Virus record (IMG/VR): IMGVR_UViG_3300046713_000113
Coordinates: 1-36,543 of that record
Direction: 5' to 3' (one strand)
DNA: 36,543 nt
From: a virus
In this document: in pieces, positions 1 through 36,543 of the stretch
Layout: each line of letters starts with the position of its first letter
Numbering within the stretch: the first letter of the stretch is position 1
Translations under genes and position numbers: made by a program
The notes under the pieces: model-generated
The model's database searches: none
The model's input: the letters and a program-made list of their open reading frames with translations, nothing else
What the model was told of the DNA's origin: nothing

Positions 1-598
1 CTGCGGGCGGTTCGGCTTCGATGTCGTCGGGAACCTCGCGGGGGCCGCCCTCGACGTTCAGGATCGTCGGCACTTCGATCAAGTAGGGCACGGAGCAGAC
101 CATCAGGTTGCGTTCGCCTTCGATGCGCTGGCGGACCTGGCCGTTGCGCTCGGCGCCCATGTGGATGCCCGACGCGAACGGCTCGCCGGTGCCGGCGTCG
201 AGGCTCGGGTGCTGCATGATCGCCAGCCGTGCCGCCGAGGCGTACAGGCGGGCGAGCGCCTTCGCGTCCTCGATGGTGACCGAAGAGGCGATCGCCGACA
301 GCACGACGCCGTAGATGGCCGCGACGTTGCCTTCCTCCTCGACGACGGGGTCGCCTTCCATGCCCGGCGACTGGGCGATCAGCATCGGCAGCTGGTCCTC
401 GGGCCACTTCTGGGCAGCAGCGTCGGCGTGAGAGACACCGTATTCGAGGATGTCGGCGATGCCCGCCGGCCAGATGGTGCCGTCGGGGTCCTTGACGCGG
501 CGCACGTACTGGGCCGCCGCCGGCATCCAGTGGCGAAGGTGGGCGGTGAGCGCCGCCTCGACGTCAGAGCCGTCTGTCAGCGGCCCCCAGCCGCTCAT
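1..598 (-). CDS. Tail-terminator-like or minor tail protein (3' end outside window)
   Basis: A leftward reading frame opens at ATG 598 and stays open to the window edge, so only the first 199 residues are seen. The start overlaps the stop of the preceding 51-aa gene (GTATGA). The visible protein is soluble, Ala-rich and alpha/beta in character, with no signal peptide or membrane segment. I do not recognise a family motif. Position argues for a tail-completion role: in Mu-like and many siphovirus head modules the gene after the gpG-like completion protein encodes the tail terminator. That role is inference from gene order. Confidence 0.7.
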   Translation of the reverse strand, partial: MSGWGPLTDGSDVEAALTAHLRHWMPAAAQYVRRVKDPDGTIWPAGIADILEYGVSHADAAAQKWPEDQLPMLIAQSPGMEGDPVVEEEGNVAAIYGVVLSAIASSVTIEDAKALARLYASAARLAIMQHPSLDAGTGEPFASGIHMGAERNGQVRQRIEGERNLMVCSVPYLIEVPTILNVEGGPREVPDDIEAEPPA

Positions 599-750
599 AC
601 GCGCCCTTTCGGGTTGGGGGGGTACTCGACGTCGGGGCCGACCGGCTCTGGGCCGTGGACGTAGTACCAGCGCCGCATGACGGCGATCATGACGCCGTAG
701 TCGGCGGGTCGACGCACCCAGCCGCGGACGGTGCCGTCGGTGGCGCTCAT
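595..750 (-). CDS. Small hypothetical protein, 51 aa
   Basis: ATG at 750 overlaps the TGA of the gpG-like gene (ATGA), and its own TGA overlaps the next ATG at 598, so it is translationally coupled on both sides. The product is short, basic and aromatic in the middle (MRRWYYVHG), ending in PPNPKGRV. No family is recognised. Its place between two tail-completion genes suggests a small structural or assembly protein. Coding status rests on the tight coupling. Confidence 0.65.
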   Translation of the reverse strand: MSATDGTVRGWVRRPADYGVMIAVMRRWYYVHGPEPVGPDVEYPPNPKGRV

Positions 751-1268
751 GCCCCGAAGGGCACCGTGACGCCCATGCCGAAGGACCCGACCCCGAACTC
801 AGAGCGATCGCCGCCGACCAGGTACGCCTGCACCGCCTTCGAGAACGCGCGTAGGTCCAGTTTGCCGAGGTCGAAGAGGGGCCGGGCGGGTTGGCCGGTC
901 TTCGTGCCGTCGTTGAAGGCGACCGGGTAGGGGAAGCCGTCGTCATTGGTGAGGTTGATCCCGAAGATCAGTTCGTCGCCGAATATCTCGCGCAGGCTGC
1001 CCTGGGCGCCCGAGTCGGTCAGGGCTTCCATCATGGCGTCGGCTTCGCGGCCGATCACCGAGGACCCCTTGCGGGCGACGGTGGCGTCAGCGAGCGGCGC
1101 CCAGTCGCCTTCGCCTTCGGCGGCAAAGCGGGCCGCCATCTGGGCCTCCAGGTCGGCAGCGAACATCTCCAGCATGGGGCGCGACTCCACCGCCCTCGCC
1201 CCCATGCCGAGCAGGTCATGCTCGACCCGGTCGAGGCCGTCAAGCTCGTACTGGATCGTGACCGGCAT
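747..1268 (-). CDS. Phage virion morphogenesis protein (Mu gpG / tail completion type)
   Basis: A 173-aa protein. A central RKGSSVIGR stretch and a C-terminal half reading GINLTNDDGFPYPVAFNDG then ARPLFDL fit the virion-morphogenesis family (Mu gpG, P2 gpS), which completes the head or tail before joining. In that family a conserved pattern of a site 'facing' a xxF-N-x-G segment followed by a P-x-R-P/PLFDL motif is usual. The gene lies directly after the connector gene (no gap, start at 1268 next to the stop at 1269), matching the standard head-to-tail order. Family assignment is by recognition, not by search. Confidence 0.75.
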   Translation of the reverse strand: MPVTIQYELDGLDRVEHDLLGMGARAVESRPMLEMFAADLEAQMAARFAAEGEGDWAPLADATVARKGSSVIGREADAMMEALTDSGAQGSLREIFGDELIFGINLTNDDGFPYPVAFNDGTKTGQPARPLFDLGKLDLRAFSKAVQAYLVGGDRSEFGVGSFGMGVTVPFGA

Positions 1269-1742
1269 CTACCAGGTGACCGGGTAGTCGCGGCCGATCA
1301 GGGCGAGGCCGTCGGAGAAGCCGCCCTGCGCCAGCGCCCCGGCGTTGCTCGCGCCCTCGGTGCCTTCGCCCTGCCCGCCGCATTGCTCGGCGACGGCGGC
1401 GGTCAGCGACTTCATGCGGGCGTTGAAGAGGGTTTCCAGCCGCGACGCCGACGAGCCTCGCGATTCGGCCTGCTCGGGCCAGTAGGACGTCTCGATGATG
1501 ACGGCGGCGAGCATGGTGGCCGCCGCCCCGGAGGATTCCTTCAGCGAGGCGTTGCAGGGTTCCCCGCCGATCGCCGCCATGACGTGGTCGACGGCCTGGG
1601 AGATGATCGCTTCGGCCTCGGTGCCGGTCGGGCGCGTTCTCTCGTCGAAGGTCCCGACCTCCACGCCGCCGGCGATCTTCGTCCTGGCCCGGATCAGCGC
1701 AGCGACATCGGCGACGGTGGGGGTCCAGGAGACGACGGGCAT
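1269..1742 (-). CDS. Head-tail connector / adaptor protein
   Basis: A 157-aa, mostly helical protein. The opening SWTPTVADVAALIRART is the typical first helix of gp6/gp36-like connector proteins that dock beneath the portal. Downstream segments rich in Ala, Gln and Glu are consistent with a helical bundle. It follows the major capsid gene after a terminator and precedes the gpG-like gene. No Shine-Dalgarno is seen. Instead TAGACT lies 6 nt upstream of ATG 1742, suggesting a leaderless transcript. Function is inferred from position and general character. Confidence 0.65.
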   Translation of the reverse strand: MPVVSWTPTVADVAALIRARTKIAGGVEVGTFDERTRPTGTEAEAIISQAVDHVMAAIGGEPCNASLKESSGAAATMLAAVIIETSYWPEQAESRGSSASRLETLFNARMKSLTAAVAEQCGGQGEGTEGASNAGALAQGGFSDGLALIGRDYPVTW

Positions 1743-1748
1743 GGTGCC

Positions 1749-1754
1749 AGTCTA
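1749..1754 (-). promoter_or_regulatory. -10 box TAGACT before the connector gene
   Basis: TAGACT ends 6 nt before ATG 1742. The same hexamer precedes the starts at 5396, 26200 and 34609 by 7-8 nt. No TTGACA-like -35 lies at 16-19 nt. Predicted leaderless promoter; the hexamer is seen, the activity is inferred. Confidence 0.45.
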
Positions 1755-1885
1755 CGGCGAGAGTGCGCCCCCGCCGGGTGCCCCCCAATCCCATCCACGC
1801 TCTGAGGGGGGAGGGGCGTGGAACCCCCGACGGTCGATCCCGTCAACCCCGGCGGGTGACGCCCGGCCACCCTACAGAACGCAAA

Positions 1886-1906
1886 CGGCCCGCACTAGGC
1901 GGGCCG
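1886..1906 (-). terminator. Probable intrinsic terminator after the capsid gene
   Basis: An 8-bp perfect GC stem (CGGCCCGC / GCGGGCCG) with a 5-nt loop sits 24 nt beyond the capsid stop codon. On the leftward transcript it is followed by a short U run (GTTTGCG). The remaining gene-free stretch 1743-1929 holds GC-rich sequence and the TAGACT box; I see no gene in it. Confidence 0.55.
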
Positions 1907-1929
1907 CAGGCGCAGGACCAGCAGGCAGA

Positions 1930-2964
1930 CTAGGAGTCGGTGCCCTCCAGCATCCAGACCGCGGAGGCGTCGTAGGCAGCGAAGACGGGGCGGCACTCCA
2001 GGACGTAGACGTCGGTTTTGCGGACGCCCTCCCGGACCATCTCCTGCGACATCGGAAGCTCCCAGCCGATCGCGCCGGGGGCGCCCGCTTTGCAGAAGAT
2101 GACGTCGCCCTCTTCGACGAGCGGCGAGCCGATGACCTCGGTGATCCCCTGGCGGCCGAAGACCGCGTCCAGGGTCGGCACCGCGCCGACGCCCGTGTAG
2201 ATCGTTTCGAGGAACAGAAGTTCTTCGGTGTTCATGATGGCGGTGTCGGGGCGGACGCCGACCTTGTCGTCGCGGAACGCTTTGAGGACCCGCGCGATGT
2301 CGAAGCCCGGGAGCAGTTTGGGATCGACGTTGAACAGGCCCGCGCCCGGAGTCGCCTGCCAGACCGTTTTCGCTTCCAGGGTGCGTTCCCAGGTGTTGAT
2401 CGCGTCGATCAGTACCTCGATGCCGCGCTGCTGGATGATCTGGCTGAAGCTGTTGGCCGCCTGCGTGAACTGACGCCGGACCGCGATGACGTTGTTGCGC
2501 TGTTTCGCCTCGTCGGTGACCTCGATGGAGCCGGCCCAGGACTCGGGGCGCTTCACCTTCGGTTCGTGGCGGGTCGCCGCCAGACGTGGCGCCTCGGCTC
2601 CCGGCGCGCGAGGCGCGGGGGTCGAGCCGACCGGCAGGAAGAAGTCCTCGGGGAACGTCTCTTCGACGATGACGGCGCCGCCCTGGATGGGGGAGCCGAT
2701 GGTGCCGAAGACGCGCTCGATGAAGTACCCGGCGTCGGCCCCGACAAGCTCCCGGATGATCGCCGGGATTTTCGTCGGGGGGTTGACGAAGGTGTCGACC
2801 GTGATCGTGGTGCCTTTGACCGTGGCACCGCCGAGAGGCTGGGCGATCGGGGCCTGCGGTCCCGCTGCGCCGGCCATCGCCGGGATGCGGCCGTCTGCGG
2901 TCAGGCGAGCGCCGGGGGCGACGTTGTCGAGAAGGGCCTGGAGGTCTGCGTTCTTGTTCTTCAT
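1930..2964 (-). CDS. Major capsid protein (HK97 fold, likely)
   Basis: A 344-aa protein. It begins with a short charged helix (MKNKNADLQALLDNVAPG), followed by a long delta-like N-terminal arm rich in Pro and Gly. A central segment VTDEAKQRNNVIAVRRQFTQ precedes a helix with FSQIIQQRG, as in the spine helix of HK97-type capsids. Later blocks (IMNTEELLFLETI, DAVFGRQGITEVIGSPLVEEG, and a C-terminal VYVLECRPVFAAYDASAVW) match the P-loop/A-domain pattern of actinophage and Mu-type capsids. It is preceded by the decoration and protease/scaffold genes, the canonical order. The 23-nt gap upstream carries CAGGAGCCACTGAACCCGCC before ATG, with the SD set rather far back. Confidence 0.85.
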   Translation of the reverse strand: MKNKNADLQALLDNVAPGARLTADGRIPAMAGAAGPQAPIAQPLGGATVKGTTITVDTFVNPPTKIPAIIRELVGADAGYFIERVFGTIGSPIQGGAVIVEETFPEDFFLPVGSTPAPRAPGAEAPRLAATRHEPKVKRPESWAGSIEVTDEAKQRNNVIAVRRQFTQAANSFSQIIQQRGIEVLIDAINTWERTLEAKTVWQATPGAGLFNVDPKLLPGFDIARVLKAFRDDKVGVRPDTAIMNTEELLFLETIYTGVGAVPTLDAVFGRQGITEVIGSPLVEEGDVIFCKAGAPGAIGWELPMSQEMVREGVRKTDVYVLECRPVFAAYDASAVWMLEGTDS

Positions 2965-2987
2965 GGCGGGTTCAGTGGCTCCTGGCT

Positions 2988-3764
2988 CTAGTAGAGGTCG
3001 ACCTCGATGAAGTCGCCGGCGGCTGCTGCCGACGTCAGGGCCTTACCGACCGAGCGGGCATCGTTGGTGGCGTCTTCGCCACCGGCCAAGTTGGTTTTGC
3101 CGACCGCTTTGACGACGCCGGCGCCGGACGATGCGCCCGTGTTGGCCGTGGTGACCATCTGCGAGGCGGTGTCGTGGGCCAGGATCGCGGCCTCGACCTG
3201 CGCCGCGGTGGAAGTGACTTCGCCGGCGCCTACCCCGTTGGTCGCCAGGGTAACGACGATGTCGTTGCCGTTGACGTCGACGGCGAGGGCTTTTTCTTTG
3301 CCGGTGTTCTGAAGGGTGATCGTGATCTGGTCATCGGCTGCGCCGGGCGAGCGCGAGGTCCAGGTGATCGCGTTGTTTTCGCCGACGACTCCCGTTTTCA
3401 GGGACGCGGCGACCGCGACGTCTGCGACGAAGGCTTTGCCGCCCGCGCCGATCGCGACCTCGACCGGAGGCGTGGCGTCGATTTCCTCGCCCGCCTCGAC
3501 GATGGCGATGGCGTTGGAGCGGACGCACTCGACGAGCAGGTCGACGGAGTTGACGTCTTCGGTGGCGGGGTCCGAACTGGAGCGCTGGGACACGCCGAAG
3601 GGATGCTCCTCGCCGGCGGAAGCGTGGGCGCCGTCGTAGCCGCGCCGAGCGTTGATCCCGGTGACCGAGACGAAGCGGCCCGCGGCGATGATCCCACCGG
3701 CCACCGTGGCGGCGACCGTGACGTTCTCGCCCGGCTTGAAGCGGGCTATTTTCTCCAGGGACAT
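2988..3764 (-). CDS. Head decoration / capsid cement protein with inserted domain
   Basis: A 258-aa protein. Residues 1-118 and 230-258 together look like a small DUF2190-like capsid cement protein. The N-terminal part carries AAGRFVSVTG, HPFGVSQ and LVECVRSNAIAIVEAGEEI; the C-terminal part ends in the family-typical SVGKALTSAAAAGDFIEVDL. Between them, residues about 119-229 form an extra domain (NAITWTSRSPGAADDQITIT to ANTGASSGAGVV). I recognise it as a beta-rich module that recurs in phage surface proteins. The gene sits between protease/scaffold and capsid, where decoration proteins normally lie, and its start directly follows the protease stop. Confidence 0.75.
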   Translation of the reverse strand: MSLEKIARFKPGENVTVAATVAGGIIAAGRFVSVTGINARRGYDGAHASAGEEHPFGVSQRSSSDPATEDVNSVDLLVECVRSNAIAIVEAGEEIDATPPVEVAIGAGGKAFVADVAVAASLKTGVVGENNAITWTSRSPGAADDQITITLQNTGKEKALAVDVNGNDIVVTLATNGVGAGEVTSTAAQVEAAILAHDTASQMVTTANTGASSGAGVVKAVGKTNLAGGEDATNDARSVGKALTSAAAAGDFIEVDLY

Positions 3765-4367
3765 TTAGGCAGCCTCTCTCACGCGATGGCCGGGGAACAT
3801 GGCGCCCATTTCCTCGCCGCTGACTGCGACGGGATCGGTCGGGCTGGAGCCGCCGTGGCCGACCTCGGTGACCGGGACCAAGTCCTTCGGCAGCGCCTCC
3901 AGTTCGGCTTCGGTCGCCTCGGGGGCGCCTTTGAGCTTTGCCTCCCAGGCCCCTTTGGAGGCGGGAGTGATCTTGCCGTCTTTGAGGGCGAGGGTCAGCA
4001 GTTTCTCGCGGGCGGCCTCGGCCAGTGTCGCGAAGGCTTTGTCGCCGCGGTCGGCTTTCGCCTGAAGCTCTGCCAGGACGGTTTTGTCGACCGTCACGGT
4101 CGGGGACTCGCTGGCGTCGGCCGGCGGGGTTGTGCCCTCGCCGCCCTCGCCCTCGGAACCCTCGCCGCCGTCGCCGCCCTCGGCCGGGGCGCCATCCTCG
4201 GTGCCCTCGCCGCCGTCGCCGGAACCGCCCTCGCCACCCTCGCCGGAACCCTCGGGGGCGTCCTCGTCGAGGGCGCTCTCGATGTCCTCGTCGGAGGCGT
4301 CATCGGCGAGCGACAACGCCAGTGTGAGGCGTTTGCGCTGCTCGGCGGAAAGCTCGCTGAAATCCAT
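3765..4367 (-). CDS. Possible internal-start scaffold product (200 aa)
   Basis: An in-frame ATG at 4367 within the protease gene opens MDFSELSAEQRKRL, exactly where the acidic helical scaffold region begins. GGAGG occurs upstream but about 16 nt away, longer than usual. In Mu the scaffold Z is a separate product of the 3' part of gene I. The start is seen; its use is inference. Confidence 0.35.
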   Translation of the reverse strand: MDFSELSAEQRKRLTLALSLADDASDEDIESALDEDAPEGSGEGGEGGSGDGGEGTEDGAPAEGGDGGEGSEGEGGEGTTPPADASESPTVTVDKTVLAELQAKADRGDKAFATLAEAAREKLLTLALKDGKITPASKGAWEAKLKGAPEATEAELEALPKDLVPVTEVGHGGSSPTDPVAVSGEEMGAMFPGHRVREAA

Positions 4368-5396
4368 GCCGGAATTGTTAGCGCCTCCGCGACCCCCCCC
4401 CTCTGGCCGCTCTTTCCTGTCGGCCGGAACCGTCTGCTCACGGGCCGCAAACGCTTTCACCGTGCGGCCCTCGCCGGGGTTCGTCGACGCCGCAGCTGCC
4501 AGCGCCGCGGCGGCCTCGGGTGCCGGCGTGAAGGTCTGGAGGACGCGGGTTGGCTCCCCGAAGGTGATGTTCTGGTCGGCGTCGGTCTGGATCGGCACCG
4601 TCCAGAGGGAGCCTTCGTCGTCGTCGGCGATGATGACGTTGGGGTCGACGCGCACCGCGCGCGCCCACCACCAATAGCGGTCGTCGACGCAGAACTCCGA
4701 GTAGAAGACGTCGATGACTTTGTCGACGTCGGCCTCCAGGGTGACGGGGCGAGCGCCGCCGGCCAGGGCTACGATCGCCGCGGGGGCCTGCCTCAGTGTC
4801 ATCGTCTCCACGGCCCCCATGCTGACAGCGATGGGCACCCCCCCAGCGTCGGGGTCGCCGGTGACGATCACGCCCTTACCTTCCGTAAGTCGGAACTGCA
4901 AGTCGTCGAGGTCCTTCACCGCCGGCGCCTGGACGCCGAGCAGCGCGCAGGCCGTCAGGACGAAGGTGTAGTGCCGCCCTGCCGGTGTCTCGACGTCCCA
5001 GCGGGCTTCGAGTTTGCCGCCGGGTCCGTTCTCGATGGTGTAGGCGCCCTCGATGGAGCGCGAGGGGTAGAAGGCGGGCAGCCCCTCGGCCAGCCAGCGC
5101 GGCACGTAGACGTAGTCGCCCGTCGCCGTGGCGCCATCGTTGGTCAGGCGCAGGTTGGCGACCGACCCGAACGCAGGTTCGCCGTCGTAGAAGGGGTCGT
5201 GGCCCGGGTCGTCGGGGTCGGCGAAGCGCGGGTCGGAGTGGCCGATCTTCAGCCGGGCGGGCGTAATCAGCGTGTCTTCCCCGGCGCGGACGGCGTCGGC
5301 AATATGCTCCAGCGTCAGGGTGACGGGGCCGCCGGCAGACGGCCACTCCATGCCAGCGCTGCAAAGCTCGACGTCGGGGATCGTGACGAAGTCCAT
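3765..5396 (-). CDS. Mu gpI-like capsid maturation protease fused to scaffold
   Basis: A 543-aa protein. The N-terminal third (EWPSAGGPVTLT, KIGHSDP, FGSVANLRL, YPSRSIEGAYT, LTACALLGVQAPAVKDL) is the Mu I-like protease/scaffold family. Residues near 235-290 form a second module with YWWWARAV and DDDEGSLWTVPI that is common in actinophage versions. The C-terminal 200 residues are scaffold-like: a helix, a long Gly/Glu low-complexity tract and a coiled-coil-prone segment. An in-frame ATG at 4367 (MDFSELSAEQRKRL) could give a separate scaffold, as gene Z within gene I of Mu. TAGACT lies 7 nt upstream of ATG 5396 and no SD is seen. Confidence 0.8.
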   Translation of the reverse strand: MDFVTIPDVELCSAGMEWPSAGGPVTLTLEHIADAVRAGEDTLITPARLKIGHSDPRFADPDDPGHDPFYDGEPAFGSVANLRLTNDGATATGDYVYVPRWLAEGLPAFYPSRSIEGAYTIENGPGGKLEARWDVETPAGRHYTFVLTACALLGVQAPAVKDLDDLQFRLTEGKGVIVTGDPDAGGVPIAVSMGAVETMTLRQAPAAIVALAGGARPVTLEADVDKVIDVFYSEFCVDDRYWWWARAVRVDPNVIIADDDEGSLWTVPIQTDADQNITFGEPTRVLQTFTPAPEAAAALAAAASTNPGEGRTVKAFAAREQTVPADRKERPEGGGRGGANNSGMDFSELSAEQRKRLTLALSLADDASDEDIESALDEDAPEGSGEGGEGGSGDGGEGTEDGAPAEGGDGGEGSEGEGGEGTTPPADASESPTVTVDKTVLAELQAKADRGDKAFATLAEAAREKLLTLALKDGKITPASKGAWEAKLKGAPEATEAELEALPKDLVPVTEVGHGGSSPTDPVAVSGEEMGAMFPGHRVREAA

Positions 5397-5403
5397 GCCG
5401 GCA

Positions 5404-5409
5404 AGTCTA
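5404..5409 (-). promoter_or_regulatory. -10 box TAGACT before the protease gene
   Basis: TAGACT ends 7 nt before ATG 5396, the same arrangement as at 1754, 26214 and 34622. The surrounding 96-nt gap (5397-5492) also holds an inverted pair TAGAGTC (5408-5414) / GACTCTA (5481-5487). No matching -35 is seen. Confidence 0.45.
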
Positions 5410-5492
5410 GAGTCGGGCCGGGCGCCCCATCTGGAGGCGACGGCGGCGGCAAGCGGTCCGCGACCTCCCGGCCCGGTTTTGACTCTATCGCG

Positions 5493-5777
5493 TCAGAACG
5501 GGCACTCGCCGAAGTCGCGCCGGCTGCGCGTCGGCTTGAAGACCTGCGGCGGTGGCGCCGGTGGGGTCGGCTCGACGATGGCGATCGCATACGCCTGCGC
5601 CAGCTGGTCGTGGGCGAATTCGTTGACGCGCCGCGTCGAGCCGTCGGAGCGGTCGACGAGCAGGTCAGAGTGCCAGTCGGGATCGCGCCGCACCGTGGCG
5701 CCGGTGGCCTTGAAGCGGACCTCGCCGTCGCGGGCGAGCAGCTGCGCCAGGCCGGCGAGCTTGGCGGCGTCGATCAG
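5493..5777 (-). CDS. Hypothetical protein, 94 aa, probable CTG start
   Basis: Read from 5777, the frame gives a protein-like product: LIDAAKLAGLAQLLARDG, then TVRRDPDWHSDLLVDRSDG, then a Pro-rich tail ending FGECPF. No ATG, GTG or TTG is in frame until GTG 5693, which would discard a helix. At 5777 a CTG overlaps the upstream stop (CTGA) and has GAGGA exactly 6 nt before it, so CTG is the better start. Function is unknown. It is the last gene before the protease and is coupled to the DUF7352-like gene. Confidence 0.6.
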   Translation of the reverse strand: MIDAAKLAGLAQLLARDGEVRFKATGATVRRDPDWHSDLLVDRSDGSTRRVNEFAHDQLAQAYAIAIVEPTPPAPPPQVFKPTRSRRDFGECPF

Positions 5778-6061
5778 GGCGGGTCCTCGAAGACGTGGAA
5801 GACGTAGGCGCTGCCGCCCAGCGGGTCGCGGCCGATGACGTGGGCCGAGCCGATGTACTCCCAGCCGTCGGGGACCGGGGAGCCGGTCGCGAAGTAGGCG
5901 AGGCGCCGGCTGCGAAGCGGCTCCGCGGGGTCGACAAGCGCCCAGACGAAGACGTGGGCCTCCTGGGTCCCGACGTCGATGATCTGCGCGTCGGTTGGCA
6001 TCTCGACTCGGTCGGTGCCGATCCCGATCGGGACCTGGAATTTCCAGACCTCGCGGGGCAT
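5774..6061 (-). CDS. DUF7352-like phage protein, 95 aa
   Basis: A 95-aa protein opening with VWKFQVPIGIGTDRVEMP, followed by AQIIDVGTQEAHVFVWALVD, FATGSPVPDGWEYIGSA and ending GSAYVFHVFEDPP. This layout (W-K-F start, 'LWALVDP', 'FGTGHPI..YIG', 'VFHVFE') is a very common small actinophage and proteobacterial-phage protein I know as DUF7352. Its function is not established. ATG 6061 overlaps the stop of the next gene upstream (ATGA). Confidence 0.7.
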   Translation of the reverse strand: MPREVWKFQVPIGIGTDRVEMPTDAQIIDVGTQEAHVFVWALVDPAEPLRSRRLAYFATGSPVPDGWEYIGSAHVIGRDPLGGSAYVFHVFEDPP

Positions 6062-6255
6062 CAGGCCGCGCCCTTGAAGAGGAAGCGCGCGGCGACCCGC
6101 GACGACTCGACGCGGATCATCTCGACGAGTTCGGCCTCGGTCAGGTCCGACGTGCGGCCCATGACGTAGCCGCGCCCCGGGCCGACGACGGGCGGGAACC
6201 GCCGACCAGTTGCCCGGTCGAGGTCCCCGCAGATGACGGCCCAGGGTCGCTCCAT
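6061..6255 (-). CDS. Hypothetical protein, 64 aa
   Basis: Coupled by 1-nt overlap to the gene upstream (TGATG at 6255) and by ATGA to the gene downstream. The product begins MERPWAVICGDLDRATGRRF, has a Gly/Pro middle and a helical C-terminus (EAELVEMIRVESSRVAARFL). It is small and basic, with no recognised domain. Confidence 0.6.
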   Translation of the reverse strand: MERPWAVICGDLDRATGRRFPPVVGPGRGYVMGRTSDLTEAELVEMIRVESSRVAARFLFKGAA

Positions 6256-6509
6256 CAGACGGCGACTCGGGTGAGCGTGAGGCGCGGCAAAACCTGAATC
6301 GTCTGATGGTGCTTGCCGTTGTTCATCGGGAAGGTGATCGACGTCAGGCGCCCGCTCTGGGCGTAGTCGGCGGTCGTGGCCTCCAGGACCTCGGCGAACT
6401 TCTCGCCCATCTGGAGCAGGTCGCCCTGCTGGACGTCCTCGGCCTGGACCTGCTCGGTGCGCGTTGCGGTGGTGGTCATCGTGTCCTCCGTTGATTGGCT
6501 GCGGTTCAT
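6255..6509 (-). CDS. Hypothetical protein with MNRSQ leader start, 84 aa (or 74 aa)
   Basis: Two starts are in frame. ATG 6509 (MNRSQSTEDT) lies 6 nt behind a perfect promoter, and ATG 6479 has GGAGG 5 nt upstream. The mature part has EDVQQGDLLQMGEKFAEVLE and ITFPMNNGKHHQTIQVLPR, suggesting a small beta-barrel-like fold. No family is recognised. The first 30 nt belong to a conserved leader repeated at 10309, 22564 and 33285, and in two of those copies the leader is out of frame with the gene. ATG 6479 may therefore be the main gene start. Confidence 0.6.
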   Translation of the reverse strand: MNRSQSTEDTMTTTATRTEQVQAEDVQQGDLLQMGEKFAEVLEATTADYAQSGRLTSITFPMNNGKHHQTIQVLPRLTLTRVAV

Positions 6510-6515
6510 GGCTTC

Positions 6516-6544
6516 AGCCTAGAGGGTTACTTGCGCTTTGTCAA
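6516..6544 (-). promoter_or_regulatory. Promoter TTGACA-17-TAGGCT over palindromic operator
   Basis: -35 TTGACA (6544-6539), 17-nt spacer and -10 TAGGCT (6521-6516), reading leftward. The -35 lies in the palindrome CTTGCGCTTTGTCAAG (6530-6545), shared with seven other sites. The upstream gene's stop TGA (6543-6541) is inside TTGACA. ATG 6509 is 6 nt past the -10. Confidence 0.8.
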
Positions 6545-6771
6545 GTGCTGGAGGCGCCAGCCTCGACCGCCGTTACGCCCGCCGCGGCTTCCAGGCTTTC
6601 GACATCTCGGCCCAGGTTGTTGATCTGCTGGATCGCGTCGACCGAGCGCACCGAGCAGCCCGCCGGCGGGTCGAGCTTGCGCAGCTGGGCGAGGGGGCAG
6701 AGGTCGGTCGGCTTCCAGGGGTCGCTGACTGCCCAGGCGTGGCGGTGCAGGATGCAGTAGCGGACCATCAT
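6541..6771 (-). CDS. Hypothetical protein, 76 aa
   Basis: ATG 6771 overlaps the stop of the preceding gene (ATGATG). The product begins MMVRYCILHRHAWAVSDPW and continues KPTDLCPLAQLRKLDPPAGC, then a helical tail ending GASST. The Cys and His spacing could bind a metal, but no known motif is met. The stop codon is the TGA of the -35 box of the promoter at 6516-6544, so gene and promoter overlap. Confidence 0.55.
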   Translation of the reverse strand: MMVRYCILHRHAWAVSDPWKPTDLCPLAQLRKLDPPAGCSVRSVDAIQQINNLGRDVESLEAAAGVTAVEAGASST

Positions 6772-7034
6772 CGCGACGGGAAGGGCGCGTCGAACTCGCC
6801 GGCTATATCGACGGGTGCGACCTGGCGGGCGTCGGGATAGGTGACGATGACGTGGCCGGGGCGCGGCGCGGTGCCCGGCTCGACGACGCGAATCTCGCCG
6901 GCGCCAGAGTCGCGCCCGATGATGCGGCCCTTGCGCGCCATCTCCACGACCTCCCGTTTGAGGGCGGCGCGGTCGCGGCGCTGCTTGCGGGTCAGCGTCG
7001 AGGCGGGGGCTGTGAGTAGCTGCTCGGTGTTCAT
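6768..7034 (-). CDS. Hypothetical basic protein, 88 aa
   Basis: Begins MNTEQLLTAPASTLTRKQRR, followed by a basic helix (RAALKREVVEMARKGRIIGR) and a beta-like C-terminal half (GEIRVVEPGT, HVIVTYPDARQVAPVDI). No family is recognised. No clear Shine-Dalgarno lies before ATG 7034. It is the first gene after the structured segment 7064-7300 and would be read from the promoter at 7303-7332. Confidence 0.55.
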   Translation of the reverse strand: MNTEQLLTAPASTLTRKQRRDRAALKREVVEMARKGRIIGRDSGAGEIRVVEPGTAPRPGHVIVTYPDARQVAPVDIAGEFDAPFPSR

Positions 7035-7063
7035 GATCGGGCGAAGTTAGGCGGGAGGTGGGA

Positions 7064-7300
7064 TTGGCTGCCCACAACCGAGGGTGCAGCCTTGCCGTAG
7101 CGTGGCTTACCTCGGAGCCTTCCGTTAAGGGCCACCGCCCCACGCTGCCCCTCCTGTGTACTCGGAGAAGCCACCGCGCCCGCTCACTGGATCAGCCTGC
7201 GGGCTTGGCTTTTCGACGCCGGAATCACAATTCGGGGCCTACGCTGCACGTCAACCCCTGTTCTGTCACTCCCTGGGCCAGGTGCCCCTGACCACGTCGA
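7064..7300 (-). ncRNA. Candidate structured non-coding RNA or long 5' leader
   Basis: About 240 nt without a convincing gene, directly downstream of a TTGACA promoter. The leftward transcript would contain several stems. GGCTGC (7066-7071) pairs with GCAGCC (7086-7091). AGCGTGG (7099-7105) pairs with CCACGCT (7140-7146) and encloses CGGA/TCCG. A nested pair has AAGCCA (7168-7173) with TGGCTT (7206-7211) around GCCCGC (7178-7183) with GCGGGC (7199-7204). A GTG at 7143 with AGGAGG upstream only gives an Arg/Pro-rich shadow frame. It could be a trans-acting RNA or a regulatory leader of the gene at 7034. Confidence 0.5.
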
Positions 7301-7302
7301 GG

Positions 7303-7332
7303 ACCCTAGCGCGCTCACTGGCGCTTTGTCAA
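7303..7332 (-). promoter_or_regulatory. Promoter TTGACA-18-TAGGGT with operator variant
   Basis: -35 TTGACA (7332-7327), 18-nt spacer, -10 TAGGGT (7308-7303). The palindrome is CTGGCGCTTTGTCAAG (7318-7333), one base off the usual left arm. The stop of the 65-aa gene upstream (TGA 7331-7329) lies in the -35. A GTG 7 nt past the -10 would encode only nine residues. Confidence 0.75.
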
Positions 7333-7526
7333 GTGCGCCCGTTGACCTCGCGCTCGAAGGCCCGGTCGACGGCGTCCTCGCGGCGGCTCGCCCAGACCCA
7401 GGCGTAGGCGAGATTCATGCGTAGGTGAGCCAGGTACGTCATCGGCTCGAAGTGCGGGGCCGGCTCATAGAAGCGGGAGGGCACGAAGCCGTAGAAGAGG
7501 GCGCAGGCGATCGCTCGCCAGCGCAT
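7329..7526 (-). CDS. Hypothetical protein, 65 aa
   Basis: Starts at ATG 7526, overlapping the portal gene stop (TGATG), so it is coupled to portal translation. The product begins MRWRAIACALFYGFVPSRFY, a possible short hydrophobic helix, and continues into an Arg/Glu-rich helix (VWASRREDAVDRAFEREVNG). No family is recognised. Its stop codon is provided by the -35 TTGACA of the following promoter. Confidence 0.6.
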   Translation of the reverse strand: MRWRAIACALFYGFVPSRFYEPAPHFEPMTYLAHLRMNLAYAWVWASRREDAVDRAFEREVNGRT

Positions 7527-9979
7527 CAGTACACCGCGACCAGGGTGCCCCGGCAGCGCAGGCCGCCTTCGCATTCCACGTAGCCGCCGACCGGATAGGC
7601 GGTTTCGGCTTCCCCGAGCGTCGGCCATTCGGTGCCGTCGATGCCGTTGCAGGCCGAACACACGTTCTCGTCCAGAATCTCGGAGGCGTAGATTTCTTTC
7701 GGCCCGGCCGCCCGCATGTAGGCCCGGCGCCCGGCGTTGTAGGACTGCGAGGTCGCACCCCCCAGCTGCTCATTGAGCGCCGCATCCGACAGCCCGGTCA
7801 GATGCTCGCGCACCGCGGCGGCTGCGGCGGAGGGTTCGAGGGTGGAGACGGCGGCGGCTTTCTTGCTCGCCGACGCCGCCAGGCCCGAGGACAGCGTCAG
7901 CGAGGCCGCCTCGGCGCGTTCGCGGACCTGACCCGCCAGAGCAGCGGTGTCGGCTTCGGCGCCGCGGAAGGCCGCCCGCGCCTGCACCCCGACCTGGGCT
8001 TCATGCTCAGAGCGCGCCGACGCGACCCCTTCGGCCGCGATCGCCTGCATGGGCACGTCGAGGACGTCGACGTCGACGGGGTCGCAGGTCAGGGCGGCGA
8101 GGACGGCGGCGTCCCCTTCGGCGGCCTCGACCTCGGCGACCAGCTGCTCGACCTGCTGGGCCTGGCCCTCGCGGTAGGCGGCGATCAGGGCCTCGCGGCC
8201 GGTCGTGAAGGACGCCTCCATCGCGGCGAAGTTGACCTGCGCCGTGACCTCGAAGGCGAGCGGCTGGCGCTTCAGGTCGCGCGCCGGCAGTTCCAGGGCG
8301 ACGACGGGAACCAGGGTGTCACTTCCCCCCTTGCCCTTCGGCCCACGCAAGATGACACCCTCGGCGACCAGGGCGTCGCGGGCGCGCCGTGCCGTCTGGT
8401 TCTTCGGGTCGCTTCCGGCGGCGCGGGCCAGCTGCGGCCACGTCATCGGCGCCGTCAGGGCCGCGACGATCGACTCCGACAGGGCCGAGCGTTTGGGCTG
8501 GCGGTGTGTGCGCCCGCCTGCGCCCCCGGAGGCGAGCGGGCCACCTTCGTCAGGGGGCGGCGTTTCGGGGTCGGGAGGCGCCGGGGCAGGAGGCGTGGGG
8601 GGCGGTGCCTGTTCTTCGGCCTCGGCTGCGGCCTGCTGGCCGGGCACCTTCCAGCGCTCGCCGATGTAGGCGCGCAGTTCGGGGTCGACGGCGATCGCGC
8701 CCTTTTCGATCCCGACGGCGAGGTCGGCGAAGGCAAGCTCTTTTGTCTCGATGCGCGTGTAGGCGATCAGCGGGGCCTGCACGTCGGGGCCGTAGTTGCG
8801 CTTGACCAGGCGGTCGATGACCAGCTGCGTCATCTCGCAATACCAGTCGGCGATCGCGCCCTGATTCTCCAGGTAGGTGTCGACGAAGGTTTCCCCGAGC
8901 GCCCTGGCGCCGGTGCGCGCGTCGCCCCCGAGGTTGAACAGCAGCAGCACGAAGCCCTTCGCCATCTGCTCGTCGTGGTAGCGGATCGACCCGATCGTGT
9001 CGGGCAGCTGGCCTTCGACGCCGGCGATCCGCAGCTTGCCCGGGCCGGCGCCACCGCCGGTGGTCGCGGCGCGCAGTTCTTCGGCGCGCTGGGCGAGGGA
9101 TTCGATCTGCTCTTTGGAGGCCGCCGGGTCGACCTCAAACCACGGGATGCCCATCGCGTTGCGCTCATGCTTGACGGCGTCGACGCGGATCAGCGCGTCC
9201 TTGACCAGCCAGTCGCGGTAGCAGGCGCGCAGCATGGAGCGGCCGACCTGGTCGCCATCGTCGGCGGTGTCCCAGAGGTAGGTGATTAGCCGGTCGGCTT
9301 CGAGGACGCGGATCGCCCCACCGGCGGCGCCGGCGAGAATCTGCCCGCCGGTGTTGAAGCCACCGCGCAGCTGTTCGACCGCCTCCAGGTTGCCGTGTTC
9401 GTCGGTGCGGATACCGATGATCGACCGCGGCGGGCGGGTGCCGAGCTTGACCAGGTGCAGGAGGCCGTCGTCGCGAAGCTCTAGCAGTTCCTCGAAGTGG
9501 TAGTGGCCCTGGGTGAGCGCGCGCAGGGCGTGGCTCATGTGCTTGTCGTGGTTGAAGGCGCCGCGGCGGCGCGGCCCCTCGTCCTCGCCGCGGATCGGCA
9601 GGTTCAGGTCTTCGGCGATGTGGTCGACGACGTTGGGGTCGGCCTCATTGGGGTCGACTTCCCAGCGAAAGCGGCGGATCGGCAGCGTCGTCGCCAGGAT
9701 CAGCCCTTTCAACTCGGCGTCGGTTTCCATGCGTTCGATCTTCGTCACCGACGCCGGCCACTGAAGCTCGGGCGCGTACTCGCGGTCGTCGACGAAGTAG
9801 GCCCACTCGGGATGGTTGAAGCCGCCGGGCATCCCCAGGCCGGGCATGACGAGGCCCGGGATGCCTTCCTCTCTGGTTGGGGCGCCGCGCTGGGCGCCCT
9901 TGTCGACGGACGCTGCCTCGACGGGGCCACCACGGGCGGCGAGTCGGGCGCGGGCTGCTTCTACGGCGTCGGAGGGCAC
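7526..9979 (-). CDS. Portal protein fused to winged-helix segment and MuF-like domain
   Basis: An 817-aa protein. Residues about 60-450 are a portal of the DUF935/Mu gp29 kind: DAELKGLILATTLPIRRFRW, then YHFEELLELRDDGLLHLVKL, ADRLITYLWDT and RSMLRACYRDWLVKDALIR. A Pro-rich linker follows. Residues 498-558 read as a winged helix-turn-helix (TWPQLARAAGSDPKNQTARR, then ALVAEGVILRGPKGKGG). Residues about 580-817 resemble a MuF head-morphogenesis domain, with NAGRRAYMRAAG, CSAC (774, 777) and two further Cys (803, 809) that could bind zinc. Portal and MuF are separate genes in Mu. Start GTG 9979 has no good SD. Confidence 0.8.
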   Translation of the reverse strand: MPSDAVEAARARLAARGGPVEAASVDKGAQRGAPTREEGIPGLVMPGLGMPGGFNHPEWAYFVDDREYAPELQWPASVTKIERMETDAELKGLILATTLPIRRFRWEVDPNEADPNVVDHIAEDLNLPIRGEDEGPRRRGAFNHDKHMSHALRALTQGHYHFEELLELRDDGLLHLVKLGTRPPRSIIGIRTDEHGNLEAVEQLRGGFNTGGQILAGAAGGAIRVLEADRLITYLWDTADDGDQVGRSMLRACYRDWLVKDALIRVDAVKHERNAMGIPWFEVDPAASKEQIESLAQRAEELRAATTGGGAGPGKLRIAGVEGQLPDTIGSIRYHDEQMAKGFVLLLFNLGGDARTGARALGETFVDTYLENQGAIADWYCEMTQLVIDRLVKRNYGPDVQAPLIAYTRIETKELAFADLAVGIEKGAIAVDPELRAYIGERWKVPGQQAAAEAEEQAPPPTPPAPAPPDPETPPPDEGGPLASGGAGGRTHRQPKRSALSESIVAALTAPMTWPQLARAAGSDPKNQTARRARDALVAEGVILRGPKGKGGSDTLVPVVALELPARDLKRQPLAFEVTAQVNFAAMEASFTTGREALIAAYREGQAQQVEQLVAEVEAAEGDAAVLAALTCDPVDVDVLDVPMQAIAAEGVASARSEHEAQVGVQARAAFRGAEADTAALAGQVRERAEAASLTLSSGLAASASKKAAAVSTLEPSAAAAAVREHLTGLSDAALNEQLGGATSQSYNAGRRAYMRAAGPKEIYASEILDENVCSACNGIDGTEWPTLGEAETAYPVGGYVECEGGLRCRGTLVAVY

Positions 9980-9980
9980 T

Positions 9981-10008
9981 TGACACCCACGCTAGCGGAA
10001 GGGTGTCA
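9981..10008 (-). repeat. Perfect inverted repeat with inner palindrome at portal start
   Basis: TGACACCC (9981-9988) and GGGTGTCA (10001-10008) are perfect 8-bp inverted arms around the palindrome CGCTAGCG (9990-9997). It lies 2 nt upstream of the portal GTG, in the 5' leader of the transcript starting near 10245. It could be an operator or an RNA hairpin controlling portal translation. Confidence 0.6.
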
Positions 10009-10030
10009 CCCCCCGAACAGGCGAGAGTGC

Positions 10031-10240
10031 CTAGCGGGCCTTCGGCATATTTGGCATCGGCATCGGCATGCCTGGTTTCGGTCCCATAGGGCCACTGTAG
10101 CGCGACCTCGCAGCCCCCAGAACGCCGTCGGCCCCGCATTTCGTCGTGTACTGACCGATTGGCGGGGCCGGGGCGATGAACCGTGCCAACGAAGCCCCCC
10201 AGCCAGCCCGGCAAGAGTCGGCCGAAGGGGCAGGCGTCAC
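10031..10240 (-). CDS. Small ORF with Met/Pro-rich tail (18-69 aa)
   Basis: A frame from GTG 10240, 11 nt past a -10 box, ends in MGPKPGMPMPMPNMPKAR. The last 18 residues alone start at ATG 10084, and the Met/Pro repeat resembles short peptides I have seen near portal genes of actinophages. No strong SD is visible for either start. Function unknown. The rest of 9980-10260 holds the promoter pair and the inverted repeat. Confidence 0.35.
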   Translation of the reverse strand: MTPAPSADSCRAGWGASLARFIAPAPPIGQYTTKCGADGVLGAARSRYSGPMGPKPGMPMPMPNMPKAR

Positions 10241-10251
10241 ACGATGCGGCC

Positions 10252-10280
10252 ACCCTAGCACGGGATGCGGTGGTTGACAA
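10252..10280 (-). promoter_or_regulatory. Leftward promoter TTGTCA-17-TAGGGT (portal unit)
   Basis: -35 TTGTCA (10280-10275), 17-nt spacer, -10 TAGGGT (10257-10252). It is divergent from, and shares its -35 bases with, the rightward promoter at 10274-10302. It would feed the small ORF and the portal gene. Confidence 0.7.
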
Positions 10281-10302
10281 ACCGCAAGTGAGCAGCTAGC
10301 CT
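10274..10302 (+). promoter_or_regulatory. Rightward promoter TTGACA-17-TAGCCT over operator
   Basis: -35 TTGACA (10274-10279), 17-nt spacer, -10 TAGCCT (10297-10302), then ATG 10309 after 6 nt. The palindrome variant GTTGACAAACCGCAAG covers 10273-10288. This is the only rightward copy of the leader cassette. Confidence 0.8.
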
Positions 10303-10308
10303 AGAGGC

Positions 10309-10524
10309 ATGAACCGAAGCCAAACAGAAGGGACCACGATGAACGCCGAGCAGGTCAAGCAGCAGATGCAGGAGAGGATCACTCGCCACGCCGCCCGCCT
10401 CCAGCTTCCCGAGCATGAGGTCGCGGCCTGGTTCCTCGAAGGCGCCGAGCGCCAGCACCGCGAGGCCAGCGAGAACTTCCTCGCCTCCGACAAGCTGCTC
10501 ACCGCGGCGAAGGCGCTCGCCTGA
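10309..10524 (+). CDS. Hypothetical helical protein, 71 aa (or 61 aa)
   Basis: One of the few rightward genes. ATG 10309 opens the conserved leader (MNRSQTEGTT). A second in-frame ATG at 10339 follows GAAGGGACCACG. The product is helical and charged (EQVKQQMQERITRHAARLQL, then EVAAWFLEGAERQHREASEN). No family is recognised. Its stop overlaps the ATG of the peptidase gene (TGATGG), so the two are co-translated. Confidence 0.65.
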   Translation: MNRSQTEGTTMNAEQVKQQMQERITRHAARLQLPEHEVAAWFLEGAERQHREASENFLASDKLLTAAKALA

Positions 10525-11093
10525 TGGACCGCCTCGCCGACATCCTCCGCGCGCTGGGCATGATCCTCTTCTTCGGCCCCCTCGCGCTGTTCTGCCTCTT
10601 CGTGATCGGGCTGGTTCTCTACGCGACGGTCGCCAGCGCGTCGACGACCATCGCCGGGGGCGCTCAGCCCTACCAGCGGTGGGTCGATGAAGCCCAGGTC
10701 GCGACGCCCGACGTGACGATCGCCGTCATCGAAGGCGAACCCGAACGGTGCAGCGGCGCCGACGGCTGCACGGACGGGACCGCCATCTGGATTCAGCCGA
10801 TCCCGGGCTGGCTCGCGGGGACGCGGCTCGCCTTCCTGCATGAGCTAGGCCACGTCTTCGACTTCACCACCCTGCCCGAATGGGCGCGCGCCCAGTTCCG
10901 GGTGCTGACCGGCTACGCCACGAAGCCCTGGGCCGACGAAGGCGAACGCCTCGGCCTCGCGGAGTTGTTCGCCGAAAGCTGGCGCCTCTGCGCGTGGCCC
11001 GCTGGGCGCCGCAGCGCCGTCGGGATCGAAACGCTGCGCCGCTCTGGGCAGCTGCCGCGCGTCTGCGCGTTGATCGACCGCGCCGCTGCTTAG
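10524..11093 (+). CDS. Membrane-anchored HExxH metallopeptidase-like protein
   Basis: A 189-aa protein. Residues 9-36 form one hydrophobic helix, so the C-terminal domain is probably outside the membrane or in the periplasm/wall space. HELGH at 106-110 is a zincin zinc-binding motif, followed by an AELFAES segment (146-152) that could give the third ligand Glu. Cys76 and Cys82 might form a disulfide. It sits in a rightward two-gene unit inserted among leftward head genes, with its own promoter, as phage 'moron' cargo often does. Its stop overlaps the convergent gene's stop. Substrate unknown; a role in entry, lysis or host-surface change is possible. Confidence 0.65.
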   Translation: MDRLADILRALGMILFFGPLALFCLFVIGLVLYATVASASTTIAGGAQPYQRWVDEAQVATPDVTIAVIEGEPERCSGADGCTDGTAIWIQPIPGWLAGTRLAFLHELGHVFDFTTLPEWARAQFRVLTGYATKPWADEGERLGLAELFAESWRLCAWPAGRRSAVGIETLRRSGQLPRVCALIDRAAA

Positions 11094-11593
11094 GAAGCGA
11101 AGAGGGCGTAGAGAGCGCGTGTGTGGGTCTGCCGGATGTAGCCGCCGTTTGTGACGGCCTTTTTCCCGCGCATCTTGATCGTGTGTTTCGCGGCCGTGAG
11201 CGCCAGGAGGTAGACCTGCGAGACGTTGGCCTCTACATCGGTTCCGGCGGGGCAGACAAGATTGGCAACGGGCGTCTGATCGGCGGCGTCCAGCGAGATG
11301 GTCCCGTAGCCCTGGCTCGGCCCGGCGTTTAGGTCAAGATCGAAGGTTGCGACGACCGCGAGCAGGCTCGCGACCGCGGGGGTGATTTCCAGTACCGCCC
11401 CGGGGACGTCGGCATAGGCGTTTTCGAGCGTCAGGTCGCCGGTGGCCGCGATGACGCCCAGCGTCGGCTTCAGGTTCCGGCTCCCCCACTTCAGGACGTC
11501 GAGGGCGTCGGCGAGGGCGCCGACCTGTACTGGCCCGTCGGGTGCGTCTTCGTCTTCGGGGAACGGGAGTTTGTTGACCGGCGTTTCGGGCAT
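11090..11593 (-). CDS. Structural protein, head-fibre or tail-fibre type
   Basis: A 167-aa protein. It starts MPETPVNKLPFPEDEDAPDG and VQVGALADAL, the standard opening of phage fibre/baseplate appendage proteins. A beta-rich domain follows (GVIAATGDLTLENAYADVPG, SLLAVVATFDLDLN, QGYGTISLDAADQ) and the end reads TNGGYIRQTHTRALYALFAS. These features suggest a trimeric surface appendage. TAGGCT lies 7 nt upstream of the ATG, suggesting a leaderless mRNA. Which appendage it belongs to cannot be told. Confidence 0.6.
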   Translation of the reverse strand: MPETPVNKLPFPEDEDAPDGPVQVGALADALDVLKWGSRNLKPTLGVIAATGDLTLENAYADVPGAVLEITPAVASLLAVVATFDLDLNAGPSQGYGTISLDAADQTPVANLVCPAGTDVEANVSQVYLLALTAAKHTIKMRGKKAVTNGGYIRQTHTRALYALFAS

Positions 11594-11600
11594 CGTCGTC

Positions 11601-11606
11601 AGCCTA
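11601..11606 (-). promoter_or_regulatory. -10 box TAGGCT before the fibre-like gene
   Basis: TAGGCT ends 7 nt before ATG 11593. At the matching -35 distance only a weak TGATGG is present and there is no palindrome, so it differs from the operator-type promoters. Confidence 0.4.
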
Positions 11607-11657
11607 GCGCCTGCTGGTCGGCCCCATCAGAGGCCGCCAGCGGGCGCGTAAGGGCCG

Positions 11658-12200
11658 CTATGCCTTCGCGGCACCCTTGCTCGGGTCGGGCGCCTTCGTG
11701 GTGCTGGCCGCCTCGGGAGGCGTGTCAGACAGGCAGTCCTCCGGGATCGCCACGTCCTGGCCCGCCGGGTAGTCCTGCCCGCGGAAGGTCGCGTCGGTGG
11801 TCAGGCGGATCACGGTCCTGTCCTGGTCGGCCCAGTCGGGGCGCTCGGGCGCGACGAAGCCGGCGCCGTGCCCGTCCTTGACGATGTAGAGGGCGATGCC
11901 GGGGTCGCGGGTCTTCCCGGCGCGGGCTGCGTCCACCTTCGCCTGAATCGCCGCGGTGTCGTCGGCCTGCTCGGCAGCGGCGGGCGTCAAACCGAAGCTG
12001 GGGTTGGCGGCAGCGACGGCGGCCTGGCGCGCCGCGACGAGCTTCGCCGAGGCGACGCCGTACATCTCGCCGGCCTCTTCGAGCATCAGGGTCGCCCGCG
12101 TGTCGTCGGCCGCCATCGCGGCGGCGTTGCGGAGGTTGGCGACGGCGCGGTCGTAGTTGTCAATCGCGGCGAGGGTGTCGCGGGCCTGCTCGGTGTCCAT
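11658..12200 (-). CDS. Hypothetical virion-associated protein, 180 aa
   Basis: Start at ATG 12200 is set by GAGAGGA 7 nt upstream. The N-terminal 70 residues are helical (MDTEQARDTLAAIDNYDRAV, LMLEEAGEMYGVASAKLVAA). The C-terminal half has a beta-like part (GIALYIVKDGHGAGFVAPER, RTVIRLTTDATFRGQDYPAG). No family is recognised, though 'FRGQDYPAGQDVAIP' resembles short phage head/tail-associated modules. It is read with the small genes upstream of it. Confidence 0.6.
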   Translation of the reverse strand: MDTEQARDTLAAIDNYDRAVANLRNAAAMAADDTRATLMLEEAGEMYGVASAKLVAARQAAVAAANPSFGLTPAAAEQADDTAAIQAKVDAARAGKTRDPGIALYIVKDGHGAGFVAPERPDWADQDRTVIRLTTDATFRGQDYPAGQDVAIPEDCLSDTPPEAASTTKAPDPSKGAAKA

Positions 12201-12231
12201 TGGGAAGTCCTCTCGGTAGGGGGCGGCGAGC

Positions 12232-12363
12232 CTACCGGGTGACGACGACGAGATAGGCAAGCGAGCCGAAGCCGCCTGCGGCCCAGGCCGGCGCATCCGC
12301 CAGCAGCAGCCCCTCGGCTAGGACGAGGGCGATGATCATCGCGGCCCCGACGCGGGCGTACAT
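12232..12363 (-). CDS. Small membrane protein, 43 aa
   Basis: ATG 12363 overlaps the stop of the next gene upstream (TGATG). The 43-residue product has two hydrophobic stretches (VGAAMIIALVLAEGLLL and GGFGSLAYLVVV), so it is probably a small membrane protein. No family is recognised. Confidence 0.6.
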   Translation of the reverse strand: MYARVGAAMIIALVLAEGLLLADAPAWAAGGFGSLAYLVVVTR

Positions 12364-12566
12364 CAGCGGGTCAGGTCCCAGCTGCGCGGGTCCTGCCCGC
12401 GCGCCGCGCGCTCCCAGGCCGGGATGACGGCATCGCGCAGGTTGTCGCGACGCCGGCCAAGCTCGGCCCGGCACTCTTCGCGGCGCTCGGTCAGCTGGCC
12501 GCCGGCGCGCGCCCGCAGTTCGTGGCCGCTCAGTTCCTTCGCTGGCTTCGAGTCGGCGCTCGCCAT
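12363..12566 (-). CDS. Hypothetical charged protein, 67 aa
   Basis: Starts at ATG 12566 in a TGATG overlap with the gene upstream. The product is helical and very charged (ELSGHELRARAGGQLTERRE, AELGRRRDNLRDAVIPAWER). No domain is recognised. Confidence 0.55.
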   Translation of the reverse strand: MASADSKPAKELSGHELRARAGGQLTERREECRAELGRRRDNLRDAVIPAWERAARGQDPRSWDLTR

Positions 12567-12763
12567 CAGCAGCCGCTCCCCTTGATCCAGTTGTCGACGT
12601 CCGACGTGGCGTAGGGCGCCAGCCGCTCCAGCGACTCGCGCGCCAGCCGGCGCTTGTCCATGCCCACGTTGTGGGAGACGAAGATCGCCGCGAGGTCGGC
12701 GACCGTCTCGTCGAGGGTGGTCTGCGGGACCTCGATGGTGTCGGTGGGGTCTGCCACCGCCAT
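12566..12763 (-). CDS. Hypothetical protein, 65 aa
   Basis: ATG 12763 overlaps the previous stop. Product begins MAVADPTDTIEVPQTTLDET and contains DLAAIFVSHNVGMDKRRLAR and WIKGSGC at the end. Alpha-helical, with no recognised family. Part of a run of five coupled small genes between the large terminase and the fibre gene. Confidence 0.55.
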   Translation of the reverse strand: MAVADPTDTIEVPQTTLDETVADLAAIFVSHNVGMDKRRLARESLERLAPYATSDVDNWIKGSGC

Positions 12764-13008
12764 CAGTTCGGCTGCCCCTGCGCGGCCCGCATGGCCTGGT
12801 TGATCCCGTCGCCGAGGCTTTCGACTTCGTCGACCGTCCAGCCAGTCGGCTTCGCCGCGAAGTAGGACGTGCCCTCCTGACCGTCGACGTCGACCTCCAG
12901 GTCCCCGTCGACCAGGTCGACCTTCGTGACCGTGCCGACCAGGCCGCCGTCGACCATGACGCGGTCGCCCAGAGCCAGCGGCTCGTCGTGCTTATCAACG
13001 ATCGCCAT
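12763..13008 (-). CDS. Small SH3/KOW-like protein, 81 aa
   Basis: The N-terminal half (PLALGDRVMVDGGLVGTVTK, then VDLVDGDLEVDVDGQEG) has the look of a KOW/SH3-like beta barrel. The helical C-terminus follows WTVDEVESLGDGINQAM. ATG 13008 overlaps the stop of the ubiquitin-like gene (ATGA). Such folds often bind nucleic acid or protein, but no specific role can be given. Confidence 0.55.
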   Translation of the reverse strand: MAIVDKHDEPLALGDRVMVDGGLVGTVTKVDLVDGDLEVDVDGQEGTSYFAAKPTGWTVDEVESLGDGINQAMRAAQGQPN

Positions 13009-13382
13009 CAGGCGGCCCCCACGCCCTGACGAAGGCGGACGTTACCGCCGCCACCCTCGTCGATGTCGAGGAAGAGGGTTTCGTCCGGCAGGTCAGCGAC
13101 CAGCCCGCCCGGGTTGAGCGCCTGGCCGCCTTCCTGGGTGCGAAGAGTCCAGCCGGCGATGTCTGGGTAGTCGGCCCCCGTGGCGCCGCTGCCCCTCATT
13201 GCGGCCCGCATTACGGCGTGGACCTTCTCGTTTGGGTTGCGGCGCACCTTGACTGGGAAACCGCTGACCACGACCTCGATCGTCGGGTATTCCTCGGCTG
13301 GCTTCGGGGGGGCGTGGTGCTTCTCCACGCGCTCGGCGAACGCTCGCAGGCCCTTGCTTATGCGCTTCCTCGCGGCGCCCAT
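13008..13382 (-). CDS. Ubiquitin-like beta-grasp protein (DUF2604-like), 124 aa
   Basis: I chose ATG 13382 (TGATG overlap); ATG 13400 would add six residues. A basic helical N-terminus precedes a domain at about 33-110: EEYPTIEVVVSGFPVKVRR, a helix EKVHAVMRAAMRG, then DIAGWTLRTQEGGQALNP and DETLFLDIDEGGGG. This strand-strand-helix-strand order with the W-x-L-R and LFL blocks is what I know of bacterial ubiquitin-like DUF2604 proteins. After GGGG (110-113) comes an 11-residue tail, so conjugation would need trimming. No E1, E2 or JAB peptidase gene is visible nearby. Confidence 0.6.
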   Translation of the reverse strand: MGAARKRISKGLRAFAERVEKHHAPPKPAEEYPTIEVVVSGFPVKVRRNPNEKVHAVMRAAMRGSGATGADYPDIAGWTLRTQEGGQALNPGGLVADLPDETLFLDIDEGGGGNVRLRQGVGAA

Positions 13383-13612
13383 CAGACGCGCTCGGGCCAT
13401 GCCCAGGTGTTCTCGCCACCCTCGGCGTCGTACTTGACGATGCCGGCGACCGGCTCAGGCGCGCAGTCGGGGGGGAAGGCGGTCAGTTTGACGGCGCCAG
13501 CCTCGGCATCCCAGACGTCGGTGATGGTGGCGGTGACCTCCATCTCGTCTTCGATGCCGGTCTGCGGGCGGACGTAGGTGACCTGACGGCCGATGCTGGG
13601 CAGCTGCTCCAC
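13382..13612 (-). CDS. Hypothetical phage beta-barrel protein, 76 aa
   Basis: GTG 13612 is chosen because AGAGGA lies 5-6 nt upstream; a TTG at 13639 is in frame but lies inside the operator. The product is beta-rich (IGRQVTYVRPQTGIEDEMEV, TATITDVWDAEAGAVKLTAF) and ends NTWAWPERV, a pattern common in small phage proteins of unknown function. It is the first gene of the unit starting at the 13646-13674 promoter. Confidence 0.6.
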   Translation of the reverse strand: MEQLPSIGRQVTYVRPQTGIEDEMEVTATITDVWDAEAGAVKLTAFPPDCAPEPVAGIVKYDAEGGENTWAWPERV

Positions 13613-13630
13613 GGTGTTCCTCTCGGGAAG

Positions 13631-13648
13631 GGTTGACAAAGCGCAACC
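13631..13648 (-). promoter_or_regulatory. Operator-like palindrome just downstream of a -10 box
   Basis: GGTTGCGCTTTGTCAACC on the leftward strand has arms GGTTG / CAACC, a full match where other copies have CTTG / CAAG. It overlaps the -10 and the predicted transcription start of the promoter at 13646-13674, a classic repressor position. Confidence 0.6.
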
Positions 13649-13674
13649 GTAGCGGCGCTACCACTTCGTGTCAA
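13646..13674 (-). promoter_or_regulatory. Leftward promoter TTGACA-17-TACGGT
   Basis: -35 TTGACA (13674-13669) lies in the last codons of the large terminase gene; spacer is 17 nt; -10 is TACGGT (13651-13646). The spacer holds the hairpin GTAGC/GCTAC (13649-13661). The operator palindrome follows directly. Confidence 0.65.
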
Positions 13675-15250
13675 GGATGCCGGCCGTGATCGGGTCCTCG
13701 ACGGGCGCGTTGGGGTCCAACTCGTCGTTGTTTCCGAAGATCGGCTGCTGGGCGCCGGGGTGCCCGCCGACTGACATCGCCTCTTTGAGCAGGACGTCGA
13801 CACCGTCGAGGCGATCATCGTGGCGCTGCATCGGCAGTGTGGTCCACTCCTCAGCGAGCGTCGTCTCCTGGTCGCGGTCGTCGGGGGCGCTCGTCTTCGC
13901 ATGCCAGGCGTCCTCGGTGACGCGCGCCCAGCCGCCCTTGAAGTACGTCCCCAGCTGCCCCAGGCGCTCGACCTTCGTGCCCTCGCCCACGGAGTGGGGG
14001 TGCAGGAGGGGACGCAGCGAAGGGTCGCCGACCGCGAAGGCCCCGCCGGCGTACTTGTCGAGCGCCACTTTGGAGATGCCGATGCCGCCGACGTGCCCTT
14101 CTGCGCGCCGCGAGGCGACCATCGCGCTCAGCAGGTCGACCTGCTCGGTCGGCTCCATCCGCGCTGCGTAGGACTCGACGATGTCGATGTTGGCCCGGGT
14201 CAGGATGCCGACCGTGATCGTGAAGAAGGACGGGTCGGGGTCGACCTCGGCCCCTGGCGCCGGGTCGAGGGCGAAGAGGATCGTTCGCCCCAGCGCCGGG
14301 ATTTGGTCGAGCGAGATGCGCGTCACCCACGCCTCGCGGAGCATGGTGCCGCCCTTCTGCGATGCCCGCAGCAGATGGATGACGGGGAAGCGAAACGGCT
14401 TCTCCGATAGCTCGCCCAGGATGCGCTGCCGCGGCCACTTCTCGGGCAGGGCGACGATCGCCTCGGGGTCGCGCGGATCGTCGGGTGCGGTTTCGGGATC
14501 GCCCGGGACGTGCAGGCTCGGCCGCTTCAGGACCCGGTAGGTGGGCCTCGACGCCACCGTCGACAGCAGGTCGCGGGGGTGGTTGAAGTTGCCGGCGATC
14601 AACGCTTGGCCGTTGGCGACCAGGCGGGTCGTGACTTCGGTGTCCCAGCGTTCCAGGGCGTCGCGCTGTTTGGCGACCGACTTCGCCGACCCAGGCGTGA
14701 CGAGGTCGTCGCCGATGAAGTGGTTCAGGCGCGCCCCCTGGATGGTGGTTTTCACGCCCTTCGCCTGCCAGGTCGGGTCCTTCGACGGCGTCGGCCGGCG
14801 CACGATGATTTCCTCGTCGGTCCATTTGTCCTGCTCGGGGTCAGGCTCGACGAGCGGGCGCCCGTGGACGTCGATGAAGTCGCGGGCGAGGTCGGGGTTG
14901 TTCTCGATATGCCAGGCGATCACCGAGAGGTTGCGTTCGGCCAACTCCTGGAGTTCGGACATCAGGGCGCCGTGCAGATGGGCGAGCTTGCCCGCCTGGG
15001 CATAGCGGTAGGTCAGCCAGAGCGGGTAGACCTGGCTCACCGTGGTCGTCTTCAGGAACTCGGGCGGGGTCATGATGACGCCTCGGCGGACGCTCATGGC
15101 GAAGGCGAGCAGCTGGCGCGGGACCTCGGGCAGGGCGCCCGACCAGTTGTCGTCGTAGGGGCGGATGTACGTCTCGCCGAAGAAGACGGGGTTGGCGCAG
15201 CCGAGCGCTACCCGCTTTTCGCGCCGCTCCGTGGCGGTCGCACCGCTCAC
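13658..15250 (-). CDS. terL: Large terminase subunit
   Basis: A 530-aa protein from GTG 15250, which overlaps the previous stop (GTGA). The ATPase part carries RGVIMTPPEFLKTTTVSQVY, a deviant Walker A of the phage TerL kind, and NHFIGDDLVTPG as Walker B. The nuclease part has ILFALDPAPGAEVDPDPSFF and the late acidic RHDDRLDGVDVLLKEAMS, both typical of the RNase H-like TerL nuclease. It packages DNA into proheads through the portal. The small subunit lies about 2.8 kb upstream in the same direction. The 3' end carries the -35 box of the next promoter. Confidence 0.85.
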   Translation of the reverse strand: MSGATATERREKRVALGCANPVFFGETYIRPYDDNWSGALPEVPRQLLAFAMSVRRGVIMTPPEFLKTTTVSQVYPLWLTYRYAQAGKLAHLHGALMSELQELAERNLSVIAWHIENNPDLARDFIDVHGRPLVEPDPEQDKWTDEEIIVRRPTPSKDPTWQAKGVKTTIQGARLNHFIGDDLVTPGSAKSVAKQRDALERWDTEVTTRLVANGQALIAGNFNHPRDLLSTVASRPTYRVLKRPSLHVPGDPETAPDDPRDPEAIVALPEKWPRQRILGELSEKPFRFPVIHLLRASQKGGTMLREAWVTRISLDQIPALGRTILFALDPAPGAEVDPDPSFFTITVGILTRANIDIVESYAARMEPTEQVDLLSAMVASRRAEGHVGGIGISKVALDKYAGGAFAVGDPSLRPLLHPHSVGEGTKVERLGQLGTYFKGGWARVTEDAWHAKTSAPDDRDQETTLAEEWTTLPMQRHDDRLDGVDVLLKEAMSVGGHPGAQQPIFGNNDELDPNAPVEDPITAGILDTKW

Positions 15251-15633
15251 CGCGCCCCTGCCCGTTCGGAGGCGAGGATGACGGCGCGCAGCTGGGCGTC
15301 TCGCATCGCGGCCTCGTCCTCCAGGTAGATGCGCCAGAGCCGGTCCTGCCCGCCGGCGTCGGCCGAATCGTAGCGCTTGCCGACCCGCTGGACGCGACGG
15401 ACGCACTCCATGACTTCGCGGCGCGCGTCGGCCGGGACCAGGCGCCAGTGCCCGCGGCACATGAGGGCGCGCTCGGTCGTAGGGAAGTCGCAGCCGTGCG
15501 CTGGGCAGCGGTTGGCTTGCAGGTCGTCGATCAGCTGCTCGGTGCCGTAGACGTCGCCGGCGGGTGCGCGCGGCTCGCGCCCTTCACGCCGGTCGATGCG
15601 GCGTAGGGCGGCTTCCACGGCGGCACTGGGCAC
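15247..15633 (-). CDS. Putative zinc-binding phage protein, 128 aa
   Basis: Start GTG 15633 overlaps the preceding stop (TAGTG). Cys/His pattern NRCPAHGCDFP and ALMCRGHWRLVP could bind zinc (C-x4-C and C-x2-H), a layout I know from small phage proteins near terminase genes. The C-terminal half is helical (DQLR-like repeats, RLWRIYLEDEAAMRDAQLR). Function unknown. Coupled to terL by GTGA. Confidence 0.6.
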   Translation of the reverse strand: MPSAAVEAALRRIDRREGREPRAPAGDVYGTEQLIDDLQANRCPAHGCDFPTTERALMCRGHWRLVPADARREVMECVRRVQRVGKRYDSADAGGQDRLWRIYLEDEAAMRDAQLRAVILASERAGAR

Positions 15634-15899
15634 TAGCCCGCCAGGTCGTGCTGCTCGACGCACTCCAGCCAGGAGGCGTAGACCGGGAAGTGGGGAGCGA
15701 GGGCGGTGCAGAAGGCGACGAGGCCGTCAGGGGCGGCGGCTCGCGCGTCGCGGATCGCCTGCTGGGCTGGCTTCGGGGCCTGGCGCACTCGCTGTCGGAA
15801 GCCGCGGTGCGGGTAGGCGACAAACTCCAGGCGGCTGCGCTCGAAGTCCTCCGTGAACCAGAGGAAGTTCAGCAGACCGCGTCGGTCGAAGGCGTCCAT
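15633..15899 (-). CDS. Hypothetical protein, 88 aa
   Basis: ATG 15899 gives MDAFDRRGLLNFLWFTEDFE, then a basic middle (PHRGFRQRVRQAPKPAQQAI) and a hydrophobic end (LVAFCTALAPHFPVYASWLE). No SD is obvious. No domain recognised. Coupled to the next gene by TAGTG. Confidence 0.5.
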   Translation of the reverse strand: MDAFDRRGLLNFLWFTEDFERSRLEFVAYPHRGFRQRVRQAPKPAQQAIRDARAAAPDGLVAFCTALAPHFPVYASWLECVEQHDLAG

Positions 15900-15945
15900 C
15901 GGGGGGGCGAAGCGTGGGGGCGAGCCGAAGCCCGCCCCCTGCTCG

Positions 15946-16500
15946 CTAGGCGGCGGCTCCGTCGGTGCCGTCGGCGGTCGCGACCACAACCGGCTGGGTG
16001 TTGTCGTCGGCCTCGGCGTAGAGGTCCAGGCCCTCGACGCCCACGTCGGCGGTGTGCGCCTCACCCGCGGTGTCGCCCGCGTAGTGATAGAGCGTGGCAC
16101 CGTCGGGCGTGTCCAGCCCCGAGGGCACGAAGCCCTCCGGGGCCTCGCCGGCGAGCGTGTACAGCGGCTTCTCCGACGCCTCCGACGTGGTCGGCTCGGG
16201 CTGCCCGGCGCCTTCGGCGGGCGGCGTGGTGCCTTCGGTCGGCTGCTCGCCGCCTTCGGCTGCGGGCGCTTCGGCTCCGCCTTCGGCCGTGCCGCTGCCT
16301 TCGGGGGTCGCGGGCGGTGCGTCGGCCGGGATGGCTTCGACTTCGCCGACCTCGATGTTGGCAGGCGAGGACGCCGTCGGCGAGTTCACGACGATCTGGC
16401 TACCGGCCGGGATGTCGTAGGTGTACGGGATCGCGCCATCGGTCGAGTCGATGACGTCGACGGTGACCGTCTCGCCCGTGTTGCGGGTTCTGATTTGCAT
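15946..16500 (-). CDS. Acidic low-complexity protein, 184 aa
   Basis: ATG 16500 opens a beta-like N-terminal part (MQIRTRNTGETVTVDVID, IPYTYDIPAGSQIVVNSPT). A long Ala/Glu/Pro/Gly-rich disordered middle (about 70-120) follows, then a C-terminal segment (EKPLYTLAGEAPEGFVPSGL, DLYAEADDN). No family is recognised. It could be a virion-associated or scaffold-like protein, but this is not shown. It is first in the unit of the 16541-16569 promoter. Confidence 0.6.
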   Translation of the reverse strand: MQIRTRNTGETVTVDVIDSTDGAIPYTYDIPAGSQIVVNSPTASSPANIEVGEVEAIPADAPPATPEGSGTAEGGAEAPAAEGGEQPTEGTTPPAEGAGQPEPTTSEASEKPLYTLAGEAPEGFVPSGLDTPDGATLYHYAGDTAGEAHTADVGVEGLDLYAEADDNTQPVVVATADGTDGAAA

Positions 16501-16540
16501 ACGGATTTGCCTTTCACTGGGAGGATTCGTTGACCGACGC

Positions 16541-16569
16541 AGCCTACGCGGTGGCTTGCGCTTTGTCAA
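16541..16569 (-). promoter_or_regulatory. Promoter TTGACA-17-TAGGCT over operator
   Basis: -35 TTGACA (16569-16564), 17-nt spacer, -10 TAGGCT (16546-16541). Palindrome variant CTTGCGCTTTGTCAAC spans 16555-16570. It lies inside the 3' end of the HNH gene, whose tail VDKAQATA and stop TAG are encoded by the promoter. Here the downstream leader has lost its ATG. Confidence 0.8.
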
Positions 16570-17104
16570 CGCGGCGTTTGTCGGCGCGAGCGCGGTTCTC
16601 GGCCCGTGTCTTCGCTCGGTGGCAGGGGACGCAGCGGCAGCGCAGGTTGTCGAGCGTATGCGGGCCTCCGTCCTCCAGGGGCACTTCGTGATCGGCCTCC
16701 CAGGGCGTCGCGTCGGTGCCGTCCATCTCGTCGCGCCCCTCGCAGACGATCCCGCAGTCGACGCAGGCGACGAGGCCGTGCGCGGCGCGCTCCCGGACCC
16801 GCACGGCGTGGCGAGTGTCCCAGGTGGTCGAGTTGGTCCAGGCCGTCAGGCAGTTCGTGGTGCCGACTTCATGCTCGTCCCCGTAGTGGTAGCGCCGGCG
16901 GGCGCGCCGGTAGTCGGTCTGGTCGACCAGCACGATCGGCTCCCCGCACCACCGGCAGACCCCCTTCGGGGCGTCGGGGCAGGCTGGCTTGCCTGTATGC
17001 AGCGGTCCTCGCCTCGGCGTAGGGACCGGCGGGCCGGGCGCAGGGGGCGGCGGTGCATCGCGGGCGGCCATCCGGGCCAGTGCCGCGGCGACCTCTGCCC
17101 TCAT
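16544..17104 (-). CDS. HNH endonuclease, 186 aa
   Basis: Start ATG 17104 overlaps the preceding stop (ATGA). After a Pro-rich N-terminus come CRWCGEPIVLVDQTDYRRAR, a middle C-x2-C (ACVDCGIVC) and the HNH core EADHEVPLEDGGPHTLDNLR followed by CRCVPCHRAKT. D-H, H-x-N and the flanking Cys pairs are the standard HNH nuclease layout with structural zinc. HNH genes beside terminase genes often assist packaging cleavage; it could also be a selfish nuclease. Its C-terminus VDKAQATA is encoded by the promoter element. Confidence 0.8.
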   Translation of the reverse strand: MRAEVAAALARMAARDAPPPPAPGPPVPTPRRGPLHTGKPACPDAPKGVCRWCGEPIVLVDQTDYRRARRRYHYGDEHEVGTTNCLTAWTNSTTWDTRHAVRVRERAAHGLVACVDCGIVCEGRDEMDGTDATPWEADHEVPLEDGGPHTLDNLRCRCVPCHRAKTRAENRARADKRRVDKAQATA

Positions 17105-17409
17105 GCCCTCGTCAGATGATGCTCGAAGCCCTCGACCGCAGCGTCGATCAGGAGGTCGACGGCGTCGAGGGCCATGACGTCCTCCCAGACGGTCAGAGCG
17201 GGCACGTCGCGCCATACGGCCATGTATCCGACCATCCGTAGGTCGGCGTCCTCTGGGGCCTCTAGATCGGCCGCATACGTGACCGGCCCGATGTCGGCGC
17301 AGAGGACCCGGTAGTCGCGGATCAGGTCAGAGACGCGGCGCCGGGAGACGGCCTCGTCGAGCGCTGTCCTGCCTCCGAGCGCCAGCCGCAGCTTCTCCAT
17401 GACCCCCAC
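17101..17409 (-). CDS. Hypothetical protein, 102 aa
   Basis: Starts at GTG 17409 (MGVMEK) or ATG 17400. TAGCGT lies 8 nt before the GTG, as for leaderless starts here. Product is helical and acidic (TALDEAVSRRRVSDLIRDYR, VLCADIGPVTYAADLEAPED, AVDLLIDAAVEGFEHHL). No family recognised. It overlaps the HNH gene by ATGA. Confidence 0.55.
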   Translation of the reverse strand: MGVMEKLRLALGGRTALDEAVSRRRVSDLIRDYRVLCADIGPVTYAADLEAPEDADLRMVGYMAVWRDVPALTVWEDVMALDAVDLLIDAAVEGFEHHLTRA

Positions 17410-17503
17410 GGGCAGGGACGCTATCGGTGGGGTCGGTCGCCTCTTCGCGCACGATTCGGGCGTTGACGCCGACCCTGCGGTCCTCCCGCCGGCGGCGCTT
17501 CAC
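17327..17503 (-). CDS. Possible small basic ORF filling the gap 17410-17499
   Basis: GTG 17503 overlaps the preceding stop (GTGA) and opens a 58-codon frame with a basic start (KRRRREDRRVGVNARIVREE). Its second half overlaps the next gene, so only about 30 residues are unique. No SD or homologous motif is seen. The gap holds no other gene. Confidence 0.25.
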   Translation of the reverse strand: MKRRRREDRRVGVNARIVREEATDPTDSVPARGGHGEAAAGARRQDSARRGRLPAPRL

Positions 17504-17733
17504 AACTTCGCGATGTCGTATAGCGCCTCGACGACCTTGCTGATGTCACCACGCACGACGATGCTGATGGTCGGCTGCCGGCGGCGGAAGAGGCGGGCCA
17601 GGGCGCGGCGCCAGGCAGGGCGCGCATCGGTGGTCCAGGTGCGCTTCGGTGCCGGCGTCAGGGAAACCAGCGTCGTCGGCGCAGGGGGCCGAACAGGCGT
17701 TCGCTTCGCGCTCACGGCGCGCCCGTATCTCAT
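17500..17733 (-). CDS. Hypothetical basic protein, 77 aa
   Basis: ATG 17733 overlaps the preceding stop (ATGA). Very basic N-terminal two thirds (SAKRTPVRPPAPTTLVSL, then RPAWRRALARLFRRRQ), ending in a beta-alpha segment (TISIVVRGDISKVVEALYDI). No family recognised. Confidence 0.5.
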   Translation of the reverse strand: MRYGRAVSAKRTPVRPPAPTTLVSLTPAPKRTWTTDARPAWRRALARLFRRRQPTISIVVRGDISKVVEALYDIAKL

Positions 17734-18032
17734 ATCCCCCGCGTCTCCGCCTTCAGCTTCGCGACCTCGAACTCGCCGCGCATCGACTCCGGGTAGACCA
17801 TCAGGGCACCGTCGTCGACCAGGTAGCGGTTGTGGGTTTCGTCGAACAGGCAGCTGACGACGGTAATCATCCTCGGGTCGCGGCTGCGGATGCGGATCGC
17901 GCCGTCCTCGGCGGTGTCGAACTCCACGCCCAGCACTAGGCCCGTGCCGTGGGTGATCGCTTCGCGCACGGCGTGGCCGACGCTGTCGGCCGGGCCGACG
18001 TCCGGGACGTCGTCGACGCCGTCGAAGCTCAC
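17730..18032 (-). CDS. Hypothetical protein, 100 aa
   Basis: ATG 18032 overlaps the small terminase stop (ATGA). The product is beta-rich (GLVLGVEFDTAEDGAIRIRS, DPRMITVVSCLFDETHNRYL, VDDGALMVYPE) and ends in a short helix. No family recognised. Its place directly behind the small terminase suggests only co-expression. Confidence 0.55.
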   Translation of the reverse strand: MSFDGVDDVPDVGPADSVGHAVREAITHGTGLVLGVEFDTAEDGAIRIRSRDPRMITVVSCLFDETHNRYLVDDGALMVYPESMRGEFEVAKLKAETRGI

Positions 18033-18595
18033 GCCTCGGCCCCTGCCTCGACCTCGTCGGCCTCGATGGGCGGCAGGAAGTCGTCGGGGGTGAGGTCGGG
18101 CGGCAGGGCGGCGGCGAGGAACGTCTCGTCCGCCCTGGCGGCTAGCTCGGCGTCGATGCCTGCGGGCCGGCGGTTGATCGGGTCGATCTTGACCTCGACG
18201 CGCTTGCTGTAGACGTTCGGCTGGCGGCGGGCCAGGAACTCCAGGGAGAGGCGGCCATCTCGGTCCCTCGACTGGGCTGCCGAGCGCCTGACGTTCTGCT
18301 CATGCCAGACCAGGCCCCGGGCCTCCGCGCGTGTAGCGGCTTCCAAGAACTCGACGAAGACCCGCCTGTCCTCGGGGACCTCGTCGATGGGCAGGTCTTC
18401 CCACTCCGCCCCGTAGCGCAGCCAGTTAGAGAACGTGGAGGGGGAGATACCGCAGGCCCCGGCGGCGTTGGCGGGGTAGCTGCCCTGCTCCAGTAGGAGG
18501 CAGATGGCCTCGGTGATCGGCATCTGGCGCTCGGGGCCGATGCCTTCCATGACGGGGAGGGTGACCGTCTCGGTGATCTTGGAGGGGCGGGCCAC
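18029..18595 (-). CDS. terS: Small terminase subunit
   Basis: A 188-aa protein with an N-terminal helix-turn-helix (EAICLLLEQGSYPANAAGAC then GISPSTFSNWLRYGAE) and helical oligomerisation regions (FVEFLEAATRAEARGLVWHE). Then come RLSLEFLARRQPNVYSKR, a common block of small terminases that bind DNA and feed TerL, and an acidic C-terminal tail. GTG 18595 lies 6 nt behind TAGGAT, so it is probably leaderless. Confidence 0.75.
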   Translation of the reverse strand: MARPSKITETVTLPVMEGIGPERQMPITEAICLLLEQGSYPANAAGACGISPSTFSNWLRYGAEWEDLPIDEVPEDRRVFVEFLEAATRAEARGLVWHEQNVRRSAAQSRDRDGRLSLEFLARRQPNVYSKRVEVKIDPINRRPAGIDAELAARADETFLAAALPPDLTPDDFLPPIEADEVEAGAEA

Positions 18596-18601
18596 GTCGT
18601 G

Positions 18602-18607
18602 ATCCTA
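18602..18607 (-). promoter_or_regulatory. -10 box TAGGAT before the small terminase
   Basis: TAGGAT ends 6 nt before GTG 18595. No TTGACA is at the usual distance, so activation or a weak promoter is implied. The stop of the 97-aa gene (TAG, 18607-18605) forms the first half of the box. Confidence 0.35.
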
Positions 18608-18898
18608 GCGCCTCTTCGTGACGGTCAGGACATCGTCCACTTCGTAGATGAAGTGCCCCGGTATCGAGCTTCCGGCGTCGATGTCGACAATCTCCAGCAC
18701 CCAGAACTTCGCCTGCTCGTAAGGGCGGAACTGGCCCTGCCCTCCGAAGCGCTTGTGGCCGGGGATGTCGAGGACCAGCCAGCGCGGGTTGCGCTCGGGC
18801 GTGATCTGATGGACGCGGGTGCCTGGCGACAACTCGAAAGTCGTCGAGGCGATCACGCCCTTCTCGTCGACCTCGATGCGGTGGGTGCCGATCTTCAC
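18605..18898 (-). CDS. Hypothetical beta-rich protein, 97 aa
   Basis: GTG 18898 overlaps the methyltransferase stop (GTGA). Product: MKIGTHRIEVDEKGVIAST, then VHQITPERNPRWLVLDIPGH, FRPYEQAKFWVLEIVDIDAG and FIYEVDDVLTVTKRR. It looks like a small beta barrel. No family recognised. Confidence 0.55.
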   Translation of the reverse strand: MKIGTHRIEVDEKGVIASTTFELSPGTRVHQITPERNPRWLVLDIPGHKRFGGQGQFRPYEQAKFWVLEIVDIDAGSSIPGHFIYEVDDVLTVTKRR

Positions 18899-19887
18899 CG
18901 TGCGGCCTCGTAGGCAAGGATGCGGGCGCCGATCCACTCCGCGATCTGGGGCACTAGGGCGTTTCCGAGGGCGCTAAGTCGGTCCACCCGAGCGGGAACC
19001 CCATCAGCCACTCGACCCACATCGGGTTCAACGGCCCACCAGGCGCCGCTTCCCGGAGATTCCGCCCCCCCTGCCCGGCTCCGTCTATCGGGGTCGGGAA
19101 CGTCTCGCGTTCCTCCCTCGCCACCGCCGTCGCCAGGTCGTCGCCCCCGCTCCCCTCCCGGCCCGCTCGGGCGAAGTCCGGCCCGCTCGGGCTGGCCTTC
19201 GGGGTCGGCCACTCCCGCCGCGCTGCTTCGTTGACCGCCCTCCCTAGCTCGTTGCCGCTCGGCCCCGGGTTGCGTTTCTGCCCCGGCTTCGGCATGCCGT
19301 GCGGGGTCGGCCATAATCCCTGCCGCGCCATCATCCCCAGCGACGGGCGGATCGCCGCCCCCTCCGACCCCGAGCGCTGCCGGCCCCCCTCGTTCGCCGT
19401 CGGGGTAGGCAACAAGCCAAAAGCGATCGCGCCGGTGAGGGGCGCCAAGGGCTGAAGCCGGAATGCAGTCCCACTCCGCGTCATACCCGAGCGCGGCCAG
19501 ATCACGTAGGACTCGGTCGAGTCCCCGAGAAGTGATAGCTGAGACGTTCTCCACGACGACCCATCGGGGGCCAAGCTCGCCAATGATTCGGGCGTACTCT
19601 GCCCAAAGACCCGAACGGGCGCCGTCGATCCCGCCTCCCTTGCCTGCGAGCGAGATGTCCTGGCAGGGGAAGCCGCCGCAGATGAGGTCGACGGGGGCGA
19701 GGTTGTGGGAGCCGACGGTGCAGACGTCGTCGTATCGTCGGGCGTCGGGGAAGTGGCGGGCGAGGACGGCACGGCAGAACTCATTTTGCTCGACCTGCCA
19801 GATGGTGCGCATGCCGCAGCGCTCGAAGCCGAGGTCGAAGCCGCCGATCCCGGCGAAGAGGGAGCCGACGGTAAGGGCCTCATTCAT
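18895..19887 (-). CDS. DNA (cytosine-5) methyltransferase
   Basis: A 330-aa protein. Motif I SLFAGIGGFDLG (9-20) binds SAM; motif IV GGFPCQDIS has the catalytic Cys at 75; motif VI ENV is at 113-115; motif VIII-like PHRRDRFWLVAYP is near 150-162. A Gly/Arg-rich variable region is the target recognition part. Motif X-like RLSALGNALVPQIAEW ends the protein. It methylates cytosine at C5, probably protecting phage DNA from host restriction; no partner nuclease is seen. The same DNA also carries a long +1 frame (18954-19883). Confidence 0.9.
   Translation of the reverse strand: MNEALTVGSLFAGIGGFDLGFERCGMRTIWQVEQNEFCRAVLARHFPDARRYDDVCTVGSHNLAPVDLICGGFPCQDISLAGKGGGIDGARSGLWAEYARIIGELGPRWVVVENVSAITSRGLDRVLRDLAALGYDAEWDCIPASALGAPHRRDRFWLVAYPDGERGGPAALGVGGGGDPPVAGDDGAAGIMADPARHAEAGAETQPGAERQRAREGGQRSSAAGVADPEGQPERAGLRPSGPGGERGRRPGDGGGEGGTRDVPDPDRRSRAGGAESPGSGAWWAVEPDVGRVADGVPARVDRLSALGNALVPQIAEWIGARILAYEAAR
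18954..19883 (-). other. Overlapping +1-frame ORF inside the methyltransferase gene
   Basis: A 309-codon open frame. Its first ~100 residues are Ser/Ala/Pro-rich and look like a shadow. From about residue 100 it reads like a protein: SWRTSQLSLLGDSTESYVIW, PRSGMTRSGTAFRLQPLAPL, repeated L/W-P-T-P blocks, and LNPMWVEWLMGFPLGWTDL near the end. I know this pattern from the C-terminal parts of other phage and bacterial C5 methyltransferase entries. It could be an overprinted gene, a +1 frameshift product, or a chance echo of conserved DNA. No start signal of its own was found. Confidence 0.35.
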
Positions 19888-20167
19888 CCGGCATCTCGTC
19901 GGCCAGCCACGCCATGCCCTCGTCGATCGGCGGGCCTTCGTCCTCCGACGCGGCCGGGGTGCCGAGCATCTGCATCTGCTCGGGCGGTTGCTCGGGCGGG
20001 ATCGTGTTGGGGCCGAGGCTCGATTTGCGGCAGTCCTCGCAGTAGAAGAGGTCGGGCGCGATCAGAAGCTCGTCGCGCTCGCCGCCGCAATACGGGCAGA
20101 TGTCGTGACGGGTGCCGCGCTGGTCGAGCGGGCGGTCGGGGTAGCGGTCGACGGCGACGTGGCTCAC
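19880..20167 (-). CDS. Zinc-ribbon protein, 95 aa
   Basis: GTG 20167 (MSHVAVDRYPDRPLDQ). CPYCGGERDELLIAPDLFYC then EDC gives C-x2-C...C-x2-C, a zinc ribbon. The C-terminus is acidic and Met/Glu-rich. It precedes the methyltransferase by an ATGA overlap. It may be an adaptor for it, but that is only inference. Confidence 0.6.
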   Translation of the reverse strand: MSHVAVDRYPDRPLDQRGTRHDICPYCGGERDELLIAPDLFYCEDCRKSSLGPNTIPPEQPPEQMQMLGTPAASEDEGPPIDEGMAWLADEMPDE

Positions 20168-20171
20168 GACT

Positions 20172-20240
20172 TCACCCCAGCACCCACCATAGGAAGGCGA
20201 GCCAGCCAGCGACCGCGATCGCGACGAGGATCGTGGTCAT
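20172..20240 (-). CDS. 22-aa membrane peptide
   Basis: ATG 20240 overlaps the stop of the DUF5131 gene (ATGA) and the frame ends at 20172. The product is one hydrophobic helix (TTILVAIAVAGWLAFLWWVL). The coupling supports translation; function unknown. Too short for usual gene callers. Confidence 0.5.
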   Translation of the reverse strand: MTTILVAIAVAGWLAFLWWVLG

Positions 20241-21103
20241 AGCAGCGCCCCCTCGGGCACGTAGATCGGATTCGCGTCGAGGTCGGCGCGGTCCCAACTG
20301 ATAGGGAACTGATGGAAGGTGCGCCCGAGCGCGTCGACGCCCTGCCCGGGCCGGGCGGCGCTGACCTGCTTGAAGAAGAAAGCGGTCCCTGCTTCGGAGC
20401 AGGCGTGGCGCGCATCTTGCGCCCAGCCGAGGTTCATCTCTCGCCGGTCGGCGCCGCTCTCACCGCCCACGATCAGCCAGTCGATGCCGGTCAGGTCAAG
20501 CTCGGGCAGCTGCTCGCCGTCGGAGTAGCCGCGCCAGGACGGGACCGTCGTGCCCTCGCAGGGGTCCTCGGCGTCATAGAAGACCGGCCCGATCGCCGGC
20601 TCGTAGCTGATGAAACGCAGGAATGCAGGAATTCCTGCGAGAAGGCGCGCGCGGTCGGTGACGCGCCGGTCCTCGATCGACGTGCCCAGCCAGACGTTCG
20701 GGTAGCCGCGGCCCCAGTCGGCCGGCAGCATGGCCGCGATGTTCTCGGGGCGCTTCGTGAGCAGCTGGAAGTCGAGCCACGGGCAGGCGCGGATCAGCGC
20801 CCAGACGTCGTCGCGGGTTTCGTTGGGGACCGGCGCGTCCTCGAAGACGTCGGCGAGCGAGGCGCAGAACACCTTGCGCGGGGTCCGCTCCAGGGCGGCG
20901 ACGTGGTTCCAGGTCGGGACCTTCGCCCAGGTCGACTTGCCGGTGCGCGAGCGCTTGTCGACGGAGCCGAAGAGGTCGCGCCCCATGCGGTTCTGGATCA
21001 GCGTCTCGGCGTAGCAATGCTTGCAGCCCTGGCTGACCTTCGCGCAGCCCATCCAGGGGTTGAAGGTGTGATCCGTCCAGGCGATATTCGAGTTCTCGGC
21101 CAT
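20237..21103 (-). CDS. DUF5131 / Gp37-Gp68 family protein
   Basis: A 288-aa protein with the family hallmarks: WTDHTFNPWMGCAKVSQGCK followed by HCYAE (three Cys resembling a radical-SAM-type C-x6-C-x2-C); VFCASLADVFED; DFQLLTKRPENIAAMLP; NVWLGTSIEDRRVTDRARLL; FISYEPAIGPV; and WLIVGGESGADRREMN. The family is widespread in phages and is thought to be a divergent radical-SAM protein; its substrate is unknown. Beside a DNA methyltransferase it may act in DNA modification, which is inference. Confidence 0.8.
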   Translation of the reverse strand: MAENSNIAWTDHTFNPWMGCAKVSQGCKHCYAETLIQNRMGRDLFGSVDKRSRTGKSTWAKVPTWNHVAALERTPRKVFCASLADVFEDAPVPNETRDDVWALIRACPWLDFQLLTKRPENIAAMLPADWGRGYPNVWLGTSIEDRRVTDRARLLAGIPAFLRFISYEPAIGPVFYDAEDPCEGTTVPSWRGYSDGEQLPELDLTGIDWLIVGGESGADRREMNLGWAQDARHACSEAGTAFFFKQVSAARPGQGVDALGRTFHQFPISWDRADLDANPIYVPEGALL

Positions 21104-21276
21104 CAGCAGCCCATCCCGTTCTTCGCCGCCTCAGCCTCGGCGATCCCCTTGCTACAGGCGTCGCAGACCAGCTTGCCATCGCGGCGGCCGGTCGCGGCGT
21201 TGAAGCAGCCCGGCGTCTCGCAGGCGAGCGGCATTTCGACGTTGTCGTGCGCCGACTTCGGCCGCCCGCCCGCCAT
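21103..21276 (-). CDS. Small zinc-binding protein, 57 aa
   Basis: ATG 21276 overlaps the stop of the GroES-like gene (TGATG). Product begins MAGGRPKSAHDNVEMPLACE and has ACETPGCFNAATGRRDGKLV then CDAC, a C-x4-C / C-x2-C zinc-ribbon pattern. No specific function. Confidence 0.55.
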   Translation of the reverse strand: MAGGRPKSAHDNVEMPLACETPGCFNAATGRRDGKLVCDACSKGIAEAEAAKNGMGC

Positions 21277-21551
21277 CAGGCCCTCTTCTCGTAGGCCAGG
21301 ACGCAGTCCTCGGGGACGATCTTGACGTCGTTGATCTTCGCGAAGTGGCCGGCGTGGAAGTAGACGCGGTCGCCGGCGTCGACGTCGAGGGTGCAGTCGC
21401 GGCCGCGCTCGACCACGATCGCCATCTCCGTCTCCGCGCCGCTCATATCGGGCGGCACCCATAGGCCCTCGGCCTCGGGCACGGGCGGGTCGGTGACCGT
21501 GAGCCGCGCGCCTGCGGGCGTGACCGCCCTAATCTCGGTTTGCTCGGTCAT
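21276..21551 (-). CDS. GroES-like (co-chaperonin fold) protein, 91 aa
   Basis: ATG 21551 overlaps the mini-ORF stop. Residues 45-91 (AIVVERGRDCTLDVDAGDRV, then YFHAGHFAKINDVKIVPEDC and VLAYEKR) follow the C-terminal GroES pattern: V-x-x-G-D-x-V-x-F, a variable loop, and a D-x-hydrophobic-A-Y end. The N-terminal part is less clear and no mobile loop can be pointed out. Phage co-chaperonins such as T4 gp31 help fold capsid protein. Similar barrel folds without that role are possible. Confidence 0.45.
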   Translation of the reverse strand: MTEQTEIRAVTPAGARLTVTDPPVPEAEGLWVPPDMSGAETEMAIVVERGRDCTLDVDAGDRVYFHAGHFAKINDVKIVPEDCVLAYEKRA

Positions 21552-21592
21552 CAGACCCCCCCCCCCCCCGACGGTTTCGTCTCGGTCGGCAT
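21551..21592 (-). CDS. 13-aa mini-ORF with a 14-G run (MPTETKPSGGGGV)
   Basis: ATG 21592 overlaps the Toprim gene stop and its TGA overlaps ATG 21551 (TGATG at both ends). It contains an unbroken run of 14 G on this strand (21556-21569). With one more G it would read straight into the GroES-like gene. It may be a coupling peptide, a slippage switch, or a misread homopolymer. Confidence 0.35.
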   Translation of the reverse strand: MPTETKPSGGGGV

Positions 21593-22533
21593 CAGTCGAC
21601 GTCCTCGTCTTCGGCCTCGCCGAACTCGATGGACTCCAGGCGCTCGACGATCAGGTCGCGCTCGCGGTCGGCCTTCGCTTCGACCCGTTCCTGCGTCTCG
21701 GAATCGGTCCACTCGGCGAGGGCGTCGCGCACCGTCTCGGCGAGCAGGTCGGGCGGCATCGCCTCGGCCTGGCACGTCTCGTCGAGCCAGTTGACGGAGC
21801 GGCTGTCGCTCGACTTCGCCGGCGCCGTCGGCAGTTCATGCTCGGCGACCTGATCCTGGGTGAGGGCGACGCGGATCGGCTTGAACTTGTCTTCGAGGTC
21901 GGAGACGGAGATGTAGCCGTCCCCGGAGTGCCCGGCGATGAAATGCAGGGCGTCAGTGGTCATGGCGTCGAAGATCGACTCGCCGCTGGGGTCGTAGTCG
22001 CCGACGTGCAGGAAGATCGTCGGCTTGCTGAAGCGCAGGGCGCGCTGGGCGATTTCGTGCGTGACCGTGACCGACGAGAAGCCGCCGGTGCTGTAGACGC
22101 GGACGCCGAAGTCCTGCGCGACGCGCTCCAGCTGGGGCACCATGCCGCCCGCCTCGCACCACAACTCGATTCGATACTCCTGGCCCTCGCGGGTGTAGCG
22201 GTGGTAACCGCGGCCCGAATCCTTCAGGTCCTCCCAGAAGCTCGCCGGGTCGAGGTAGCCCCAGTCGCCGCCGGCGGTCGTGGTGCCGTCGTCGCGGATC
22301 ACGTCGAAGCCGATCATCTGGGCGCGACGGGCGCGGACCAGCTTCTCGCAGAGGTTCTTGTAGTCGCGCTCGGTCTTCGGGTAGTTGTAGGCGCCGACGA
22401 GCCGGTAGAAGATTTGCCGCGCCGTCATCGGCAGCTGCGCGCGGTATTCGTTCAGCACGGTCTGGACCTGGTCGATCAGGGCGACCGACTCGGCGTTGGG
22501 TTTCCAATCAGCGTAGCCGCGGGGCCGTGCCAT
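21592..22533 (-). CDS. Topoisomerase VI subunit A-like Toprim protein
   Basis: A 313-aa protein. The N-terminal half has a winged-helix look (LPMTARQIFYRLVGAYNYPK, EKLVRARRAQMIGFDVI). The Toprim part has Glu127 in ELWCEAGGM and DYDPSG (179-184), the D-x-D of TopoVI-A/Spo11-type Toprim domains. The acidic C-terminus lacks known motifs. A catalytic Tyr near residue 43 (FYRLV) is possible. Its role could be DNA cleavage or replication. GAAGGAG lies upstream of ATG 22533. Confidence 0.65.
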   Translation of the reverse strand: MARPRGYADWKPNAESVALIDQVQTVLNEYRAQLPMTARQIFYRLVGAYNYPKTERDYKNLCEKLVRARRAQMIGFDVIRDDGTTTAGGDWGYLDPASFWEDLKDSGRGYHRYTREGQEYRIELWCEAGGMVPQLERVAQDFGVRVYSTGGFSSVTVTHEIAQRALRFSKPTIFLHVGDYDPSGESIFDAMTTDALHFIAGHSGDGYISVSDLEDKFKPIRVALTQDQVAEHELPTAPAKSSDSRSVNWLDETCQAEAMPPDLLAETVRDALAEWTDSETQERVEAKADRERDLIVERLESIEFGEAEDEDVD

Positions 22534-22564
22534 CGTGCGCTCCTTCGGTTGGGGTGCGGTTCAT
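22508..22564 (-). CDS. Leader peptide MNRTPTEGAHDGTAPRLR
   Basis: ATG 22564 lies 7 nt behind the -10 TAGCGT. The frame is out of phase with the Toprim gene start 31 nt further on and ends inside it. Copies at 6509, 10309 and 33285 share the MNRSQ-like start and spacing. Translation is inferred. Confidence 0.35.
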   Translation of the reverse strand: MNRTPTEGAHDGTAPRLR

Positions 22565-22571
22565 GGCACCG

Positions 22572-22601
22572 ACGCTAACAGAAGGGCTTGCGGTTTGTCA
22601 A
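22572..22601 (-). promoter_or_regulatory. Promoter TTGACA-18-TAGCGT over operator
   Basis: -35 TTGACA (22601-22596), 18-nt spacer, -10 TAGCGT (22577-22572). Palindrome variant CTTGCGGTTTGTCAAG spans 22587-22602. The stop TGA of the HTH gene (22600-22598) lies inside the -35. It feeds the Toprim-DUF5131-methyltransferase unit. Confidence 0.7.
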
Positions 22602-22834
22602 GCGGCGGCTGCGGCGGCGCGCTGCTCGCGCTCGGCGGCGTCGGAGCGTTCTTTGGCGAAGCGCTCGACGTCACGGCGGAAGAAGAGGGGCGCCTTGTGT
22701 TTGCCCTGGAAGCAGATGGGAGGCGGGAAGTCGGGGTGATCGACCACCGAGGCGACGCCCTGGCGGCTGACCCCGACGATCGACGCTATCTCATAGCGGC
22801 CGACGATCGAGTTCGGCTGAGTCTCGGCTCTCAC
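22598..22834 (-). CDS. HTH (MerR/excisionase-like) DNA-binding protein, 78 aa
   Basis: GTG 22834 lies 7 nt behind a -10 box and there is no SD, so a leaderless start is likely. Residues 10-50 (SIVGRYEIASIVGVSRQGVA, SVVDHPDFPPPICFQGKHKA, then PLFFRRDVERFAKER) are the AlpA/MerR-type helix-turn-helix plus wing. The Ala-rich C-terminus ends at the next promoter. It lies between two copies of the operator, so it is a candidate regulator of this regulon or an excisionase-type protein. Confidence 0.7.
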   Translation of the reverse strand: MRAETQPNSIVGRYEIASIVGVSRQGVASVVDHPDFPPPICFQGKHKAPLFFRRDVERFAKERSDAAEREQRAAAAAA

Positions 22835-22841
22835 GCAGGCA

Positions 22842-22870
22842 ACTCTACTGCGTGGCTTGCGCTTGGTCAA
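22842..22870 (-). promoter_or_regulatory. Promoter TTGACC-17-TAGAGT over operator
   Basis: -35 TTGACC (22870-22865), 17-nt spacer, -10 TAGAGT (22847-22842). Palindrome variant CTTGCGCTTGGTCAAG spans 22856-22871. It lies inside the 3' end of the gene 22845-23444, whose tail LDQAQATQ and stop TAG are encoded by it. Drives the HTH gene. Confidence 0.75.
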
Positions 22871-23444
22871 GTGTGGGCGCCGGTCCCATGACCTCGCGGA
22901 TGCGCTCCAGGGGCGCGGCGTTGCAGCGGTTCTCGAACTGGTCGCGGGTGCCAAAACAAAGATGCCAGCCGTCGTTGCGCTTCTTCGTGCCGTTCTTGCG
23001 GACCGAGATGTAGGGGTCGAAGGCGATCCCGTCGACGGCGAGTTTGCAGACCGCCTCGGCGTGGGCCAGGCGCTCGGCCGCGTCGGTCGACCTGTCCTTG
23101 CCGGGCGCCGCCAGCTTCTCCAGGTGGGGGCGGATCATTTCAAAGCGGTCGAGCGTGAACTCCGACCGGGGGTGCTTGCAGGCGGTGCGCCAGTACTTGA
23201 AGACGCGCAGCGCCGCCGGCCAGACGGGCGATTCTTCGGCCTCGGCGTCCTTGTCGCGCTTCAGTTCGGCGTGGCGGGCGGCCCAGCCACGCACGTCGCG
23301 CTGGAGGCCGGCTATCTCGTCTTCGAGCTTCTGGACGAAGTCGCCCAGGACGCCGACGCGCATCCCATCGGGGTCGACGACGATCATCTCGGGCGCCATC
23401 GCCTCGGGGGCGGCGGCAAGGTGGCGGGCTGGCTCTGCGCTCAT
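22845..23444 (-). CDS. Hypothetical replication-region protein, 199 aa
   Basis: ATG 23444 overlaps the CHC2 gene stop (ATGA). A coiled-coil-prone part (FVQKLEDEIAGLQRDVRGWA) is followed by FKYWRTACKHPRSEFTLDRF then EMIRPHLEKLAAPGKD. Next come AVCKLAVDGIAFDPYISVRK and WHLCFGTRDQFENRCNAA. This resembles phage proteins I have seen beside primase-like genes, but no function is known. Its last eight residues are encoded by the promoter element. Confidence 0.6.
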   Translation of the reverse strand: MSAEPARHLAAAPEAMAPEMIVVDPDGMRVGVLGDFVQKLEDEIAGLQRDVRGWAARHAELKRDKDAEAEESPVWPAALRVFKYWRTACKHPRSEFTLDRFEMIRPHLEKLAAPGKDRSTDAAERLAHAEAVCKLAVDGIAFDPYISVRKNGTKKRNDGWHLCFGTRDQFENRCNAAPLERIREVMGPAPTLDQAQATQ

Positions 23445-24298
23445 GGAAAAACCTCCAGTAGGCGTTCGTGAATTCTTCGGAAGTCAGCGCCCGAGCGCGG
23501 CAGGTCCCAGAGGATGCCTGCTAGCTCATAGATGGAGCCGTAGGCTTCGCAGCCGTAGCAGCGCCAGCGCGTGTCGCGGCAATGAAAGGACGGGGTGCGC
23601 TCGTCGTGGCCGGGCAGGGGGCAGAGCAGGTAGCCGCCGCGGTTGGCCTCCGTGCCGGTGAGCCGGAAGACGTAGTCGATCGCCTCCAGGTTCAGCAGCC
23701 GCCCCTTCTCCCCGTCGAAGCCGTCGTTGACGATGCGCCCGCGTTCCTCGATGGCGCGGTCGCGGTAGGCCCGGTCGCGCCAGCGCTGCCCCCAGATTCG
23801 CCGCGCGCCTTCGCGCCAGAGGTCCCTGGGGTCGACCAGGAGGACGCCGGCGAAGAGGTCGTAGACGGTGAGGCTCAGTTCCGCGGCTTCGGCTTCCCTC
23901 TCTCTCGACCTGTCGCGCTGGGCCTCGGCGCGCTTACGGACCTCAGCCCAGAAGGCTGTTCGCGTGGCAGCTGGGGCGCGGTGGAATGCCGCCATCGCCT
24001 CGGCGCCCGGGCGGTTGGCCTCTTCTATGCCCGCCACAACATCAGCGAAAGTGATCCCCTGGCGGTGACCCTTCGATTTCTCGACACCGTCTTGCCCCGC
24101 TCGCGCCTCACTGGGCGCAGCGACCCGATGCCCCTCTGACGGGCTAGCAACCGGCGCAGGGTCCGCGACAGGCATGGTCAGCGGGCGTCGGCGGCGTCGA
24201 AAATCGAGGATGCCCCGACGTTCGACGTCGGGACGCGAATCCCAGCAGGGCACGTACCACTGGGCGATTTGTGTTTCTCGCCGCTCAAATGGGTACAA
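23441..24298 (-). CDS. CHC2 zinc-finger (primase-type) protein
   Basis: The open frame reaches TTG 24298 (285 aa), but ATG 24175 (MPVADPAPVAS) may be the start; no good SD supports either. The C-terminal 60 residues are a CHC2 zinc finger of bacterial primases: GGYLLCPLPGHDERTPSFHC then WRCYGCEAYGSIYELAGILW (C-x4-H...C-x2-C). No Toprim or helicase domain follows, so this is an isolated primase zinc finger, unlike full DnaG. The middle is a basic helical region. It may serve primer-site recognition together with host primase. Confidence 0.7.
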   Translation of the reverse strand: MYPFERRETQIAQWYVPCWDSRPDVERRGILDFRRRRRPLTMPVADPAPVASPSEGHRVAAPSEARAGQDGVEKSKGHRQGITFADVVAGIEEANRPGAEAMAAFHRAPAATRTAFWAEVRKRAEAQRDRSREREAEAAELSLTVYDLFAGVLLVDPRDLWREGARRIWGQRWRDRAYRDRAIEERGRIVNDGFDGEKGRLLNLEAIDYVFRLTGTEANRGGYLLCPLPGHDERTPSFHCRDTRWRCYGCEAYGSIYELAGILWDLPRSGADFRRIHERLLEVFP

Positions 24299-24335
24299 TT
24301 CCCGTGCTGATCATCGCTGACGGCACCTTAACACG

Positions 24336-24369
24336 AAGAGGCCGGCTCCCGCAAGGAAGTCGGCCTCTT
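24336..24369 (-). terminator. Strong hairpin between two leftward units
   Basis: AAGAGGCCGGCT (24336-24347) pairs with AGTCGGCCTCTT (24358-24369), 12 bp with one G-U pair and a 10-nt loop. On the leftward transcript it is followed by CGTGTT, not a real U run, so termination is probable but not certain. It lies 38 nt past the stop of the 127-aa gene. Confidence 0.55.
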
Positions 24370-24406
24370 GTGCGTCTCGGACTTTGCAGGGAAAAGCTGA
24401 AGCGAT

Positions 24407-24790
24407 CTAGGCGACTTTCTCCATCTGCATCAGCTTGAACTGATGCTCGCGCTCGACCTCGTTGACGTCGCCGGTCGCGTTGTTCATCTTGTGGATGACC
24501 GCGACCTTCGTGCAGCGGATACGGACCACCGCCTCGACGACGTCGCCTGGCTGGTACTCGCCGGCCGGAATGTCGATCTTGCCCCCGACCATTTTGGCCG
24601 TCGCCTTGTCGGGGTTTTTGCCGCCGATGACCAGCGACAGCTGGCCCTTGCCCTCTAGCTCGACCGGGGGCGGACCCTTCGCCTCGGTCTTCTCGCTGCC
24701 CTGCTCGTCGGAATGCTCGCCGTCGAGCGGTTCGCCGTTGCCGTTGCCTGATGCCGCCTTGCCTGCGGGTGGTGCCGCTGCGACTGCCAT
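24407..24790 (-). CDS. Hypothetical protein, 127 aa
   Basis: AGGAGG 8 nt before ATG 24790 is the best Shine-Dalgarno in the window. An Ala/Gly-rich disordered first 45 residues precede a beta-rich domain (GQLSLVIGGKNPDKATAKMV, DIPAGEYQPGDVVEAVVRIR) and a helix-like end (NNATGDVNEVEREHQFKLMQ). No family is recognised. A GATAAT box lies 20 nt upstream of the start. The strong SD suggests a high-level product, such as a DNA-binding accessory protein. Confidence 0.6.
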   Translation of the reverse strand: MAVAAAPPAGKAASGNGNGEPLDGEHSDEQGSEKTEAKGPPPVELEGKGQLSLVIGGKNPDKATAKMVGGKIDIPAGEYQPGDVVEAVVRIRCTKVAVIHKMNNATGDVNEVEREHQFKLMQMEKVA

Positions 24791-24908
24791 GCGGGGGACC
24801 TCCTGGGTCGATTATCGTTTGCCGCGCCTCTGGGAAGGGGCGCTGGCGGCATTCTTGTCGCCCGACCGGACGGCTCGCTCTGCGGGCCTTTCGTCGTAGA
24901 GGGGGGTG

Positions 24909-24914
24909 TAGGCT
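24909..24914 (+). promoter_or_regulatory. -10 box TAGGCT (TGn-extended) for the tRNA
   Basis: TG-TAGGCT ends at 24914; 6 nt later the mature tRNA 5' end begins (24921), so transcription could start at base one. The -35 region is poor. Confidence 0.45.
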
Positions 24915-24920
24915 CGCCGG

Positions 24921-25015
24921 GCGCACGTAGCTCAGTGGTCAAACCGGCCTTCACGGGCTGGGAAGAGCGTGGCCCTTTCAAGGCCGAGGTCGCGGGTTCG
25001 ATTCCCGTCGTGCGC
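24921..25015 (+). tRNA. tRNA-Glu (anticodon TTC) with enlarged D-loop
   Basis: Acceptor GCGCACG (24921-24927) pairs with CGTGCGC (25009-25015). D-stem GCTC (24930-24933) pairs with GAGC (24965-24968). Anticodon stem TGGCC/GGCCG holds loop CTTTCAA with anticodon TTC (24977-24979). T-arm GCGGG-TTCGATT-CCCGT is normal and no CCA is encoded. The D-loop is 31 nt instead of about 8. The extra 23 nt (about 24939-24961) form their own hairpin, CCGGCC-TTCACG-GGCTGG. Without it the tRNA is a standard 72 nt. It is the only tRNA seen and runs against the neighbouring genes. Confidence 0.85.
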
Positions 25016-25096
25016 ATCGCCGCCGCTGGGGCACATGAAAGCTGGGCCGGGAGGCGAGTTGACCCGCCGAGCGACCCAGGCCCCGGCGGGGGCGAC
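25016..25096 (+). other. Gap between tRNA and resolvase gene
   Basis: No gene is seen. It holds a short GC hairpin GCCCC-GGCG-GGGGC (25080-25093), next to the resolvase stop. This may act as a weak terminator for either strand. Confidence 0.3.
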
Positions 25097-25681
25097 CTAG
25101 ACCAGCGCGGCCTGGCCGGCGGGGTCGGGCGTGACGAGGCCCGCTTCCTCGACGGTGGTGAAGTTCATCGAGCCGACGATGACGACCGTGAATGGCTCGG
25201 CCAGGTTGAAGTTGTCGGCGAACAGCTTCCAGCCCTCGCCCCCCACGACCCGGCGGTCGTCGGCGATGACGCCGGCCTGGGTGAGGGAGTCGCTGATGGC
25301 GCGCCGCATCTTGTCGTAGTCGTGGGTCTGGGTCTGGTCGGGGTAGGCGGGCGCGTCGGGGCGCAGGACCCGGCCGGCCTTGCGCTTCAGGTAGTCGCCG
25401 GCGGGGCGCATCTCATAGAACCAGAGGTCGACGTAGAGGGGGCCGTCGAGCGGGGCGCGATCGCCCCAGCCCGTCTTCGCGACCTGCTTCACCGCCTTCA
25501 TCCACGGCGCCGTCTTCTTCGAGTCGTGGGTGTAGTTCAGCAGCAGGACGCCGCCCTTCGTGTAGACGAAGGACCCGTCGCCGCGGGTGACCGGGAACGC
25601 CTTCTTCGATCCGGCGCCGGCGGCCTGGCCGGGAACCTTGAAGCGGAACCGCTCTGCGCCTCTCTCTGGGACGAAATCCAT
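25097..25681 (-). CDS. rusA: RusA-like Holliday junction resolvase
   Basis: A 194-aa protein. Start MDFVPERGAERFRFKVPGQA then AGSKKAF is the RusA opening ('F-x-V-x-G-x-P..K'). DGPLYVDLWFYEMRP is the central strand. Asp121 and Asp123 (THDYDKMRRAISDSL), Asp131, and DD at 141-142 (GVIADDRRVV) make up the metal-binding acidic set of RusA. It resolves recombination junctions and branched DNA before packaging. It belongs with the annealing protein and nuclease encoded upstream. Confidence 0.85.
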   Translation of the reverse strand: MDFVPERGAERFRFKVPGQAAGAGSKKAFPVTRGDGSFVYTKGGVLLLNYTHDSKKTAPWMKAVKQVAKTGWGDRAPLDGPLYVDLWFYEMRPAGDYLKRKAGRVLRPDAPAYPDQTQTHDYDKMRRAISDSLTQAGVIADDRRVVGGEGWKLFADNFNLAEPFTVVIVGSMNFTTVEEAGLVTPDPAGQAALV

Positions 25682-25741
25682 GCCGGGTACTTTCCCCCAT
25701 GTCGAGGACGGAACGGGCGCCAGCGGCCCGGAGGACGAGGC

Positions 25742-26200
25742 TCAGACGTGCTGCCAGGTCCGGCCGTGGATGATGTTGGCGATGGTGCGCCTCGTCACCG
25801 CGAATGCCTCGGCTAGCTCGCGGTGCGACCAACCAGCGGGCGCCCACTCGCGGATCGTGCGCACGGCGGCCGGGGTCAGCTTCGCGTTGGGATGCTCGAC
25901 CCCCTTCGGGAAATTGTGCTGTCGGCCCTTCGCGGAGCGGTCGCGAGCGTTGACGCCGGGGTCGCCCAGGAACAGGTGCGCCGGATTGCAGCAGGGCGGG
26001 TTGTCGCAGGTGTGGAGGACGTGCGCCTCGGGGCGCTTGTGGCCGTGGGCGATGACATAGGCGATATGGGTGGCGGGGACCAGTCGTCCCTTGACTCGCA
26101 GGCGCCCGTAGCCGCCGCCCTCCCTCGACCCCGTCCACGGCCAGCACTCGTCGGGGCCTCGACGGTCGACCTTCGCCCAGAAGCGGTCGCTGATCGTCAT
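25742..26200 (-). CDS. HNH homing-type endonuclease with HTH tail
   Basis: A 152-aa protein. FWAKVDRRGPDECWPWTGSR and GGYGRLRVKGRLVPATHIAY lead to HVLHTCDNPPCCNPAHLFLG, the HNH_3 core (H...C-x4-C-C-x-P-x-H). The C-terminal KLTPAAVRTIREWAPAG then SHRELAEAFAVTRRTI is a helix-turn-helix as in homing endonucleases. It stands alone in the DNA-metabolism cluster with its own TAGACT box 8 nt upstream, consistent with a selfish insertion. Confidence 0.8.
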   Translation of the reverse strand: MTISDRFWAKVDRRGPDECWPWTGSREGGGYGRLRVKGRLVPATHIAYVIAHGHKRPEAHVLHTCDNPPCCNPAHLFLGDPGVNARDRSAKGRQHNFPKGVEHPNAKLTPAAVRTIREWAPAGWSHRELAEAFAVTRRTIANIIHGRTWQHV

Positions 26201-26201
26201 A

Positions 26202-26348
26202 TCACCGGAGTCTAGTACGACTATGCATGGCGCCCGGCGTAAGGGGGGCGCGCTCGGGTTTGCCCTTCTGGCGGCCCTTCATCCAGCCGCCGCCGGTGCG
26301 CGAGTGGTGGGAGCCGATCTTCTTCGCGTTTTTGTTCCTACGGGGCAC
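26202..26348 (-). CDS. Highly basic small protein, 48 aa
   Basis: GTG 26348 opens MPRRNKNAKKIGSHHSRTG, then GGWMKGRQKGKPERAPLTP. Arg/Lys/His-rich throughout, so nucleic acid binding is plausible. No family recognised. It precedes the HNH gene and contains the TAGACT box at its end. Confidence 0.45.
   Translation of the reverse strand: MPRRNKNAKKIGSHHSRTGGGWMKGRQKGKPERAPLTPGAMHSRTRLR
26209..26214 (-). promoter_or_regulatory. -10 box TAGACT before the HNH gene
   Basis: TAGACT ends 8 nt before ATG 26200 and lies in the last codons of the 48-aa gene. No -35 is visible. Confidence 0.4.
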
Positions 26349-26361
26349 GGTGCCCGGGAGC

Positions 26362-26694
26362 CTAGCCCGGCGCGTCGCCCCCGTCGTGAAGCGGCGCCAG
26401 GGACTTGATCGCATGCAAGATCGTCGAGTGGTGACGCCCGCCCAGCGCGCGCCCGATTTCCGGCGACGAGTAGCCGGCGACCTGGGCCTCGGCCGCAGCG
26501 ATCGCTCGGGCGCGGCAGATGTATTTGCGGCGGCTGGCCCCCTTCAGGTCCTCCCACTCGACCCCGAGGCTGCGCCCGACGCGGGCGAGCAGCTGCGGCA
26601 GGGATTCGTCGGGCTGGAGGGGACGCGGCGGCGGGTCGATCGGGATGACGGCGACGCCGGCGAGCGCCACGGCGTGATCCTCCCAGCCGCTCAC
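26362..26694 (-). CDS. DnaA domain IV-like DNA-binding protein, 110 aa
   Basis: GTG 26694 overlaps the preceding stop (GTGA). Residues 45-105 (LGVEWEDLKGASRRKYICRA, RAIAAAEAQVAGYSSPEIGR, then ALGGRHHSTILHAIKSLA) follow the DnaA C-terminal DNA-binding pattern: basic loop, long helix, HTH ending in G-x-H-H-S-T (DnaA has R-D-H-S-T). The AAA+ domain is absent. It may bind DnaA-box-like sites in phage or host DNA. Confidence 0.7.
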   Translation of the reverse strand: MSGWEDHAVALAGVAVIPIDPPPRPLQPDESLPQLLARVGRSLGVEWEDLKGASRRKYICRARAIAAAEAQVAGYSSPEIGRALGGRHHSTILHAIKSLAPLHDGGDAPG

Positions 26695-26885
26695 GGCGAC
26701 CCCTTGACGATGTCGAGCCGGATGACCTCCACGCGCGGCTTGTAGAGGACGCGGATCAGGCGCGGCTGCTGGTTGATCCCGACCTCGAACTCGACGGCGC
26801 GCAGGGCGTCGGGGTTGCCGCAGCCGCGTTCGACCAGGGCCGACTGCACCCAGAGCGGCAGGCGCTCCCACTCTTCGGTCGTCAT
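26691..26885 (-). CDS. Hypothetical protein, 64 aa
   Basis: ATG 26885 overlaps the preceding stop (ATGA). Product: MTTEEWERLPLWVQSALVER, then NPDALRAVEFEVGINQQPRL and VLYKPRVEVIRLDIVKGSP. Helix followed by strands; no family recognised. Confidence 0.55.
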   Translation of the reverse strand: MTTEEWERLPLWVQSALVERGCGNPDALRAVEFEVGINQQPRLIRVLYKPRVEVIRLDIVKGSP

Positions 26886-27046
26886 CGGTTGCCCTCCAGG
26901 CGACGCTTAGCCTCTTCGGCAGCGACACGTTTGCGCTCGATTTCCTCGCGCTCGGCCTGGCGGCGCTGGCGGTCGGAGCGGCGGGCGGCGCGTTTACTGC
27001 GCCGCTTCGCCTTCTCCCCCGCCGAGTGCTTACTCTTTCGGCTCAC
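26882..27046 (-). CDS. Highly charged helical protein, 54 aa
   Basis: GTG 27046 lies inside the end of the previous gene. Product is almost entirely Arg/Lys/Glu/Ala (SAGEKAKRRSKRAARRSDRQ, EREEIERKRVAAEEAKRR), a single long helix. No function recognised. Confidence 0.5.
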   Translation of the reverse strand: MSRKSKHSAGEKAKRRSKRAARRSDRQRRQAEREEIERKRVAAEEAKRRLEGNR

Positions 27047-27350
27047 CGGCGCCAGCCTCTGCCTCGCCCTCGGCCTTCTCGGGCATCGCCGACATCCTCT
27101 TCGCCGTGAACCTGGGCCGCGATTCTTCCTCGACCTTGCAGGCGTTCCAGTTGCCGATCGGGACCGCCACGGCGACCGTGACCTTCTCGGGCAGGCCGTT
27201 GGCCTCCAGGGCCGCGATGCAGGCGCCCTCGGCGGTGGTGGCGGCGTGGTTGCCGAGGTTGGTGTAGGTGTCGGGCGGTGTCTCCGCACCGGCCGCCACT
27301 TTCGGCCGCGGGTTCTTCGCGACCACGACGTAATGGCGCTCGTCTGGCAT
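27030..27350 (-). CDS. Hypothetical protein, 106 aa
   Basis: ATG 27350 in a TGATG overlap. MPDERHYVVVAKNPRPKVAA, then DTYTNLGNHAATTAEGACIA and EKVTVAVAVPIGNWNACKVE give a small beta-alpha fold; the tail is acidic. No family recognised. Confidence 0.55.
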   Translation of the reverse strand: MPDERHYVVVAKNPRPKVAAGAETPPDTYTNLGNHAATTAEGACIAALEANGLPEKVTVAVAVPIGNWNACKVEEESRPRFTAKRMSAMPEKAEGEAEAGAGEPKE

Positions 27351-27877
27351 CAGGTATTCCTTTCGTAGGCCGTCGGCCAATCCGGCGGCAGGGTAACGGG
27401 GCGGGGCATGACAAGGCCCTCGATCGGGTGCAGGTCGGCCTGCGGGACGAAGAAGGCGAAGCGCTGCTCGCCGCTCGGGTCGGCCCAGTAGCGGGCGTCC
27501 TTGCCCTTCGCGCCTTCGATGAAGCCGGGCAGCGTGAAGGTCGGCGAGCAGCCGACGACGAGGATGAAGAGGCCGTCGTCGGCGTCGTCTTTGTGGAGGA
27601 TCAGCCGGCCCTCGGCGCGCGGGGTCGAGCGGACGTGGATGCCGTAGCCGAGGTCGCCGTGGCGGTCCTCGTCGGGGGAGACGGTGACGGGCAGGTAGAC
27701 GCCGATCGCTTTCGCCGCCGCCGTCTCCGCGCAGGCGGCCTCGATGTCGGTCTGCCAATCGGAGCCGTCGGCCTTGCCGTGGCGGTGGCCGTTGCCCTTC
27801 GCGCGGTTGCGGATCGTGCGCGCCTCCCCGACGCGGGCGGCGAGCGCGACCTCTGACCAGGTGAGGGTGACGTTCAC
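27350..27877 (-). CDS. Conserved phage protein, 175 aa
   Basis: MNVTLTWSEVALAARVGEAR, DWQTDIEAACAETAAAKAIG, YGIHVRSTPRAEGRLILHKD, DDGLFILVVGCSPTFTLPGF and a C-terminal RFAFFVPQADLHPIEGL follow a protein very common in phages. Its E-x-A-x-A-K helix and later beta sheet suggest a restriction-endonuclease-like fold, but activity is not known. ATG 27877 overlaps the nuclease stop (ATGA). Confidence 0.65.
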   Translation of the reverse strand: MNVTLTWSEVALAARVGEARTIRNRAKGNGHRHGKADGSDWQTDIEAACAETAAAKAIGVYLPVTVSPDEDRHGDLGYGIHVRSTPRAEGRLILHKDDADDGLFILVVGCSPTFTLPGFIEGAKGKDARYWADPSGEQRFAFFVPQADLHPIEGLVMPRPVTLPPDWPTAYERNT

Positions 27878-29232
27878 TCGGGCGCCACCTTGCGCTTTTT
27901 GAACTCGACGGCGGTGCGTTTCTTGACGTGGTCGTCGCGGTCAAACGGCTCGCCGAAGTTGGCGGCGGCCTCGGCGGCGGCGAGCAGGTTGTCGCGGTCG
28001 GGCACTTCGGTCTTCTCGACGTCCATGAAGACGAGCGCGAGGTCCTTGCCGATCCTGACGCCCTTGACCTCTTCGTCGTCGACGGTGAAGGATTCCAGCG
28101 CCTCGGGCAGGATCGCCTCGGCCGCCTTCTTCAGCCGCCGTTTCAGCCGTTCGGCCGAGCGGGTCATGAAGTGCCAGCGGGTGCCCGCCTCGGCGAGGTC
28201 GTCGACGTCCTGGAGGTCGGCCATCTGCGACTCCGGGCGCAGGACGCGCGGCAGCCGGCAGGCGACCTCGGCGGTGCATTCGGCGCAATGGTTGCCGGGG
28301 GTGGGCTGCCACTTGCGCTTGTCGATGCAGACGGTGCGCAGGCGATGCAGCTGGAGGTCGAGGTCATCGCGGAACGCCTGAACCTGGAGGCGGTCGACCT
28401 CGACACGGCGCTGGTCGATCTTCTTCTCCCCGTTTTCGTTGCGCAGGATGCGGGGGAATTCGAGGTCGAGGATGAAGCGGTCGAAGTTGCCGAGCGGCAG
28501 GCCGTCGTCGGTGATCCCGAAGGCGGCCACCACGGCGGTCATGTTCAGCTGGTAGTTGCCGGCCCAGCGCGGGTTGCCCTGGTCGTCGTATGCCTGGGCG
28601 CGGAAGTCTTCGGAGTCGGGCGGCCAGGCGGTCTTCCAGTCGCGGATGCGCAGGACGCGCGGTTCGGGTTCTTCGAGCAGGTCGGGGCGGATCAGGACGC
28701 GAAAGCCGCCCGTCTCCAGGGTCAGCGTCTTCTCGACCCCCAGGATCGTCTTCGGGTCGAAGCGGGTGCCGCGGCAGAAGTGGTCGATCATGTAGCGGCA
28801 GGCGTCGCGTTCCTCGGCGCTGACCTGCATCTCGGGGTTGTCGGCCATGACCTCGTAGAGGATTTCGCGGCCGTACTCGGGCGGGATGCGATCTTCGCGC
28901 TGCTCGGCCAGCTGCTCGGCGCGTTCGCCGGCGGTGACCTCGTACTCGAAGTCGGTGCCGCCGGCGCCCGCGGCGCGCTGGCGGTGGGCTTCGATCAGCA
29001 GCCGGATCAGGCGGTCGATCGTCTCATGCACGATGGAGCCGCGGTTTAGCTCATGCGTGGCGCCGCCGCCCCGGTGCTGGAGGTACAGGAGGGCGGCCCC
29101 GTCGCAGCGGTCCATCGCCCGCAAGAACGTCTGGGAGGGCGTGAAGTCGGGGTCGCCGAGGATCGTCGGCTGGGCCTCGACGGGGATCGGGGGCAGGTCG
29201 CGCCAGTTGACGGCGCGCGGCTCGTCAGGCAC
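27874..29232 (-). CDS. PD-(D/E)XK exonuclease (RecB/Cas4-like), 452 aa
   Basis: GTG 29232 is chosen because it overlaps the upstream stop. His69 in GSIVHET, Asp184 in VLIRPDLLE, Asp198-Trp-Lys200 (RDWKTAWPP) and Gln228 (NYQLNMT) form the PD-(D/E)XK core. The late Cys cluster (VCIDK, HCAECTAEVACRLP) suggests an Fe-S or zinc site as in AddB/Cas4 nucleases. With the Rad52-like protein (29861-30901) it makes an exonuclease-annealase pair for recombination, like lambda Exo/Beta. The C-terminal 130 residues are helical. Confidence 0.8.
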   Translation of the reverse strand: MPDEPRAVNWRDLPPIPVEAQPTILGDPDFTPSQTFLRAMDRCDGAALLYLQHRGGGATHELNRGSIVHETIDRLIRLLIEAHRQRAAGAGGTDFEYEVTAGERAEQLAEQREDRIPPEYGREILYEVMADNPEMQVSAEERDACRYMIDHFCRGTRFDPKTILGVEKTLTLETGGFRVLIRPDLLEEPEPRVLRIRDWKTAWPPDSEDFRAQAYDDQGNPRWAGNYQLNMTAVVAAFGITDDGLPLGNFDRFILDLEFPRILRNENGEKKIDQRRVEVDRLQVQAFRDDLDLQLHRLRTVCIDKRKWQPTPGNHCAECTAEVACRLPRVLRPESQMADLQDVDDLAEAGTRWHFMTRSAERLKRRLKKAAEAILPEALESFTVDDEEVKGVRIGKDLALVFMDVEKTEVPDRDNLLAAAEAAANFGEPFDRDDHVKKRTAVEFKKRKVAPE

Positions 29233-29551
29233 GGGCGTCGGGCGGTGGGCGCAGAGTGCAGCGCTCGACGATTGTGAGCAGCCGGTCGCGGACCTCGCGG
29301 GCATCCGACAGGTGGTCGAACTGCGCTCGGCTCGGGACCGGCACGTCGGTCCCCGCCGCCATCAGGGCCGCGAAGATCGTGTCGGGGAGATAGAGGGAGC
29401 GCGGCGCCTGGGCGCCCGGGGCGATGTCTATCCATTCCTTGCCGTCGAGGTAGGGCGTCCAGACCCTCGCGGCGCCCCCGCCGTAGCCATCCTCGATCAC
29501 GTAAACCGCGATCATTTTCGTCGCAAGCTCGCGCTCAATCTCGACTCTCAT
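29225..29551 (-). CDS. Hypothetical protein, 108 aa
   Basis: ATG 29551 overlaps the preceding stop (ATGA). MRVEIERELATKMIAVYVIE, DGYGGGAARVWTPYLDGKEW and LYLPDTIFAALMAAGTDVPV. Beta strands then helices; no family recognised. It lies between the annealing protein and nuclease genes. Confidence 0.55.
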   Translation of the reverse strand: MRVEIERELATKMIAVYVIEDGYGGGAARVWTPYLDGKEWIDIAPGAQAPRSLYLPDTIFAALMAAGTDVPVPSRAQFDHLSDAREVRDRLLTIVERCTLRPPPDARA

Positions 29552-29868
29552 GCTGCGGCCCCCTCTCGGATCGCGGTTACCTGGCTGCCATACGCCCAGT
29601 GGCCCCCGAAGTCGAAGACCGCATACGGCAGCAGGGCGGCCTCGATCTGCGGGACCTCGATGGCAGTGGGCGGGTTGTCCTCCCCGTCGGCCGGCCACTC
29701 GAAGACGCCCTCGGCTGCGACATCGCGGGTCGGGCATAGGCTGACGCTGATCCGCTCGATCTTCAGGTCGAGGCCGTGGTCGGCGACGTCGGCCCGCATG
29801 CCGACCGCGATGATCGTGTCGGGCGGGAAGGGCAGCGCGAACGGCGGGAGCGTGTAGGTGTCAGGCAT
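29548..29868 (-). CDS. Hypothetical protein, 106 aa
   Basis: MPDTYTLPPFALPFPPDTII, GLDLKIERISVSLCPTRDVA and LLPYAVFDFGGHWAYGSQVT. Beta-rich. No family recognised. ATG 29868 lies within the end of the annealing protein gene. Confidence 0.55.
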   Translation of the reverse strand: MPDTYTLPPFALPFPPDTIIAVGMRADVADHGLDLKIERISVSLCPTRDVAAEGVFEWPADGEDNPPTAIEVPQIEAALLPYAVFDFGGHWAYGSQVTAIREGAAA

Positions 29869-30901
29869 CGCCCTCGCCCCCCGCCTCTGCGCCCTCTGCG
29901 ATCGACTTCTCCAGCGAGTCGACGCGCTCGGCTCGGGAGGCGCGGCGCTTGGCCTTGTCGATCGCCTTCTTCGCGTCGGCCTCGCCGAGCTTGTCGTTGG
30001 CGATGATGACGAGGTCGGCGAACTTCTCGACGTCGGCCAGTAGCTCGGTCAGGTTGCCGACGAAGTCTTCGAGCCGGTCGTGCGAGTGTTCGCGCTGACC
30101 GAGCGCGGCGTCGAAGGACGAGTCGGGCAGCGCGCCGTCGTCGACCAGGCGGACCTTGTCGCGCAACTCGCGGGCCTGGGCGGCGAGGGCGAGCGCCTTC
30201 TCGTCAGTGAGCGGCTGGTCGGCCGGCGGCGTATCGGCGGGTGCCTCGTCGACGGCTTCGCCCATCCCGACCGATCCCTCGACGGCGTCACCGTGGTCGA
30301 GGGCTTTGCCGAATGCGCCCTCGCCGTGGGTGCGCAGCCAGTCCTCATAGCGCGAGCGCAGGTGGGCTTCGACCGCCTCGGTCAGGTAGCCGGCGCGCCC
30401 CTGGCGCTTGCCGCGAGCGACGCGCTTGATCGTCGGGTTGCCGCTGCTGTCCTCGGCGCCGTCGCCGGTGACGCCGATGCGAATCTCGGGCATGGCGTAG
30501 ATGGACTCCCCGATCCCGAAGCGCACCGCCGGCCGTTTCAGGGCGTCGGAGTGGACCGCCTTCAGCTTCATCTCGTCGGTGCGCCCCTGGGCGACACCGA
30601 GGTCGGTGTGCGTCTGGTCGAAGACCGTGAGTTCGCAGAGCAGGGCGTTGGTCGCGCCCTCCACGCGGATCGGCTTCTCTGACCAGTTGCCGCCGACGAC
30701 CTTGTTTAGGCGCGCGGAGACGAGCCGGGCGTCGATGTAGCCGACGCAGATCGCCCCGTCAGCCTCGCCCTCTTTCGGCCATTCCGACTGCACTTTCCAC
30801 TTCACGGCGCCCGGGCTGAAGGGGCGGCGCAGCAGGGGCAGGGCGTCGGCGATGTTGTCGACGGGCATCGTCGGCTCGTCGGCCGCGGCGGGGTCAGTCA
30901 T
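29861..30901 (-). CDS. Rad52/Sak-like single-strand annealing protein, 346 aa
   Basis: The N-terminal 170 residues carry LRRPFSPGAVKWKVQSEWPK, ICVGYIDARLVSARLNKVVG, GNWSEKPIRV and LKAVHSDALKRPAVRFGIG. They follow the Rad52-type annealase pattern ('YIDARxVxxRLNxVxG', 'S-DALKRAAVxFGIG'). The C-terminal half is acidic and helical, probably for protein contacts. It anneals complementary single strands during phage recombination; the partner nuclease lies just downstream. Confidence 0.8.
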   Translation of the reverse strand: MTDPAAADEPTMPVDNIADALPLLRRPFSPGAVKWKVQSEWPKEGEADGAICVGYIDARLVSARLNKVVGGNWSEKPIRVEGATNALLCELTVFDQTHTDLGVAQGRTDEMKLKAVHSDALKRPAVRFGIGESIYAMPEIRIGVTGDGAEDSSGNPTIKRVARGKRQGRAGYLTEAVEAHLRSRYEDWLRTHGEGAFGKALDHGDAVEGSVGMGEAVDEAPADTPPADQPLTDEKALALAAQARELRDKVRLVDDGALPDSSFDAALGQREHSHDRLEDFVGNLTELLADVEKFADLVIIANDKLGEADAKKAIDKAKRRASRAERVDSLEKSIAEGAEAGGEGDA

Positions 30902-30910
30902 GGTCGTCTC

Positions 30911-31528
30911 CTAGTTCGTGGGAAGGGTGCTAACGGGGTGAAGTCTATGCGCCGGTGGGGACGGCTGGGGGTCGACGTCGAGGCCGATCAGCTGCGCCCC
31001 GAATCGGTACTTGAAGGGGTTCTCTAGGCCGTAGTCGAGCGCGAACTCGATGACACGGTCGGGCACTTGGTGGTAGTCGAGCAGCAGCCGCGGCGTCGCG
31101 TGGCTGTCATAGCGCCGGTGGTGGCCTTCGCAGCCAATCTCGGCGTTGCGCGGGTCCCAGGCGGCGAGCAGGATTAGGCCGTTGACCTCGACCCGCAGCA
31201 GCGGAGCGCGAAACGTCCCGTTCTGGCAGCCCGAGCAGGGATAGGCGCCGTCGACCACGCCATCGACGCAGAGGGGGCACGGCTCGTCGACGACGGCGTC
31301 GCGCAGCAGCGCCCAGAGCGCGTCTTCGACCGTCTGCCTGCGCAGGAAGTGGAACCGTTCGAGCGGCCCTTTGCAGGGGCGCCGGCGCTCGTCGTGGTGG
31401 GCGAGGAAGCAGCGCCCCAGCGCGCCCTTGTAGGGCGGCGCGGGCCGGGGGCGGTTGATCCCGGAGAGTTCGGGGACGCCCTCGGCGAAGGCGCTCGTCA
31501 GCCACGACTCGGCCTTCGGCTTAGGCAC
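30911..31528 (-). CDS. Zinc-binding, possibly HNH-type protein, 205 aa
   Basis: GTG 31528 overlaps the end of the 68-aa gene. CPLCVDGVVDGAYPCSGCQN is a DnaJ-type C-x2-C repeat. Later GCEGHHRRYDSHATPRLLLD, then YHQVPDRVIEFALDYGLENP resemble a phage HNH-like segment, but the motif is not complete enough to call. It heads the recombination genes. Confidence 0.5.
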   Translation of the reverse strand: MPKPKAESWLTSAFAEGVPELSGINRPRPAPPYKGALGRCFLAHHDERRRPCKGPLERFHFLRRQTVEDALWALLRDAVVDEPCPLCVDGVVDGAYPCSGCQNGTFRAPLLRVEVNGLILLAAWDPRNAEIGCEGHHRRYDSHATPRLLLDYHQVPDRVIEFALDYGLENPFKYRFGAQLIGLDVDPQPSPPAHRLHPVSTLPTN

Positions 31529-31727
31529 GGGGGATCGCCTTCACGGCGGCGTCGTAGATGCCGTCGGCGCAGTCGCCGCAGACCGTCACCGAGCGCGATG
31601 CCAGGGCCTCGTAGTTAGGCTCGCGCCTCGCCGCCCTGACGACTATCTCGACCCGGTTCTCGCCCTTCCGCTTGCCGCAGACCGGGCAGAGCGAGTAGGT
31701 GCCGCGCTTGTGTGCCCGGCGCTTCAC
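31521..31727 (-). CDS. Zinc-ribbon protein, 68 aa
   Basis: GTG 31727 overlaps the MazG-like stop (GTGA). Basic start KRRAHKRGTYSLCPVCGKRK then VTVCGDCADGIYDAAVKA give C-x2-C and C-x2-C. No specific function. Confidence 0.55.
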   Translation of the reverse strand: MKRRAHKRGTYSLCPVCGKRKGENRVEIVVRAARREPNYEALASRSVTVCGDCADGIYDAAVKAIPRA

Positions 31728-32044
31728 CGCTCGATCGTCTCCATGACGACGCCCTCGCGGAAGCCACCGCGCTCGGCGAACTTTTCCGACGCCATATCTT
31801 CGACGACCTGGAAGGGGACGCCGCAGTCGAACACCGCTAGGCACTGGATCGCCTCCAGAATGTCGGCCAACTCCTCGACACTCCGGTCGATCAGGTACTC
31901 GCCGACCTCTTCGACCAGCTTCGCCCGTAGACGGCGGCGATGCTCGTCGGGACTTCGCACCGGCCGGTAGGCCAGCCCCTCGGACGTATCGACCTCGGCA
32001 ACGCGGTCGCGGACCAGCTTGATCGGGTAGCCGTCAGCCATCAT
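31724..32044 (-). CDS. MazG-like nucleotide pyrophosphohydrolase
   Basis: A 106-aa protein. PIKLVRDRVAEVDTSEGLAY and RSPDEHRRRLRAKLVEEVGE, then YLIDRSVEELADILEAIQC match the all-alpha NTP pyrophosphohydrolases. Acidic metal-binding residues are E-E-x-x-E and E-x-x-D. Phages use them to clear non-standard nucleotides or lower alarmone levels. ATG 32044 or 32041. Confidence 0.8.
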   Translation of the reverse strand: MMADGYPIKLVRDRVAEVDTSEGLAYRPVRSPDEHRRRLRAKLVEEVGEYLIDRSVEELADILEAIQCLAVFDCGVPFQVVEDMASEKFAERGGFREGVVMETIER

Positions 32045-32198
32045 GGATCGCCGCCTCGATGGCCGCCTGTAGGGCCTCCGGTTCCTCGTCTTCGCTCAGC
32101 CTGTCGAGCGAGCAGCCGAGCTTGTGCCAGAGGCCGGCGGTGGTGCCGCACTCCGGGCATCTGCCGAGCGCGATGATGTCGTCCATATCGCGGGGCAT
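32034..32198 (-). CDS. Small zinc-finger protein, 54 aa
   Basis: ATG 32198 in a TGATG overlap. MPRDMDDIIALGRCPECGTT then HKLGCSLDRLSEDEEPEALQ. The C-x2-C...H-x3-C group may bind zinc. No family recognised. Confidence 0.55.
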   Translation of the reverse strand: MPRDMDDIIALGRCPECGTTAGLWHKLGCSLDRLSEDEEPEALQAAIEAAIHDG

Positions 32199-32538
32199 CA
32201 GTCGAGGTTGGTCGTCTCTTTGACCGTGCCGTCGGGCGCGATCTTGAACCGCCGAGGCGGGTCCCATTCGCTGCGGTCGCTGACCGACAGCTGCCAGTTG
32301 CGATCCTTCAGGCGCGCCAGTGCGACGCGCAGCGTCGGGTCGTGGGCGAGGCAGCGCACCGTCAGGCCACCGATGGCCTTCGCCTGGTCGTCGGTGATCG
32401 TGAAGTCGTCGGCGACCTGCCGCAGCGCCCAGCCCTGACGGTGAGCGCGGGCGACCTGCGCCGCCCCGCGGGTGTCGTCGGCTTCGATCATCCGGGCGAG
32501 CTTGCTGCCGTGAGTCCACGTCGCCAGGAAGCGCGTCA
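32198..32538 (-). CDS. Hypothetical helical protein, 113 aa
   Basis: ATG 32538 overlaps the preceding stop (ATGA). MTRFLATWTHGSKLARMIEA, AQVARAHRQGWALRQVADDF, then KAIGGLTVRCLAHDPTLRVA and ending TVKETTNLD. An HTH-like middle is possible; no family recognised. Confidence 0.5.
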
Positions 32539-32781
32539 TGATCCCAGCCCGTCGCTCGTCGACATCTCGCCCGCCTCGGGGCGGGTCCACTGGTCGACGT
32601 GCTTCTCCATCAGGTCGGCCTCGAAGCGGATCGCCTCCAGGGCCTCGTCGATCGCCTCCTGGCCGTCGGTGAGCAGCAGGCCCAGCGAGTGCGCGGCGTC
32701 TTCGATCTTGCCCATCTGGGTCCGTATGCGGCGCTTCACGTCCTTCGCCACGTCCGGGCTGTATTGCACGGGCGCGGCCAT
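32536..32781 (-). CDS. Hypothetical helical protein, 81 aa
   Basis: ATG 32781 in a TGATG overlap. MAAPVQYSPDVAKDVKRRIR, TQMGKIEDAAHSLGLLLTDG, QEAIDEALEAIRFEADLMEK. All-helical. No family recognised. Confidence 0.55.
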   Translation of the reverse strand: MAAPVQYSPDVAKDVKRRIRTQMGKIEDAAHSLGLLLTDGQEAIDEALEAIRFEADLMEKHVDQWTRPEAGEMSTSDGLGS

Positions 32782-33047
32782 CAGCTGACCGCCTGCGTCA
32801 TTGTGGTTTCGCGGCCGGTTTCGATGTCGACCTCGCGCCACGGCCAGTCGATCCCTTCCTCGATGTCGGAGATGACCTGCGCGGCCTCGATGCCGACGAG
32901 GTCTTCGATCCGGGTGGCCGCCTCGTCGAGCGTCAGGTCGTCGTATTCGTCCTCGCGGTCGAGGTAGGGGAAGAGGTCGACGATCCGGTAGCGCTCGCCG
33001 TGGGCTGCCGCGATGCGGTGGAATTGCTGGCCTCGGTTCTCGGCCAT
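32781..33047 (-). CDS. Hypothetical protein, 88 aa
   Basis: ATG 33047 overlaps the preceding stop. MAENRGQQFHRIAAAHGERY, DLFPYLDREDEYDDLTLDEA, VISDIEEGIDWPWREVDIET. Very acidic. No family recognised. Confidence 0.55.
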   Translation of the reverse strand: MAENRGQQFHRIAAAHGERYRIVDLFPYLDREDEYDDLTLDEAATRIEDLVGIEAAQVISDIEEGIDWPWREVDIETGRETTMTQAVS

Positions 33048-33256
33048 CAGTCGGACCTCGTCGCGGCGATGTACTTCGCCTGGTTGATCGGGTCGACGGT
33101 GACCCGCACGACCTCGCGCTTGCCGAGCAGGGCGGCGATCTTCTCGCCGACGTAGGAAGGCTTCAGCGCCTCCATGTACTCGGTGACGACGGAGCGGCGC
33201 TTGCTGCCGTCGCCCATCTTGTGCCTGCGCGTGGTGCGGATTTCGTAGAAGAACAT
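33047..33256 (-). CDS. Hypothetical basic protein, 69 aa
   Basis: First gene of the 33.3-24.4 kb unit. ATG 33256 overlaps the leader peptide stop (TGATG) with AAGGGAG upstream. MFFYEIRTTRRHKMGDGSKR, SVVTEYMEALKPSYVGEKIA, VVRVTVDPINQAKYIAATR. No family recognised. Confidence 0.6.
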   Translation of the reverse strand: MFFYEIRTTRRHKMGDGSKRRSVVTEYMEALKPSYVGEKIAALLGKREVVRVTVDPINQAKYIAATRSD

Positions 33257-33285
33257 CAGCGACTCCCTTGTTGACTACGGCTCAT
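33256..33285 (-). CDS. Leader peptide MSRSQQGSR
   Basis: ATG 33285 is 6 nt behind the -10. The nine-residue frame ends in TGATG at the next gene's ATG, a coupling arrangement. It matches the leader copies at 6509, 10309 and 22564. Confidence 0.4.
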   Translation of the reverse strand: MSRSQQGSR

Positions 33286-33291
33286 GGCCGC

Positions 33292-33321
33292 AGCCTATCG
33301 GGTCTGCTTGCGCTTTGTCAA
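33292..33321 (-). promoter_or_regulatory. Promoter TTGACA-18-TAGGCT over operator
   Basis: -35 TTGACA (33321-33316), 18-nt spacer, -10 TAGGCT (33297-33292). Palindrome CTTGCGCTTTGTCAAG spans 33307-33322. It is the likely start of the DNA-metabolism transcript. Confidence 0.8.
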
Positions 33322-33334
33322 GTGCCACGAAGAA

Positions 33335-33352
33335 GCGCCCCCGGAGGGGCGC
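33335..33352 (-). terminator. Intrinsic terminator after the lysis cassette
   Basis: GCGCCCC-CGGA-GGGGCGC (7-bp stem, tetraloop). On the leftward strand it is followed by TTCTTCG, a short U-rich tract, and then by the next promoter, separating the two units. The rest of 33353-33424 holds nothing recognisable. Confidence 0.65.
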
Positions 33353-33424
33353 CTCGACGACCGCTTCGCCTGATGTCTTTGCAGAGCAGGCCGGGGAACT
33401 CGCCACGCGGCGACCCGATGGCAG

Positions 33425-33772
33425 CTAAGCGGGCGGACCCTGCGGCTGGGCCGGGGCGCCGGCGGTGCCGGGCGGCGGAGCCTGCGGGGCCTGGGGAAGT
33501 CGGTCGATGACGGCGCCGACGATCTGGTCGATCGTCTTCGGGTCGGTGCCGACCGTTTTCGCAAGCTCGAACTGGCCGCGGGTATGCAGCCACTTCAGCG
33601 CCAGGCCGACGATGCCCAGCACGACGGTCGTGACCCAGGCGGTCGCTTCGGCCGGGGCCAAGTGCATGCCGAACCAGCTGTTGGCCTTCAGGGCGATGAA
33701 GCCGCCGGCGAGGGCGAGGAACGGAGCGACGAGGAAGGCGATCCAGCGGGTGATATTCGAGGACGGGTCCAT
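33425..33772 (-). CDS. Holin-like membrane protein, 115 aa
   Basis: GGAGAAGCCA precedes ATG 33772. Two hydrophobic helices (about 10-30 and 42-62: WIAFLVAPFLALAGGFIALK, ATAWVTTVVLGIVGLALKWL) and a C-terminal Gln/Pro-rich tail fit the actinophage holins next to lysins. It would form lesions in the membrane at lysis. It follows the endolysin gene by 9 nt. Confidence 0.75.
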   Translation of the reverse strand: MDPSSNITRWIAFLVAPFLALAGGFIALKANSWFGMHLAPAEATAWVTTVVLGIVGLALKWLHTRGQFELAKTVGTDPKTIDQIVGAVIDRLPQAPQAPPPGTAGAPAQPQGPPA

Positions 33773-33781
33773 TGGCTTCTC

Positions 33782-34609
33782 CTACTCCGTTGGGGGTCGG
33801 ACGATGACGTAGAGGCCGTCGCCGAAGAGGTCCCAGCTGCCGTTGCAGCCGATGTTGATCGCGGCGTCGCCGTGGCCGGTCGTGGTCTTCGCGTCGGGGT
33901 CGAGGACGCGCTCGACGTGGTGACCGACCGTGTCGCCCGAGTAGCGCAGGAAGACGACGAGGTCGCCGCAGTTCACCTTGCCGGTGACGCGGTGGCAGAA
34001 CTCAAGCTCCGTGCCCGTGTAGCCGCCGACGCGGAAGCCGTCGGGGCCGCTGGGGGAGGGGTCGCCGGTGACGAAGCAGGTGCCGTCGGCGTAGGTGGAG
34101 CAGTCGTAGATGCGCCCCTGCGGGTAGTGGTAGATGGCGTGGGCGTAGTCGCGCGGGCCGCCTTCCATCGAGTAGTAGGCGGGGCCGCTGGTCGCCTCCC
34201 CGGCGTTGTAGTTCGCCATCGCTTTTACCTGCACGGCGTGGGCGCGCTGCTCCAGGGTGCCGCCGCGAATCTTGTTGTGGCCCTCGAAGACGACGCCATG
34301 CGTTTTCGCCCAGGCGTCGAGTTCGGCCTGTAGCTTGACTTCAAGGGCCTGGAGGGTGCCGATCGCGCCCTGTTCGCGGCGCACTCGGCCTTTCCAGTAG
34401 ATCGCCTTGACGTGGGAGCGGGTGGCGCGGGCTTTGAGGGCGGCGGCGCGGAGCGGGTGACCGTGCCGTTCGGCCCTGACCTGCTTGCCGTGCTGCAATT
34501 CGGCGTGTTCGCGCCAGACCTTGTGCCGGCGGCGGGACTTGGCGAGGTCAGCGCTGCGGCCGGTGAGCCGGTCGGCCACGCGCTGTAGGCGTTCGCGAAT
34601 CTTCTTCAC
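33782..34609 (-). CDS. Endolysin, NlpC/P60-type peptidase, 275 aa
   Basis: GTG 34609 lies 7 nt behind TAGACT, with no SD. The basic, coiled-coil-like N-terminal 130 residues (KIRERLQRVADRLTGR, GAIGTLQALEVKLQAELDAW) precede a peptidase domain. It shows Cys170 in RIYDCSTYADGTCF, NCGDLVVFLRYSG, and His230 in GHHVERVLDPD, a Cys-His pair as in NlpC/P60-like hydrolases. The N-terminus may bind the cell wall. It is the expected neighbour of the holin. Confidence 0.75.
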   Translation of the reverse strand: MKKIRERLQRVADRLTGRSADLAKSRRRHKVWREHAELQHGKQVRAERHGHPLRAAALKARATRSHVKAIYWKGRVRREQGAIGTLQALEVKLQAELDAWAKTHGVVFEGHNKIRGGTLEQRAHAVQVKAMANYNAGEATSGPAYYSMEGGPRDYAHAIYHYPQGRIYDCSTYADGTCFVTGDPSPSGPDGFRVGGYTGTELEFCHRVTGKVNCGDLVVFLRYSGDTVGHHVERVLDPDAKTTTGHGDAAINIGCNGSWDLFGDGLYVIVRPPTE

Positions 34610-34616
34610 GGGCGGC

Positions 34617-34622
34617 AGTCTA
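34617..34622 (-). promoter_or_regulatory. -10 box TAGACT before the endolysin
   Basis: TAGACT ends 7 nt before GTG 34609; its TAG is also the stop codon of the upstream gene (34622-34620). No -35 at the usual place; TTGCGT lies 19 nt upstream. Confidence 0.45.
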
Positions 34623-35309
34623 GCTCCCCGCCCCGACCCCAACGCAAGCGGGGACGAGCGGGTTTTCGACACAGACGTGAACGGACGGATGCGCCGGGGC
34701 GGGCGTCTCGCCGGAATTGCCGGGCGCCGGTGGGGGCACAGGCGTCGGTGGCGCCGGGGCTGCTGGCGCCGGCGTCGGTGACGGGGCAGGGGCCGGCGAG
34801 GGAGGCGGCGGGCTGGGCGCGTGGTGGTGGGCGTGTGCGTGGTGCCCGTGCGCATGATGCCCGGGCTGGGTGGCTGGGGGTTCCGGTGAGACGGGGTGGT
34901 GATCGGCGGGTTCCACCGTGGGCGGCGCCCGGCTCGGCTTGTCGGGGACGGGGGCGCTCGCCGGCGTCGGCTTCGGAGGGGTCGGGTTGTGGGCGGCTTC
35001 GTGGATGTCGTGGCGATGTTCGATCCGTAGGCAGTCGGTCGGCGTCACGTTGACGAGCGAGAACAGGAAGCAGACCTGCGAGGGCGTGACGGTGTGGATC
35101 GCCGCCGTGAAGGACCGATGGCAAAGGTGAGAGTGCGGGAAGGCCAGGCAGGGGGACTTCGTTTCGATCCGCGTGACCCGACGGGCAGTCGCTTCGTTCT
35201 CATGGTGGTTGATCGCATAGACGGCGATCGTCGCGAGCATCCCCAACGCCGCCAGCGCGATCAGGCGCCGGATGTTTTCGTCGGATAAGCGGTGGCGTAC
35301 TTGGTTCAT
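34620..35309 (-). CDS. Membrane-anchored Pro/His-rich protein, 229 aa
   Basis: ATG 35309 overlaps the preceding stop (ATGA). One membrane helix (about 14-33), then a domain with four Cys (CLAFPHSHLCHRSF, SQVCFLFSLVNVTPTDC) that may form disulfides, so it probably faces outward. A long tail of Pro/Ala follows with a His-rich block (GHHAHGHHAHAHHHA). Located in the lysis cassette, it may be a spanin-like or wall-contact protein, or bind metal. No family recognised. Confidence 0.6.
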   Translation of the reverse strand: MNQVRHRLSDENIRRLIALAALGMLATIAVYAINHHENEATARRVTRIETKSPCLAFPHSHLCHRSFTAAIHTVTPSQVCFLFSLVNVTPTDCLRIEHRHDIHEAAHNPTPPKPTPASAPVPDKPSRAPPTVEPADHHPVSPEPPATQPGHHAHGHHAHAHHHAPSPPPPSPAPAPSPTPAPAAPAPPTPVPPPAPGNSGETPAPAHPSVHVCVENPLVPACVGVGAGS

Positions 35310-35398
35310 CGCAGGACCAGGGAAATCCCTATGGCGTAGAAGATCACGGCGACCCAGGTAATCGTCCAGGGGTGGTCGGTGAGCCAACCGAGCATCAT
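35306..35398 (-). CDS. 30-aa membrane peptide
   Basis: ATG 35398 overlaps the preceding stop (ATGATG). MMLGWLTDHPWTITWVAVIF then YAIGISLVLR is one membrane helix with a short front. It is coupled on both sides; possible holin/antiholin partner. Confidence 0.55.
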   Translation of the reverse strand: MMLGWLTDHPWTITWVAVIFYAIGISLVLR

Positions 35399-35559
35399 TT
35401 CTCGTCCCTTTTCAGAAAGATCGGCGAGAACAGGAAGCCTAGCGCTGCCAGCACGACGGTCGAATCCGGCCGCGGGGCTAGCGTGAACTCCGCGACGATC
35501 GTGAACGCGCCGATCAGGATTAGAGCTATGTCGCGCGCCCGCTTGAATGAGATTTTCAT
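35395..35559 (-). CDS. 54-aa membrane protein
   Basis: ATG 35559 opens MKISFKRARDIALILIGAFT, then VAEFTLAPRPDSTVVLAALG and FLFSPIFLKRDEK: two hydrophobic segments with positive ends, like small holins. An overlapping ATG at 35563 belongs to another frame. First gene of the lysis cassette. Confidence 0.55.
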   Translation of the reverse strand: MKISFKRARDIALILIGAFTIVAEFTLAPRPDSTVVLAALGFLFSPIFLKRDEK

Positions 35560-35563
35560 TCAT

Positions 35564-35652
35564 CGGGGCTTGGTTTCGGTGCCAGCCGGTTTCACGCCTG
35601 ACAGTTTGACGCCCGGCTGCCGCCCCCCCGGGCGCTATGCTTCCCGCCCAGA
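35564..35652. promoter_or_regulatory. Divergent intergenic region
   Basis: It separates leftward lysis genes from rightward genes. On the plus strand TTGACG (35606) and TATGCT (35636-35641) flank a GC-rich inverted repeat CGCCCGG / CCGGGCG, but their spacing (24 nt) is too long for a normal promoter. TATGCTTCCCGCC resembles TAGCCTTCCCGCC at 36174. Confidence 0.4.
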
Positions 35653-36096
35653 GTGACGTCCGACCTGGGGTTCGACAGTCTCATGGCCTCGCTGTCAGCG
35701 ATCGGCGCCGCATCTGTACTGCCCCTCCCGGGCGTCGACGAGCCGACATCGGCCCCCGACTACATGCGCCGCGCCCTGACGCTGCTGCGTGAGCGCGACC
35801 TCCCCTTCGAGTCTGCCTGGTCCTCGGCGATCAACCGCATCCAGGCCCCGCAGGGTGAGGGCGGCCTCGTCGATGATCCGGCGCTGCGCTCCCTGGTCCT
35901 CGAAGAACGGACGCTGCTCGAAGAGGACCGGCCCCTCTGGCGGGCAGCCTATGAGCAGCGCCCCGTAGCGGCCCATGAGATTCACAACCGCGACCGCGCG
36001 GCCTGGCGGCGCATCGACCCCGCCGTCGGCGCCGCCCTCGACCGCCTCGATGCGCGGGCAGGACATCCGGCGGCGCTCGCGAAACAGGCGGCATGA
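35653..36096 (+). CDS. Hypothetical protein, 147 aa
   Basis: GTG 35653 opens MTSDLGFDSLMASLSAIGAA, then ALTLLRERDLPFESAWSSAI, NRIQAPQGEGGLVDDPALRS and LEEDRPLWRAAYEQRPV. It is all-helical. 'FESAWSSAINRI' and the arrangement resemble small regulatory proteins, but none is identified. It is the first gene of the rightward unit. Confidence 0.55.
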   Translation: MTSDLGFDSLMASLSAIGAASVLPLPGVDEPTSAPDYMRRALTLLRERDLPFESAWSSAINRIQAPQGEGGLVDDPALRSLVLEERTLLEEDRPLWRAAYEQRPVAAHEIHNRDRAAWRRIDPAVGAALDRLDARAGHPAALAKQAA

Positions 36097-36176
36097 ACCT
36101 ACTCACGCACGTCGCCCTGCTCGTCATCTTGGCCCCGATCGCCCATTGGCTGTCGGGGCGCATCCTGACCCGCTAG
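36093..36176 (+). CDS. 27-aa membrane peptide
   Basis: ATG 36093 overlaps the preceding stop (ATGA). One hydrophobic helix (MNLLTHVALLVILAPIAHWL then SGRILTR). Its stop TAG forms the start of TAGCCT (36174-36179), a possible -10 box. Confidence 0.5.
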   Translation: MNLLTHVALLVILAPIAHWLSGRILTR

Positions 36177-36272
36177 CCTTCCCGCCGAACCTGTAAAGCG
36201 CCGAAGACCCGAAAGGTCCCAAACGCCCCACTAGCGCCGGCCCACCGTCGGCGCTCACCGACAGGAGACAAC
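36177..36272 (+). promoter_or_regulatory. Gene-free leader with hairpin
   Basis: AGCGCCG (36233-36239) pairs with CGGCGCT (36249-36255), and GACC/GGTC forms a smaller stem near 36205-36218. TAGCCT (36174-36179) may be a -10 box. AGGAG precedes GTG 36273. It may be a terminator or regulatory leader. Confidence 0.4.
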
Positions 36273-36543
36273 GTGAAGCGACTCGCCCTGGCGGCGGTCG
36301 CGGCCCTTGCATTTGCCGTGCTGGCCGCGCCCGCCGTCTCAGAGAACACCACGCACCACCATACGCCCCCAGAAGCCCGATGTCTGCTGCCGCATTTTGA
36401 AGTCTTCGCCGCGCAGGTCTGGGCGCCGAAGCGATGGCACCGCGGCGCCCCCCCGGCCTCGACGATCGCGGCCGCGCACCGGCGGATCGGCTGCGCCCCC
36501 ACGGCCAGCCACCGCCACGCCATGAAGGCGATCTGGCGCGCCG
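36273..36543 (+). CDS. Secreted protein (3' end outside window)
   Basis: GTG 36273 has AGGAG 6 nt upstream. A signal peptide (MKRLALAAVAALAFAVLAAP then AVSE) is followed by a His/Pro-rich short linker and PEARCLLPHFEVFAAQVWAP, then STIAAAHRRIGCAPTASHRH. The two Cys may pair. The visible 90 residues have no recognisable enzymatic motif. It may be an exported wall-acting or surface protein. Confidence 0.6.
   Translation, partial: MKRLALAAVAALAFAVLAAPAVSENTTHHHTPPEARCLLPHFEVFAAQVWAPKRWHRGAPPASTIAAAHRRIGCAPTASHRHAMKAIWRA

Follow-up and report, generated by a model that had tools for sequence, protein, structure and literature searches.

The question raised by this locus is whether a short sequence that recurs over the -35 boxes of a phage genome serves as an operator, and which protein would read it. 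The window analysed here is the complete IMG/VR record IMGVR_UViG_3300046713_000113, a linear fragment of 36,543 bases from an uncultured phage. It encodes a portal protein, a head maturation protease, a major capsid protein and a terminase, as well as an Erf-like annealing protein, an exonuclease and a RusA-like resolvase. For positions 1-25000, no DNA match to named phages or plasmids was found. Since the named-phage relatives of the portal and the capsid protein are mostly Gordonia, Mycobacterium, Arthrobacter and Corynebacterium phages, an actinobacterial host is likely. The window was compared with the close relatives G001, G003, G005 and G009 (50-53 kb, three of the four with end repeats; written G1, G3 and so on below), the close fragments G2 and G4, and the more distant syntenic relatives G11, G13, G14, G16 and G31 (about 50-54% portal identity). 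The viral contigs G006, G007 and G008 carry one exact site each, which looks like chance, and were excluded. The window also contains a DUF5131 protein (20237-21103, minus strand, E 1.2e-65), a small protein matching the DnaA C-terminal DNA-binding domain (26362-26670, minus strand, PF08299, E 4e-14), a tRNA-Ala (GGC) gene at 24921-25016 on the plus strand, opposite to the surrounding genes, and a plus-strand gene at 35683-36096, likewise on the opposite strand, that is conserved in 9 of 10 motif genomes and has a helical model without a structural match.

The whole window was scanned with the pattern CTTGCGCTTTGTCAAG, allowing up to three mismatches. Nine matches were obtained where 0.13 are expected, and 100 shuffled sequences gave at most one match each. 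Seven of the nine overlap a -35 box that is followed, after a spacer of 17-18 nt, by a TAGnnT -10 box. The eight coordinates listed by the initial annotation were recovered, with 13631 shifted to 13632. The ninth match at 27889 has three mismatches, lies inside a gene without a -10 box, and is probably due to chance. In the four close relatives of about 50 kb, 7-10 sites per genome were found, many at corresponding places. The five larger genomes of the close group hold 44 sites with up to two mismatches against 0.6 expected, and the site was present in 27 of 27 strict TTGACA-16..18-TAnnnT promoters in five related phages of this group. Among viral contigs, every record with three or more motif hits belongs to this phage group.

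On the minus strand, the site at 33307-33322 covers the -35 (33316-33321) of the early operon, with the -10 TAGGCT at 33292-33297, a leader ATG at 33285 and the first gene at 33047-33256; it is found at the same place in G1, G3, G5 and G9. The site at 22587-22602 (-35 22596-22601, -10 TAGCGT 22572-22577) precedes the gene 21592-22533, and the one at 16555-16570 (-35 16564-16569, -10 TAGGCT 16541-16546), which has equivalents in G1, G3, G9 and G2, precedes the gene 15946-16500. At 6530-6545, the -35 is at 6539-6544, the -10 TAGGCT at 6516-6521 and an ATG at 6509, in front of the gene 6255-6479 (or 6509). A GCCAG variant occupies 7318-7333 (-35 7327-7332, -10 TAGGGT 7303-7308), and its GCCA is kept in G1, G2, G3 and G4. 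These four promoters and that of the early operon are on the minus strand, as is the site at 22856-22871, which has the -10 TAGAGT at 22842-22847 and a leaderless GTG at 22834. Its -35 is TTGACC, a variant that also occurs in G1, G3, G5 and G9, so the earlier claim of seven promoters with the site on TTGACA holds for the seven -35 boxes, their spacers and TAGnnT but not for the sequence of this -35.

Two sites lie at least partly outside a spacer. The site at 10273-10288 is common to two divergent promoters, as had been proposed. On the plus strand, it covers the -35 at 10274-10279, followed by the -10 TAGCCT at 10297-10302 and an ATG at 10309, whereas the minus-strand promoter TTGTCA-17-TAGGGT points towards the portal gene 7526-9979 and has the site upstream of and over its -35. 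Both directions were found in the seven relatives G1, G2, G3, G4, G5, G9 and G12, with a reverse promoter of the form TTGTCA-17/18-TAGnnT. The site at 13632-13647 on the minus strand had been placed just downstream of a -10 box, and indeed it sits on the -10 end and the start site of a TTGACA-17-TACGGT promoter (-35 13669-13674, -10 13646-13651) in front of the gene 13382-13612. In G1, the site and the boxes of this promoter are kept and the spacer has diverged.

The predicted promoters were analysed for start codons. An ATG or GTG was located exactly 6 or 7 nt past the -10 box in 46 of 67 promoters, and 5-8 nt past it in 49 of 67 (p about 1e-38 against base frequencies). This fits real promoters with leaderless transcripts. 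Many of the leaderless open reading frames are about 9-10 codons long, beginning with MNRSQ in the close group; in 14 they are in frame with a second start led by a Shine-Dalgarno sequence, and in 7 they stop at the second start. In the window, such leaders lie at the predicted transcript starts 6509-6480, 10309-10338, 22564 and 33285-33256, with others in the relatives. The leader spelling after the -10 is also specific to the group or the genome. Promoter-like sequences without the site were observed at 36482 in G11 and 31795 in G13, followed by a common TTGAGCGGCG-like sequence; they lie in the counterparts of a non-coding stretch with a terminator-like hairpin at 24040-24406 (minus strand), behind the gene 24407-24790.

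Behind the 7318 promoter, which would drive its transcription, about 245 nt of conserved non-coding sequence extend from 7292 down to 7048 on the minus strand. This stretch matched the manA RNA (RF01745) with 30.6 bits and E 2.3e-6, below the gathering score of 55.2, and its counterpart in G2 reached 32.6 bits with Rfam. The sequence is conserved in G1, G2, G3 and G4, and in an alignment of five sequences 26 of 87 predicted pairs have changes on both sides. A leader peptide in this place (VVRGTWPRE; VVGGTRPRE in G2 and G4) was considered and reread as the first hairpin of the manA-like RNA; one of the seven stop-coupled leaders is of this manA type. The manA RNA has been described from marine sequences, gamma-proteobacteria and cyanophages (PMC2864571), and the RNA found here looks like an actinophage branch of it.

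How the site is spelled in related phages bears on its function. In the distant syntenic relatives, the TTG-based -35 and the -10 are kept, whereas the next eight bases differ and each phage repeats its own version at its own promoters. Five group spellings were found, TTGACAAASCGCAAG, TTGACAGCGGACTAG (promoters of G11), TTGACACGCGTCCACTA (G13), TTGACGCGCGGCAAS (G14 and G31) and TTGCCGATCGGCAAC (G16), and each group's motif is nearly confined to its own genomes; the more distant relatives G19, G22-G25 and G30 gave stray hits only. The identity of the eight bases past the -35 was 0.90 within a genome and 0.91 between genomes of one group, but 0.48 between groups. For the remainder of the spacer, the corresponding values were 0.43, 0.39 and 0.30, and for the -10 box 0.66, 0.72 and 0.61. 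The initial annotation had called the site palindromic. In this phage, that applies to the outer CTTG...CAAG arms (4 of 8 half-positions), and the remainder is asymmetric. The dyad, weak here, is much clearer in the relatives when the pairs are counted by hand: TTGCCGATCGGCAAC of G16 forms a perfect 16-bp palindrome including a flanking G, G14 and G31 are short of one pair, and in G13 two pairs are mismatched within a dyad of 20 bp. All groups share the spacing TTG-N8-CNA. The dyad symmetry suggests that the site is bound by a dimer.

The reading of dispersed operators for a DNA-binding protein, put forward in the initial annotation, is well supported, since the extension is kept within a genome and changes as a set between related phages, whereas -35, -10 and layout stay constant. 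The sites outside any spacer, at 13632 and at the minus-strand promoter of 10273, also support it. Judged from these comparisons, the most probable function of the repeated site is that of an operator for a phage protein that co-evolves with it.

The gene at 22598-22834 on the minus strand encodes a candidate for this protein. It is a predicted winged-helix HTH protein of 78 amino acids resembling the MerR, AlpA and excisionase types. It matched PHROG excisionase and regulator families with E about 1e-6, and no Pfam family above its cut-off. Its AF2 model has a pLDDT of 86, and the top Foldseek hits, which are weak (best PDB E 0.016), were the MerR-family proteins RacA, CadR and BldC together with phage HTH structures. 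Among named phages, no protein match was found for the HTH protein, the exonuclease or 22845-23444. All nine motif genomes in which the region is covered carry the HTH gene (the window, G1, G3, G5, G9, G11, G13, G16 and G31); in G14, the region probably lies past the contig end, with a neighbouring gene family at 889-1350 on the minus strand. In all nine, the gene is leaderless and directly follows a site whose spelling departs from the consensus of its own genome: five of them have TTGACC, G11 has GGG in place of GGA, G13 GCGGCC in place of GCGTCC, G16 TTGACGG in place of TTGCCGA, and G31 TTGCCCCGCGTCGAC. This constant arrangement fits autoregulation. We also compared protein and operator divergence, and here the major capsid protein tracks the operator as well as the HTH protein does (Spearman 0.69 vs 0.61), so covariation was not decisive for picking the regulator. 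Since other gene families have the same distribution and the distance correlation is indecisive, the assignment to the HTH protein, the best candidate regulator found, is a strong lead but no proof.

The sites could be operators for another phage protein, such as the small, conserved ones encoded at 24407-24790 or 35683-36096 or one outside the fragment. The family of 24407-24790 occurs in 10 of 10 motif genomes and in no others, and the covariation comparison did not favour the HTH protein. However, neither of the two has a recognisable DNA-binding fold, and 35683-36096, with its helical model and no DNA-binding match, was dropped as a rival. The DnaA-C-like protein at 26362-26670 was found only in the window and G1. 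Among the candidates, only the HTH gene immediately follows its own copy of the site in each of the genomes. We therefore regard a different phage regulator as unlikely. Far less probable still is a host protein or host sigma factor that reads the extension. The motif is joined to sigma-70-type boxes, but a search of 85,462 prokaryotic species for the motif plus its -10 turned up nine hits, scattered and never more than one per species, so it is not a host promoter type. This largely refutes a host reader; in addition, related phages differ in the motif and at least one promoter, at 36482 in G11, is without it. Just as remote is the explanation that promoter modules spread by copying within each genome, in which case the likeness would reflect recent duplication without a bound protein. 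The genome-specific leader sequence past the -10 would agree with copying, but the spacer remainder is 43% alike within a genome when the eight bases are 90% alike, and the sites are kept at corresponding places across diverged genomes.

Whether the bound protein would repress or activate was considered separately. MerR-type proteins often activate from the spacer, which is established knowledge, and the site adjoins the -35 in nearly all promoters. The protein might thus be an activator, or a factor redirecting the polymerase, that needs the bases beside the -35, with promoters working only once it is made; the poorer -35 of the G16 promoters, TTGCCG, would agree with this. Most -35 boxes, however, are full consensus with spacers of 17-18 nt and need no help. 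The 13632 site is located at the start site, the 10273 minus-strand promoter has the site upstream of and over its -35, and an activator would be needed for the early operon and even for expression of the HTH gene. Activation is accordingly quite improbable. Repression is the likelier mode, given that the boxes match the consensus and are optimally spaced, that one site lies at a start point and that another is common to divergent promoters.

On balance, we favour a mechanism in which the 78-aa winged-helix protein, as the most likely binder, would occupy the repeated site as a dimer across the -35, or at 13632 across the start site, and would block the host RNA polymerase at almost every strong promoter of the phage. 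This would include the promoter of the HTH gene, where the deviant site would set the level of the protein. The sequence itself shows the sites and the promoter boxes, that both are kept in place, that each genome has its own spelling and that the HTH gene always goes with its own copy of the site. From this we infer binding by the HTH protein, its dimeric form and repression by binding.

The initial annotation had drawn a parallel to temperate actinophages. The temperate part of it was not borne out, as no integrase (PF00589, PF00239) was found in the window, which is a fragment, or in G1, G3, G5 and G9, and no ParA (PF13614) in ten records, which makes the need for a global off switch less evident. 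A shut-off of early genes, or an unusual immunity or dormancy of an unintegrated phage, is therefore a possible use, and lysogeny outside the chromosome by other means is conceivable. More tentatively, phages in which integrase and ParA were not found may have nearly all strong promoters, those of early as well as structural genes, controlled by a single tiny, autoregulated protein of the MerR/AlpA type. Its operator code, which has diversified into at least five spellings while the promoter frame stayed fixed, could then define immunity groups or act as a global off switch in lytic-looking phages. This would be a case of promoter control across the whole genome in phages that seemingly lack the usual lysogeny genes. 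The phages form a natural series in which operator spellings and candidate regulators vary together while the promoter design stays fixed. Protein-DNA specificity can be tested directly on such a series, using short DNA and small proteins, and the series also supplies candidate switchable promoters for actinobacteria.

The closest comparison is with the cluster A mycobacteriophages L5 and TipsytheTRex, whose repressor, a 183-aa two-domain monomer, binds 20-30 asymmetric 13-bp operators or stoperators, mostly off promoters (PMC6550527, PMC9283540). As in cluster A, many copies of a short site are spread over the genome, some over promoters, and the spelling differs between related phages, in cluster A along with the phage repressor. 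In contrast, the close group has 7-10 sites per genome, almost all of which belong to promoters with a -10 box 17-18 nt away, and they are dyad-like, with a weak dyad in this phage, a perfect palindrome in G16 and near-perfect ones in G14 and G31. When the TipsytheTRex repressor was compared by tblastn with the ten motif genomes, no homolog of this repressor type was found (best E 0.51). Of the defining features of the cluster A stoperator system that were tested, two are thus absent here, namely the repressor homolog and the number and placement of the sites.

The repressor gp33 of the temperate mycobacteriophage BPs, which has an integrase, recognises a 12-bp palindrome and a variable half site in five regions (PMC4557955). 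The likeness lies in a small phage repressor and palindromic operators at several promoters genome-wide; unlike in BPs, a single site covers the -35 of almost all strong promoters in the present phages, and no integrase was found. Cluster O mycobacteriophages such as Corndog carry more than 30 copies of 17-bp repeats, mostly off promoters, for which a transcriptional role was judged unlikely (PMC4351075). They share the dyad repeats and the lack of an integrase or known lysogeny, but the repeat described here is tied to the -35. The SAS/ESAS of cluster K are also genome-wide repeats tied to gene starts and confined to one phage group, but are located at the ribosome-binding site, 3-7 bp upstream of the start codon (PMC3203893), and not over the -35. 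The repressor of the Streptomyces phage phiC31, known here through the literature summary in PMC4557955, likewise has many dispersed sites in an actinophage. The general features of dispersed repressor operators, an above-chance repeat over promoter elements and a specificity that shifts as a set between phages, are present in this phage group.
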